From positions 17,933,093-17,997,092 of the forward strand of contig NC_081542.1 in NCBI RefSeq assembly GCF_901000735.1: 64,000 nt of DNA, written 5' to 3'. How positions within the stretch are numbered: the stretch's first letter is position 1; each line of letters begins with the position of its first letter. The notes under the pieces are model-generated. The model made no database searches, was not told the DNA's origin, and saw only the letters and a list, made by a program, of their open reading frames with translations. The DNA is from Corylus avellana. Lineage: Eukaryota; Streptophyta; Magnoliopsida; Fagales; Betulaceae. Position numbers and translations under genes: made by a program. Below, piece after piece: positions 1 through 64,000 of the stretch.

Positions 1-1524
1 CTACCCTTACACTTTTGGATAATCTTCTGCCGGAAAATACCCGCCACAAATTTTATTCCATCTTATTTCATTTCTTTTTTATAAGATACACACCACAGGA
101 GAGTTTTGAATATAAAAAGTCCCACGTTGCGAATGTGGAAAATATGTTGTTTCTGCTTCTCTTGCAATGCAAAATTATTAATCAAATAAGAAAGTGGCAG
201 TGACCTGTTCAGCCAGTAGATGGTTGGTCTAGTCTGAGAACTTGCATGCAAAAAGCACATTATTGTAAGGTATTTTTTGTTTTTATTTAAAAAAAAAAAT
301 GTTTTGATATGATATAAAGAAAAAAGCAATTAATTTTAGTGTAGTATTTTTTTTTTTTTTTTTTTTTTTTTACTTCCTTCTCAACTACCAATATTAATTC
401 ACCGGTTTCCATCATTTTAGCTCCAGCCGGTTCTTTGAATTTTGCAGCAGCAACACGATGAACAGTGCTTGACTAATTATGGGGATTGTTTGAATTACTG
501 AAATCCCCCTTTGATTTCATGCCTCCCATGCGAACTGTTTCTACTTTGTTGTAATGAATGTTTTCAGCCCTTAACTTGGTCCATATTTCCCCCTTGAAGG
601 GATGATCTTGTGCATCCGGGCAACAATTAGAAATGGAAAGTTAGTTAGGTAATAGGCTCAATATCCTCAATAGACAAGGATGGGATGAAATTCCATACAA
701 TACATGTCGAAGAGTAGCTATAAGTGTAGTTTTCAGAATGGTTTATAGAGAAATAGCTTCCCCCACCAAGGTAGGATTAGATGAGGATATGTGGTCAGAC
801 TCAACAGGTTGAAGCTTTGGTGGGTTTTCATTCCAGTTCAAAGCCTCAGTTTGTCTGATGATAGTACAATCTCAGAAGTTTGATGAGCCATGCAAGAAAT
901 AAACTGAAGAAAGGAGAATAAAAGAAGAAGAAACAGAAGAAAGATAGATAGAAGAAGATAAAAGGGAGAAAGGGAAAACCGGAAAGAAAGAGAACTAGAG
1001 AACACAAGGTTCTGGAAAAGCTTTTGGCCATTTACACTGAAAACAAAAAACAAAAACAATATACTACCGGGGTAGTTTTTGCAGTTTAGCTATATATGGA
1101 TTTTGCTAAAATCATGATTGCATCAATAGAACAGTATCTCTGTGTATCGATGACTCAATGACCCGGTCTCAATAAAATTATTTGCACAAATCAATTATAG
1201 ACTTCACACCCAACCAGCATCTAATTGGTATCAGTTTGATCCTTTGATGACATAATTAATCCATGTTTTAACACTTTCATTTCCCAACAGTCATAAATTA
1301 AAGTTCTTATGGGGGAATAACAGGATTGGGATCCCCTGTTGTTGAGCCTGAATTTCACAGAAATTTGGCAGCTTAAGAGAAGGGTTTGTGGAACCCACCT
1401 GCTCCAAACATGCTAAGATGTGGGGCCTACTTGCTCAGACAAACCAGCAACCACATCCTAAGACATGGAATCCATCCGTCCGGGCAGCCTAATAACAGGG
1501 ATCCCCATCCAGAGTAACCTATTG
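1..1524. other. Gene-free stretch downstream of the cathepsin B gene
   Basis: No coding region is supported here. The stretch has a long poly-T run at about 346-371 and a purine-rich tract at about 895-985. The part nearest 1524 should hold the 3' untranslated region of the minus-strand protease gene. The open frames seen on the minus strand at 838-1059 are low-complexity F/L/S readings of the purine tract. Confidence 0.6.
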
Positions 1525-4500
1525 TCAAACTGAAACATCTGCAACACCATCCACAGTCGCAACTTCTCTTAAAAGATTTTTGGAAGAAGGCAAACCAGCA
1601 ACCACGTCCTCTTCAATACCACACTCGTTTGTCCCTCTTCTGATCATGAAATAACCATCCTGCCATCAAATTCAGTTAGTAATTGAAATTTTGTGAAGGC
1701 ACACTTTTGAAATGGATAACAATTTCATGAAAACGTACATCACCCCAGCTTCTATTCCACTGATTCGCAAGAAGCTGAAACAGAGAAAAGTAAAAATCAG
1801 CATATGATCTTCACAAATCTTGTTGCTACAAAATTTAAATGTTATAAGTAGAAAATAGCAAGATACCCAATAGTCCTCTCCGGAAGCAGTTGTCCCCCAT
1901 CCTATTAGTTTAACGGCATGACCTCCCATCACATCACCTGCAACGTGTTTGTAAACTCCAGATTTGTAATGAGCAAAATCCTGTAAATGGTGAAAAAAAC
2001 CCTAATAATGTTAAGATCCGTATATTCTCTAATAGATAGATGACAAAAAAAAAGAAGTTATTTTCTAGCAACTGGTTGTAAAATGCAAAACACTGAAAGA
2101 ACAAAGGTTGCGGCCAGATATACCTTTTACTGATTTTGTTGGAAGAATCATAATGATCAAATAAGTACATTATCTAACAGCAAAATAACAAGAAATGCCT
2201 CTTGCAACTGGTTGTAAAATTGCAAAACAATTGAAAGAACAAAGGTACTAACAAGATAATCCTTACTCATTTTCTTCGAGGCAGTGCAAATAAAGAATGA
2301 AATGCACAAGTGTGGAAAAAAAATTGAACTCTTTTTTATTTTTAGCTTCATCTTTTTGTTTAAAGGCAGACGGATCAGGTGCCCTGTTCTATAAAGCACT
2401 CCAACTTACAAGGTAGATTGACTGGGTCAGGAAGGAGTTACATTCTGGAACCAATCCGCCAGTGAAAAGAGAACTTGGGCTGGATAGGCAGGAGCAACAG
2501 GAACTAACTGCTAACTAGCCTTCTGAAGCTCTCTTGCTTGTTCCCAAAGAAAACACCAGTGTTGCCCCTTCTCCAACAGGTATGTTGCCTTATGCTTCCT
2601 GGAGTCAATACCCCTAGTAGAGCATAACAAAATATCCACTCAAACTATTTGAACAAGCTGCCCTTCATAATGCATAATAAATGGCTCTAGCTTTGCTTGC
2701 TTTCTTCATCAGCGCTCACCACAATGAATCACTCATCCTGCCTTTAAGATGGGGACAATCAAGATTCCTGTGGCTTTAACAACCAGCTGAACCCTACAGG
2801 CCCAGCATGTTACTAAAAGGCAGTTTGCATCACACAACTGACAGATGAGAGTAGCGCCCAACTAAATCAAACTGACATATAAGGGACCTTAAATATGCAA
2901 TACTGGGCTTTTCCAATTTCTACTTTCAACAAGCCATACTTTAGGATGCCGGCCTAACAGCTTAAGTGGGCATATAAGGGTAATATGGAACGCCTAATGA
3001 AGCCACAGTAAAGATCAGGTGATCTCTAAATGTACTTCCTCAAACTTGATGTCAGGCTGCATTGTGAGAAAGAGCTCTTACTTGAAGAGGTGTGGGTGAT
3101 TGGAAGGTGGAGTCTGCTTGTGTATTCTCAGGGGAAGGAGTTCTGCCATGGTACATATGAGAGTGGCTTGGTCGTCCACATTTGTGCACACCTCTTATGC
3201 ACACTTCTCATTTGTATCATTAATTGTTAACTTTGATCAAAATCAATCATACGGATAAGAGGTGTGAAAATAACAATTTCCGTTTGCTTTGATTCAGTTC
3301 TAGTTATGTCTTGATACTGTCAGTTTTCTTTTGGTCTAATAGAATTCTCTGTTATACTTATCACGAAAAATAAAAATTCTCTTGTTATCACACTAAAAGA
3401 AAGAAAAGATGGAAGTAACAATGTTAAAAATCATGCCGACAGAAGTTGCAGCAAATTCAACTACAAAGTATGAAGCAAGAACTAATCTTTTACCTCATAA
3501 ACGGTGAAGGAGACCTCAACTGGTCCATTCTTATAAACTTCTGTCATAATACTGTAGGGATCAGAGCTAATTCTATATGCACCAACACTATAGTGCTTTG
3601 AATCCCTCCATAGCTGGTTCTTATCTACACACTTCCTAACGCAGCTGGGAGTAGGATATGCAGGCTCACAGCCAGGGTGGGAACAGCCAATATTGTCAAA
3701 GTATGGGTCACACTGTGAGGCAGAAATTTTTTTCATTAGGCATACAACCACAAGGATCCAAAGCCAGTGGAAAAAAGAAACTTGGTCAGGCAAAATTCCA
3801 CATGAAAAAAACTTAAACGCGTGCGCACAGAGAGAGAGAGAGAGAGAGAGTGATAGAGCCTACAGAATCATGGTAAGAAACAGAGGCAAAAACTTGTTAC
3901 CTCTTCAGTGACAACACCGTGGTGGACAAAGTATCGCCAAGCATTAATTGGATACCCCCCATCACAACCACTTCCACACATAAACCCACAGCATGCTAAT
4001 AGATCATTGACAGATAGAGATATATTCTGCAGTAAACACATATAGAAATTTACACCCCCAAAAAAGTAAACCATACTGAAATATCAAAACAAGGTATTAT
4101 ATATATATATAAAGGACAAGAAGTCAAGCTGTTTCCAATAAGAGTTTCGATCACCATGCCAAAATGGATGCAAAAACGATCAGTTAGTGATTCAACAGCA
4201 CCAAACGCCCAACAAGAACCACAGTGACCCTGAAACATAAAAACCCAACAGTTTTGAAAAATTTCAGAATTTATTTATTCAAGGAGATATAATTGTGCAA
4301 GAAGTAAAAACAGAATTACCTGATCTTTAATAGTGAAATTTGGTCCAGCATTTTACATATTACAAAAGGAAACCATCAGGATTTCTGAAAGAATCTGTTG
4401 ATGACAAAATACAAGAACCAACAAAGTAACTAACCTAGAATTCTTCCAATTGTATTACATTGTGGCCAAGCAATTCTCGCATCAAAACTACTTGGCAATT

Positions 4501-6767
4501 TAAAGGATTCTGGATGAGTTATAAGAGGGGTATTCCACAAATCCTTTTGAGGAGTTGGTTTGACTCCAAGAAGGTGCTTAAATTGCCCAACCTGTGCATA
4601 AGAAGAGTCATTGGCAAGTCATATACAAAAAATAAATTTGCATGTGTCATCATATATAAGAAAGTGGAAAACAATCTTAAAAATTAATCACAAAAACGTT
4701 CCTGACAGTTGAAGGCTTACAGTATAATTGGAGAATTGAGGATTCATGGCAGCTTCCCATCCAGCCTTAGGGTCCTCGTTTATCTGTTTAACTATTGACT
4801 CCTGCAATGGCCATATGAGAGCCAAAACTAAATCATTGTGAATTCCACCCAAAGCAAATAGAGTGGTACTTATTTACAAATAACTTGGTAAGTAGGCAGT
4901 TAGTTTATTTTGATAAGTTCCCAGACAAACATCTGAACATCTGTTCCAAGGACATTGGCAGTTGAAATATTTCCATTAATTTGGTAATAAAATGTTTATT
5001 ACTAACCACAGAGAGAGAGAGAGAGAGAGTGTAAGGAAAGTACCTGAAGAATACGGGAGTTAAGTTTGATACTGGGAACTGGTTTGACAGCAATGACCTG
5101 CAAATAACATGGCTACGATGTTCACATAGTGATTTCAAAACTTCAAACATAAAGAAAAACCAAGTCATCTGAAAGCATAACCGTGATGAAAGACTTGGAA
5201 AAATACACGGCATGCTAGAATGTCCCATTCCAATATACGTGAGCTACTAAGAAGCCATCTCAGAGATACCAGAATACACAGGAGCAGAACTAGAATTTGA
5301 GATTTGGCGGGTAAAAATAAAATAAAAAATTGGAAGGTAAAAATTTGATTTTAAAGAATTATAGGAGTATTTTTTTAAAAATTTGGGGAAGACATGGTGG
5401 CTGGTGGAGGGGCCCTCAAGCCACCATGAATTTTCGCCCCTCAATACACCACTACCCAAGTAGGTGGGCCTTGCACCCAGGCAGCCAGGGACCTGCTCGA
5501 ATACCCTGGACCTGTATCCCCCTCTCATTTCTTATCCGAATTCTCTGGAATTTGGGCAGTAAATCTTAGGGAATTGGATCCACATGCCATACAGACAGGC
5601 GTTTTCATGACTTAGCCTTCCCATAAAATCAAATCCCATTATTCCCCGTGGTTTTGTACCGTTACATAACTTATGATGTCCGTTTTAGCTTGCTCCTCTT
5701 TCTAGTTGAATTGTTGTTTGTGTAAGGTATTTTCGAATATGTATAGAAGAAAGCTACATAAAGAATTTCACCACTTCTTCTCCAAGTTGCAGATTATTAT
5801 AATTCACAACAAATACCCATCAGAAAAGAACTTTCCAGAGAATAAATTGTTCAGTCAGAGGCCATGAACACGAACTTGGATCATTCTGTTCAAATGTACA
5901 TCAAGCCTAGTTTGAAGCTCATATGATAATAAAATTAACAATACAGAAAAAACGATCACAAAAGTAAAATTAGTGTCATATGAAGAAATTTCTATAAGCA
6001 TACGAGTCGGGGGGTCACAGAAAACACAAGTTCTTCGCACCCCGGCCCCTTCTTAAAAAAAAATTAATTAATTATAAAAAATAAAAAAAATAAAAAAGGA
6101 GTTCAAACGGCTGGAAAAGTTCAATCAGCCGGTGACCATTCCTCTTAAAGCAGAGTTCTTAATCACCCTTCTCCTTCCCTTGGCCAAAAAATTACCTAAT
6201 AAAAGAAAAGGAAAGAGCCGAAATAAACTTGACCAACGATGCAGAGTGAACCTCCCTCTGCAGAAAATCATGAGATCCTCCGCATAACACAAGAGGGTGA
6301 TTCTAGAGGATTCTCCCTTATCAGGCTTCGAACAGTCTAAGAGAAGGGTTACAGGATTCAAATGCTCTAGGTCCCGTAGTCTTGGAGCAGGTGAATCCTT
6401 CTGTTATAGAGTCCAAAATTCTATAAAATTCGGCCAGCCTAATAAACAGAATGGTTACCATCCTAGGAATTAGACCCATTTACTAAGAGCATATGAGTCC
6501 CACAATTTCTTTAAGCTTCGGACACCCTAATAACAGAATTCTCACGCATAACAGAGAATCCACGTTCTCATTCAATTTACTCGAAATCGGTCCGCTGGAC
6601 AAGTTCTATGAAACAAAATAATTGGTCTAAATAAGAAACGAGATATGGGATCAAAAAATAAGAGAAAGACGGAGCAAAGTAAGAGAAAAGGAGTCGAGCA
6701 TACGTACCAGGGGATGGAAGCCGGAAATGGCCACCAAGACTAAGAACGAGAACGCCAAATACGACAT
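1525..6767 (-). CDS. Cathepsin B-like cysteine protease (papain family C1A), complete, 11 exons
   Basis: This is a secreted or vacuolar cysteine endopeptidase. Exons on the minus strand are 6767-6708, 5097-5044, 4801-4721, 4591-4435, 4324-4320, 4229-4155, 4026-3901, 3712-3494, 1980-1867, 1774-1739 and 1659-1525. They join in frame to 353 aa, the usual length for plant cathepsin B. Residues 1-20 form a hydrophobic signal peptide ([20 protein letters not shown]). The propeptide runs to about residue 96, and the mature enzyme starts near LPSSFDAR. Catalytic residues can be read directly: oxyanion Gln119 and Cys125 in [11 protein letters not shown], His280 in [12 protein letters not shown], and Asn301 in LLANQWN. 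The Cys-rich exon 8 ([17 protein letters not shown]) is typical of the plant cathepsin B clade. Every junction is GT-AG. The fifth exon is only 5 nt (see findings). Intron 1 is long (5098-6707) and holds repeat debris. Exon structure comes from reading frame and family conservation, not from transcripts. Confidence 0.95.
4320..4324 (-). other. 5-nt microexon of the cathepsin B-like gene
   Basis: Exon 4 ends in ...ATT CTA G before GT, and exon 6 begins GGTCAC after AG. Neither supplies the Asp-Gln that precedes GHCGSCW in this family. Between them the minus strand reads AG|ATCAG|GTAATT, a perfect 5-nt exon. It adds AT to the split Asp codon and gives CAG for Gln119, six residues before Cys125 (the papain Q19-C25 spacing). 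Skipping it would shift the frame just before the active site. Confidence 0.88.
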
Positions 6768-7393
6768 CGTTGTGGCAACTGCCCAGTATTCCGTCGATCG
6801 AGGTTGAAGAATGAGACGATAAGATGAGCTTGCGGTCGCAGGGTGCCAACTGACTAAATCGGTTGCTTCTCCAAATTTTGTTAAGACTTGAAGAAAACGA
6901 CAGAATGACAGAATGACCAATAATTGTTGGTCAAGCATTCCAAGCAGCTTGATCAAATTTTACGCTTTTGGTTATTTTAATAAGCACCCATAAGAACTTC
7001 ACTACTTTAACAATTTACTTTTATTATTTTATTTAAATATTATTTTTTAAATATTTGTTTTTTTTTTTAATTTTTATATTTTTGAATGTTTGTATTTTTT
7101 TAATAGTCTATTTTAAGAACTTTTGTCTTATTTTAAGAATATTTGTCTTATTTCTCTCTCTCTCTCTCTTCATCTTCTTTCTCTATTGTCAACCCATTTT
7201 GCAAATTAGCAAACTCATTATGCATAATACCAAAGGTTTAACAAGTATTAACATATGGGGAGTTTCCCCTCACACTTTTTGGCGGAAGAAAAAAACTTAA
7301 TAATATTTGTTTAATCAATATTATTTGTTCGACCAGCTCTTCAGCTGGCTCACCCTTTAGGCCATCTTCTTTCCTACTGCCCACAACACCGAT
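6768..7393. other. AT-rich region upstream of the cathepsin B gene
   Basis: This should contain the promoter and 5' UTR of the minus-strand protease. It is mostly A/T tracts plus a short CT microsatellite near 7155-7170. I see no convincing TATA box and no coding sequence. Confidence 0.4.
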
Positions 7394-8290
7394 TGTTAGG
7401 GGCGCAGACCCTAAGGATCTTCTCAGGGAAATGTTGTAGCATTTCTGTTAGTATTTTGTTGGCTTAATTCGGTTCCAAAATACATAGACTACTATCCACA
7501 GACTCAAACACTGGTATAGAATGCTTAGAATCCAATCTCCACCGTTCACAATGAGGATTCACGTGTCATGAACATCCCTACAAAGTTTCAGCTCAATCGG
7601 ACCACAAACGCCCATCGATCGGAGCTGTTGATCAAGGATGGACTGCATTTCCAGAATGCAAGTTTCACCTACTGCATGCCATGTCCGGACAGGCCTTCCC
7701 ATGTCCGGACAGTAGTTTCAGAAACTCAGTTTCTGCTCTGCAAGGCCCTGTCCAGACAGCCCATTAACCTGTCCGGACACCCCGTAAGTTTTACACCCAA
7801 AACGTGATTTTAAGTATATCAGGTCTAGGGTTTTGTCGGGAGTATATATACATCTTTATAGAGAGATCACAAAATTCTACCCCAAGTTTCGTGAGAGGCT
7901 GTGCTTAGAGAGAAAATCTGTGTGAGCCTGATTATTCCTCTTAGAGGATTATTGTTAGTTTCATGGTGCTTGATTGAGAAGAGTCTGGTAAAGGAGAATC
8001 ACGTTGAAGAAGATTGTGAGCAAGGAGACGAGTTGTAGGCTTGTCGATCTTACAAAGCCAAGGTCTTGCAAAGGGTTGTAAGTGTTCCTAGTGACTATAA
8101 TCGCTGGATAATCTTTTGATAGTGATTTCCTGGGTTTTGCTGCCTCAGATAGGTTTTACTTTTAGACCATTTTCTAAAAAGTTTCATCTTCGTCACCAAA
8201 ATATTTGTGTCTGATTGCTTTATTGCTTTACATATTTTTGGTGCTTGGATTGTTTGCATATTGATTAATATCTGTTAATTCCACATAAAT
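7394..8290 (+). mobile_element. LTR-like block, probably a solo or truncated LTR
   Basis: The block starts TGTTAGGGG and has the layout of a plant LTR: an upstream region with short repeats, then a TATA-like GTATATATAC near 7841, then a G/T-rich leader. At about 7681-7785 the motif TGTCCGGACA recurs several times, each itself palindromic. Such repeats are common in U3 regions. No primer-binding site or coding domain follows, and the block ends against the protease end of an opposite-strand gypsy element. The exact 3' end is uncertain, and copia versus gypsy origin is undecided. Confidence 0.5.
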
Positions 8291-8306
8291 TGGGGTTTTT
8301 TAGTCG

Positions 8307-10557
8307 TTAAGCATTTTTCAATTTCCTTGCTGCCACCTGTTCTCCTGCTATCTCCCCGACTCCTTCATCTTTTGGGAACTTCATCTTCAAGCGGTAAGTT
8401 GAAGTTGCAGCTTTTAACCTATTCAAGGCTGGCCGACCGATGATTGCGTTGCAGGCAGATGATCGGTCAACCACCAAGAAATCTACCATAACTGTTGCTT
8501 GTTTGGGGGCTGTTCTTACTGTAACAGGAAGATAAATCAATCACATAGTTTGGAATTGCTCTCCTGCAAATCCAACCAGTGGTGAACAAAAGGGCTTGAT
8601 ACTGTCCTGATTGATACCCAACTGCTTGAAAACTGACCAATATAAGATATCGGTCAAGCTTCCGTTATCTACTAGAATTCAGTGGATAGCATGATTAGCC
8701 ACTGTCATCATCACTACTAACACATCATCATGGGGCATCGAAATCCCCTCCGTGTCTTCTTGTGAGAACATTAGAATCATAGGGTCCTTCTTTTGGACTT
8801 TTAAAGGCCTTTCAAGAAGGAGTACCTCTTCTATGTTTACTCTCCTCACGTGAGCTTTCTTCGCCGAGCTAGACTATCCTCCACTAGCTAATCCACCCAA
8901 AATTGTGTGGATCTCTCCAATCACAACTTGGTTCTGAGGATTTTGGTGGTCATCCCGATCTCTTCTTGGCTTGTCACGCTTTCTTCTTCAATCACACCCC
9001 CTTCCAGGGGCTTCATCATCCTACACTCGAGGCAAAGGCTGATCACTTTGAGGATGTTTGATTCGTTGTCTTTCTCCGGTCAAAAACTTCACCAACCTCC
9101 CATTCCTGATAAAGTTCTCGATCTCCATCCGCAGAGATATACAATCCTCGGTCAAATGACCATGATCGTTGTGATAGTCACATAACTTTTGGCTACTGTG
9201 TCTCTGCGGAGGAGTCTTCATTTTGGATGGCCATTTGAAATTGGGATCCCTTCTGACCTCCATGAACACCTCGGAGACAGTGGTGTTCAACGGAGTCCAC
9301 CTCTGATCTATTAGTTGATTCTGCATGCGAAATGGCTCTACTTTCTTCTCCAAAGTTTTCGGGACCTTCTGCCCCTTTCTTTTTTTTTCCAGAAGAGTTC
9401 TTAAGCACTACCTTGCTACCACTGGCTACGCCTTGATCACCTTCAGCTTTGGACTTCATCAGAGCCCCAATGGTTTCCGCCTGATTGATAAACTTCTCGG
9501 CTTTATTCATGAACTGCCGAAGGGTTACCAACGTTGATTTCCTAGCAAACTCGGCCATCAATGGCCCTTTTCGTTTTGATTCTGTTCATCAAAGCTAAAA
9601 GCATTGTCTGTTCATTTAGGTTCTCTACTAACAACTTCTCCCGGTTGAACCTCAGCATGTAGTCCTTCAAAGACTCATTCTTTCCCTGCACAAGGGATAA
9701 CATGTATGCAAGGTTTTTCTTCCTCTTACGGATAGCAAGAAATTGGCTTAAGAACTAGCGTCCGAGAGAATCAAAACTATCAATAGAATTAGAAGCCATC
9801 CTCCCGAACCACTCCTTGGCAATCCCCTTCAACGTCAAAGGGAAGGCTCGGCATGCAATCTCATCAGGGGTATCTGGAGAATAGGATGCACTCGGAAGCT
9901 CTCCATATGGTCAGCAGGATCTCCACACCCATCGTATTTGTCCACTCTGGGGACTTTGAATTTATTAGGGAGAAGATACCTCATTACTTGATCTGTGAAG
10001 GGCATATTAGTGTTCTGCATAAGATCTTCAGCTACCGAGTGATCCTCTCCATTCTGCATCAAAATAGCCATCTTGGCATATTTTTCTTTCAAGTCCTGGA
10101 CCTCCTTATCGACCTCCTTATCCCTGCTGATTTCTTCGAGCTTGCCATGATGAGATCGGTCATGGTGAGACCGACTGTGATGGGATCGGCTGTGGCAAAA
10201 TTTCTCACTACGAGATTGCTCAAGATGAAATTTCTCATGAAAAGATTTCTCAGAGTAAGAGTTCCTTCCAAGTTGCACAATCGTATCATAACTGCCATGA
10301 ATGGAACTCTCATTATCATTGTGTCCCTTTGGTTGCTTTTCTCTGCGTATTGCTTCATGCCTGTCCTCCTGCTCCCGGTCAACCCTAGTAGGGAGACAAG
10401 AAGTAATGTCTTCATTCTGCTTTTTCATAGCATCCAGAGACTCGGTCATTCGCTTCATGAGATCTTCTAATGAAGTGATTCGAGCATATGGATCGTGGGA
10501 TGTTCCCGAAGTATCAATTTGAACAATTGGATCAGGATGTGTATGGGTAGTCACCAT
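8307..10557 (-). pseudogene. Ty3/gypsy gag and aspartic-protease remnant
   Basis: Reading from 10557 downwards on the minus strand, the first open frame (10557-9835, 240 aa) is a charged gag N-terminus with a DRSHH/SRSHH-rich low-complexity part. The reading continues in broken pieces at 9561-9193 (FMNKAEKFINQAET) and 9353-9021, which holds a zinc-knuckle-like CDYHNDHGHLTEDC motif. The frame at 8540-8307 has the C-terminal end of a retropepsin (NAIIGRPALNRLKA). Between 9561 and 9835 the gag frame is interrupted by stops, so the element is dead. Nothing of reverse transcriptase, RNase H or integrase remains, because sequence below 8300 is the unrelated LTR-like block. This is the order expected for gypsy elements, and the LTR lies upstream at 10618-11174. 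Confidence 0.88.
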
Positions 10558-10617
10558 ATCGGATTTGTAAATAGTAAGAACTAATGAAAATCGAAGTTCC
10601 TACAGACAACGCCAAAC

Positions 10618-11174
10618 TGTTGATGACAGTTTTCCAAGGAGTGATGTGGCACAATTCATGTGGAGGGTTGTGATGTTCGAGGATTCGCCGGACTACAAAA
10701 TAACAAAGAATAGGATAAGAGCTGCCAGTGGTGTGCCGACGGGGGATAGCTCAGACGCCTAAGTCAGTAATCTGGTAAGAGAGTGTGTAAGCTCAATAAG
10801 AGTTCAAGCAAGAGAGAATTGATTATTCACTAAATGAGGTGGAGCTTCTCTTTTATAGGCGTTTGGCAACAGGTGCCTCGCTGGCATAGTAGGCCCTGCA
10901 CTTCCCGAGGATTCACGTATGCCATGTTGATGGGGTGGATCGTGGATGGAGGGCACGTATGTGAATGACGTGGGTTCTCGAGTATTCCTCGGGAACACGT
11001 GTCTTGTTTAGGTATTGGGTTATTGTCTGAAAGACTAATACACCCTCGGTGGACTGATTTATTAGTCGGTTGGGCCAACTAATTCTCGGTCTGGGTCTGG
11101 TTCTTAGTGGGCTTACGCCTTGGACCAAGTTTGGAGGACTGTTGGACCTTATGTGGCCGATCCATGACCCAACA
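10618..11174 (-). mobile_element. 5' LTR of the truncated gypsy element
   Basis: On the minus strand this 557-bp segment begins TGTTGGGTCATGG and ends CATCAACA, giving the TGTTG...CAACA ends of an LTR. Directly inside it the minus strand reads TTTGGCGTTGTCTGTAGGAA, close to the TTTGGCGCCGTCTGTGGGAA signature that often follows plant gypsy LTRs. The gag frame opens 60 bp further on. No matching 3' LTR is in the window. The outer edge abuts the coiled-coil pseudogene exactly at 11175. Confidence 0.78.
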
Positions 11175-12455
11175 TGAACAACTCAAGTCACTGTATAAAA
11201 GCATTGATGAGGCAGAAGCTCCAAACATATTGCATTATGAGATTATAGATACAGGGGTTCAATTAGAAGAGATGAGGCAATAGCTTAATTATGAAAAGAA
11301 AATAAGTAACAATCTTCAATTACAACTGCAAAAGACACAAGACTTAAACTCTGAGTTAATTTATGTTGAAATATTTTCAAAATAAATTAATATATATATA
11401 TTATTTTGTGTCTTGGGAATATTTTAAATGGAAGGCTTTAAAGAGCATTGAATGAAGATTGTCCCACATTAGAAAGTGTTTGTTGGCATTTATAAGGCCC
11501 AACTTAAGTTATTAAATGAGATATGCTAGGGTACACCCTAGTGTATGTTATAGTACGGTGTCGGACGCACACGCGCGTGGGCTGTAGGGCGCTAGTGGCG
11601 CACTTGGCAAGAAGCATCAGAGCTTTGAGCAATATGATCATGACCATTCATTTTTGGATGGTCAAGATCGTTCGATCTAGAAGTTTGATCTAAACCATAA
11701 GATGCTTCTTAAGTAGATCCAATGGTTGGATCTACTAAACTGTTGATCTAACGATTGAGATTAAATAATTAATATACTTATTGAATCTAACGATCATATT
11801 TAACTGCCAGTTGGATTAGCGGTTTACAGCAGTTTAATTTTGAAATTCAAAACAACAGTTTATTTTCAAAATTTGAAATTATCTGATATGTTTTTAGAGA
11901 TAATTGACTAATACAATTCTTTTTATATCCTTATCTGATTTTTGAAATTTGAACATATATATATATTTTTTTTGTTGTATTAAAATAGAAAATTTGACGG
12001 TATTTTTGTGTTTTAATTTCGTTTGTGCAGAACGCGTTAAAACAACATAAGTTTCTGAGCTCCATTATAACCTTTTTGCATATCAATTTTAGTGGGGACA
12101 AATATTTTCTTAATAGGAGCATTTTCGTTTTTTGTATTACCCCATTTTATAACAATTTATGCAGTGAGACCTCGAAGAAATGGTGGAGAGATTAAAAATA
12201 GGGAAATATCTGATATTTCCACTTCCAAAATGAATGGGGATAAGAACCCAGAAACACGGGAAGAACTGTGTAATTGTAAAGAACATAATAATTCAGAAGA
12301 AGTAGACTTGTTGAAGGACAATATCAGAGACTTGAATGGTGAAATAGACTTCTACAAGAAACACAAGGAAGAGTGGATATGCATATGAAACAGTTCACCT
12401 TGGAGGCTTGGACCATGAGCTTTTGAAGCAGGAAAACCATGATATCTCAAAGCCA
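11175..12455 (+). pseudogene. Fragment of a coiled-coil NT-C2/myosin-heavy-chain-like plant gene
   Basis: Two exon-like pieces on the plus strand read as heptad-rich coiled coil. The first (about 11176-11360) gives EQLKSLYKSIDEAEAPNILH and then LEEMRQ*LNYEKK..., ending LQLQLQKTQDLNSELI, with an in-frame TAG at 11281-11283. The second (about 12159-12455) follows a TGCAG acceptor-like site and ends with a frameshifted stretch matching LDHELLKQENHDIS. Both resemble the central and C-terminal coiled coil of plant proteins with an N-terminal EEIG1/EHBP1 (NT-C2) domain, annotated 'myosin heavy chain-related'. The AT-rich 11361-12158 stretch would be the intron or a later insertion. The 5' part is cut off by the gypsy LTR. 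The family match is from memory of conserved motifs. Confidence 0.55.
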
Positions 12456-12479
12456 AGTACACCAACAGATAACACAAAA

Positions 12480-13361
12480 TGACACAAAATATTTGTCATT
12501 ACCCAAAACGGCGCCGTTTTTATCTACTCAAAACGTAGCAGTTTTGGAAGCCCTCTACCATTTCCCCTAACCCTATCCACGCCCCTCTCTGTCACTCCAT
12601 CTCCTCCTCTCTCTGTCACTCTCCTCTCATCTCCGCCTCTCACTCTCACTCGCAATCGCACAGCCCATCGAAGGTCGCACTCGGTCGTCTACTCCCAACG
12701 AGAACGAGGTATTCTTCGTCTGTGACTCTGTTTTTTGTTTGTAAAAAACAAATCAATTTTGTTGCTGATTATTCGACTTTATATGTCATGTAAAAGTCGA
12801 TTAATCACCCCTCCTTGTTTGGTTCCCGAGAAAATGACGGAAAAAGACGATCAATAACCGAAATTTTGAGTTTTTTCTTTTCTTTTCGGTTGTTTGGGAT
12901 TCTGGGCCTTGGTTTTTAATCTCTCTTTTTCTGTTATTTGTTGTTATATAGTTTGGGTCAAATGCGTATGTTCAGTTGAGTCCTATACGATTTAGTTTGG
13001 TTTAATCGAAGTGAAGGTTTCCGATTTCTGGTTGGTTGCTGAGAAATTATAGAATAAAGAGAAGAAGTTGATTCGATCCTTGGTTTCTCATCTGAAGGTT
13101 TTACATTTTCAGGGACCTGATCGAAATAAATCCTGTAATTCAATACAAAATTGTGGCCCAGCCCAAACTGAAATTACCGACCGTCACCGTAACCGACTTG
13201 TTGGTGACCGTACGAATTACGGTCGGTGAATTTACCGACGTCACCTACCGTGGCGGAGCGAAGCACGGAAGGTGCAAATTTCTAACCGTATTATCCGACT
13301 CTCACCCCTGGTTTACTCTTATCCGGATTTGGATAAGCTTTAAAATCTTTCACAGAGAGAA
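12480..13361 (+). promoter_or_regulatory. Upstream region and probable promoter of the TXNDC9 gene
   Basis: This region holds a perfect 16-bp palindrome AAAACGGCGCCGTTTT at about 12507-12522, a pyrimidine-rich tract (12545-12650, CTCTCTGTCACTC-type) and a sequence like an exon end followed by GTATTCTTCG near 12708. A second GC-richer patch with repeated ACGGTCGGT/ACCGAC units lies at 13175-13260. Either patch could hold the start site, and an intron in the 5' UTR is possible. No coding sequence is seen before the ATG at 13362. Confidence 0.45.
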
Positions 13362-15425
13362 ATGGATCCGAACACAGTGAAATCGACTCTGTCGAACTTA
13401 GCATTTGGGAATGTGATGGCAGCGGCTGCTCGTGATTACCAGAAGGTCTTTCTCTTAATTACTTCTTAGTTATTTCTTGATTGTGTATTTTTTAATCCTG
13501 AACAATACACGGGAAAAGGGAGGGAAACTGATTGTGTGTTTAGTTGTCCTGTGATCTGTTAATTGAATTTTGGTACCTTGTGTGTCAGTGATGGGTTTTT
13601 GGAATTTTTGCAAGGGTTTATACATCAGCTAATTGCAAGTGCTTTGAGTTGCTTTTGTTCTTGATATTATGAGCCCAAGGAAAAAAAAAAAAAACTAAAA
13701 GAATCCAAATGTTACTTCTTCTTTCACATGATTAGCCCCTTGCAGAAGTATGGTTGTTTTTCCTCTTCATTGGCTTTTGCTTTTCATGGTTTTATAACTC
13801 TTTTGGTTGAAGCAAGCTGAGGAGTAGTTGATTTAGGTGATATTAAATGATGAGTTTGCTTGGTAATAGGAGAATACTTTTCTCATTAGGTAGAAAGACT
13901 GATATGGGTGGGTATGTTGTTTAAGCAACTATATTTGAAGTTGTTATGTTTGATTATATCACTTTGCAACCCACATCGCCAATTGTTTTATTTCTCACGT
14001 GCTTATATGATGTTACAGGAATTGCTTTCTCAAGATAAGGCACAGGCGTCAAGTTCTATTAACCAGGAAGTCGACCTCGATGAGTTGATGGATGTAAGTT
14101 TGATAGTGCTTCTTGCATCCAGCATATTAATGCAAATGTTTCTACTTATAAAGGTGTTCTTCCGCTGGGTGACATTAGGATCCTGAACTCGAAAAGTTGC
14201 ATGCCGATAGGATTGCGGCTCTCAAGGTTAGGCTTTTGATGTTTTTCCTAAATTTTCCTGGATGCATGATGGTATATATATTTGGAGTAAGCATTCTGTA
14301 ATTAGTAAGTATTTATGATAGGGGTTTCTGTTTTTTAATAGAAAGAAGCTGAAAAGCGAGAAGCATTAGTGAAGCAAAGGCATGGAGAATACCGGGAGAT
14401 TACTGAGGGAGATTTCTTGGGCGAAGTTACTAGTAGTGAAAAAGTTATATGTCAATTCTATCATCAGGAGTTCTATCGTTGCAAGTAAAGCATTTAGTCT
14501 TATCCTCCTCTCTCTATCTCTCTGTCTCTTCAAGTAGACACCCATGTGCACACACCTAATATCTGAATTGCAAAGTTTTCGGTTTCATGGAAAATGGTTC
14601 ATGTCAAATGGATCTCTTTAGGATAATGGATAAGCATTTGAAGTCCCTTGCACCAAGACATCTTGATGCAAAGTTCATCAAACTGGATGCAGAGGTTGGT
14701 ATGCATTGTTTTTTTCTGTTCATATGATTCAATAGAGAACTCATTAGTTATTTACTCAAGTTTATATGATTGCGGCATTGGGATTTGGGGATCTATTTAT
14801 ATGCAAAAGTTGACCCTTTAAAGAAATCAAGACGCAAAATAAGATACATGACTTGAATTGAAATGCAGAATGCACCCTTCTTCGTTGCCAAACTAGGAGT
14901 CAAGACTTTGCCTTGTGTCATATTGTTCAGGTGAGGGCATTTCTGTTGTTTTTCATTTTAACTATTAAAGAGGCATATCAGTACGGTGCCATCTGGCTCT
15001 TCGATGATGAACAATTGGTGGAATTTGCCTGTCTCAACGATTAGCCAAAGTCTCACAGTGCTGATAGGCCTTAATTATTGTTTTGATGACGGTCAGATTT
15101 GTTTGAGTTGTTGCATTAAATTATCATTGTCACAATTTTTTCTTTCAGAAAAGGAATTGCAGTAGATAGGCTGGTTGGGTTTCAAGATCTGGGAGGAAAA
15201 GATGATTTCACTACAAAGGCGCTTGAGGTCCTACTAATAAAGAAAGGTAACTCTTTTGTCCCGCGTGTTTTGCGTTGCTTAACTCGTGACAACTCCCTCA
15301 ACTATCATTATACAGGTATTATAAGTGAGAAGAAAGAAGTTGCAGATGATGAAGATGATAAATATGATGAAAATAGGTACAGGACAGTGAGATCCTCTTC
15401 CATTCCTGATTCTGATTCCGAGTGA
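13362..15425 (+). CDS. Thioredoxin-domain protein 9 homologue (phosducin-like family), complete, 8 exons
   Basis: Exons are 13362-13445, 14019-14093, 14179-14226, 14342-14484, 14622-14694, 14869-14930, 15149-15246 and 15316-15425. All junctions are GT-AG and the product is 230 aa. Residues 1-85 are a charged helical region (LEKLHADRIAALKKEAEKRE). Residues 86-185 form a thioredoxin-like fold. In place of the redox CxxC there is a single Cys116 (FYRCKIMDKHL), as in TXNDC9, and the cis-proline motif is TLP156. VGFQDLGGKDDFTT is a family hallmark. The tail is acidic and serine-rich (DDEDDKYDE ... SSSIPDSDSE), a phosducin-like feature. TXNDC9 proteins bind the CCT chaperonin and modulate actin/tubulin folding; that role is inferred from the family. 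Exon 1, intron 1 and most of exon 2 are duplicated in both arms of the palindrome at 23.8-35.4 kb. Confidence 0.94.
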
Positions 15426-16485
15426 AGATGGAACAATTGGAGGTTGCTTGATTCTCATTTTAGGCAGGCCATTTGGGTGAGATGCTTTTAAATGCATGCT
15501 TTTGTTTGTTATGGTCACTGCTAAATTAATGCGAATTTATCCCTACACATTCCTTTTGCACAAGTGATTACTAGACAGGAACCCGAGGCATTTACATGGA
15601 TTGTTGAGTGTCAACATATTGCCGGATTCGAAACTTAATACTTCGTTACCCATCTACTCAATAGCAGATTTGGCTTTGGTGTTGGTAAAATAACTGCAGG
15701 ATATTTTTTTGAGCGGTCAAGATTTAATCTCTCCTTTTCATGAAAAACTTGAAATTAAATATGGGATCTTGAAAAAACTAAAAGAAATCTTACGTATTTT
15801 TTAACAGAATCTTGGACAAATCTGAGACAGCACATTTTTTTTTTTAAAAAAATTGAATAGAAGAAAAGAGGCTACATGGAAGGATCTTTACCGCTCTTGA
15901 TCCGAATGGAAGAGAGAATAGGAGATCTTATAGAATTGCTTCCAAAAATAAGGTTGGAAGCGGCCTAGCTAAAGTATGTTTACGGGAATTAGCAATCTAG
16001 TTCAAAGCAAACCAAATTTGAAAGAAAGAGCACATTTGTTTGATGAAATATTGGTTGTTTGAAAGTCCTCCCATACTGAAACAAGTTCAAAGTGTATACT
16101 ACCTAAACTGAAGTAAATTTGGATTAGGTTATTCTAATTATTTTTGTTTTGAGCCTTTTTCTGAGGTTAGCGCTTAAGGGATGATAACCGTGAAATTTAC
16201 CTTGACGCTGCTTTGACTGCTTTGGCGACCTTTTGGGTATCGAGCTACCGTAGTAGGTCCTCTGCTAAAAATTCAAAGAAAAAAGAAATCGCAATATGTG
16301 TTTTTAGTTCCTTCTTTTTGAACTTTTTTTATTTCATAAGAAATTGGCTTTCAAAATAAGAGAAAAATACCGCACAGGTGTTTATCAGGGGTCCAAATTG
16401 CTAAATATGGAATCCATATAGAGAAACTCTTGATAAATTTTATTCAATGAAAAAAGATTATTAAAAACTACTACCTGTATAGGTA
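15426..16485. other. Gene-free stretch after TXNDC9
   Basis: The first few hundred bases should be the 3' UTR of the TXNDC9 gene. The rest is AT-rich sequence without an open frame or repeat that I can identify. Confidence 0.5.
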
Positions 16486-16487
16486 TA

Positions 16488-16750
16488 GACTAGGAGTTTG
16501 TTTGGGATTGTATTTGAGAAACATGGCTTTTTAGGAAAAAAAAAAAATTAAAAAAAGAACTTTTGGGCAAAAGTTTCGTTTTTAAGTTTTTATCAAAAGT
16601 TTTTTTTTTAATTTTTTTTTGGCCATTTTTAGGTTTTTTGGACCCATAAAAGCGCTTTTAAATTTTTTACCAAATGAGCATTTTTTTCTTTAAACGGATT
16701 TTTTTAGTGTTAAAAGTACTTTTAGACTTTTCAAACGCAATCCTAAGCAG
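16488..16750. mobile_element. MITE-like foldback element
   Basis: The left end reads GTTTGTTTGGGATTGTATTT and the right end, reverse-complemented, reads CCTGCTTAGGATTGCGTTTG. These are imperfect terminal inverted repeats about 260 bp apart. The interior is made of A/T homopolymer runs and subterminal inverted repeats. It has no coding capacity. A target-site duplication is not clear, so the superfamily is undecided. Confidence 0.5.
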
Positions 16751-16759
16751 GCAAGAACG

Positions 16760-16985
16760 TGATTGAGACTGCGTTTGAGAAATAGAGTTTTTAAGTAAAA
16801 AAAAAGAAGGTTTTTTTGGTAAAAACTTTATTTTTAAACGTTCTTAGAGCCTGTTTGGGTGTGCGTTTGAGATGTGTAAAAGTGCGTACGTAATTTTAGC
16901 AAAAGCTTAAAAATAAAAATTTTACTAAAAAAAACCTTTTTTTTACACTTAAAAACTATATTTCTAAAACGCAAACATGCTCAAT
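16760..16985. mobile_element. Second MITE-like foldback next to the first
   Basis: GAGACTGCGTTTGAGAAATA at the left end pairs with the complement of TTTCTAAAACGCAAACATGC at the right end, and the pairing continues inwards through A/T tracts. The two neighbouring foldbacks share the GCGTTTGA core and are probably the same family. Confidence 0.5.
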
Positions 16986-17825
16986 GCCTTAACAGTTAAC
17001 ACAACACTCGGATGCATTATCCAAAGTTCCGAAACTGGCAAAAACAAGCATCAACGTCTATCTATATAAAAATGCAGTTCAGGTTTTCAATACACATCTG
17101 TTCAAAAAACACCAAATCAAGTAAAATTTCGCAAGGTCTAGGTCATAATTCCCAAGGTCCAGGTCATTTTGCATGCCATTTTATCAATTTTTATACCACT
17201 TTTGCCCTCACTCTGAATTGTTAAACCAAGCTGACCCATTTCACTATACTCACCACATATAAAGGCACGGTTAAATAAGAGGGAAAAAAAACATAAACAT
17301 CAAAAAGTCTTCTTCTGCGCCCTCCTTCAACAAATCGCAGGCCTCACATTCTTCAAAACTGTGGTGTTTTTTAACAAATGCTTTGATCTGAAGAAGGAAG
17401 ATCACATTAGAATCCGACCTAATTAACCAAAATATAAAATCCTATCCAAAGTTGTCAAGGAGCATGTTTTCTTTTAGTTTGGCCAAAATTTTAAATGAAA
17501 ATTCGTTTTTACAAACAACCTGATCCAATCTTGCATTGTTCTGAGAATTGAAATTCCTTAGAATTTGTAATTAATCAACTATTATATGTTGAAGACATGT
17601 AGCACCACTGTTTAGATTTAGATTTTCTAAAACAATAGTCATTAATTTAGTGGGTCTTTCAGCTTGTATAGATTTGGTTGCTGTAGAATCCTCTTGATCT
17701 CACATTATCTTGATGAGCGTCCCTCTTCTTCTTGGAATTTCTAGCGAGACTCAAAAGATAAGCATTGAAATATTAAAGCACAAGGAAGGGAGGTATAGAA
17801 CAGAGGCTATAAGAGTAATCTCTTG
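16986..17825. other. Gene-free stretch
   Basis: AT-rich sequence with no supported gene. A short tandem GGTCTAGGTCATAATTCCCA/GGTCCAGGTCATTTTGCATG pair is present near 17131-17175. Confidence 0.4.
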
Positions 17826-17964
17826 GTACAATATATCATGATGAATACAAAGGATTATGAAACTTTAATCATGAGTACTTAATCACACCTATCCATAATT
17901 AACACCTAGTTCCTTTTAATTTTCCTGAAATTTCACCTCCTACGACATCTAATTATGATCATGG

Positions 17965-18183
17965 TTAATTTCTTAGTACCATCCATTCAAACTTGTCCCC
18001 ATTCGTGTCACCTAGAAGAATCTCTTTAGTCAAATTAAAGTTGTTTAATTTGGATAATGGTGTACCCAAGATCAATCCCTCCGGAAGTGGGCCCTCAGGC
18101 CCGAGGTAAAGCCAATGAGGCTCATTTGGCGGACGACACTGCAAGTGACCTACGTCCAATTGGGCCCCCAGAGAGCCCACCAA
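17965..18183 (-). pseudogene. Conserved 72-aa coding fragment of unknown function, copy 1
   Basis: The frame ends ...KEILLGDTNGDKFEWMVLRN-stop and contains GHLQCRPPNEPHWLYLGP. Its partner at 48225-48443 differs at only a few residues. Upstream, the same frame continues as RRLCEALHAFCVKEASQFAR until a stop (TGA here, TAA in the other copy) at the same place. I do not recognise the family. The preserved reading frame, together with a shared upstream stop, suggests the 3' exon of a mobile-element or host gene rather than a working gene. Confidence 0.45.
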
Positions 18184-18940
18184 CTCGATACGTGCAAATT
18201 GACTTGCTTCCTTAACACAAAAGGCATGTAGAGCCTCACATAGCCGCCTGACAACCTCACTTCAATCACTTCTCAAATTCTCGGCAGAATATCATACAAC
18301 ACCTCATGAGTTATGCCTTACCTCCCTACAATAGTAGCAAGTTGCATTTTATTTGACATCGTGACCTTGCCATAACCGTATCACAATGGAAGGCAAAACA
18401 CGACCTGAGATGTCATTTGTAAGAATTAGTGACCAAACACCACGCCTAGTCAAAGCGCTGCCCAATAGCATAGGGACACTTGGCAAGGCACATGATGTCA
18501 AGAAAAAGAGTTATTGAATGTATGAAACTTTTCTATTCATTATATCCCAATACATAAATCTTTTAAGTTTACCATTTTTCTTGTAATGCTCCAACAATTA
18601 ATTAATCAAAATAATTAACTAAGAGTGTTATTCATATTGCATTTATACCAATGAACTTGTAATTAGCTGGATTCACTACACAGATTACTAACTATCCAAG
18701 TAAACTATAGCAAAAAGTGAAAAAGAATTATATTAGACAAACTAATAATATCTTCAAATGCGATTGATTATTATCAATACGAACTCAAAACTTCAAAATA
18801 AATAATACTATAAAATTAACAACTTCTATCTAATTATGCAAACCTGACAATAGAAGCTCTTTGCTTGGCACTATCATTCCAGCGAAAATGCTCAACCCTA
18901 AAGTCTAGCGAACCTACAAATCTGCGAAACACTAAGGTGT

Positions 18941-19485
18941 CACTACAAGAAATCTGATCATTAGGGGCGACTTCTTTTGGACGCTAAAAGTCCAAAAATG
19001 GACGTTGTTGATCAACAGCGTCGACGCTGATGAGTTGGACGCTAATGGTCCGATGCTGATGATCAACTGTTGATCATTAGTGTCGCCTTGGAAGTGGATG
19101 CTAATGATGACCTTTTACCGTCCACTATGTTGACGCTAAAACTCTTGTATGTTGGCCACTATATCGAGCTAGAACGGAAGCTGAGTGGACGCTAGTGCTC
19201 CACTATCAGTGTCCAATTTGAGTGGACGCTGATAGTGCAACCATCAACATCCACTTTCGTTTGGACGCTGATGGTTGCACTATCAATATCCACTAAAGTG
19301 GACACTAATGTGTCTGACAAGCTAAAAAAAATAAGGCAACGTAAGCGTCCAAATGAAAGTGGACGCTGATGGTTGCACCATCAACGTCCACTTTAGTTTG
19401 GACGCTGATGGTTGCACCATCAACGTCTACTTTAGTTTGTACGCTGATGGTTGCACCATCAGTGTCCACTTAATGTGCTTGGAAA
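18941..19485 (+). mobile_element. CACTA-type end with subterminal repeats, inserted in copy 1
   Basis: It starts CACTACAAGAAA, the classic En/Spm (CACTA) terminus. A dense array of GGACGCTGATGG / CCATCAACGTCC units in both orientations follows, as expected of CACTA subterminal repeats. At 19361-19477 three units repeat with a 39-bp period, each centred on GATGGTTGCACCATC. The matching TTTCTTGTAGTG end is not seen. The duplicate block has only TTTCACTATTAGAAGG at this place, so the extent of the insertion is approximate. Confidence 0.6.
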
Positions 19486-20377
19486 GGTAGTACATGAGTA
19501 AGTCTATGACTTAGTAAGTAAATTATCACATACTTGGTCATGCAATGAACCTCAGGTAACAATTCACATTCCTCAAATTTTGGTAACCAAGAATGTTATG
19601 AGTTTTGCAAAATGATACGTGCTGCCTCCATTATTATGTCAATAGGGAATAAGTGATTTATTTTTAAAGTAGAGTAAGCATACTCCCAGTAATAAGTCGC
19701 TTTATATTTTAATGTAGTAGATCATGCATAATAGGTAACTAAATCAAATACTCAATAGTCATAACTATCCTCCGTATGATCAATTTGATCCCTTAACTCT
19801 TTCTCGATAGGGTTGGTGTTGTTTTGAGTGACCTGTAGTACAACATCAGTGCCCCGAATATTGCTGGATACCGTCCATACTAGCAACCCAGCCGAGTTCG
19901 ACTTCGGGTAGCCTACGCCGCTAATGACGTTCGTTTATAGTGACACCAATCAAACATGATTGTGCTAGTCACACTATAAACAATTAGATCCAAGGTCAAA
20001 TATAAATATAAACATAAATTATGAGTGCACAAGCGAATGGTTATTAATTGCCTAATAACCGCTAATCGTAGAATCGCTTTTGGAGACAATTGACAAAAAT
20101 TCCTAACTGCCTATGGCAGTACGATTAGTGATTTTAAGGGTATGTGGAGGCGTTAGTAATCGCCAACTACCTACCCATATATATAATTAAACGACTTTTT
20201 TAATAATGTTTAAAATATGCCCTAAATAATACAAAAACCATTTAAATAGGTCCTAAAAAGAGACCCAAGGTAGGTACAAAACACCAAAATATGCCCAAAA
20301 GGCCCATAACTATAAAGCAGTTATGCAGTGCGGTTTTAGATTTAAATAATTGCTAATCGGAGGTTACTTCAAAATCG

Positions 20378-20581
20378 TTAACCGCCTAAAACGGCGTTGT
20401 TGCGATTACTAAAATTTGATAACCGCCTTGTAGACATCTTGCTGAAATCAAAAGATCTTTCATCCTCCTTTGCTGAAAAGAAAAATTGTTCTTCCCATTG
20501 TACTTCTCGATTTCGTATTTGGTGCTCATCATATTTACCGCAATTGTCAATTTGAATACTGAACCTTAGTTTTGATACCAC
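20378..20581 (-). pseudogene. Degenerate copia-like leader and gag start
   Basis: On the minus strand TGGTATCAAAACTA at 20580-20567 resembles the copia primer-binding site TGGTATCAGAGCTA. It is followed by a frame containing NREVQWEEQFFFSAKEDERS. A related frame is present in the other duplicate at 51077-51292. There the primer-site region is lost in a deletion of about 40 bp. No further copia domains are seen, so the identification is tentative. Confidence 0.4.
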
Positions 20582-20639
20582 TTGTTATGCAAAATACCAC
20601 AATTACGATAAATAAGACAAGTCAATTGCACACAATAAC

Positions 20640-20750
20640 GTCCCCAAGATGTAGCTCAATCGGTTAGGACCATGCCGCATAAAGCTGAGGTCACTAGTTA
20701 GAATCCCCCTCCTCCCTCTTGTACGGAAATGTCAAAAAAAAAAAAAAAAA
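20640..20750 (+). mobile_element. SINE (tRNA-like promoter, poly-A tail) with 14-bp target-site duplication
   Basis: A roughly 95-bp body and A-tail are flanked by identical 14-bp copies of TTGCACACAATAAC (20626-20639 and 20751-20764). Box A is TAGCTCAATCGG (about 20652) and box B is GGTCACTAGTTAGAATCC (about 20689), the internal RNA polymerase III promoter. The same position in the duplicate block (about 51284-51305) carries a single ACACACAATAACACCAAG and no element, so that copy is the empty site. A related copy lies at 46732-46842. Confidence 0.9.
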
Positions 20751-21461
20751 TTGCACACAATAACACCAAGATTTGTGTGGTTTTAAGTCACCACAACTTG
20801 ATTTTGTCTTAATTACATTTAGACAAAGTTATTAGAATGCCTCAGCCTTATCTTCCAAATAACTAGTAATTATTGATCGATAATTAAGGATATTTGTTGA
20901 ATTTTTGATTTTGCTTGTTGATGAATTAATAACTTTAGATATTTATCAATGAAGTTATTGTATCAAAATTAATGACCCCTCATGTGCTCCTTTGTTTGAA
21001 TATTTGTACAAAAGTAAATAGAAAAATATGAAAATTAAAATTAAAATCAAAATATACCAACTACTGATCGATCCTACTCTTATTCAATTTTCACAAACCT
21101 TTTAGACTATTAGATTTTAGTTAGGGTTAATTGTAAGGTGTCCCTCCTAATTGGGAAACCCTAGTTTTGATTTGAACGGTCAAGCCATGTAGTTTCACAG
21201 GTTTTCCAATGTGGTCTAATTAAACTTGTGTCTGTCCGTTAAAGTAGAAAGAAAATGTGCTTTGTGTTTCATGACAAATTTAATGATGATTTAATGAGTT
21301 TGATAATATAAATATTATCTAAATTACGAGCAAATTAAATCTCTTAGAGAGAAAATCATACAATTTTAGGATCAACAATTGGAGAATTTTTAATTTTCCC
21401 TCCAATATTGGAAGGGGATCAGATCCGTATCTAATATATATTAATTTGTTTGTTTATTTTA

Positions 21462-21837
21462 GGGTAAAGTCCACTTAACTTCGTCAAACTACCACCACAA
21501 TGATAATCTACCCCCTAAACTATCAATTACGACAATTTACCCCTCAAACTACCAAAACAATGACAATGTACCCCCACAATGCTAGCAAAATGACGAAATT
21601 ATCCTTATAGAATTTTCAATAAGACAAAAATACCCTTCAAATTTTGAAAAAAAATTAAAAATTTAGTATTTTTGTTTTTATTTAGTAAGAGTAATTTTAT
21701 CATTTTTTTTTAAAAAAAAAAATTTGGGGTACATTGTCATTGTTTTGGTAGTTTGGGGAGTAAATTGTTGCAATTGACAGTTTGTGGGTAAATTGTCATT
21801 TGAGTGGTAGTTTGAAAAGGTTAAGTGGACTTTACCC
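21462..21837. mobile_element. Mutator-type MITE (376 bp) with 9-bp target-site duplication
   Basis: The terminal inverted repeats GGGTAAAGTCCACTTAAC and GTTAAGTGGACTTTACCC (approximate) are flanked by perfect TTTATTTTA duplications (21453-21461 and 21838-21846). The 9-bp duplication points to a Mutator-like transposase. The duplicate block has one TTTATTTTA at 54005-54013 with nothing inserted. The interior is non-coding and itself partly palindromic. Confidence 0.85.
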
Positions 21838-21870
21838 TTTATTTTATGAGAGAGAGAAAGAAACAAATTA

Positions 21871-22250
21871 GGGGAAACTTCACTAAGGACCCCCAAACTT
21901 CCACCGGTTTTGAAATACCCCCCCCTAAACTTTAAAATCTCTCAATTTAGTCCCCTGAACTTTCAATTGCTTTCAATTTGGATCATTTCGTCATATTTTA
22001 AACGTCACATGACGTTTATACCCCTGACTTTTGTATAAAATTCAAACTTCTAAAACGTTTTTTCATTTTTAAAAAAACAAAAATCATGGATATTTTGGTC
22101 TTTTTTTTGAATTTTTAACGGCTAAAATTAACGAAAGGGTCCAAATTGAGAGTAATTGAAAGTTCAGGGAACTAAATTGAGAGATTTTAAAGATCAGGGT
22201 GGGTATTTAAAAACGGATGGAAGTTTGGGGGTCCTTAGTGAAGTTTTCCC
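21871..22250. mobile_element. Second Mutator-type MITE (380 bp)
   Basis: The ends GGGGAAACTTCACTAAGGAC and GTCCTTAGTGAAGTTTTCCC are near-perfect inverted repeats of 20 bp or more. The flanks AACAAATTA and AAGAAATTA are a 9-bp duplication with one mismatch. The duplicate block reads GAGAGAAATTAAACTCTGAC here without the element. It sits only 33 bp from the previous MITE. Confidence 0.82.
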
Positions 22251-22885
22251 AAGAAATTAAGCTCTGACCACATATATAATTAAGTCAGACGTATTGCTCC
22301 AGCCATTGTCATATTGGTGACGGAATTAATATATATATATTAGGTTAATCTGAGCATGTAATTATTTTCAACATGTAATTATTAATCTGTGATTTAATTT
22401 TTTTTTTTTAATATTTATCTATGTTCACATATATAGTTAAAATTCTTATGTATAAAACAAAATCAAACAAAATAATAAGCGTATTACATGAAATATAGTT
22501 TAAATTTAAGATTAAAAAAAAAAATGCATACAGTTATATTAATTCTAGATAAATCAAATATAATTTTTTAAAACAAATAATCGTCTATGTTTATAGTACT
22601 TGCTAGGAAAATGTAAGTGCTTTTCAACAATAGGAATGGAACACGACTTAAGGGATTTAAAAGCCTTCATAGAACTTCGCAACCACTAACCCAATTAGAA
22701 AATGAAGAAAAAAAATTGCAACCACTTTGTGATCACATTGCTCCTAACCACCGTGCACCCACAATGCAATCCAAGTCAATAATTTCCGTCCTTTTCAAAA
22801 GGATTTGAAAGCAAAGGATTTCAGAATTATTTTCTCATCCAAGTCTAATAATATATACTATATTTGCATCACCCCCAAAGGCTTA

Positions 22886-23846
22886 AGATGACAACTTTGA
22901 TAGTATTATAATTCAAAGTGATGATCTTTATTGTACAAAAGTATGGTGTTTATATACACAACTTAACCTAGCCAGTACAAAATCTCTTGTATAATTAAAG
23001 TTGCATTATATTTTCTATATTCTGAAAATATGTTTCCTTGTTGTGCACGTCTTTGGAGGCCAATGAATCTTTCGTTCTTGAATTAATCTGATTGTGAGCT
23101 GTATGATTAAGAGAGGGTTCTTGAGATGCTATCATAAGAGGTCTCAAGATTCTCTGAAACTTTCCCTCTTGGTTTTGTGTTTTNNNNNNNNNNNNNNNNN
23201 NNNNNNNNNNNNNNNNNNNNNNNNNNNNNNNNNNNNNNNNNNNNNNNNNNNNNNNNNNNNNNNNNNNNNNNNNNNNNNNNNNNACTAGTATATCTTTTGA
23301 AACTAATTTCTCAAGTTCGTTCTCTCTTGTGTTCTTTCGTTCTTGCAGTGCTTTGTCTCGCCCTTTCTCTCTCTGCTTTGAGTAAACACTCTCAGAAAGA
23401 AGAAAGACCGAGTAGAAAGCGGAAGAATGAAGAATATGTGGAAGAGAAGGGAGATGAGTGGTGAAATTGTTAAGGGAAAGAGCTCTATTTATAGGAAAAA
23501 TCAAATACTATTCTACCTTCCATTTACAATTTTACCATCATTTTACTATTCCACCTACCAAATACTATTATACCTACCATTAACTATTCTACATTCCATT
23601 TACAATTCTACCCTCCTTTTACTATACCAATACTATTATATCTACCATTAACTATTCTACCTACCAATAATATTCTTCCTACCATTTACTATCCTATTAT
23701 TTCACCAATTACCATTATCTAATTACCACTCTTTGTAACACCATAAATTTCTCAAGAATTAAAATCATTGGCTAAAAATGAATATTAAAATAACATAATT
23801 ATCAAAATAATCTATTTAAATAACTTTGCAAAATTCTGGGGGCGCT
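22886..23846. other. Low-complexity stretch with a 100-N gap
   Basis: Position 23184-23283 is an assembly gap. From 23500 to 23720 the sequence is a degenerate tandem of CTATTCTACC / TACCATTAAC-like units. A TATA-like CTATTTATAGG lies at 23486-23497. No gene is supported, and frames crossing the N run are artefacts. Confidence 0.5.
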
Positions 23847-24152
23847 ACAAGCTTAAAAGTGATAAAAAAGTTGTTTGATTCGAAATGGGTTTTCTGCCCA
23901 GCAGAGAACGTTCACACCCTTCTAGCCGAACGTTCGTGGTCAAGACTGAACGTTCGATGGCCATGCAGAAAATCTGTTTTGAACATGTTTAGGTCTATGA
24001 CTTGTTTTAACTTTGATTTAGAACTAATAATAGATATTTTCACAGATTTGGAGAGTGTGAAATATCTGGAGGAATATTTAGAGGAACAATACGATCCGGG
24101 TGAGTACAAACTCACATGAATACTTGTTATTATTTTTCCCGCATTGCACGAC

Positions 24153-24866
24153 TACTCCTAGTTAATAGAACCTGACACCTGTGCCTTATCGTGAGAAAGC
24201 AATTCCTATAACATCGTATAAGCACGTGAGAAATAAAGCAATTGGCGATGTGGGTTGCAAAGTGATATAACCAAACATAACAAATTCAAATATAGTTGCT
24301 TAAACAACATACCCACCCATATCAGTCTTTCTAACTCATGAGAAAAGTATTCTCCTATTACCAAGCAAACCCATCATTTAATATCACCTAAACCAACTAC
24401 TCCTCAGCTTGGTTCAACCAAAAGAGTTATAAAACCGTGAAAAGCAAAAGCCAATGAAGAAGAAAAACAACCATACTTCTGCAGAGGGCTAATCATGTGA
24501 AAGAAGAAGTAACATTTGGATTCTTTTAGTTTTTTTCCTTGGGCTCATAATATCAAGAACAAAAGCAACTCAAAGCACTTGCGATTAGCTAATGTATAAA
24601 GCCTTGCGAAAATTCTAAAAACCCACCTCTAACACAGAAGGTACCAAAATTAAATTAACAGATCATAGAACAAATAAATACACAATCAGTTCCCCTCCCT
24701 TTTTTCCTTGTATTGTTTAGGAAAAAAAAACAATACAATCAAGAAATAACTAAGAAGTAATTAAGAGAAAGACCTTCTGATAATCACGAGCAGCCGTTGC
24801 CATCACATTCCCAAATGCTAAGTTCAATGGAGTCAATTTCATTGTGTTCGGATCCATTTCTCACTT
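24153..24866 (-). pseudogene. TXNDC9 fragment (exon 1, intron 1, most of exon 2) in the left arm
   Basis: On the minus strand it starts GAGAAATGGATCCGAACAC and matches 13356-14068 of the intact gene through the whole of exon 1, intron 1 and exon 2 up to ATTAACTAGGAG. Because the intron is kept, this is a DNA-level capture, not a retrocopy. Exon 1 still reads in frame through GATTATCAGAAG. Upstream and downstream of the fragment the sequence is unrelated to the gene. It is antisense in plus-strand orientation. Confidence 0.9.
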
Positions 24867-25169
24867 TGAAACAAGGAGAATGGACTCCAAGTGGAAACAA
24901 AGATTGCTCTTTCAAGGAGTTTTATGAGCATCATTTCCCTATGTTTAAGGGGTACCTCCAAAAGATAAAGGGACGGGGCCAAGAGAGAGGGCTTTAGAAA
25001 TATTTTTTAAAGCCTAAAATATGGAATTATCAACAATAATAAAAACCATTAAAAATCTTCCTATACTAGAGGGCTTCATGTTATCAGAGGATTTTGAAGG
25101 TTGATTATAAATTTTCTTACGTATATGGTCGTGTATAAAATCCAATAGGCATTTTCTCAAAGAGGTCAG

Positions 25170-26600
25170 CATCCTACAGCCCCGAAACTTTTGAGATGAT
25201 TCAAATTCCTCAGCACACAGTCCAACAATTTAGCACAAATATCGGGAAGGACATCGCCAATATATTTACCAATTTTTTATTCTTTTAATTATTTAATTAA
25301 AACAATCAAAACAAATTATCGAATTGTTCTTGATAAAGTGAAAGTGAGCATAAAAAATAAGTGATAGAATATCATTGTAATACCGTACTGAATTATTGTA
25401 AAGGATATTACGTTTCAAAAATTGATAAACACACCTTCCGCAATTGAGCTTGTTAGTCCAATCAAGTAGCTCTTACTCAATTTCGCCCAAATTTAGCTCT
25501 TCAACAAATGTATCGTAATTCTTGTCCCTATGCTGCGTTATCAATTGTATAAAACTTGATCTTTCACGGGAATTGAAGAACGCTGGATAGAAAAGCTGAA
25601 AGAAACTGTAATCCTTCATGTCCTCTAAATCCTCCAACTTCACCATGTCGGTAAAAATTTTAGAAAAAAATAAAACCATACCCTTCGGTAAACCCTGAAA
25701 TATATGCAAGTCATCGTACAAATTGTTTTGCAGTGTTTTGGACACCAGTCGACTGAACTGCAGTGTATCTAATACTATCCATTCCCTTAGTTGAATATCA
25801 TTTTTCACGTGAATCGGATCTAGAGCAATTGACATCTTTAGATTGTGACCGATCTTAATACTTTTCGAGATATTTCCACAGTAATAGCGTCCAAGGTGAA
25901 AGCTACGGAGCTTGTGAGCTATTTGGCGGAAGAGTAGTTTTCCATCGTCGCCAAATCTAGTAACGTTGTTATTTTTGCAACAATACTTAATGACATCCCA
26001 ACACCATAAAATTTTTTAACGTATTGCCATTGATCAAATGTCATGATTTTTGTACATTTTAAGGAATTATGATTTTTAAAAAGTGCAAATGTCAAAGAAT
26101 ATCAAAGCAGAAATTCCAATAAAATAGAACCACAGAATTTCCGGGGACTTTTAAGGTATTAAAAAGTTTTGGATTGCTATGATTTTTAGATATGTTGTGG
26201 GCTCTTGAATGAAGAAAATTTTAAGTCAAATTTCATATGATTTGGAGTTAAATTAAAAGTGTTATGATTTTTCTAAGCTTTAAAGGTCAAGGTGTCAAAC
26301 AGTTAAAGGGATTCAAAATGTATGAAATTTTTGAGTTGGTTTGTGATACCATTTGGTCATGATTTTTGAATATGTTGTGGGCCTTTGAATGAAGAAAATT
26401 TCAAGTCAATTTTTGCATCATTTGGAGTTAAATTGAAAAAGTTATTTTTTTTTTAAGCTCGTAAAATTAAGTTGTAGTCTGTTAAACACCTCCCCTCCTT
26501 ATACACTATTTACTTCATTTTTTCAAAACAAAAAAAAATCAATATCAAAGAATTTTCATTTTGAATCGAAGAGCATATGACCATTACAAAAAAAAAAAAA
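25170..26600 (-). other. Module A (left): broken coding remnant of unknown family
   Basis: The minus-strand frame at 25835-25473 (120 aa) includes LREWIVLDTLQFSRLVSKTL and FFNSRERSSFIQLITQ. Coding-like sequence extends upstream to about 25990 and downstream towards 25200, broken by stops. The non-coding 3' half (26040-26500) has two tandem ~175-bp units built on GAATGAAGAAAATTT and ATTTGGAGTTAAATT. Three other copies exist (27040-28430, 30700-32110, 32640-34030). I do not recognise the protein. It could be an old host gene, a mobile-element gene or an endogenised viral gene; nothing here decides between them. Confidence 0.5.
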
Positions 26601-27039
26601 AAAAACAAATTTTTGAAAAAAATATACCTGTTTGAAAAGGACACGTATTCAAACAGGGTTTTTAATTTTTTAAAAACCCTGTTTTTATAATGTCATTATA
26701 AATTAAAGGGCAGAGTTTTTTTTATTTTCCTTCTCTCTACAACCTCTCTCCCTTCTCTTTTTCTTTTCTCTCATCCATTCTTCTGAGCGTCATTTCTCTC
26801 CACCATTTCATCTATTTACTTCATATCTCGCCATCACCGTCCATCGAATTTCTGTCCTTTTTTGCGGCCAAACTCTTTCATTTGTTACCTCAATTTAATT
26901 TCCTAATTTTCTTGGTCACACACCTTAAAAAAAAAAAAAAAAAAAAAAAAAACTGGGTCTCTGATTCTAGATCATTTGTTTATAAGTATTCTGAGAATTC
27001 TCGTGGTCTGTTAGCACATTATATTTGTTTTTCCTTTTC

Positions 27040-28430
27040 TTTTGCAAACTTTCGAGATGATTCAATTTTCTCAGCACACAATCCAACAATTTGGCACAAA
27101 TATCGGGAAATACATCGTCAATATATTTATCAATTTTTGATTATTTTAATTATTTAATTAAAACAATCAAAAACAAATTACCGGATTGTTCTCGTTGAAG
27201 TGAAAGTGAGCATTCTGAATAAGTGATGGAATCTAGTTGTACTACCGAACTAAATTATTGTAAGGGATACTGCATTTCAAAAATCGATAAACACACATTC
27301 CGTGAATGAGCTTGTTAGTCCAATCACATAACCCATACTCAGTTTTGCTCGAATTTAGTTCTTCAACAAATGTATCGTAATTCTTGTCCATGTATTGCGT
27401 TATCAATTGTATAAAACTTGATCTTTCACGGGAATTGAAGAACGCTAGATGGAAAAGCTGAAAGAAACTGTAATTCATCACGTCCTCTAAATCCTTAGAG
27501 TTCACCATATCGGTAAAAATTTAAAAAAAATAAAAAATAAAACCATATCCTTCGGTAAACGCTAAAGTCTACTCAAGTCATCGAAAAAGTTGTTTTGCAA
27601 TGTTTTGGATACCAACCGACTGAACTGCAGTGTATCAAGCATTATCCCTTCCCTCAGTTGAGTGTCATTTTTTTCGTGAATCAGATCTAAAGCAAATGTC
27701 ATGTTTAGATAGTGACCGATCCTGATACTTTTTGAGATATTTTCACAGTAATAACTTCCAAGGTAAAAGCTACGGAGCTTGTGAGCTATTTGGCAGAAGA
27801 GTAGTTTTTCGTCCTTGCCAAATCCCATAACTTTGTTATTTTTGCAATGGTACTTAATGGCATCCCAACAGCAAAAACGTTTTTGAACATATTACCATTG
27901 ATCAAATGTCATGACTTTTGTACACTTTAAGGAGTTCCAAATATCACAGCAGAAATTTCAATACAATAGAACCACATAATTTTAGGGGACTTTTAATGTA
28001 TTAAAAAGTTTTGGATTGCTATGATTTTTGGATATATTGTGAGCTCTTGAATGAAGAAAATTTTAAATCAAATTTTGTGTCATTTGGAGTTAAATTAAAA
28101 AGAGTTATGATTTTTTTAAACTTGAAATGTCAAGGTGTCAAACAGTTAAAGGGACTCAAAATATATGAAATTTTTTAGTAGGTTAATTATTCCATTTGGT
28201 CACTTTTTTTGGATATGTTGTGGGCCTTTAAATGAAGAAAATTTTAAGTCAATTTTTGCGTCATTTGGAATTAAATTGAAAAAGTTATTTTTTTTTTAAG
28301 CTTGAAAAGTTAAGTTGTAGTATGTTAAATACCACCCCTCCTTATATATTATTCATTTCATCTTTTCAAAAAAATCAACATCAAAGAATTTTCATTTTGA
28401 ATCGAAGGGAATCTCAGTAAATGACATAAT
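27040..28430 (-). other. Module B (left): second copy of the unknown remnant
   Basis: The minus-strand frames at 27828-27562 and 27508-27242 match module A closely (LREGIMLDTLQFSRLVSKTL; FFNSRERSSFIQLITQ). They are split by frame breaks around 27510-27560, where module A is still open. The same pair of non-coding subrepeats follows at about 28000-28310. Modules A and B are direct repeats about 1.9 kb apart. Confidence 0.5.
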
Positions 28431-29190
28431 TTTGAATCGAACAAGTCAAAGAGTTATGAACTTGTATGAAGGGATCTCGATACCTGTGCAGATCCAGAGA
28501 CGGACCCAAGGGGACCGGTTGGGGCCCTGGTNNNNNNNNNNNNNNNNNNNNNNNNNNNNNNNNNNNNNNNNNNNNNNNNNNNNNNNNNNNNNNNNNNNNN
28601 NNNNNNNNNNNNNNNNNNNNNNNNNNNNNNNNNNNNNNNNNNNNNNNNNNNNNNNNNNNNNNNNNNNNNNNNNNNNNNNNNNNNNNNNNNNNNNNNNNNN
28701 NNNNNNNNNNNNNNNNNNNNNNNNNNNNNNNNNNNNNNNNNNNNNNNNNNNNNNNNNNNNNNNNNNNNNNNNNNNNNNNNNNNNNNNNNNNNNNNNNNNN
28801 NNNNNNNNNNNNNNNNNNNNNNNNNNNNNNNNNNNNNNNNNNNNNNNNNNNNNNNNNNNNNNNNNNNNNNNNNNNNNNNNNNNNNNNNNNNNNNNNNNNN
28901 NNNNNNNNNNNNNNNNNNNNNNNNNNNNNNNNNNNNNNNNNNNNNNNNNNNNNNNNNNNNNNNNNNNNNNNAAATAAAAAATGATCGGTCCCCCAAAATT
29001 TTTTTTTAGATCCACTTGAACTTTCTTGCCCCCTACTTCATCAAAAAAAAAAAAAAAGGTTTAAGGATTAAAAATGTTTTTTAAGGCGTAAATTACGCGT
29101 CCCCTTCCCCCAAGAAGATCCTCTGCCTCACTAAAAAAAAACTCACGCATACACGAAAAAAATGAACTTTCTCTTCCAGACTTGAGGGGT

Positions 29191-30404
29191 GTGTTTGACA
29201 ATAGAACGAGCCGTTACTGTAGCTAGAACGGTATTGTTCCAGCTACAGTAACAATCAGAAAATAGTACATTAGACCTGAAAAGCAATCCCCCTTTCTTTG
29301 ATAAAAATCACATCCCCTCTCTTCCCAATAACCCTATAGTAAAACAAACCCATATAACCTAACCACTCCCTAACTCCACTTATTTTCAACGAAAAAAAAA
29401 TTTCTAAAGCTTCTTCTTCTTGGCTTCTCCTAGATTTTTGAAAAAATCCCCATTTTCATTCTCTCAAATTCCTTCTTCTTCCTTTGTACGCAAACCCAGA
29501 CACAGCCACCTTCGAACCATATTTCTTCCCCAAACCCCTTCCATTTTTCATTTCGTCACACACCCACAGAGCATTTCTCTATTGACCCCTCTCTCGTCCG
29601 TGAGCGAGGATCAATGCAGTGCAGATCTACACACCACCCTCTTTTCTTTTCTTTTTCGTTGAAAATAAGTGGAGTTAGGGGGTGATTAGGTTAGATGAGT
29701 TTGTTTTACTGCAGGGTTATTGGGAAGAGAGGGGGATGTGATTTTTGTCGAAGGGAGGAGGATTGCTTTTCAGGTCTAGTGTATTATTTTCTGACCGTTA
29801 CTGTAGTTGGAACAGTACCGTTCCAGCTACAATAACGGCCCGTTCCACTGGCAAACACACCTGAGACTTCCTCCCCTTTCCTTCACAGCTTCACAACTAA
29901 CACCAGTCACCACCAAGTGAGAGACCGATAGTGTGAGGGAGTGAGATGTAGAGATTGAGAGAGAGCTGCTGGCTAGTTAGAAGAAGAAGAAGAAGAAGAA
30001 GAAGTGGGATTCTGGCCATATGTGTTAGTGAGGTAAAATTCTTATCATTTTCTTGTAAATTTCGTTATACTTGTCGGATTAGAAGCTATAAATTGTGAAA
30101 ATTTGTGAGACTTTGGGTTGGGTTTGAAAATTAGGGTTCATGTGATTTTGGGGATTTTGCTATATTTTTGAAATATTTAGTTTCTCTTTGAGTTTTTGTT
30201 CTACCCATTGAATTTGAAGTTTGAAATCATAATGATTTGGNNNNNNNNNNNNNNNNNNNNNNNNNNNNNNNNNNNNNNNNNNNNNNNNNNNNNNNNNNNN
30301 NNNNNNNNNNNNNNNNNNNNNNNNNNNNNNNNNNNNNNNNGTTGGAACAGTACCGTTCCAACTACAGTAACGGCCGGTTCTGTTGGCAAACACACCCCTC
30401 AAGT
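29191..30404. mobile_element. Centre of the palindrome: nested foldback with GGGGTGTGTTTG ends
   Basis: The sequence GGGGTGTGTTTGACAATAGA starts at about 29187. Complementary or related ends recur at about 29790-29870 and 30341-30405 (TTGGCAAACACACCCC). Between the first two, 29260-29400 pairs with 29655-29790 (CCACTTATTTTCAACGAAAA against its complement), with a loop at 29401-29655. The third segment (29880-30240) has a (GAA)n microsatellite near 29982-30003 followed by AGTGAGGTAAAATTC, which looks like a 5' UTR exon and splice donor. A 100-N gap (30241-30340) hides the junction. The TTTGGCAA core resembles the PIF/Harbinger-type ends at 48689 and 60549. Confidence 0.5.
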
Positions 30405-30699
30405 CTAGAAGAGAAAGTTCATTTTTTTTTGTGTATGCATGAGTTTTTTTTTTAGTAAGGCAGAGGATGTTCTTGGGGGAAGGGGACGCGTAATTTACGC
30501 CTTAAAAAACATTTTTAATCCTTAATTTTTTTTTAAATTTTTTATGAAGTAGGGGGCAAGAAAGTTCAAGCGGATCTAAAAAAAAAATTCGGGGACCGAT
30601 CATTTTTTTTTGTCATTTTGGCAATTGTCACCGGGGACCCAAATAATTTTTTTTTTTTTTGAAGTGGGGGGACCAGGGCCCCAGCTGGTCCCCTTGGGT

Positions 30700-32110
30700 C
30701 CGTCTCAAGATCTGCACAGGTAGGACTTTCATTTCGAGATCCCTTCGTACAAGTTCATAACTCTTTGACCTGTTCGATTCAAAATGATATCGTTTACTGA
30801 GATGCCATTCGATTCAAAATGAAAATTCTTTGACGTTGATTTTTTTGAAAAAATGAAGTGAATAATATATAAGGAGGGGTGGTGTTTAACATACTACAAC
30901 TTAACTTTTCAAGCTTTAAAAAAAAAAAAAAAAATCAATTTAACTCCAGATGAAGTGAAAATTGACTTAAAATTTTTTTCATTCAAAGGCCCACGACATA
31001 TCTAAAAATCGTGACCAAATGGAATCATTAACCTACTCAAAAATTTCATATATTTTGAGTCCCTTTAACTGTTTGACACCTTGACATTTCGAGCTTAGAA
31101 AAATCACAACTCTTTTTAATTTAACTCCAAATGACACAAAATTTGACTTAAAATTTTCTTCGTTCAAGAGCTCACAATATATCCAAAAATCATAGCAATC
31201 CAAAACTTTTTAATTCCTTAAAAGTCCCCTGAAATTATGTGGTTCTATTTTAATGAAATTTTTGCTTTGACATTTGGAACTCCTTAAAGTGTACAAAAGT
31301 CATGACATTTGATCAATGGCAATATGTTCAAAAATGTTTTTGCTGTTGGGATGTCATTAAGTACCATTGCAAAAATAACAAAGTTACGGGATTTGGCGAT
31401 GACGAAAAACTACTCTTCTGCCAAATAGCTCACAAGCTCCGTAGCTTTTACCTTGAAAGTTATTACTGTAGAAATATCTAAAAAACTATCAGGATCGGTC
31501 ACTATCTAAACATGACATTTGCTTTAGATCCGATTCACGGGAAAAATGACACTCAATTGAGGGAAGGGATAATGTTCGATACACTGCAGTTCAGTCGATT
31601 GGTATCCAAAACATTTCAAAACAATTTGTACGATGACTTGAGTTTTATTTTTTTCTGAAATTTTTACCGACATGATGAACTCTGAGGATTTAGAGGACTT
31701 AATGGATTACAGTTTCTTTTAGCTTTTCCATCAAGCGTTCTTCAATTCCCGTGAAAGATCAAGTTTTATACAATTGATAACGCAGTACATGGACAAGCAT
31801 TAAGATACATTTGTTGAAGAACTAAATCTAGGCGAAATTGAGTATGAGTTACGTGATTGGATTAACAAGCTCATTCACGGAAGGTGTGTTTATCAATTTT
31901 TGAAACGCAGTATTCCTTACAATAATTTAGTACGGTAGTACAACTAGATTCCATCACTTATTCGGAATGCTCACTTTCACTTCAACGAGAACAATCTAGT
32001 CATTTGTTTTTGATTGTTTTAATTAAATAATTAAAAGAATAAAAAATTGATAAATATATTGATGATGTATTTCCCGATATTTGTGCTAAATTGTCGGATT
32101 GCATGCTGAG
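30700..32110 (+). other. Module B' (right): unknown coding remnant
   Basis: Plus-strand reading from about 31380 to 31930 reproduces module B, with coding traces such as FSRLVSKTFQNN and FNSRERSSFIQLITQ. In-frame stops occur, for example in AGTTTCTTTTAGCTTTTCC near 31710 and at CATTAAGATAC near 31800. The preceding non-coding subrepeats lie at 30880-31260. It is more decayed than module B. Confidence 0.5.
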
Positions 32111-32639
32111 AAAATTAAATGATCTAGAAAGTTTTTAAAAGAAAAGGAAAAACAAAAATAATGTGCTAATAGACCACGAGAATTCTCAGAATACCCATAA
32201 ACAAATGATCTAGAATCAGATACCCAGTTTCTTTTTCTTTTTTTTTTTTTTTTAGGTGTGTGACCAGGAAAATTAGGAAAATAAATTGAGGTAAGAAATG
32301 AAAGAGTTTGGCCGCAAAAAAGGACAAAAATTTGACGGGCGGTGATGGCGAGATATGAAGTGAATAGATGAAATGGTGGAGAGAAATGACGCTCAGAAGA
32401 ATGGATGAGAGAAAAGAAAAAAAGAAGGGAGAGAGGTTGTAGAGAGAAGGAAAAGAAAAAAGCTCTACCCTTTAATATATAACGACATTATAAATTAAAA
32501 AACTCCGTCCTTTAATTTATAATGACACTAAAAAAACATGGTTTTTATAAATTAAAAACCCTGTTTGAATACATGTTCTTTTCAAACAGCTATATTTTTT
32601 TCAAAAATTTGTTTTCTTTTTTGTAATGGTCATATGCCT

Positions 32640-34030
32640 TTCGATTCAAAATGAAAATTCTTTGATATTGATTTTTTTTTGAAAAAATGAAGTGAATAGT
32701 ATATAAGGAGGGGTGGTGTTTAACAGACTACAACTTAACTTTACGAGTTTAAAAAAAAAAAAAAAAAAAACTTTTTCAATTTAACTCCAAATGACACAAA
32801 AATTGACTTGAAATTTTTTTCATTCAAAGGCCCACAACATATCCAAAAATCATGACCAAATGGTATCACTAACCAACTCAAAAATCTCATACACTTTGAG
32901 TCCCTTTAACTGTTTGACACCTTGACCTTTCAAGCTTAGAAAAATCATAACACTTTTAATTTAACTCCAAATCATACGAAATTTGACTTAAAATTTTCTT
33001 CATTCAAGAGCCTACAATATATCCAAAAATCATGGCAATTCAAAACTTTTTAATACCTTAAAAGTCCCCTAAAATTCTGTGGTTCTATTTTATTGGAATT
33101 TCTGCTTTGACATGCTTTGACATTTGCACTTTTTAAAAATCATAACTCCTTAAAATGTACAAAAATCATGACATTTGATCAATAGCAATACGTTCAAAAA
33201 TTTTATGGTGTTGGGATGTCATTAAGTACCGTTGCAAAAATAACAACGTTACTAGATTTGGCAACGATGGAAAACTCCTCCGCCAAATAGCTCACAAGCT
33301 CCGTAGCTTTCACCTTGGACGCTATTACTGTGGAAATATCTCAAAAAGTATAAGGATCGGTCACTATCTAAAGATGACAATTGCTCTAGATCCGATTCAC
33401 GTGAAAAATTATACTCAACTAAGGGAAGGGATAATATTGGATACATTGCATTTCAGTCGACTGGTGTCTAAAACACTGCAAAACAATTTGTATGATGACA
33501 TGAGTAGACTTCAGCGTTTACCCAAGGGTATGGTTTTATTTTTTTCTGAAATTTTTACCATAAGGTGAAGTCAAAGGATTTAGAGGACATGAAGGATTAC
33601 AGTTTCTTTTAGCTTTTCTATCCAGCATTCTTCAATTCCCGTGAAAGATTAAGTTTTATACAATTGATATGCAGTATAGGGACAAGAATTACAATACATT
33701 TGTTGAAGAACTAAATCTGAGCGAAATTGAGTATGAGCTACTTGATTTGACTAACAAGCTCAATCGCGGAAGGTGTGTTTATTGATTTTTGAAACGTAGT
33801 ATCCCTTACAATAATTCAGTACGGTAGTACAACGATATTCCATCACTTATTTGGAATGCTCACTTTCACTTCATCGAGAACAATTCGGTAATTTGTTTTT
33901 GATTGTTTTAATTAAATAATTAAAAGAATAAAAAATTGATAAATATATTGGTGATGTCCTTCCCGATATTTGTGCTAAATTGTTGGACTGCGTGCTGAGG
34001 AATTTGAATCATCTCAAAAGTTTCGGAGTC
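32640..34030 (+). other. Module A' (right): unknown coding remnant
   Basis: An open piece at 33374-33568 reads LREGIILDTLHFSRLVSKTL. Downstream stops interrupt the frame where module A is open. Near 33940-34090 another coding-like piece reads VLPDICAKLLDCVLRNLNHL and continues to a stop at TATATGTAAG. This is immediately followed by a linker and then the TXNDC9 fragment in the same orientation. Confidence 0.5.
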
Positions 34031-34346
34031 TATAAGATGGCTGACCTCTTTGAGAAAATGCCTATGGGATTTTATACACGACCATATATGTAAGAAAATT
34101 TATAATCAACCTTCAAAATCCTTTGATAACATGAAGCCCTCTACTATAGGAAGATTTTTAATGGTTTTGTTATTGTTGATAATTCCATATTTTAGGCTTT
34201 AAAAAATATTTATGAAGCCCTCTTTCTTGGCCCCGCCCCTTTATCTTTCGGAGGTACTCCTTAAACACAGGGAAATGATACTCATAAAACTCCTTGAAAG
34301 AGCAATCTTTGTTTCTACTTGGAGTCCATTCTCCTTCGTTTCAAAG

Positions 34347-35093
34347 TGAGAAATGGATCCGAACACAGTGAAATTGACTCCGTCGAACTTAGCATTTGAG
34401 AATGTGATGGCAGCGGCTGCTCGTGATTATTAGAAGGTCTTTCTATTAATTACTTCTTAGTTATTTCTTGATTGTGTTGTTTTTTTTCCTGAACAATACA
34501 AGGGAAAAGGGAGGGGAACTGATTATGTATTTATTTGTCGAGTGATCTGTTAATTGAATTTTGGTACCTTCTGTGTCAGTGGTGGGTTTTTGGAATTTTC
34601 GCAAGGCTTTAGACATTAGCTAATCGCAAGTGCTTTGAGTTGCTTTTGTTCTTGATATTATGAGCCCAAGGAAAAAAAAAACTAAAAACTAAAAAACTAA
34701 AAAACTAAAAACTAAAAACTAAAAGAATCCAAATGTTACTTCTTTTTTCACATGATTAGCCCCTGCAGAAGTATGGTTGTTTTTCCTCTTCATTGGCTTT
34801 TGCTTTTCACAGTTTTATAACTCTTTTGGTTGAAGCAAGCTGAGGAGTAGTTGGTTTAGGTGATATTAAATGATGGGTTTGCTTGGTAATAGGAGAATAC
34901 TTTTCTCATGAGTTAGAAAGACTGATATGGGTGGGTATGTTGTTTAAGCAACCATATTTGAAGTTGTTATGTTTGGTTATATCACTTTGCTACCCACATC
35001 GCCAATTGCTTTATTTCTCACGTACTTATATGATGTTACAGGAATTGCTTTCTCACGATAAGGCACAGGTGTCAGGTGCTATTAACTAGGAGT
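34347..35093 (+). pseudogene. TXNDC9 fragment in the right arm
   Basis: Sense copy of the same exon 1-intron 1-exon 2 fragment. It differs from the parent by substitutions shared with the left arm (CAGGTGTCAGGTGCTATTAAC in exon 2). It also has its own changes: CAG to TAG at the last-but-one codon of exon 1 (GATTATTAGAAG) and a small AAAACT expansion at about 34678-34723. The shared changes show that one captured copy was later duplicated in inverted orientation. It cannot encode the protein. Confidence 0.9.
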
Positions 35094-35429
35094 AGTCGTG
35101 CAATGCAGGAAAAATAATAACAAATATTCATGTGAGTTTGTACTTACCCGGATCGTATTATTCCTCTAAATATTCCTCCAGATGTTTCACACTCTCCAAA
35201 TCTGTGAAAATACCTATCATTAGTTCTAAATCAAAGTTAAAACAAGTCATGGACCTAAACATGTTCAAAACAGATTTTCTACATGGCCATCGAACGTTCA
35301 GTCTTGACCACGAACATTCGGCCAGAAGGGTGCGAACATTCTCTGCTGGGCAAAAAACCCATTTCGAATCAAACAACTTTTTTATCACTTCTAAGCTAGT
35401 CCTAAGGCCACATCAAGATCTCTAACATA

Positions 35430-37410
35430 CTCCCAGCCCATAATAACATGTTCATGCAAAAGAAAATATGTCCAACGAAAATAAAACGTTAACCCAAGAC
35501 TAAAACCTAAAACAACAATATAAGCCCAAAATCTAGCAACCAATCTATGGAAAACACTTACTAGCATAACAACTAGGTTAATAACAGGTCAAGTTAAGAA
35601 GGTTACCTCTCTAGAATAAGGCCTCTAAAGAAAGCCTTCCTTATTCTTCTCAAAACTCACAAAGCATTCAAACATAGTTTCGCTAGGGGTCAGAGGGGGA
35701 AATGAGGCTTAGAAGAGTGTGAGAGTGGGTATTTATAGGGTTAGAAAAGCTGAGGGCGCTATTGTGACACATTTGCAAGTTAGTGAACATTTGGTTGTCC
35801 TGGGGCGAACGTTCAGTGTACTATTGCACAGTGGTTCTAGGGTTGCAGGTCGAACGCTTGGTCATTACCTAGTGGGTCAATATTTGGTCAATGAACGTTC
35901 GGTGTACTATTACCCAATGGTTCTAGGGTTGCAAAGCAAACATTCAGTGGTCCCCTCTGCGAACATTCGATAAGAACCCCACAAATTCCAAAATCTTACC
36001 CCCAACAAACTCTAATGAACCGAGCAATCTTGCTAACCCTTCAACTAGGCTAAACACAGTATAGTAATTACTCAAGGCACTATACTGTGAGTGCTACCAG
36101 AAGTTAGGGAGTATATCTTGGCAGATGCCTCCTAACCCAATCTTAATCGTTGAGATCTTTGATGTTTGGAGCATCGACTTCATGGGACCTTCCCCAAACT
36201 CCTATTTACATCCTTGTCGCAGTCAATTATGTTTCTAAGTGGGTGGGAGTCATAGAGGGTGTTTGGCAAACCCCTTCGCACTGTTCACCAACCCACGACA
36301 CTGTAGCTTGGAATGGGCGCCGAAGACAGTCTGAAGAAAAGCAAACTGCTGCATGCTGACAGTNNNNNNNNNNNNNNNNNNNNTACTCCCAGCCCATAAT
36401 AATATGTTCATGCAAAAGAAAATATGTCCAACGAAAATAAAACGTTAACCCAAGACTAAAACCTAAAACAACAACATATGCCCAAAATCTAGCAACCAAT
36501 CTATGGAAAACACTTACTAGCATAACAACTAGGTAAATAACAAGTCAAGTTAAGAAGGTTACCTTTCTAGAATAAGGCCTCTAAAGAAAGCCTTCCTTAT
36601 TCTTCTTAAAACTCACAAATCACTCAAACATAGTTTCGCTAGGGGTCAGAGGGGGAAATGAGGCTTAGAAGAGTGTGGGAGTTATAGGGTTTGAAAAGCT
36701 GAGGGCACTATTGTGACACATTTGCAAGTAAGCGAACGTTTGGTTGTCCCGGGGTGAAAGTTCAATGTACTATTGCACAGTGGTTCTAGGGTTGCAGGTC
36801 AAACGCTTGGTCATTACCTAGTAGGTCAATATTTGGTCAATGAATGTTCGGTGGTCTCCCCCCCTGGGGTGAACGTTCGGTGTACTATTACCCAATGGCT
36901 CTAGGGTTGCAAAGTAAACGTTCAATGGTCCCCCCTGCGAACACTCGATAAGAACCCCAAAAATTCCAAAATCTTACTCCCAACAAACTCTAATGAACCG
37001 AGCAATCTTGCTAACCCTTCAACTAGGCTAAACACAGTATAGTAATTACTCGGGGCACTATACTGTGAGCGCTGCCAGAAGTTAGGGAGTATATCTTGGC
37101 CAAATATGATGCCTCCTAACCCAATCTTAATCGTTGAGATCTTTGATGTTTGGAGCATCGACTTCATGAGCTTCCCCAAACTCCTATGGCAATCTTTACA
37201 TCCTCGGCACAGTCAATTATGTTTTTAAGTGGGTGGAAGTCATAGCTTGCAAGACCAATGATCACAAAGTTGTGGTTCAATTTTTGAAAGACAATATCTT
37301 TGCTCACTTTGGTACTCCTCACACTATCATTAGCGATGGAGGAAAGCATTTTTGCAACTGGGTTTTTGAACATTTAATGAAGAAATATACTATAACCCAC
37401 AAAGTTGCAA
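35430..37410 (+). repeat. Tandem pair of ~0.95-kb gypsy-related units
   Basis: Unit 1 (35430-36250) and unit 2 (36384-37240) start with TACTCCCAGCCCATAATAA and end with an integrase-core start ([15 protein letters not shown]). Both contain several copies of the palindromic octamer GAACGTTC or one-base variants, as does the outer edge of the palindrome next door. Unit 1 is cut at about 36257 by AGGGTGTTTGGCAAAC, an end of a foreign element that runs into a 20-N gap (36364-36383). Confidence 0.7.
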
Positions 37411-37866
37411 NNNNNNNNNNNNNNNNNNNNNNNNNNNNNNNNNNNNNNNNNNNAGCATATTGGGCCACAAAACGGCTTAATTTCAATCTCAACAAGGTGG
37501 TTCTCATAGGAGCTCCAACTCGATGAATTGGATGAAATCCAGAATGATGCTTATGATTGTGCTAAGTTGTATGTTGAACGAATAAAGAAGGTTCATAACC
37601 AAAACATCTTGAGAAAATCCTTTGCACCTAGCCAGAAAGTCCTTCTTTACAATTCTCGTATGCATTTATTCTCATGTAAGCTTAAATCTCGATGGTTTGG
37701 ACCCTTTATAGTTTGTATTGTTTCTGCCCGTGGGGCCATTGAGATTGACGATCTCAAGAACGGTAATGTGTTCAAGGTGAATGGCCAACGTTTGAAACCA
37801 TTCTTGGAGCTGAGAAAGCCAGAAATTGAAGAGATACTTCTGGAGGATCCTGTCTATCAGGACTGA
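37126..37866 (+). pseudogene. Ty3/gypsy integrase remnant
   Basis: Pieces of the integrase core are readable: the first catalytic Asp in DVWSIDFM (about 37140-37170) and the second in HTIISDGGKHF (about 37320-37350). A 43-N gap at 37411-37453 interrupts the core. The C-terminal part is open at 37528-37866 and ends FKVNGQRLKPFLE, typical of Athila/Tat-lineage gypsy elements. Frameshifts around 37180-37240 and 37500-37530 show that it is inactive. Confidence 0.85.
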
Positions 37867-37984
37867 TTGTCATCCACTGTTTTGTGTCTGGCTAAAGAAG
37901 GTAAACTTAGCGCTCGTGGGAGGCATCTCATTCCATTCCATCCCATGTCATTTTATTTTATTTCAAGAAAAAAGAAAAAAAAAA

Positions 37985-38105
37985 AGAGGGGTAGATAGGA
38001 ATGTTAAAACTTTCAAGGTAAGGTTGGTTGCAAAAGGTTTTACTAAAAAAATAAGGGATCGATTATAAGGAAACCTTTTTACCAGTAGCCATGCTTAAGG
38101 GTTGC
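37985..38105 (+). pseudogene. Ty1/copia reverse-transcriptase scrap
   Basis: NVKTFKVRLVAKGFTKK is followed, after a one-base frameshift near 38055, by IDYKETFLPVAMLKG. This is the conserved start of copia reverse transcriptase. Only about 120 bp are left, beside the gypsy integrase remnant. Confidence 0.75.
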
Positions 38106-39079
38106 ATTGGCCCTTCCACAACCTCCACCGGCTCTTTGTTTTTTGTGTTTCCTTTATAGGCATAAAATATATTTATTTGGGAATGAGGTATCATCTTGTA
38201 CAACATGACATGGTGTTGCCACCTATGAATCTTTTTGGATAGAAAGCCAACGGAAATATTAATTTGAAAAACACAGAGTTACCTTGGGAGTTAATTTTCG
38301 AAATTGGAAGCTTAAGGATTAAAATGAAATGGACCGAAAAGACAGGTATTAGTATAAATTTTCATATGTTTTTATACTCTTATCATGCTATCCAATAAAC
38401 GGAGAATTCAGTATACTTGGTTAGTAAATCTTTTGGGGGTTGTTATATATATGCTGTGTCTAACGACCTTTGAAATGCTTGTGAGCAGTACTGTAATTTC
38501 CTATTTGTAATTCAAATTATCAAAATAGAACACTAATGAGCACTCTCTAAAGCAATCAGGCTGAAGCCAAACATACATTAGTTTAACAACCAAATATCAA
38601 GATCCTACACCTACATACTTCACCCATATAAAGTTCAACTATAATCAAAAGAAGGTGAGTCGTTCAAGATACTATAAAAGAAAAGAAAAAATACAATCAA
38701 AAGAAATTATCCAATTTTAAAATAGAATGATTTCTTTTAGGAACGGGAATTTCTGCCTTGCACAAACTTAATTTACAATGTATACATACTGCAAACCGCA
38801 TGTGTTCGTGCGTAGTTAAGATTCAATAAATGCACTAAAAACAAGAGAAAAACGGAACATAGTGCACAGAGACGCAAACATAAATACTCTCTCTCATTGC
38901 AGTACAACTGTAAACCTTAACAAGCTATCCCGTTTAAAAGACCGGGATCTGACAGTGTCCTATATTATATATGAGTCCTTTGGAGTGGAGACCTACACCT
39001 ACCAATATCCAGATAAGTACTGTACAGACCAATCGTAAAATCTTACCAAAATGGCCCACAGAGAGAAATCCTATAACGT
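38106..39079. other. Gene-free stretch and 3' UTR side of CTP synthase
   Basis: No coding sequence is seen. The part nearest 39079 should be the 3' UTR of the minus-strand CTP synthase gene. Confidence 0.5.
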
Positions 39080-41450
39080 TCACAAGTAGACCCCATTGCC
39101 ATTGCTATAAACACCATCAGGCAAAGCATTGGTGGCCTTAGTTGCAATTCCATTTTGGTATGCTTTGATTTTTGCGGTATGATTGCCTACTCCATTTGGT
39201 ATATTCCTTTGGATTCCATTGCCTAGAAAGACAGCATCCAACTCCCCGCATGCTGCTGCTATGAGTCCTAAATTTGATATGAGAAAGATATCATTTCAGA
39301 ACAACTTTGATTAGGATTAGAAAACTAACAAGCAAAACAATATTTGTAGTAAATGCACAAAATGTTCAGGAAGAATATAAGGATAATCTCTTTACTAGTT
39401 TTCACATAGAATCGTGAAATTGTCAACATATATAAACCTGTTATAAAGCTAGGAGTAGTGCCACAGATTTAGTTCAGCCAAGGTATTGCAGGTTAATATC
39501 AAGCTGGAGCTTGTGCTTTGGCCAAGCAAAACCAGAAAGTAGTGAAACATTCTCTTTAGCGTTAACACCCCTTAGTAAATTCTATGCAGCTTACACGTGA
39601 TCCTAGCTAGATAAATGCATTAGAAGCAAGAATAGCAACTGTCAAGAATCCCAACCAAAAAATTAAGTGCACGTACTTGATATCAGTGTATACATCAGAT
39701 GAATTTCATTTAACAACTATATGACCGAACAATGGATAATTTAGCATGGGCGAGACAGGTACCTAAAAATAAAGGAGAAGGTTTTCCTGGCCTTGATTTA
39801 AATTCAGGATGAAATTGAACACCAATAAAGTATGGATGATTTGGTAGCTCGATAATCTGTAACATCAGTATACCAAATATTAACATAGAGGCACGACAAA
39901 TGTACAAACACTACAGTTAAAAGGTATATAGAAGATCAATAACCTCCATGCGTCGACCGGTTTCATCTTTGCCAGCAAAAGAGAGGCCAGCTTTTTCAAG
40001 GCATGCTACCATATCAGGATTCACCTGCATGATAAAGAATTATTCCCTGCCAAATTAAGTAGCTTGTTAAAAGAAAATTATGTACATGTTAATCCTACAA
40101 ACCTCATATCTATGCCGGTGTCTCTCATCAATGACGCTTTTACTTCCATATCTGACATTAATGCATGGCATGAAGGGTTAGTCAACCTGGCACCTTTCAT
40201 TCAGCAAACTAGCCATCTATAATTAAACTCACAACTTCTAAATCTTCTCATCTCATTCCCAGTAGAAATATATATGTAACTGGTGAATTTTTCCATCAGT
40301 ACACAAAGCACATATATTAAATTAATAAATCATAATACTCTTTAAGAAAAATTTAAAGATTTTTATTTTTTTTCCTTTTATTTTATTACAAACATCCATT
40401 TAAACAAGTCAAACATTATACCAAATTTTCTTTGGTTACCTACGGGCTCACCAGTCTCTCATTACTAGTTAGCTTTATTTATATATATGTAGACATGCAC
40501 ATCTCTTTTCTAAAAGCAATACTTACAATTTTGCAGATTTGCTGTTCATAACCTGGAAATATGTCCTCCTTGATCCAAGGCGCATGGTGCCTCCCATATG
40601 TGTTTTTGAGCCCTGCTCATGATACCAAGATCAGAAATGGTATACACACACAACACATGTTTAGTTCATAGTTTTAATCACCAAATTAAAGGCTGAATCT
40701 CTCTCTCTATCTCTCTCTCTCATATATTTGACAATGTTCTCTTATTAGCCCAACATTTGCAATGAATCAGGCTTAAACCTTATTTCTACATCTTCTTTAA
40801 AAGCATAAAACAATTTTCTGTCATCAAATAAAGCTCGAAAGGCACAGAATATAAACCTCAGGCATAAATATAACACATGGATTCCGGGTATTGGGATCAA
40901 ATTCAGTGCTATTAGCATCCTGCAGACCAATAACAGATCGTGCAAACTCAATGACGGCAATTTGCATTCCTAAACAAATGCCAAGAAAGGGAATCCTGTT
41001 TTCTCGAGCATACTTTGCTGCAAGAATTTTCCCTTGCACTCCTCTGTCACCAAACCCTCCTGGAACAAGAATACCATCTGCACCCTGAAGATAAAAAGTC
41101 TAGTCAGAGATTAAACAGAGGAAGTTACCACAACTTAAGAAGGGAGACACCTGGAACTTGTTTAAAGTAGTATCAGCCGGTTAATCCAAGGCCATTAAAG
41201 AAACAAACCTTCAACAACTTCCAAGCTGCTTTATAAGCATCAGGATTCTGCGACAAGAATTTTGTGTCATGTAGTGATATAACATAAAAATTAACAACAT
41301 ATAAAATGTTTGAACAGAAAATTAAAAGTAACCTCTTTTGCAGTTGCATCTTCAAGGTCGGAAGCTGGAACCCAATCTACAAAGAGTTTCTTGCGGTTGA
41401 AAACGGAAGCATGCACAAGAGCCTGTAGAGAGATTACATCTTATATAGCC

Positions 41451-41488
<38 letters not shown>

Positions 41489-44400
41489 CATTACTTGAAT
41501 ATTGCGTTGTCTTATCACATGAACTTAAGACATTGATTAACATAAGTAGTTAAGCCAGCACAGTAAAATTATTCTGGCATGACTGTTACAATTTATTTAA
41601 TTATTTTCAAATTCAAATATCACCAGAATAAAGAACAAAATGACTGACATGACAACCAAAACTATGTACCAATTTGGACTATATACTTTCCAAGAATCAG
41701 TCTTATTAATTAATTTCCTAAAATTACTCTTACAGCTTCATTTTCATTTGGTAGAGAGTTATTTCGTTTACATAATTATGACTGTGAACCTGATCCACAT
41801 ATTCATTCTCCTAGAGTGGAACCTTTTTGTGAAAAATAATCCTTAAAGTCAATAAATTCAAGCGAATTACAAGAAGTGGAAAGCACAGGTGGAAAAGTAC
41901 ACTGGAAGAAAAGTGAAGTAATTAAGATCAGATAATGGATTAGAGTACAGAGACGACACTGAATTCTTGGAGTTTTGTATAGTAACGTAATGTGTTCTTT
42001 GAGATTCTCTTGACTTTATATCATATAGTTTATAGCAGAATTCAGTCAGTAAAGGAACTAGATTCGTCAATAACTGGCGCCCTCTTAACCTACTGTGACC
42101 CAGATGCTGCAGATGATCAAGATATCCTAATCCCATGATTAACAAAATATAACAACGCCAGCATAGATTGAAATACCATCTCATGTTATCCCAACTTTCC
42201 AAGACATGATTTAAATGTAAGTTGTAGTTAAAATCTAGGACGACAATTTAGAAATTAAATGGACCCCAGCTGCAAATGTGTTTAGCAACTATCTCTAATA
42301 ACTACATTATCAAGTATCAACACATGAAACTTCCAGCTGAAATAGTGATTTAGAGTTAAGAAGTGATAGATAATTGCACCTTCAGTACCGAGAGATAGGA
42401 ATCTGAAAGGCCTGTATACTTCCCAACCATCGCAATATGGACCTGTCAAGTAGTTGACACATAGAAATCAAGTGCTGCCAAGAAGTAAAAGGAGTTCTTG
42501 AATGCTCGTAGACTAACCGGCTCATGCAACTTGTCACAGATTGCAGCCCTAGAAGTCCATTCCTCCAATGCAGGCTGCCCAGCTTTACTGCCATTGTGGA
42601 CAACATTGCATAAGGATGCTAGATACTAAAAATGATCATGCCTGTACATAGCTCCAAATTTATAATAATTAAGAACTGAGCTCATCAGACAAACCCCATA
42701 AGGTTCAGCACTTTCAAGATTGCTTCATGGGCCTTCTGATCCTAATTCAGAAGAAAAACATACCCACATTGTAAGAAATGGCAACTATATATTCGGTAGT
42801 TAAATTCCAAGAAATGCTGAACTACTACTTACTCTTAAAAGCAAAGGAATATGCCAGATGTTGGGTACATCATAGAGAGTGATAATATTTTCTTCCTGGA
42901 AAAACATGTGATTTCAATAAAATAGAATATTGAAAAACAGATAAATATGCACATAAAAACTGTCCTTGTTAAAATACCGTGACATGGCAAAACTGAGAGA
43001 GTTTCACTTTTACGTTCTGGTCAAGTGCCTGTCAACACATTCAATTCAATACCTTGAGCAAAACTGATAAACTAAAAACACAAACATAGAATAAGAGTGT
43101 GTTTGAGTGAGTGTATGAGAGAGAAAGAGAGAGTGAGAGACCATTGTACTGCGACAAGCTAAGATATGTGGTGTCAAACCCAGGCCTCTTAGTCCCCGAA
43201 CACTGTGCTGGGTTGGTTTTGTTTTCTGAACATTATAACATAATTCACATTGTTTATTAAACTGACCAAGTAATTTTTTTTTTTTCTTTTTCTGACAAAC
43301 GTAAAAGATGCACACCGACACTAAATCATATGCCATATAGGATGTGCACCAACGTGCAATTCGTATGTTACCTGTTCACCAACAACATTTAAAACGGGCA
43401 CAAGGCTGACATGAATCAAGCAAAAGTTCCCTGTCCCTAAAGTGAGAAGTATTCATCAAAAAGAAGTCATTTAATTATAAGATCTAAAAGATCAGGCTAG
43501 ACAATTTTGGCATATGAAGTTGCATATGCAATATCCTTACCTACACGGTATGAGAATTGCCCTAATGCCTCAATAAATGGCATGGATTCAATGTCTCCTG
43601 CATCATGGCAAGCTGTTATAACCCTTGAAAAGCAGAGAAAAAGCTCGTGCTCCCACAGGTCAAGTACACAGTTGTTAGAGTACGTACCTATAGTTCCACC
43701 CAATTCTATGACACAAACATCGGCTGGACCTGCCTTCCCATCCACTGGTATCATTGCCACACGCTCAATCCACTCTTGAATGGCATCTGTGATGTGAGGG
43801 ACGACCTACAGAACAGAGGAATACACATAATACATGTACGTTAGGTCAGGAGCAATATAATAATAATTAAAAAATGGATTTAATAGTAGGGGAAAGAAAA
43901 AAACCTGCACAGTTTTCCCCAGATAATCTCCCCTTCTCTCCTTATCAATAACGGACTGCCATACAAGAAAAACGGAGAAGTAATAGCTTCAGTGGTTGAG
44001 TTTTAGTAGGGTAGTTTATGATACTCAGAATCTCTAGTAGCAAGCAACATATAATGTACATATGGAGATGTGCATTTTAACCAACTTGCCTGGTAAATCT
44101 TTCCAGTAGTAATATTATTATCGCTTGTCAACTTGATATCAAGGAACCGCTCATAATTCCCAAGGTCCAGGTCCACCTTTGAACACAAAAGAAAATCATG
44201 TTACATCTCCCAGTCCCATGCTTTTCGAAACCTTGACCGTTTAGCCCTGATATACACTTTTGTTTTATCTTCTGTTCAAAATAGCACGCTTAGCTAATAT
44301 TCCAATAATTATTTGTAAAGAAAATATAGGATAGCGATGCTTTTATATGTCATTGCTGTTAATCAAAAACAAGCATGAAGTTCATCCAGTGAAGTGCACT

Positions 44401-45398
44401 CCAATTTAGTGGAACAACCAAATCGCCTACTTAAAAAGTGATTACATTTCTTCATCGTCATACAATCCATTTATAGCAGAAAGGGCTTCCAAGACTTTAG
44501 ACCCCATCAGAGAGAGTGTTTTGAAGAAAGTAAGAATATTATTGACACAGCTTACATACAACGAAAGTAACGGATAAAGAAGACAAAAATGAGTTTTTTA
44601 TACCTCGCCGCCATCATCTAACACATAAACTTCCCCGTGCTCAAAAGGGGACATTGTTCCAGCATCGGTGTTCAAGTAAGGATCTGAATTACAAAAGAAA
44701 AACGGAGCCGACGCCTATATTAAAATCTTAAAGAAGAAAAGAAAAACAGACAAGGTAACCATATCAAAGAGTTTTAAGAGAAGAAGATGCCCAGAAATGA
44801 AACATAACGATGTATTTGTGGGATATTGCCAGTTTCCGCTCCATTAGAGAAGCCCAGAGAAACAAACAAGTGAAAGATTCATGAATTGAATGAAGAAAAC
44901 TAAATGGAATCTTAACAAACTTATAAGAGAGATTTGTATGAACAGGACGTGTACATTTTGAATCCTATCTCTTCTTTTGACTGGAAAAGTAATACAAAAA
45001 TTAGAAGCTCTCGGAAGAAATTTAAGGACAAGATACTGAGTTTATTCCAAAAGGTAAAAAATTGACGATGAAGTTTCAAGAAATTTATTACAGAAAAAAA
45101 GGGGAAATGAAGCTATTTTGCCGAGGAAAAAAAATATATAGAGAGGAAAGCGGAAGAGTATATCCGCTTTTATGAACTAAACAAAAAAGGCACGGCTGAG
45201 CTGTTCTTGAACTAAAAGATTAGAAAAAGAAACAACAGTGGTGATGCAGAAATGGAAAGATTCAAAGAAGAAGCAGAGACCAATTTTGATGGAAGTAATG
45301 CGAAGTCCACAGGCCTTGAGAAGCAGACCGATACTGCTGGCGGTGACCCCTTTCCCGAGACCGCTAACTACTCCACCCGTTACCAATACGTACTTCAT
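39080..45398 (-). CDS. CTP synthase (UTP-ammonia ligase, glutamine-hydrolysing), complete, 21 exons
   Basis: This cytosolic enzyme makes CTP from UTP, ATP and glutamine. Minus-strand exons are 45398-45281, 44683-44604, 44176-44090, 43955-43905, 43805-43688, 43597-43541, 43436-43372, 43225-43142, 43028-42978, 42895-42833, 42741-42695, 42587-42518, 42442-42380, 41422-41333, 41247-41209, 41084-40857, 40612-40527, 40151-40103, 40024-39944, 39856-39763 and 39267-39080. They join in frame to 602 aa, normal for plants. The synthetase domain starts [17 protein letters not shown] (P-loop) and includes [13 protein letters not shown] and [12 protein letters not shown]. The class I glutaminase triad is Cys398 (LGICLGMQ), His525 and Glu527 (VQFHPEF). 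All junctions are GT-AG except intron 3, which begins GC. The plant-type C-tail (from about residue 541) is poorly conserved. Plants have several isoforms, so no isoform number is assigned. Confidence 0.97.
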
Positions 45399-45890
45399 TT
45401 TTCGTTTTCTTTCCTTGTCTTAGATTGCACCTACGCCAAATAAAAATAAAAAATAAAATAAAAAAAACAACCATTTATCATGAGAGAACAGAACAGAAGA
45501 GAACAGAAGAGAACAGAGCAGAACAGAACAGAACAGAACAGAGCAGGCATTTCGTATCATTAACAACTACAGACACGAAAATAAGGAAGAAGAAAATGAT
45601 GGGAACCTTGGTTATGGTGTTTAACTTAAACCAGTCACCCAACTGAAGTGGTTCTAGAGCAAAAGCAAAGCAAAATCTGGTATGTCTATCTTATTCGACT
45701 CCTCGAATACTCTCTCGTCGTCCGACAGCAAAAGGTGGCAAGGTGCAAAGAGCATGAGAAACAAAAACACTAACAGACTAACTAAAAAAGGAGTCTGATA
45801 GCAAAGAAAGAAACGGATGAAAGTGAGAATGGCAGAAATCAAAGGACTGAGTTTGAAATTGCTCGGTCTCAGTCCCCTTTTATATACACT
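45399..45890 (-). promoter_or_regulatory. CTP synthase 5' region with TATA box
   Basis: On the minus strand TATATAAA lies at 45886-45879, with GGCATTGGC just upstream. This would place transcription start near 45850 and a leader of up to 450 nt, possibly with an intron. The leader holds a CTGTT/CTCTT pentanucleotide repeat (45488-45545). Confidence 0.5.
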
Positions 45891-46731
45891 GCCAATGCCA
45901 TCCCCCAGCCCAAAATATCACCCAATAGAAGAAATATATTAATAAAACACAAATGTAAAAAGAAATCTAAGGTATATGTAATGTCTGTATTAAATAATAA
46001 AATAAATAAATAACGCCTCGAATTGAAGGCCAACGGCCAATTACCTGGCTGACCTCACTTGGGGCAGGGCATCCTCGGGGTCGGGGCATTAACTTCCCTT
46101 TCTGTTTTCTGTTTTTTTTTTTTTTTTTTGGGGGGGGGGGCTGACCGAGAGGCGAGGGCAGTAACGGATAAACGGAGCGAAGACAAAACCATTAACATCC
46201 AAAAAAACCCACAGCAAGCGGATGAGTTTTGAGATTTTCACCAACTTTATTAATTATTATATACTTGTATTTTGGTTCGGTTCTTTTATCCATTTTATTA
46301 GTATTAATAAAAGAAGATAAACCTATAACATAGTAAAACTAAATTATCCAATACTACTTGAATTTTTTATGACCAACCTAATTTATAGATATATACTTTA
46401 TTATATATGTAAATCTATCTTATCAGTTGGGATCAACTAATAATACTTTACCTTATCCTTCAGAGATTGGACTTTTAGCTACTACATTTAGGGTATGTGC
46501 TAGAAAAAAACTACAAGATATATTTTTTAATAGTTTTTTTTTTTTTTTTTGGCAATTAGGTGAAATCAGTGAATGCAGTATAATAATATGCACCAACACA
46601 TATGAAGGGAAGTGTGGTTGCAAGGTGGTACCGCCACATGTTTTGCTCTAATAACTATTATAAATTTAACCTATTATATAATTTAGACCTATAGTTATTC
46701 CTTTTTCCTTTCTCTTTTCATTGCTACATAA
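45891..46731. other. Gene-free stretch
   Basis: AT-rich sequence with homopolymer runs (T then G at about 46111-46140) that are prone to assembly error. No gene is supported. Confidence 0.4.
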
Positions 46732-46842
46732 TTTTTTTTTTTTTTTTTGACATGTCCGCAAAAGAGGGGGGAGGAGAATTCGAACTAATGACCTCCGCTT
46801 CATTAGGCATGGTTCCAGCCAATTGAACTACCTCTTGGAGAC
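46732..46842 (-). mobile_element. SINE, second copy of the same family
   Basis: On the minus strand it reads GTCTCCAAGAGGTAGTTCAA, then GAGGTCATTAGTTCGAATTC (box B), and ends GCGGACATGTC plus a poly-A tail. Boxes and end match the SINE at 20640-20750 (GTCCCCAAGATGTAGCTCAA; GGAAATGTC-A). Its box B, GTTCGAATTC, is closer to consensus. Target-site duplications are not clear. Confidence 0.75.
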
Positions 46843-48080
46843 TTTTTTCCATTACTTTGGACCACAAAAGATAGCTTTTCCGTTCTCCATTATTATTACT
46901 TAATGTGATTCCTTGAGTAAATAGCATGATCGGCCCAAAGGTAACATAGGTAGGGCATCCCTAATAACTGTCTACGTACAATTATTTTATAATTTGTTAC
47001 ATGCTGACAAAGAGCCAGATGTATGTCAACCATTAAAAAACTCAAAGCACCCAACAATTAAATGTTACCACGTGTTAACAAGTTGAAAAAGAATTGTAGG
47101 TTTGATTTTTTTTTGTTTAGACTATCACGTCACCATTAATGTAAAATAACTATAAAATAAAAAAATATAATTTCTAGCCTTACTTTTCTTTTATTTCCTA
47201 GATGATGCTTAATTAATAATGAGAAGAAAAAATGAAGGGCAACAATTAGGCGGTCTAGTTAGGAAAAAGAAAGAAAGATGGTGATGCATAAGCTAGCAGT
47301 ACCAGAGGAATGCTAGCTCCACTGACTTGGTCATCATGATCACCTGCAATCCCATTTGATGCGTCCGTAATGAGATTTACCCCACCCAACCACTTTCGGA
47401 TTTGGTTATCCTGTCCATTGGACCCACTGCCTGTGGTCTCCCTGTCCCTTGATTTACGACCGGGGGTTTTACGTGCAGAGATACAGTCCATGCTTTTCTT
47501 GTTTTGCAGTCCACTTTCCTAACTTTAATATATTCCGTTTTCACTGCTTCTGTATGATCAAATGATCTATCTTGGATTTTATAAGATTTTTAAAACACAC
47601 TTGTTATGTTGGACGAGGGATCTGAGGCCAGAGAATCTTTACAATTAATTAATTAAGAATTTAATATGAATTTTTTCTATTTAGATTAATTTTAAGTTTG
47701 AAATTATCCAGTTTGGCGTGGTGAGGACAAAGAAAACTCTAAAGTCTTTGGTATCGTCTTTATTTTTTGCTGCACTGCTGTGGAAGGAAAGGATATTCTG
47801 GCAACATAATTACTCGATCAGAATGAAGTTTTACTTTTCTTTCCCGCCTTGCTACCACTATTCTGCCACTTTCCGAAAGTACTCTAAAAGCAGGGAAAAC
47901 AAGTGGGAAAACGAAGGCAAATAAATGCATGTGGTCAAAACTCATGAGGATAAAGACTTGCCACAAATCTAAAAAGAATAAACTATAACCAACCGAAAGG
48001 AAAGCACGTAAAGATCGAATCCGTATATTTCAAGAAAACCAACCAATTACGTCCAATGGAAAAATCCTCTACATCTCCGG
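46843..48080. other. Gene-free stretch
   Basis: No supported gene. A minus-strand frame at 47491-47255 is of normal composition but has no recognisable motif or splice context. Confidence 0.4.
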
Positions 48081-48224
48081 GTACAATATATCATGATGAA
48101 TACAAAGGATTATATGAAACTTTAATTATGAGTACTTAATCACATCTATCCATAATTAACACCTAGTTCCTTTTAATTTTCCTCATGAAATTTCACCTCC
48201 TACGACATCTAATTATGATCATGG

Positions 48225-48443
48225 TTAATTTCTTAGTACCATCCATTCAAACTTGTCCCCATTCGTGTCACCTAGAAGAATCTCTTTAGTCAAATTAAAG
48301 TTGTTTAATTTGGATAATTGTGTTCCCAAAATCAATCCCTCGGGAAGTGGGCCCTTCGGCCCGAGGTAAAGCCAATGAGGCTCATTTGGCGGACGACACT
48401 GCAAGTGACCTACACCCAATCGAGCCCTCAGAGAGCCCACCAA
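48225..48443 (-). pseudogene. Conserved 72-aa coding fragment of unknown function, copy 2
   Basis: The partner of 17965-18183, with the same length and the same C-terminus (LLGDTNGDKFEWMVLRN). Differences are mostly in the first 15 residues plus a few scattered positions. An in-frame TAA lies upstream at the point where copy 1 has TGA. Family unknown. Confidence 0.45.
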
Positions 48444-48688
48444 TTCGACACATGCAAATTGACTTCCTTCTTTAATACAAAAGGCATGCAGAGCCTCACA
48501 TAGCCGCCTAAAAACTTCACTTTAATCACTTTTCAAACTCTCGGCAGGATATCATACAACACCTCGTGAGTCATGCCGTACCTCCCTACAATAGTAGCAA
48601 GTGGCATTTAATTTGACATCGTGGCCTTGCCATAACTGCGTCACAATGCAAGGTAAAACACAACATGAGATGTCATTTGTAAGAATTA

Positions 48689-50037
48689 GGCTTTGTTTGG
48701 CAACAGCCTTGACCCAGACACTGTTCAGTGTCTGGGTCAAGGCACGACTTTTGGTGTAAAAATTTACCAATTTTTTCCTATTTTGCCCCTACTTCTTCCT
48801 GATTGAAACACGACCGTGTTGTGGAATTTCCCACGCTGAAATTCCCCTCCTGCAGTCACCCAAGCGAGACGTCTCCCTTCCCTCCGATCACTACTGCCAT
48901 TACCATGAAACGTTCAGTCGAAGACGTTTTCGCCGTCACCACCGCCGCCGCCAAGAAGCCAGTCTTCCTTACCAAAGCCCAGCGCAAAGAATTGGCCCTC
49001 AAACGCCGTCAACAAGAAGCCAATCAACTCCACCATCGCCGTCAAGAGCTCCTCTCCTCCCTAGGCCGCCCCTCTGACGTCTCCGCCTCTACTTCCAACC
49101 ATGACGCCAAGCCCTCCGATTCAGACCGCGACAGGGACCGCGACCGTGACCGTGACCGACGCGATCGAGAGCGCGACCGGGACCGTGAGTTTGAGCGGCG
49201 GAGCCATCGCGAAAGGGATCGCGAAGAGGAGGCTAGGGCTCGCGAGCGCGAGCGTGCACACTTAGAGAAATTGGCGGAGCGAGAGCGTGACAAGGAGCTG
49301 GATGCCATCAAGGAGCAGTACCTGGGGTTGAAGAAGCCCAAGAAGCGGGTCATCAAACCGAGCGAGAAATTCCACTTCTCTTTCGATTGGGAGAACACGG
49401 AGGACACCTCCCGCGACATGAACGCTCTCTACCAAAACCCTCACGAGGCCCAACTCTTGTTCGGACGGGGCTTCCATGTCGGAATGGACCGCCGCGAGCA
49501 GAAGAAGCTAGCCGCCAAAAATGAGAAGGAGATGCGGAAGGAGATTCGCCGGAAGGATGGCGTGGAGGAGAGGCCCGACGAGGCGGCGGCGCGGGGCTGT
49601 TGCGGCCTGTTACGGCCGGCTGGGCGGGGGTGGTGGGCCATGCGGTGGGCTGGGCGGCGTTGGATTTCCGAAGCCGGTTGGGGGAGGATCGGGCTGGGCG
49701 TGGGTGGCAGGTCGCGCTGGTGGATGGGCATCGCCGGAGTCGCAGATCTATCGCCGGTGGCGATATCTTTCAGTGGGTTCCATCCTAGGGTGGGCCACCG
49801 TGGGTGGGTGCGTCTCCGTTCTGGTACAGTGGGCGGTCATGGCTTCGCTGAGAGCTGAGGTTGGGGTGCGGGGGAGAGAGAGAAGTCTGCTGTGGGAGAG
49901 AGAGAAGTGTGCCGTGGGAGAGGATAAGGGCATGCGTGGGTGAGTGGGTGATAGTGAAGGGTAATAGTGTAATTTCACATCAGGGAAAAGGCTTCAACAG
50001 TATCTAGGCTGGGCCATCCCTTTTGCCAAACACCCCC
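48689..50037 (+). mobile_element. PIF/Harbinger-type element carrying captured gene fragments (Pack-type)
   Basis: Ends are GGCTTTGTTTGGCAACAG on the left and, reverse-complemented, GGGGGTGTTTGGCAAAAG on the right. They are flanked by TTA on both sides (48686-48688 and 50038-50040), the 3-bp duplication of PIF/Harbinger. Copy 1 of the duplicated block has the uninterrupted site AAGAATTAGTGACCAAAC at about 18421, so the boundaries are certain to within a base or so. A perfect hairpin (CCTTGACCCAGACACTG / complement) lies just inside the left end. The interior is strikingly GC-rich and holds a spliceosomal-helicase fragment. No transposase is present, so movement would depend on one elsewhere. 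Confidence 0.88.
48905..49858 (+). pseudogene. Chimeric open frame: N-terminus of a PRP28/DDX23-type (RH21) helicase plus novel tail
   Basis: From the ATG at 48905 the frame is open for 317 codons. Residues 1 to about 229 match the N-terminal region of the plant DEAD-box helicase of U5 snRNP (PRP28/DDX23, Arabidopsis RH21 type): [19 protein letters not shown], an arginine/aspartate repeat ([12 protein letters not shown]), then [40 protein letters not shown] and [13 protein letters not shown]. At about 49592 the match stops abruptly. A GC-rich, W/G/R-rich sequence of unknown origin continues in frame to TGA at 49856-49858. The whole helicase core (DEAD and other motifs) is missing. In this family the region holds the RS-like phosphorylation domain, so a product could bind partners without activity, but expression is unknown. 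It lies wholly inside the transposable element. Confidence 0.85.
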
Positions 50038-51076
50038 TTAGTGACCAAACACCACGCCTAGTCGAAGCAATGCCCAATAGTATAAGGACACCTGCCAATA
50101 GAAACTCTTTGCTTGGCATTATCATTCCACCAAAATGCTCAACTCTAAAGTCTAGCGAACCTACAAATCTGCAAAATAACGAGGTGTTTCACTATTAGAA
50201 GGTAGTACATGAGTAAGTCTGCGACTTAGTAAGTAAATTATCACAGAACTGGTTATGTAATGATCCTTAGGTAACAATTCGCATTCCTCAAATTTTGGTA
50301 ACCAAGAATGTTATGGGTTTTGTTGCCTCCGTTATTATTTCAATAGGGAATAAGTGATTTATTTTTAAAGTAAAGTAAGCATAATCCCAGTAGTAAATCC
50401 CTTTATATTTTAATGTAGTATATCATGCATAATAGGTAACTAAATCATATACTCAATAGTCATAACTTTCTTCCGTATGATCAATTTGATCCCTTAACTC
50501 TTTCTCGATAGAGTTGGTGCTGTTTTGAGTGACCTATAGTACAACATAAGTGCCCCGAATATTGCTGCATACTCTCCATACTAGCAGCCCGACCGAGTTC
50601 TGCTTCGGATAGCCTACGTGGCTAATGACATCCTATAGTGACACCAATCAAACATGGTTGTGTTAGTCACACTATAAACAATTAGATCCAAGGTCAAATA
50701 TAAATATAAACATAAATTATGGGTGTACAAGCAAGTAGTTATTAACTGCCTAATAACGGCTAATCATATAATCGCTTATGTAGACAATTGAAAAAGATCC
50801 TTAACCGCCTATGGCAGTACGGTTAGTGATTTTAAGGGTATGCGGAGGCGGTTATTAACTGATAACTGCTTACCCTTATATATAATAAAACGACTTTTTA
50901 AATACTGTTTAAAATATGTCCTAAATAATACAAAAACCATTTAAATAGGTCCTAAAAAGAGACCCAAGGTATGCACAAAACACCAAAATATGCCCAAAAG
51001 GCCCATAACTCAAAAGCAGTTATGCGGTGTGGTTTTATATTTAAATAACTACTAACCAGAGATTATTTCAAAACCG

Positions 51077-51292
51077 CTAACCGCTTAAAACAGCATTGTT
51101 GCGATTACTAAAATTTGATAACTGCATTGTAGACAGCTTGTTGAAATTAAAAGATCTTTCATCCTCCTTTGCCGAAAAGAAAAATTGTTCTTCCCATTGA
51201 ACTTCTCTATTTAATATTTGGTGCTCGTCATATTTACCGCAATTGTCAATTTGAATACTATAATTACGATAAATAAGGCAAGTCAAATACAC
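51077..51292 (-). pseudogene. Degenerate copia-like fragment, copy 2
   Basis: Matches 20378-20581 (NREVQWEEQFFFSAKEDERS shared). The primer-binding-site-like sequence is gone, removed by a deletion of about 40 bp relative to copy 1. Confidence 0.4.
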
Positions 51293-51611
51293 ACAATAAC
51301 ACCAAGATTTGTGTGATTTTAAGTCACCGCAACTTGATTTTGTCTTAATTACATTTAGACAAAGTTATTAGAATGCCTCAGCCTCATCTTCCAAATAACT
51401 AGTAATTATTGATCGATAATTAAGGATATTTCTTGAATTTTTTGGTTTTACTTGTTGATGAATTAATAACTTAAGATATTTATCAATGAAATTATTGTAT
51501 CAAAATTAATGACCCCTCATGTGCTCATTTGTTTGAATATTTGTACAAAAGTAAATAGAAAAATATGAAAATTAAAATTAAAATCAGAATATACCAACTA
51601 CTGATCCTATG

Positions 51612-51995
51612 CTACAAAAATCCTTATGTTTAATGGCTATCCATTAGTGACGTTTTTAGGTCATATGTCACCAATTGGTGATGTGTGAAATTCCACACGC
51701 CACCCTCTTAAAGGTGACGTGCCAATCTTGACACATCACCAATTGGTGGCGTGCCATTTTTAGCATGTCACCAACAAATTAAGGTGACGTGTTGTACTTG
51801 GTACGTCACCATTTGAAGGTGACGTGCTGCATTTGACATGTCACCAAAGTGACACGTCACTAAATTGTCTAATTTTGATTTTTTTTTTCCTCCTCATATT
51901 TATTTTTTGAATTTTTCAAGGCGTTTTACCCAAATTTTGGAGTTACACCACCGAATATACGAATTACACATCTACTACAACTACATTAACTATCC
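51612..51995. mobile_element. Insertion with GGTGACGTG/CACGTCACC repeats
   Basis: Copy 1 lacks this sequence. It begins CTACAAAAATCC, like the inner part of a CACTA terminus. It then has many GGTGACGTG or complementary ACACGTCACC units at about 20-40 bp intervals in alternating orientation (51650-51870), like CACTA subterminal arrays. The far end is not resolved. Confidence 0.5.
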
Positions 51996-52280
51996 ATCGA
52001 TCCATCACAAACCTTTTAGACTATTAGATTTTAGTTAGGGTTAATTGTAAGTTGTCCCTCGTAATTTGACGCATCTTTCAATTGGGAAACTCTAGTTTTG
52101 ATTTGAACGGTCAAGCCATGTAGTTTCATAGGTTTTTCAATGTGGTCTAATTAAACTTGTGTTTTTCCGTTAAAGTAGAAAGAAAATGTGCTTTGCATTA
52201 CATGACAAATTTAATGATGATTTAATGATTATCTAAATTACGAGCAAATTAAATCTCTTAGAGAGAGAATCATACAGTTT

Positions 52281-53200
52281 TAGAGCATTCACAATGGAGG
52301 AGCCAAATTTTAATGTAAAATGGCTCTTCAAAACTCACTTTTATCTAGTTTAACTAATGAATTTTTAAATGCCTCTATATCCGATTAGCTATATTTTTAT
52401 CTATATCATTTAAATATTATTAAAAGTGAGAAACGTTTTGAGAAAAAGAGAACATGTAAGAAGAAAAATGGGAAAAATTTTGGGAAAAAAAGAACATGTA
52501 GAGAAAAAGTAGGAAAAGATTTGAGAAAAAGAGAAAATAGGTGAAATAAACAATAAAAAATAAAATTGCTCCCTTGAAAAGTGCTACTACATTTAGTTTT
52601 TTTTTTTTTTAGCTCTTCCAATCAAATATCTATTTTACATTTTCTCTTGGCTAATCCAATGTAAGAGCATTCCCAATGGAGGAGCCATATTTTTATGTTA
52701 AATGGCTCCTCACAACTCACTTTTATCTCGTTTAGCTAAGCCATTTTTAAATGTCTCTATATCCGATTAGCTATATTTCCACCTATTCTATTAAAATATT
52801 ATTAAAAGTAAGAAAAGTTTTGGGAAGAAGAGAACATAAGAGATGAAAAATGGAAAAAAATTTCAAAAAAATTTCAAAAAAAAAAAAAACATGTAGAGAA
52901 AAAGTAAGAAAATATTTGGGAAAAGAGAAAATATGTGAGAGAAACAATGAAAAATAAAATAGCTCTCCTAAAAAGTGCTGCTACATTTAGCTTTTCTTTC
53001 AGCTCTTCCAATCAAATATCTATTTTACATTTTCTTTTGGCTAATCCAATGTAGGGATTTTTTTTAAACATTTAAAGAGCTATTTTAGATAAAAGTAACA
53101 TTTGGCTCTTCCATTGGAAATGCTGGGGTTTTTTAAACATTTAAAAGAGTCATTTTAGATAAAAGTAGCATTGAGCTCTTCCATTGGGAATGCTCTTATA
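52281..53200. mobile_element. Two nested or adjacent MITEs with GAGCATTCCCAATGGAG ends
   Basis: Left ends TAGAGCATTCACAATGGAGG (52281) and AGAGCATTCCCAATGGAGGA (about 52665) pair with right ends CTCTTCCATTGGAAATGCT (about 53108) and CTCTTCCATTGGGAATGCTC (about 53175). The interiors share GGCTCCTCACAACTCACTTT and the ATCCGATTAGCTATATTT motif. The order left-left-right-right suggests one element inserted into another of the same family. Copy 1 lacks both. Confidence 0.6.
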
Positions 53201-56054
53201 TATGAACCTTGAGTGCATGCCAGGCAATTTGCTAACTATATTATCATATTTTCATTCAAAAGACGACCTTTCAAATATTAATAAAATTTGGTTTACGTAC
53301 TAATTAAATTATATATTCAAAGTTATATAACCAACCTTTTGCGTGTCAGAACCACTAAATAAGTATCCACAAGTAAATCAAAAGAATTATAATTCTAACC
53401 AGTTTCTTAATGAAACGTACGGTTAAGACTTTACCATTTTCAAAATATTTTTACGAGGTAAATAACATCTTAATCCATTAATTTAAAAATATTGGATCGT
53501 GGGAAGTTTGTTGGTGCTTAATCCATCTCAAATGCACGTCCTACGCTACGTACGTCATATATATATATATATATATATATTCTTCTTCGTTAATGCATTG
53601 TTTAGGTGGAAATTAGGTGTCATGCATTGTTTGAATAAAATGTAAGAAAACTCTTGAAAATTTGTTCTCATTTATTTCTATGAATAAAGAATTAGAAATA
53701 AATAAATAAAAGTAACAGATCGAAAATGAGGCGGGGGAAAACACACATGCATTGCCCAATCCATGCAGTCCTGGTTGAACAGTTCCCGAGCGGCGGAGCA
53801 ACGAGACACATGGGTTGGGAGGATAAATAAAATAAAATAATTTAAGCATTCATGCATGGTGGTGTGACTGAATTCCCTAGGGGCGGACCAAGAAGGCCGA
53901 TTACACGTGGTGCTGACTCCAACATGCACCGTCAGCGTTGATCAGGATAATACTATGCGATGAGGTTGAGGTGGGTATCTAATATATATTAATTAATTTG
54001 TTTGTTTATTTTATGAGACAGAGACAGAGAGAGAAATTAAACTCTGACCACCTCAGCTTTGCATGTCACCACATAAGCTCTGATCGACCACATATATAAT
54101 TAAGTCAGACGTCTTCATCGATCCCCAATTTGAGCATATATATATATATATAGGCATTAAATCTACTTAATTCGCCCTTTAGCCAATCTAAATAGCCCCA
54201 TACAATTTCATTGTGTTTTACAACTTTCGAGGATACACGTATTGCTAGCTGCGGCCATTGTCATATTGGTGACGGAATTAATATATATATATATTAGGTT
54301 AAATGTCGATTAGTCACATACATATATAATTAACTATATATTAACGTCAAATCAAATGCATTTTCCTACAAAAGTCCCAATACTATACTATATATTAATT
54401 CCTGGCTCAGAAAAATCAATACCCTTTTTACCTTGCTCTTTCCAAATGCCTTTTTTCTATTTTACTTTTCTTTTTTATCACCGCGATTTCATTCCCTTAT
54501 ATGTTTGGCCCATTGAACCATGATTGTCAAATTAAATATCCGTGATTTTGGGCGAGGAAACCATCTAACCATGAGGAAAAAGCCATAATGAGGGCCTCTT
54601 CACGTGCCCTATAGATTACCTTCTTTTCTTTTCTTTTCTTTTTTTAATAATCTCCATACACAAAGTTTGAGAATTAATTAAACAAGTTCACAAAATTTTA
54701 TGTCAGAAGTATCTGTTAACCCCTGTTTTGTTCAAGGAAAAGAAAAATAATCTAGTGCAAAGAAGCAGATACAACAAAATTGCAGTCATCCACGTACCAT
54801 GATATAAATATATATATATATCGAAACAACCAATGTACGTAGATAGGTGAGGTGCGGGAAGATTTTGCCTGGTTTTCACTTTTGTATGTCATCAGTGGCG
54901 CAGGTGGTGTTTATTAGTCCGTGGTCCAACGACTAGTTAGGCCGATCGAGGGAGAAAACATTAATACAAACTAAAAAAAATTGGTGGGGGTGACCCCGTG
55001 TGGTGTCCGTGTCTTTGTTTTTTTTCGTCGTCGTATAGCAGCATTACACATTAGTCGAGGCAACAGAACGAAGTCACGGTTATTGTCGGTTATGACAGTT
55101 TGCCACGTTAGAGTACACGTGCTTCTTCCGTCTTTGTTGGTTGGAGTGGGGCCCTTATTGACGGTTGACCGTTCATGCGTACGGCGGCTTGTCCCTACCA
55201 AGCCCAACTCCTGCCGACAAGATTACTTTTAATTTTATAATATTTGTTTTATTATCATATCTATTGAATGGAATGAAGAGCATTGTACGTAAATCTACGC
55301 GTAAATCGCTCGGATCGAGATTAAAAAAGACCCAAAAAGGTCCTATGCGTTAATGATATATCTTATATCACGGGTTTCAGTTTCACACCTCTTTAAAAAA
55401 GCCTGGATTCTCTCTAGTTTATTTAGACTAAAAAATATTTAGTTATATTTGAAAATTATTTTTATTCTTTTAACTTTTTACGAAAACGAAAATACTCTCA
55501 AATATAATTAACTGGATATTATATACTCAATTTAAATTAATTAGGTGGTCAAGTCATTACTGATGACATAGCCACTTATGCCAAATATCAACTTTTAATT
55601 GGTCCACGTGTCAGTCCGTTAAGTCAACTAACGGTGACTAATTTGGTCATTTATCAAAACCTCATAGATCTCCTGTGATAAAAATTAAACCATAGAAAAA
55701 AATAAATAAAATTGTAAAACCCCAAGGTATTAAGTATTTAACCCTTTTTTTAAAACAAATTATGGTGTATGCTTATATATAGTACTAGGAAAATGTAAGT
55801 TGTTTTCAACAACAGGGAATGGAACATGAACTTCATAGAACTTCGCAACCACTAACCCAAGAAAATGAAGAAGAAAAATAAAAAATTGCAACCACTTTGT
55901 GATCACATTGCTCCTAACCACCGTGCACCCACAATGCAATCCAAGTCAACAATTTCCATCCTTTTCAAATGGATTTGAAAGCAAAGGATTTCAGAATTAT
56001 TTTCTCATCCAAGTCTAATAATATATACTTTATTTGCATCACCTAAAAAGGCTT
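53201..56054. other. Remainder of duplicated block copy 2, no genes
   Basis: Sequence shared with copy 1 (53968-54300, 55785-56054) alternates with copy-specific DNA. TA microsatellites occur at 53556-53580, 54135-54152 and 54815-54823. The GC-richer stretch at 54975-55215 has open frames on both strands but no recognisable protein. Confidence 0.4.
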
Positions 56055-59000
56055 GATTAACAAAGTACTATACTGATCGGCAGAATCCAATGCATGTGTT
56101 GAGAAAGCTTAATTAAGAAAGTTGATCATCTCATCGTTCTCTCTTCATGAATAGTTAGGTTCATAATGAGTAGGAAATTTAAAGTTCTTCTGTAAAAATT
56201 TAATAGAAATAAATAAGAAAAAAAAAAGGGGGGTGGGGTGTCATCCTCGGACCTCACGTACTCTTTCATCGACGACAACAGGAGATCGGTCTGAAGATCG
56301 CCCATGGAGACGTGTGGAACTCAACTTTGACTGCTACATGTGCTTCCATCAAAGTAAATTTGTGTTCAAATTAATGTTAATTAGTTATATAAAAATGAAA
56401 TGATCGTACAAATAAACCATTATATAATTATTTAACATAATTAATTAATATTAAACCGATCTGATAATTAAAAGCACAGAAAGCTCACAGGAGCTCATCA
56501 TATGGAGTAGTACTGATATATCTTTTTCCTAAAATTAAATCAATGGGACAAGACCTGATATATCCACGGTGATCGATCCCGACATGCCACGCTCCACCCT
56601 TAGGAGACAACATTATAAACATAGTCAATTCTTAAAAGATATCAATGACACGTAGCTAGCGATCGATGGTTAGGTGTAGAATATTATAGAGGCCAGGTGG
56701 GACTACTACTTCATCACCCTTTCTTATATATTTGTACTCATCTGAGTCATCTCCCTCATGTTATTGGTGGTGTACTCATGTGGTGCGAATCCTATTGTAC
56801 GAGAAAGGCTGATATAAAAATAATATGTTTCGAGATATGAGAAGAAGAAGAAGAAGATATTTAGCTTTTTTTTGGTATGAAAATGAGCATGTTATTAAAG
56901 TATTAATTATGATTAAATTTATTTTCTTATATTAGTTTAAGCTTTTAGGATGCAGACTATCACCATTTCAACGATCTTCAAATCGTCCATACGTTTTTGC
57001 TGACATGGATATATCATTCAGACAATGACCAAACGTCTTTCCTATTTTTTTCATTATCTAGTATTGTTCGGGTGGTTTTCCTATAAAATTACTCCAATTT
57101 TTTAGATTTATAACTAATCCAACTCTACTATAAACACTTAATTAGTGCTACTTTGGGTGTCATTAATTCTAATTTAGTGCGAGTTATTACACTTCACATT
57201 TTTCCTCCATTTTAAACTACATGAGACAAAAAGGTATTTAACCCATATGTAATATCTTTTAACCAACTCTATGTTTATAGCTAGCTATGAGCTACTTCAA
57301 TCAAAATATACTATCAACAATACGTACGGATTGCAATCACTCTTTACAACTCAAACCAATTAAAATCTCATTACGTGCTCTATTCATTCCATTTGAAGAA
57401 AGCAAGGATCCCAAAGAATCAATCTTTCTTTTAGTTGTTAAATATCTAGTTGATAGATGAATGTGTGATATACCAAATCCCCATTACTAATTGAATATTC
57501 AAAATGATCTTTAGATTGATCAGAAGATCCTTTTAATTGGCTCTAGAATGAGTTACCTAAGTGAAACTGGATCTTGTGGGATCATATTGAATATTTCACG
57601 TACTCTATATAACTAGATTTCATATCTTACCAAAAAATCGATCCTTGTTTACCAACCATATACACCGTACGTCTAACCAAATTCAATTCTCTCGATCGAC
57701 TTGTTCCTGAACAAGTTTGATTTGCGTAGATTTTTCCCCCAACTAAATGTGATCGATGCATTCTAAAGATCAGAGAGGGGCGGTTGACTGTTAAGACTTG
57801 AGATCGAGGAAGAGAATATAATCTTAGAGAGAAAATGAGATTCTCTCTCTTGTGCTTTTTGTTTTCTTCGAGTCGTCTATCAATGGTTAAAATATAAATT
57901 TATAACTTATTTGGGTGCCCATTAATTGGTAAATAAAGGAGGCGTACGTGCGTGCAATAAAGAAAGTCCTGATAGAGGAGTGGTCATGGTTGTTTCAACT
58001 TGATCGATCTTCTCATGCAGCCAGAGACATTTTGATCCAGTGCCACCTCACCTACCCCTTCCAAAACCTAGGGAGAAACTCAAGTCTTTGCCAAGTGCAT
58101 GTACCAAACATTTGTCTCACAAACAACTATACCATCGAATTCCCTTTTGTCATTTTTTTTTTCTTTGATGAATTTTCTGCTATAATTTATCGAATTTAAT
58201 TACTTCCTATCTATCGTGGGGTTGTTGAATCATGTGTCTTTACTTGCACTTGAAGCAAAAGTCGATGGAGTTGAAAGTTCAAAAGATGCGGTTTCGGTTT
58301 ACATGTGTCTCTCCATAAGTTGATGGGTCACACATGTGGCTCTCCATAAGTTGGCGTACGATGCAAATGAATCACAAGCAAGCAGGCCAAAACCTGCTAT
58401 TGCTATTAACTTGCATGTCCTTAAAAATAAATATTTTCCAGGGCTTTTTTTTTTGTGTGTTTGGGGGAGATCGAGAGCTAGAGAGAGAATTGACGGGAAA
58501 CCTTCAATGTATATATATTCATATATGTCTATTCAATTGACGACCAAAGAAAAAAAGTATGGAGCATATATATATACATAGTAGCCACTTGTAAATGGAT
58601 GGATGGATCGATCTCCTAGCAGTTTTTCAAAGTCCAAAAGTTGAACAAATTAAAAAGAAGATGAGTAAACACGTAGCTGCATGTGGGTCCAGGATTGAAT
58701 AATATATATTATGCTGTGGATCGATGTGCTAGCTAGCTACAGTACTCTAGAGACAACAATATTGAACAGGTCTCCTTCCCTAGCTAGCTAGTAGCTATAT
58801 ATACCAAAGTATACACACATACACAAAATATTTGTGGTGGTCGTACTCGCACGTGGGGATGAATTTGTTGACAAATAATCATACCGTGGATAAGATTTTA
58901 GGCATGTTTATAAAAAAATAAGTAATTATCTCTTATAAAATCGATTTTATAAAATGAATTAGACCCATAAATTTTTTCATAATTGTAATGGGATAAGAGC

Positions 59001-60546
59001 GGCAGGTTGCATTGTCATTGACAACGCAGCTTGGGGGGATCAGTCTACTGCCTACGCCATCCTTGGTGTTTTAATTTGAAGAAAACGAATGCCGTGCAGT
59101 GCTTGACGACTTAATTTGTTGAGATAATCTTAACAGTTTCTCCCTAATTAAACCCCAGCTTTGTACGGAGATAATTCTATTTTCTTAATTTTCTAATGAG
59201 AGAGAGAAGGAGGCACTGGACTTTCTAACCACCATACCTAACCCTATCTTATTTGTCAGAAAAATTTTATACTCGGTAGGGCAGTAGGCAGCAGGCCATG
59301 TGGGTTTTGATATTCCTTTCACGTATATTTCACTTTTCAAGTGTCAGACGCACGAGTAGTGGAATAACATTACTGATCTAACAACTAAATTAAGGTAGGG
59401 CAGGGCAGGGCAGGGCAGGAAGCTAGTTAATTAACAAATTAATTTCTTAATCAACCAATTGGGATTTTGGCATAAACAAGAAAGTACTCCACCTGTAGTG
59501 CCAAGTGTCAAGTTGATGAATGGACTGCAATAGATATTTGAATTTATGTTTTCCTTACAATAACATGGCATCCGTAACGGACTGAAAAAAAAAGTTTCGG
59601 TGCATTTAATAGTGTTAGAACTAATGACTCATATTAATACTCGTAGAAGGCCAAATAGACGGGAGGGGAGTATTTTGCGGATTTTTTTAATACGTCCACA
59701 CAAGTAGGGTTTAGGGTTTTTCTTATATATATGTATGATGTAATCATAAATCATTAAGAGTAAAAATATAGCCGTCTCTCTGTGGACGTAGATAAATTAC
59801 CGAACCACGTTAAATCTGTGTTTCGACTCTCTCTTTTTGATTTTATATTGTTCATCAATTATTGTGCACGATAACAACAAATGGTGTATACGAACACAAT
59901 TTAAATAATGTAGAATTATGGATGCATTTAAATGAACTGATTTTAAATCCTAATTAATGATGAGTATCTATTTCATTTGAAATAGAGAGGATTCGATCTT
60001 ATCCATTAATACGACAGATATATGAAGCGAGAAACAAGTAATGAGTCATCCTTATTCTAGAACATGGTTCACACCTTGACATAATGAAGGAAAAAAGAAG
60101 CAAATTAAAGAGCGGAAAAAAAGGGTGGAGACCAGAATAATGATTCCTATGCCATTTTCAATTGAGTAGTTAGGATGCTTTTATTTTGCCCTTTGTTAAT
60201 TTGCCTTCTTGGAATCATAAGAAGAAAGAAAAAAATAAAAAAGGGATATGTTTAGAGATCCACCGAAAAAGAGATAGATTTTCCTTATAATGATGAGAGA
60301 GAGCTAGCTCTGTTCCTTCCTCTTTCTCTATGCCTATGTGTGGAGCTCGATCTGAAGGACCATGTGAGTGTCATATCTGCTGCCTGGTCAAATAGGTAAT
60401 AGGCCGACAACACACGTGGCTGTGATTCAGAATAACTGTTGTTTTGTTAGTTTCATTTGACAATGACGACTCTCATTACGTATTTTTTTGTTGTTGGTGG
60501 TGTTGTTGTGTACCTTATTGTGTGGTTTGTGTGTGAGAGAGAATTA
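56055..60546. other. Long gene-poor stretch
   Basis: About 4.5 kb without a supported gene, RNA gene or full transposon. Short features are an AAG microsatellite (56841-56858), a GGCAG minisatellite of about five units (59397-59418) and purine tracts. It may hold regulatory sequence of a gene beyond the window. Confidence 0.4.
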
Positions 60547-60548
60547 AG

Positions 60549-60812
60549 GCTGTGTTTGGCAATGGAGCGGGCCAGACCAGATAAGACTCAAAAATCCAAA
60601 AAAAAATTCTTACAATTAACTCTAACATAGTAACATTTTTGTTTTTACATCACATTAATCACTTTTGATTACTATTTAAATAAAAAAATTATTACAAAAT
60701 AAAATTTTTCACTTTTTTTATACAAAATATTCTTACTTTTTCCTCTCAAATCAATCAAATCTACTACAATTGCAACCCACTTTCTTTTTCAAGTCCTTTG
60801 CCAAACACATCC
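60549..60812. mobile_element. Tourist-like MITE with GTGTTTGGCAA ends
   Basis: The left end GGCTGTGTTTGGCAATGGA pairs with the complement of CCTTTGCCAAACACATCC. TTA occurs at both flanks (GAATTA on the left, CCTTAGAG on the right), with one extra A at the left junction. The 265-bp length and AT-rich interior fit a PIF/Harbinger MITE. The ends share the TTTGGCAA core with the gene-capturing element at 48689. Confidence 0.6.
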
Positions 60813-62918
60813 TTAGAGGGAACATGTCAATAAAGGCAGTGCATGTGACGCGGAAGTTATGGAAGGTTTTTTTTTTTTTTTTTTTTTGGGGGGGGTGTGC
60901 AGAGGCAGTTATGGAAGTTTGCCAAGAAATTAATATCTCAATAAAAGTCTCGGTAGTTATGGAATTTTATTTTTAGTAGGAAGAATAACTGGAAGGATGG
61001 CAGAGAGTGAAAAGATCGAAAATGGAGGACGAGTTATCATTTTTTGTTAATTTTATTTTAATGAAAAAAAAAAAGAAAAAAGAGAGAGGAGAAGGTAGTT
61101 AGAGGTTAACACTCTCTATCAAGAGGTCATTATATGGTTGTTTGTTTACTAAAGCAGCAGACAACAGAACCTAGACTGGTCCGCTCATGATAATATCAAC
61201 ATATCTCAAATGTTTTGGACGTGGATAACATAATAACCTCTTTGCCGACATCCTTCATCAATATATAAATGGATAAAGTCTTCCTCCAAATTGAGTCGGA
61301 GGAATTTCCTTCAACTTAGTCTATAAAAGTGACATGTATCAATTTTTTTTAATAACATATGAGATGCACATGAGTTTTCAATAAAACGTATTCTAACTTT
61401 GTCATTGTTATTTAAAAAAAAATGTGCATCTTACATGTTCAAGGAATACATGTTACTTTTATAGACTAGGTTAAAGGAAATTCCTCAAACCCAGTTTGGA
61501 GGAATTAAACTTTGTCCTTTATTAATTTCTCACTTCCTCTGTTACTTATCACAAATTCATCTCTTATAATCCAAAATAATCTCCAAATAAGAATTAATGT
61601 TCTAACCCAAACTCCATCGAAAAGAATTCACTAAATTACGCAATAAAATAAAATAAAAAGGGTAATTAATCCTTCGTATTGCAGCTGTTACTGCGTAAGA
61701 AAAAGGAAAGGCTGTATTTCTTTTTGCATATAAATTGCTTAGGAAGCGACCCCCAGCTTTAGCTTCTCGCTTTACTTTTGGAGCAATATTGGCTTAAACA
61801 TATCATTTTAAAAATGAGGATCAGATTCGGTGAAAACCCTCTAACCCTGCTTACATTATAAAATAAAATTTAGTCTAAAGCTAATTTACCAACTTAATTG
61901 GCAGGAAAGGCATAATGTGAAATTACTAAACTACCACTTGACCATAAACGCATAGAAAATGAAATTCATGTTGCACTGCATATGGATCCATACTTCCTCT
62001 CAAGAAGTATATAAAGTTGGAGATTCAACTTATTATTTGGAAGAAATTTGAGGGGATCCTCAGTTGTTTTTTTTTTTCTAGCAGCCAATCCGGGGGTAGA
62101 GAGTAGAGAGAGGGAAAGAGGGAACGACCAAATCCTCAGAAGTCAGAACACCCACCGCCCGAGAAAAAGAACAAGAAAAATGAAAAGTTTGCCCAATGCA
62201 TTGCACGAGAAGACACAACAGTCAAATTTGTTCAATCACTTCCTTAATTTAAGCGCAACTACGGCCCAATCAAATAGATTCCATGTAGAAGAGAGTTGGA
62301 ATAATGTGTACAGAAAGGTCTAACCATTTACAATATACAAACTCATCTACAGTTCTTCAGCAACTTAAATCCTTTACGTAATTCTTATGGGGGGGGCGGA
62401 GGTAAACATATAAATTCATATTCTAAGTAACAGGATATGGAAAGAAAGAAAAAAACAAACATGAGTACAATTCTCAATTTTTTAATATAAACAACCGAGT
62501 CCAAGGACTACTACAGGCTACAGAAAGCAACGTATAAAGAGAAGCACCCAGATTCCAGAAGCTCTGGCGAATAAGTCTTGGTCTTACCACCACAAAAAAT
62601 TCATCATGAGAGAAAAAGCAATTGATTTTAAGTACTCAGCGACCAAAACAATAAAAATTCATTCAACAGAATTTCAAGAAAAAAAATAAAAAATAAAGAC
62701 TCTAAAATGACTTCTTTTATGCAAGTCAAAGTCTGAATATTTTGATGTTATGAATATCAAAATAAAGGAAAATAAAACGAAAAATGCAAACCCAAAAAAA
62801 GAAGGCTTTATTCCGTGGATGCATTACTTAAAGTTCATCTTCAACAACATGCTGAGATCAATATGGAAACCAAATGTTGGCCAAGTGATATCTGAAACAA
62901 ACTCGGAGAAAAAACATT

Positions 62919-62957
<39 letters not shown>

Positions 62958-63889
62958 AAATTTACAAGCCAATTAACTACAAGACTGCCTAAACCAACAC
63001 ATCAAGAATTGGTAACACTGGATTCGAATATCCAAAAGTGAAACAGAGCCCAAAGCAACAAGACAGATAGACTAGATAGTAGCTGAAAATGTGCAAGAAT
63101 TTGACTAGTTATTTTGAATATTGTAATAATGATTCTGGAATCATGAAAGAATCATGTTGAATCCCATAGTCCATATCAATGAAGGCAAAATCATTTTCTC
63201 TGTATCATGAAAGAATAATTTTTCTCCACTAAATCATTACAAAAAGAAGAGCACGCAGGGTCTCTCAAGAAAGAAAAACAAAACCGTTGTACAGAAACTT
63301 TTGAAAGTTGTGGTGCTCATTAGATGAATGTTTGGCTTCCATTAGGTTGAGTGATATTAAAATTCATCTTAAATATAGATAACTCCAACCATTGTGATCG
63401 CAGAAACCTCATCCACCCCAATGCTAATATCTCCACAACTTCAACCAGCCTGTTTTGATGAGACTGATAACCACAGTGCCACCATAAGAAACACACAGCA
63501 AAGCTGCCTGCTAAAAAGAGCCTCCTGACAACAGTACTGCCATAAGAAAGCAAGGCCAAGCAAATCATGTGGGTTCCGTAGACAATGAACAACAGACTTT
63601 TTCAACCATCATTAATCATGCATTCCACATACTGATACATCACTCAATAACTAATTAACAAATAAATAATTTATACGCAGCATCTATGGCATAATGGGTA
63701 GGCTTATACCCATAAAAAGGAACTGCCCAAATGGCCTGGCAACAGTGTCTGGCCAAAGATTTGGGGTGTACTTGAGGTATTAGCCTCTCTTTAGAATCTC
63801 TGATGTTTGGGTATGTCATCTGACATCCACCCATTCGTGGTACAATTAGGCGGTTTTTGCAATGCTGCCTTTTCATCAGTGGCCTTTGT
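60813..63889. other. Gene-poor stretch
   Basis: No supported gene. It holds a homopolymer T-to-G run just upstream (60868-60896 within the start of this stretch) and an AG microsatellite (62920-62953). Minus-strand frames at 63320-63592 and 63655-63930 have no recognisable motif. Confidence 0.4.
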
Positions 63890-63977
63890 GACACCTCATA
63901 AGTCTCATATTGGGTGAATGGATTGCTCACATTGACACCTCATAAGTCTCATATTGGGTGAATGGATTGCTCACATT
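63890..63977 (+). repeat. Perfect 44-bp tandem repeat, two units
   Basis: Units 63890-63933 and 63934-63977 both read GACACCTCATAAGTCTCATA ... GATTGCTCACATT and appear identical. The sequence, with CATATTGGGTGAATGGATTG, resembles LTR termini of plant retroelements read in reverse, but no element is complete here. Confidence 0.7.
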
Positions 63978-64000
63978 GAATTGTGGATTATAAAGATAAT

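Follow-up and report, generated by a model that had tools for sequence, protein, structure and literature searches.

The window, that is, the whole stretch of 64,000 nt analysed here, contains one intact gene (gene P) and, about 9 to 19 kb from it on contig C2, an inverted duplication whose left (L) and right (R) arms both carry pieces of a gene of this type. The features are collected in Table 1.

Table 1. Features of gene P and of the inverted duplication, with positions in the window
Feature	Position	Strand	Basis or remark
Gene P, intact PLP3-type, 8 exons, 230 aa	13362-15425	+	Hand-placed exons, open frame; Pfam Thioredoxin
Left arm of the inverted duplication	23847-28531	-	Self-BLAST and ungapped alignment
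Outer end of left arm, same dispersed repeat as 35099-35400	23847-24148	-	
PLP3 piece, left arm: about 15 bp of 5'UTR, exon 1, intron 1, 55 bp of exon 2	24149-24871	-	Self-BLAST, codon comparison
Unit 1, left arm	25185-26571	-	Self-BLAST
Unit 2, left arm	27046-28412	-	Self-BLAST
PLP3 upstream piece, left arm	28416-28480	-	Alignment; 65-bp match to Q at 86%, 11 bp missing
N gap, left arm/centre	28532-28971		440 N
Centre contig	28972-30240	+	28973-29241 pairs with 30343-30611; 29869-30240 belongs to a dispersed repeat
N gap, centre/right arm	30241-30340		100 N
Right arm of the inverted duplication	30672-35400	+	Self-BLAST and ungapped alignment
PLP3 upstream (promoter-side) piece, right arm	30702-30798	+	Alignment, genome search; 90% identical to -144..-48 of Q, absent from P
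Unit 2, right arm: gene-like piece of unit 1, present a second time	30802-32134	+	Self-BLAST
Unit 1, right arm: gene-like piece from a low-copy family whose nearest relative lies on C11	32634-34023	+	Self-BLAST, genome search
PLP3 piece, right arm, stop codon in exon 1	34339-35098	+	Self-BLAST, codon comparison
Dispersed repeat at the outer end of the right arm	35099-35400	+	LTR-like by inspection only

In the protein database search, the protein of gene P was 99% identical to a protein of Carpinus fangiana, and many named plant relatives (among the best 120 of 584) were annotated as PLP3A or PLP3B. On these annotated names we set aside TXNDC9, the name that the earlier note on this DNA had given to the gene and its fragments; the fragments themselves are real. 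Plant TXND9 is described as a clade apart from PLP3, with 33-38% identity between them (PMC6320799), and the name PLP3 is taken here from the annotations of relatives. A second intact PLP3 gene, Q, was found on contig C5 by the genome search; P and Q differ by 8 synonymous and 4 non-synonymous codon changes. Genome-wide, the PLP3 piece occurred at only four long places (5 of 5 candidates scored).

Content of the arms

The two arms are 90.6% identical with gaps (self-BLAST) and 93.6% identical without gaps (4332 matches, 296 mismatches). Against 13348-14073 of the window, self-BLAST placed one PLP3 piece in each arm, in agreement with the antisense and sense matches to gene P that had been noted earlier inside the arms of the palindrome. 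Each piece is about 720 bp long, with intron 1 accounting for 573 bp and coding sequence for 139 bp. The exons are decayed: six changes (S8L, L10P, Q33H, A38V, S40G, Q44stop) are common to both arms at positions conserved between P, Q and the Carpinus protein, and among 45 codons each arm has 2 synonymous differences from P and 9 that are non-synonymous or create a stop. The arms hold two decayed copies of a single gene that run in opposite directions, as in an inverted pseudogene pair.

The earlier note had recognised the exon 1-intron 1 piece, and set the PLP3 content of the arms too small by overlooking the upstream pieces. The 97-bp upstream stretch occurred at three genomic places only, the R arm, the L arm and Q (3 of 3 candidates), and was not found at gene P; in both arms it is collinear with the gene piece and has equal orientation. 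Since the intact gene Q carries this piece and P lacks it, P is not shown to be the parent, and the claim that the fragments were captured from a parent gene in the same window is not supported.

The remainder of the arms includes the gene-like units and the outer-end repeat. The genome search with part of the insert (33100-34338) gave 48 rows (40 of 102 candidates scored), among which 28 were one 84-base dispersed repeat, 16 lay on C11, C5 and C3, and 4 lay in the window. Neither the gene-like insert pieces nor their two database relatives had a Pfam match above the curated cut-off, and a single-sequence protein search with the insert found nothing; an alignment search returned two proteins, one 38% identical over 90% and the other 73% identical over 53%. 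No credible solved structure was found for the insert, its structure model was set aside as poor (mean pLDDT 42.8), and the viral contigs, scanned with one of the two protein relatives, contained no relative. A resemblance of the insert to the KEN domain of IRE1 was considered and found no support in these searches. For the outer-end repeat, 40 of 614 candidates were scored and gave 40 matches, 38 of them outside the window, so that at least 38 copies exist there; 22 of these 38 extend to the last query base, 35427.

Order of events

Over the shared stretch, the ungapped identity is 93.2% between P and L, 94.1% between P and R, and 95.6% between L and R. When these three sequences were compared, 29 columns separated both arms from P, 18 were specific to L and 13 to R. 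The comparison of four sequences (P, Q, L and R), in which the arms are 92-94% identical to the genes without gaps, gave 14 arm-stem columns and 2 complex ones; the columns private to a single sequence numbered 13 for P, 18 each for Q and L, and 12 for R, and no column paired one arm with one gene. Because there are arm-stem columns and none crossing arms with genes, one PLP3 copy predates the inverted duplication; as judged from these columns, the order is shown to be PLP3 copy first and inversion later. Of the earlier proposal of one capture followed by an inverted duplication, the single copy before the duplication is retained, and the capture from P is not. The four-sequence tree is unrooted, hence it accommodates a departure of the arms either before or after the split of P and Q.

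Hairpin potential and traces of silencing

The joined arm pieces are predicted to fold at -1190 kcal/mol, against -129 and -178 kcal/mol for the single arms. In the predicted fold, 701 of the 723 L bases are paired to R and 594 bases lie in helices of at least 21 bp; the whole arms contain 75 perfect runs of at least 21 bp. This is a long near-perfect predicted stem of the IR71 type, and a foldable read-through RNA, as suggested in the earlier note, is borne out as a predicted duplex. The suggestion of about 700 bp of dsRNA directed at exons 1 and 2 is too strong, since only 139 bp of the piece are exon and 573 bp are intron 1.

We counted the 21-mers perfectly matched by one or other arm, which were 246 of 2181 in the DNA of gene P and 25 of 810 in its modelled mature mRNA, none of the latter being matched by both arms. 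Perfect 21-mer matches to the upstream region of Q were found at 11 positions of the R arm and at none of the L arm.

The CpG observed/expected ratio was 0.72 in the arms, 0.41, 0.50 and 0.56 in three flanking stretches, and 1.2 in the stretch upstream of P. A CpG depletion of the arms, as a methylation footprint, was not seen relative to the three flanking stretches, in a comparison that is weak because the source piece on C11, used as a control, has a value of 0.75 too. Of the 18 private changes in the left PLP3 piece, 13 were C>T/G>A, whereas P and Q combined had 9 of 31 (p = 0.007). This was the first of three comparisons, the other two giving 18 of 30 for both arms together (p = 0.02) and 5 of 12 for the right arm alone (p = 0.48). 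The excess on the left arm hints at past methylation, hence at some silencing of the arms, but we give it little weight.

Proposed origin and known systems

We consider it most likely, with a probability of roughly 0.64, that a third PLP3 copy was broken by insertions and then duplicated in inverted orientation, and that the result is a decayed relic without effect on PLP3. The mosaic structure of the arms is observed, and the joining events would have been the following. The 5' end of a third PLP3 copy (upstream piece, exon 1, intron 1 and the start of exon 2) would once have stood on C2, and about 3.5 kb, which include two copies of the gene-like piece related to the C11 locus, would have come between the upstream piece and exon 1. 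Exon 2 of this copy would now stop at the dispersed, LTR-like repeat, and the broken unit would then have been duplicated in inverted orientation. The rest of the third copy was not found in the window by self-BLAST. Pieces joined by repair templates could have given the same mosaic, and the C>T/G>A excess of the left arm, as a hint of some silencing, also counts against this reading. If transcribed through the centre, the locus would offer a long hairpin to Dicer-like enzymes, and the siRNAs would mainly target the arms; an mRNA-cleavage effect on the intact genes would be weak, in view of the few matched 21-mers of the mature P mRNA.

Because of the N gaps, the order of the three contigs that form the arms and the centre is given by scaffolding only. 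Five N gaps are present in the window, and two of them lie within the centre of the palindrome, where a single molecule would have its defined loop. The joins of 440 N and 100 N, and a further gap of 20 N that separates two 89% direct repeats at 35428-37245, would fit an assembly product, in which scaffolding set two separate, related copies opposite each other and the chromosome has no palindrome. This is improbable in our view: judged from the symmetry of the arms, the centre contig starts only about 60 bp past the left arm end, and at its left end it pairs with the innermost part of the right arm; the genome search with the PLP3 piece, all 5 of its candidates scored, turned up no additional copy of the arms; and the divergence of 6.4% between the arms is far above the heterozygosity of 0.38% reported for a related hornbeam (PMC6972722). 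A HiFi assembly is available for the hazel cultivar Jefferson (PMC11152071). Even less credit is due to a DNA transposon with long terminal inverted repeats that took up the PLP3 and C11 gene pieces, in the manner of a Pack-MULE, and multiplied its arms, as the presence of several unrelated gene pieces in one structure and of a dispersed repeat at both outer ends might suggest. From 5 bp inside to 25 bp outside, the two palindrome ends have no 6-mer in common, although the left end may have been truncated and the original ends may have disappeared. Besides, the outer repeat runs beyond the right arm end in the copies that reach 35427, and no carrier elsewhere was found for the PLP3 piece, confined to its four places, while the insert recurs in the 16 rows on three contigs and the outer end is dispersed.

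The reading closest to the earlier note is that of an active hairpin locus, in which a transcript across both arms would be diced into siRNAs, lowering PLP3 expression or methylating PLP3 DNA. The predicted fold, the 246 matched 21-mers of P DNA and the C>T/G>A excess on the left arm are in its favour, as are the precedents of Mu killer (PMC3440606), IR71 (PMC12825306) and the rice inverted pseudogene pairs (PMC2708354). The left PLP3 piece starts 8.7 kb past the end of P, and in rice a distance of at most 10 kb is given for 21 of the 38 gene-pseudogene pairs that have complementary siRNAs, versus 437 of 11,956 pseudogenes overall (PMC2708354). We nevertheless regard this reading as doubtful, since so little of the mature mRNA is matched, and nothing by both arms, P and Q are both intact, the CpG ratio of the arms is not below that of the flanks (a weak point), and the rice pair detailed in PMC2708354 gave no small RNAs from the parental gene. 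Strong silencing of both PLP3 genes should also be costly, because the joint knock-down of PLP3A and PLP3B in Arabidopsis is reported to disturb microtubule-dependent growth (PMC11527243). We attach the lowest probability to a three-part, PAI-like arrangement, in which hairpin siRNAs would act on the promoter of the unlinked gene Q and spare that of the linked gene P, which has lost the upstream piece, so that more of the PLP3 output would come from P and less from Q. The decayed relic is the reading that we retain.

The Arabidopsis PAI genes, for which methylation of single copies has been shown, likewise combine an inverted repeat with intact unlinked copies of the same gene, but their copies are near-identical, unlike the hazel arms and genes. 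Maize Mu killer is a partial inverted gene duplication with intact relatives elsewhere, and its centre resisted sequencing as the hazel centre is gapped; its transcripts were detected and it silences a transposase gene (PMC3440606), whereas the hazel relatives are host housekeeping genes. Arabidopsis IR71 is also a kilobase-size inverted repeat with a long predicted fold-back RNA, but it is described as transcribed and diced mainly to 22- and 24-nt RNAs, the 21-nt class being less abundant (PMC12825306, PMC4687873). The rice pairs consist, like the hazel locus, of two nearby decayed gene-piece copies in opposite orientation, with one hairpin RNA possible; there, small RNAs map to the duplexes, and two pairs are given with stems of 185 and 155 nt and one loop of 1,283 nt (PMC2708354), whereas in hazel the PLP3 stem of about 720 nt lies inside 4.7-kb arms with a gapped loop. 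In each of these comparisons the hazel hairpin is a predicted one.

Inverted pseudogene pairs are already known from rice, and the hazel locus would be a further case, with a function that is a candidate only. In this species a PLP3 housekeeping gene is present as two intact copies and one broken copy made into an inverted repeat. Taken by its sequence, which as such reveals neither transcription of the repeat nor silencing of the intact genes, the locus is ordinary genome decay; if small RNAs arise from the repeat, it would offer a natural setting in which to test at what point such pairs start regulating their functional relatives.

The inverted arms and the related genes

The locus is best read from its sequence, at a probability of about 0.64, as a third copy of the 5' end of a PLP3 gene, decayed and turned into an inverted repeat. 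The earlier note had described an inverted pair of TXNDC9 fragments; the arms and the gene pieces in them are real, and what had to be amended was the gene name, the donor and the share of exon. Facing each other, the two arms are 93.6% identical without gaps (4332 matches, 296 mismatches), and in a self-comparison of the window they are prolonged by an inner pair.

Coordinates of the features (window positions unless a contig is named)
Feature	Position	Strand	Description
Gene P (intact, in the window)	13362-15425		eight exons, 230-aa frame intact, Pfam thioredoxin domain
Gene Q (second PLP3 gene)	C5:23370548-23371268 (matched by PLP3 fragment)		intact, 230 aa
Left arm	23847-28531	-	
Right arm	30672-35400	+	
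PLP3 piece, left arm	24149-24871	-	about 15 bp of 5'UTR, exon 1 (84 bp), intron 1 (573 bp in P), 55 bp of exon 2
PLP3 piece, right arm	34339-35098	+	same composition
Upstream piece, left arm	28416-28480		counterpart of the right-arm piece
Upstream piece, right arm	30702-30798		90% identity to Q -144..-48
Insert	30799-34338		about 3.5 kb, between upstream piece and exon piece
Inner pair	28973-29241 / 30343-30611		prolongs the arms

The closest full-length protein to P is that of Carpinus fangiana (99%). Many named plant relatives, among the best 120 of 584 matches, are called PLP3A or PLP3B, and plant TXND9 is described as a clade of its own in PMC6320799; PLP3 is the better name, judged on relatives' names and described clades. 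When the genome (369.9 Mb, 12 contigs), of which the window covers C2:17933093-17997092, was searched with the PLP3 fragment, five matches were obtained, all five candidates being scored: the two arms, P, Q and 41 bases on contig C6. Between P and Q, 8 codon differences are synonymous and 4 are non-synonymous. Near the C-terminus P differs from the Carpinus protein at three positions, and at each of them Q agrees with the latter. Directly upstream of P (12500-13346) the CpG observed/expected ratio is high (1.2). This stretch had no match in the 4.4 kb upstream of Q, and the promoter of P may differ from that of its sister gene.

Donor and order of events

The upstream piece was found in three places (3 of 3 candidates), namely the right arm, the left arm and Q. 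The search, which skips very common words, showed no dispersed copies, which falls short of proof that none exist. P lacks this piece, its homology to Q starting only at -54; therefore P in its present form cannot have donated the whole unit, and the claim that the parent gene lies in the same window is not supported. Either Q or a common ancestor would be the donor, or P would have lost its upstream piece later.

Without gaps, identity was 93.2% for P and the left arm, 94.1% for P and the right arm, 95.6% between the arms, 95.2% for P and Q, and 92.4% and 93.3% for Q and the left and right arm, respectively. In the alignment of these four sequences, whose tree is unrooted, 14 columns separated the two arms from the two genes, 13 were private to P, 18 to Q, 18 to the left arm and 12 to the right arm, 2 were complex, and none grouped a single arm with a single gene. 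The arms also have six exon changes in common (S8L, L10P, Q33H, A38V, S40G and Q44stop), each at a site where P and Q are identical to Carpinus. These patterns indicate that a single PLP3 copy decayed and that the inverted duplication came afterwards, as had been proposed from the common substitutions.

Assembly and repeats of the locus

Since 440 N separate the left arm from the centre contig (28972-30240) and 100 N separate the latter from the right arm, the arrangement of the arms is by scaffolding. Comparison with the right arm suggests, by symmetry, that some 60 bases are missing between left arm and centre contig, consistent with a true palindrome whose loop would lie within the gapped centre. 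The centre holds a smaller inverted repeat (29188-29400 / 29648-29861, 88% identity), perhaps a small transposon, to which the stretch opening the right-arm contig at 30341 is related, and a dispersed repeat (29869-30240) with at least 47 matches (40 of 219 candidates scored).

The insert contains twice a unit of about 1.39 kb (copies about 85% alike), whose nearest relative found is a locus on C11 (main pieces 81-87%, one 149-base piece 94%). Among database proteins, two were matched by open pieces of the unit (one at 38% over 90%); no Pfam family scored above its cut-off. The related family is low-copy, gene-like and partly tandem, on C11 (L056, 15531900-15541850), C5 (L058) and C3 (L059); searches with its 222-aa database relative (P0122) returned neither a Pfam domain nor a credible solved structure. 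A genome search with 33100-34338 gave at least 48 rows (40 of 102 candidates scored). Of these rows, 28 belong to a short dispersed repeat at about 34252-34338, 10 lie on C5, 4 on C11, 2 on C3 and 4 within the window itself.

PLP3 homology stops at 35092-35098. The outer end (35099-35400) is formed by a dispersed repeat, by eye an LTR. Scoring 40 of 614 candidates gave at least 40 matches, of which 38 lie outside the window; 22 of these 38 extend to the query end at 35427, past the arm, and 32 start in the first three query bases, a position that does not fix the repeat edge because we chose the query start. Beyond it, a direct repeat (35428-36255 / 36384-37245, 89%) flanks a 20-N gap, next to remnants that look integrase-like by eye; either nesting of an LTR element or a duplication in the assembly may account for it. 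Elsewhere, 17818-22884 and 48073-56054 form a direct partial duplication (main pieces 84-97% identity). A 5' fragment from a DDX23-type RNA helicase gene (48803-49858) lies in its 48-50 kb copy; a peptide word from this fragment was not found at 17000-21000.

Silencing potential

We consider it unlikely, from sequence features, that a hairpin from the arms silences PLP3, as the earlier note proposed. Joined in silico, the two PLP3 pieces have a predicted fold of -1190 kcal/mol. In it, pairing with the right arm takes in 701 of the 723 bases of the left-arm piece, and 594 of these sit in helices of at least 21 bp. The proposed length of about 700 bp of dsRNA is thus matched by prediction, but as a target exons 1-2 contribute 84 + 55 bp and the intron 573 bp. 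In the modelled mature mRNA of P, only 25 of 810 21-mers have a perfect match in one or other arm and none in both, and in its gene DNA 246 of 2181 have one, so that most potential perfect siRNAs would fit intron DNA rather than mRNA. For Q, 62 bp on the 5'UTR side plus exons 1-2 gave 12 (left) and 18 (right) perfect 21-mers of 201, and its upstream region 11 (right) and 0 (left). Moreover, knock-down of both PLP3 genes in Arabidopsis disturbs microtubule-dependent growth (PMC11527243), so that selection would probably oppose strong silencing of the two together.

On the other side, P lies 8.7 kb from the left piece. In PMC2708354, complementary siRNAs are reported in 38 rice gene-pseudogene pairs, 21 of them less than 10 kb apart, which gives this distance serious weight. 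The same paper reports hairpin small RNAs for two inverted pseudogene pairs; in the one described in detail, the parental gene gave none. Also in favour, private changes were C>T or G>A in 13 of 18 cases in the left arm, 5 of 12 in the right arm, 5 of 13 in P and 4 of 18 in Q (against P and Q together, p = 0.007 for the left arm, 0.48 for the right and 0.02 for both), an excess that hints at past methylation, chiefly of one arm. CpG content bears no mark of long methylation in the arms (observed/expected 0.72) as compared with three flanking stretches (0.41, 0.50 and 0.56), a comparison weakened by the similar value of the control, the C11 source piece (0.75); the PLP3 pieces have 0.51-0.52 against 0.43 in P.

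Among known relatives, PMC12825306 and PMC4687873 describe Arabidopsis IR71 as a long inverted repeat, transcribed and diced chiefly into 22- and 24-nt RNAs. Mu killer is a transposon silencer; PMC3440606 reports antisense transcripts from within it in plants that silence, and read-through from a flank in plants that do not. No published report of the present locus was found among the open-licence papers listed.
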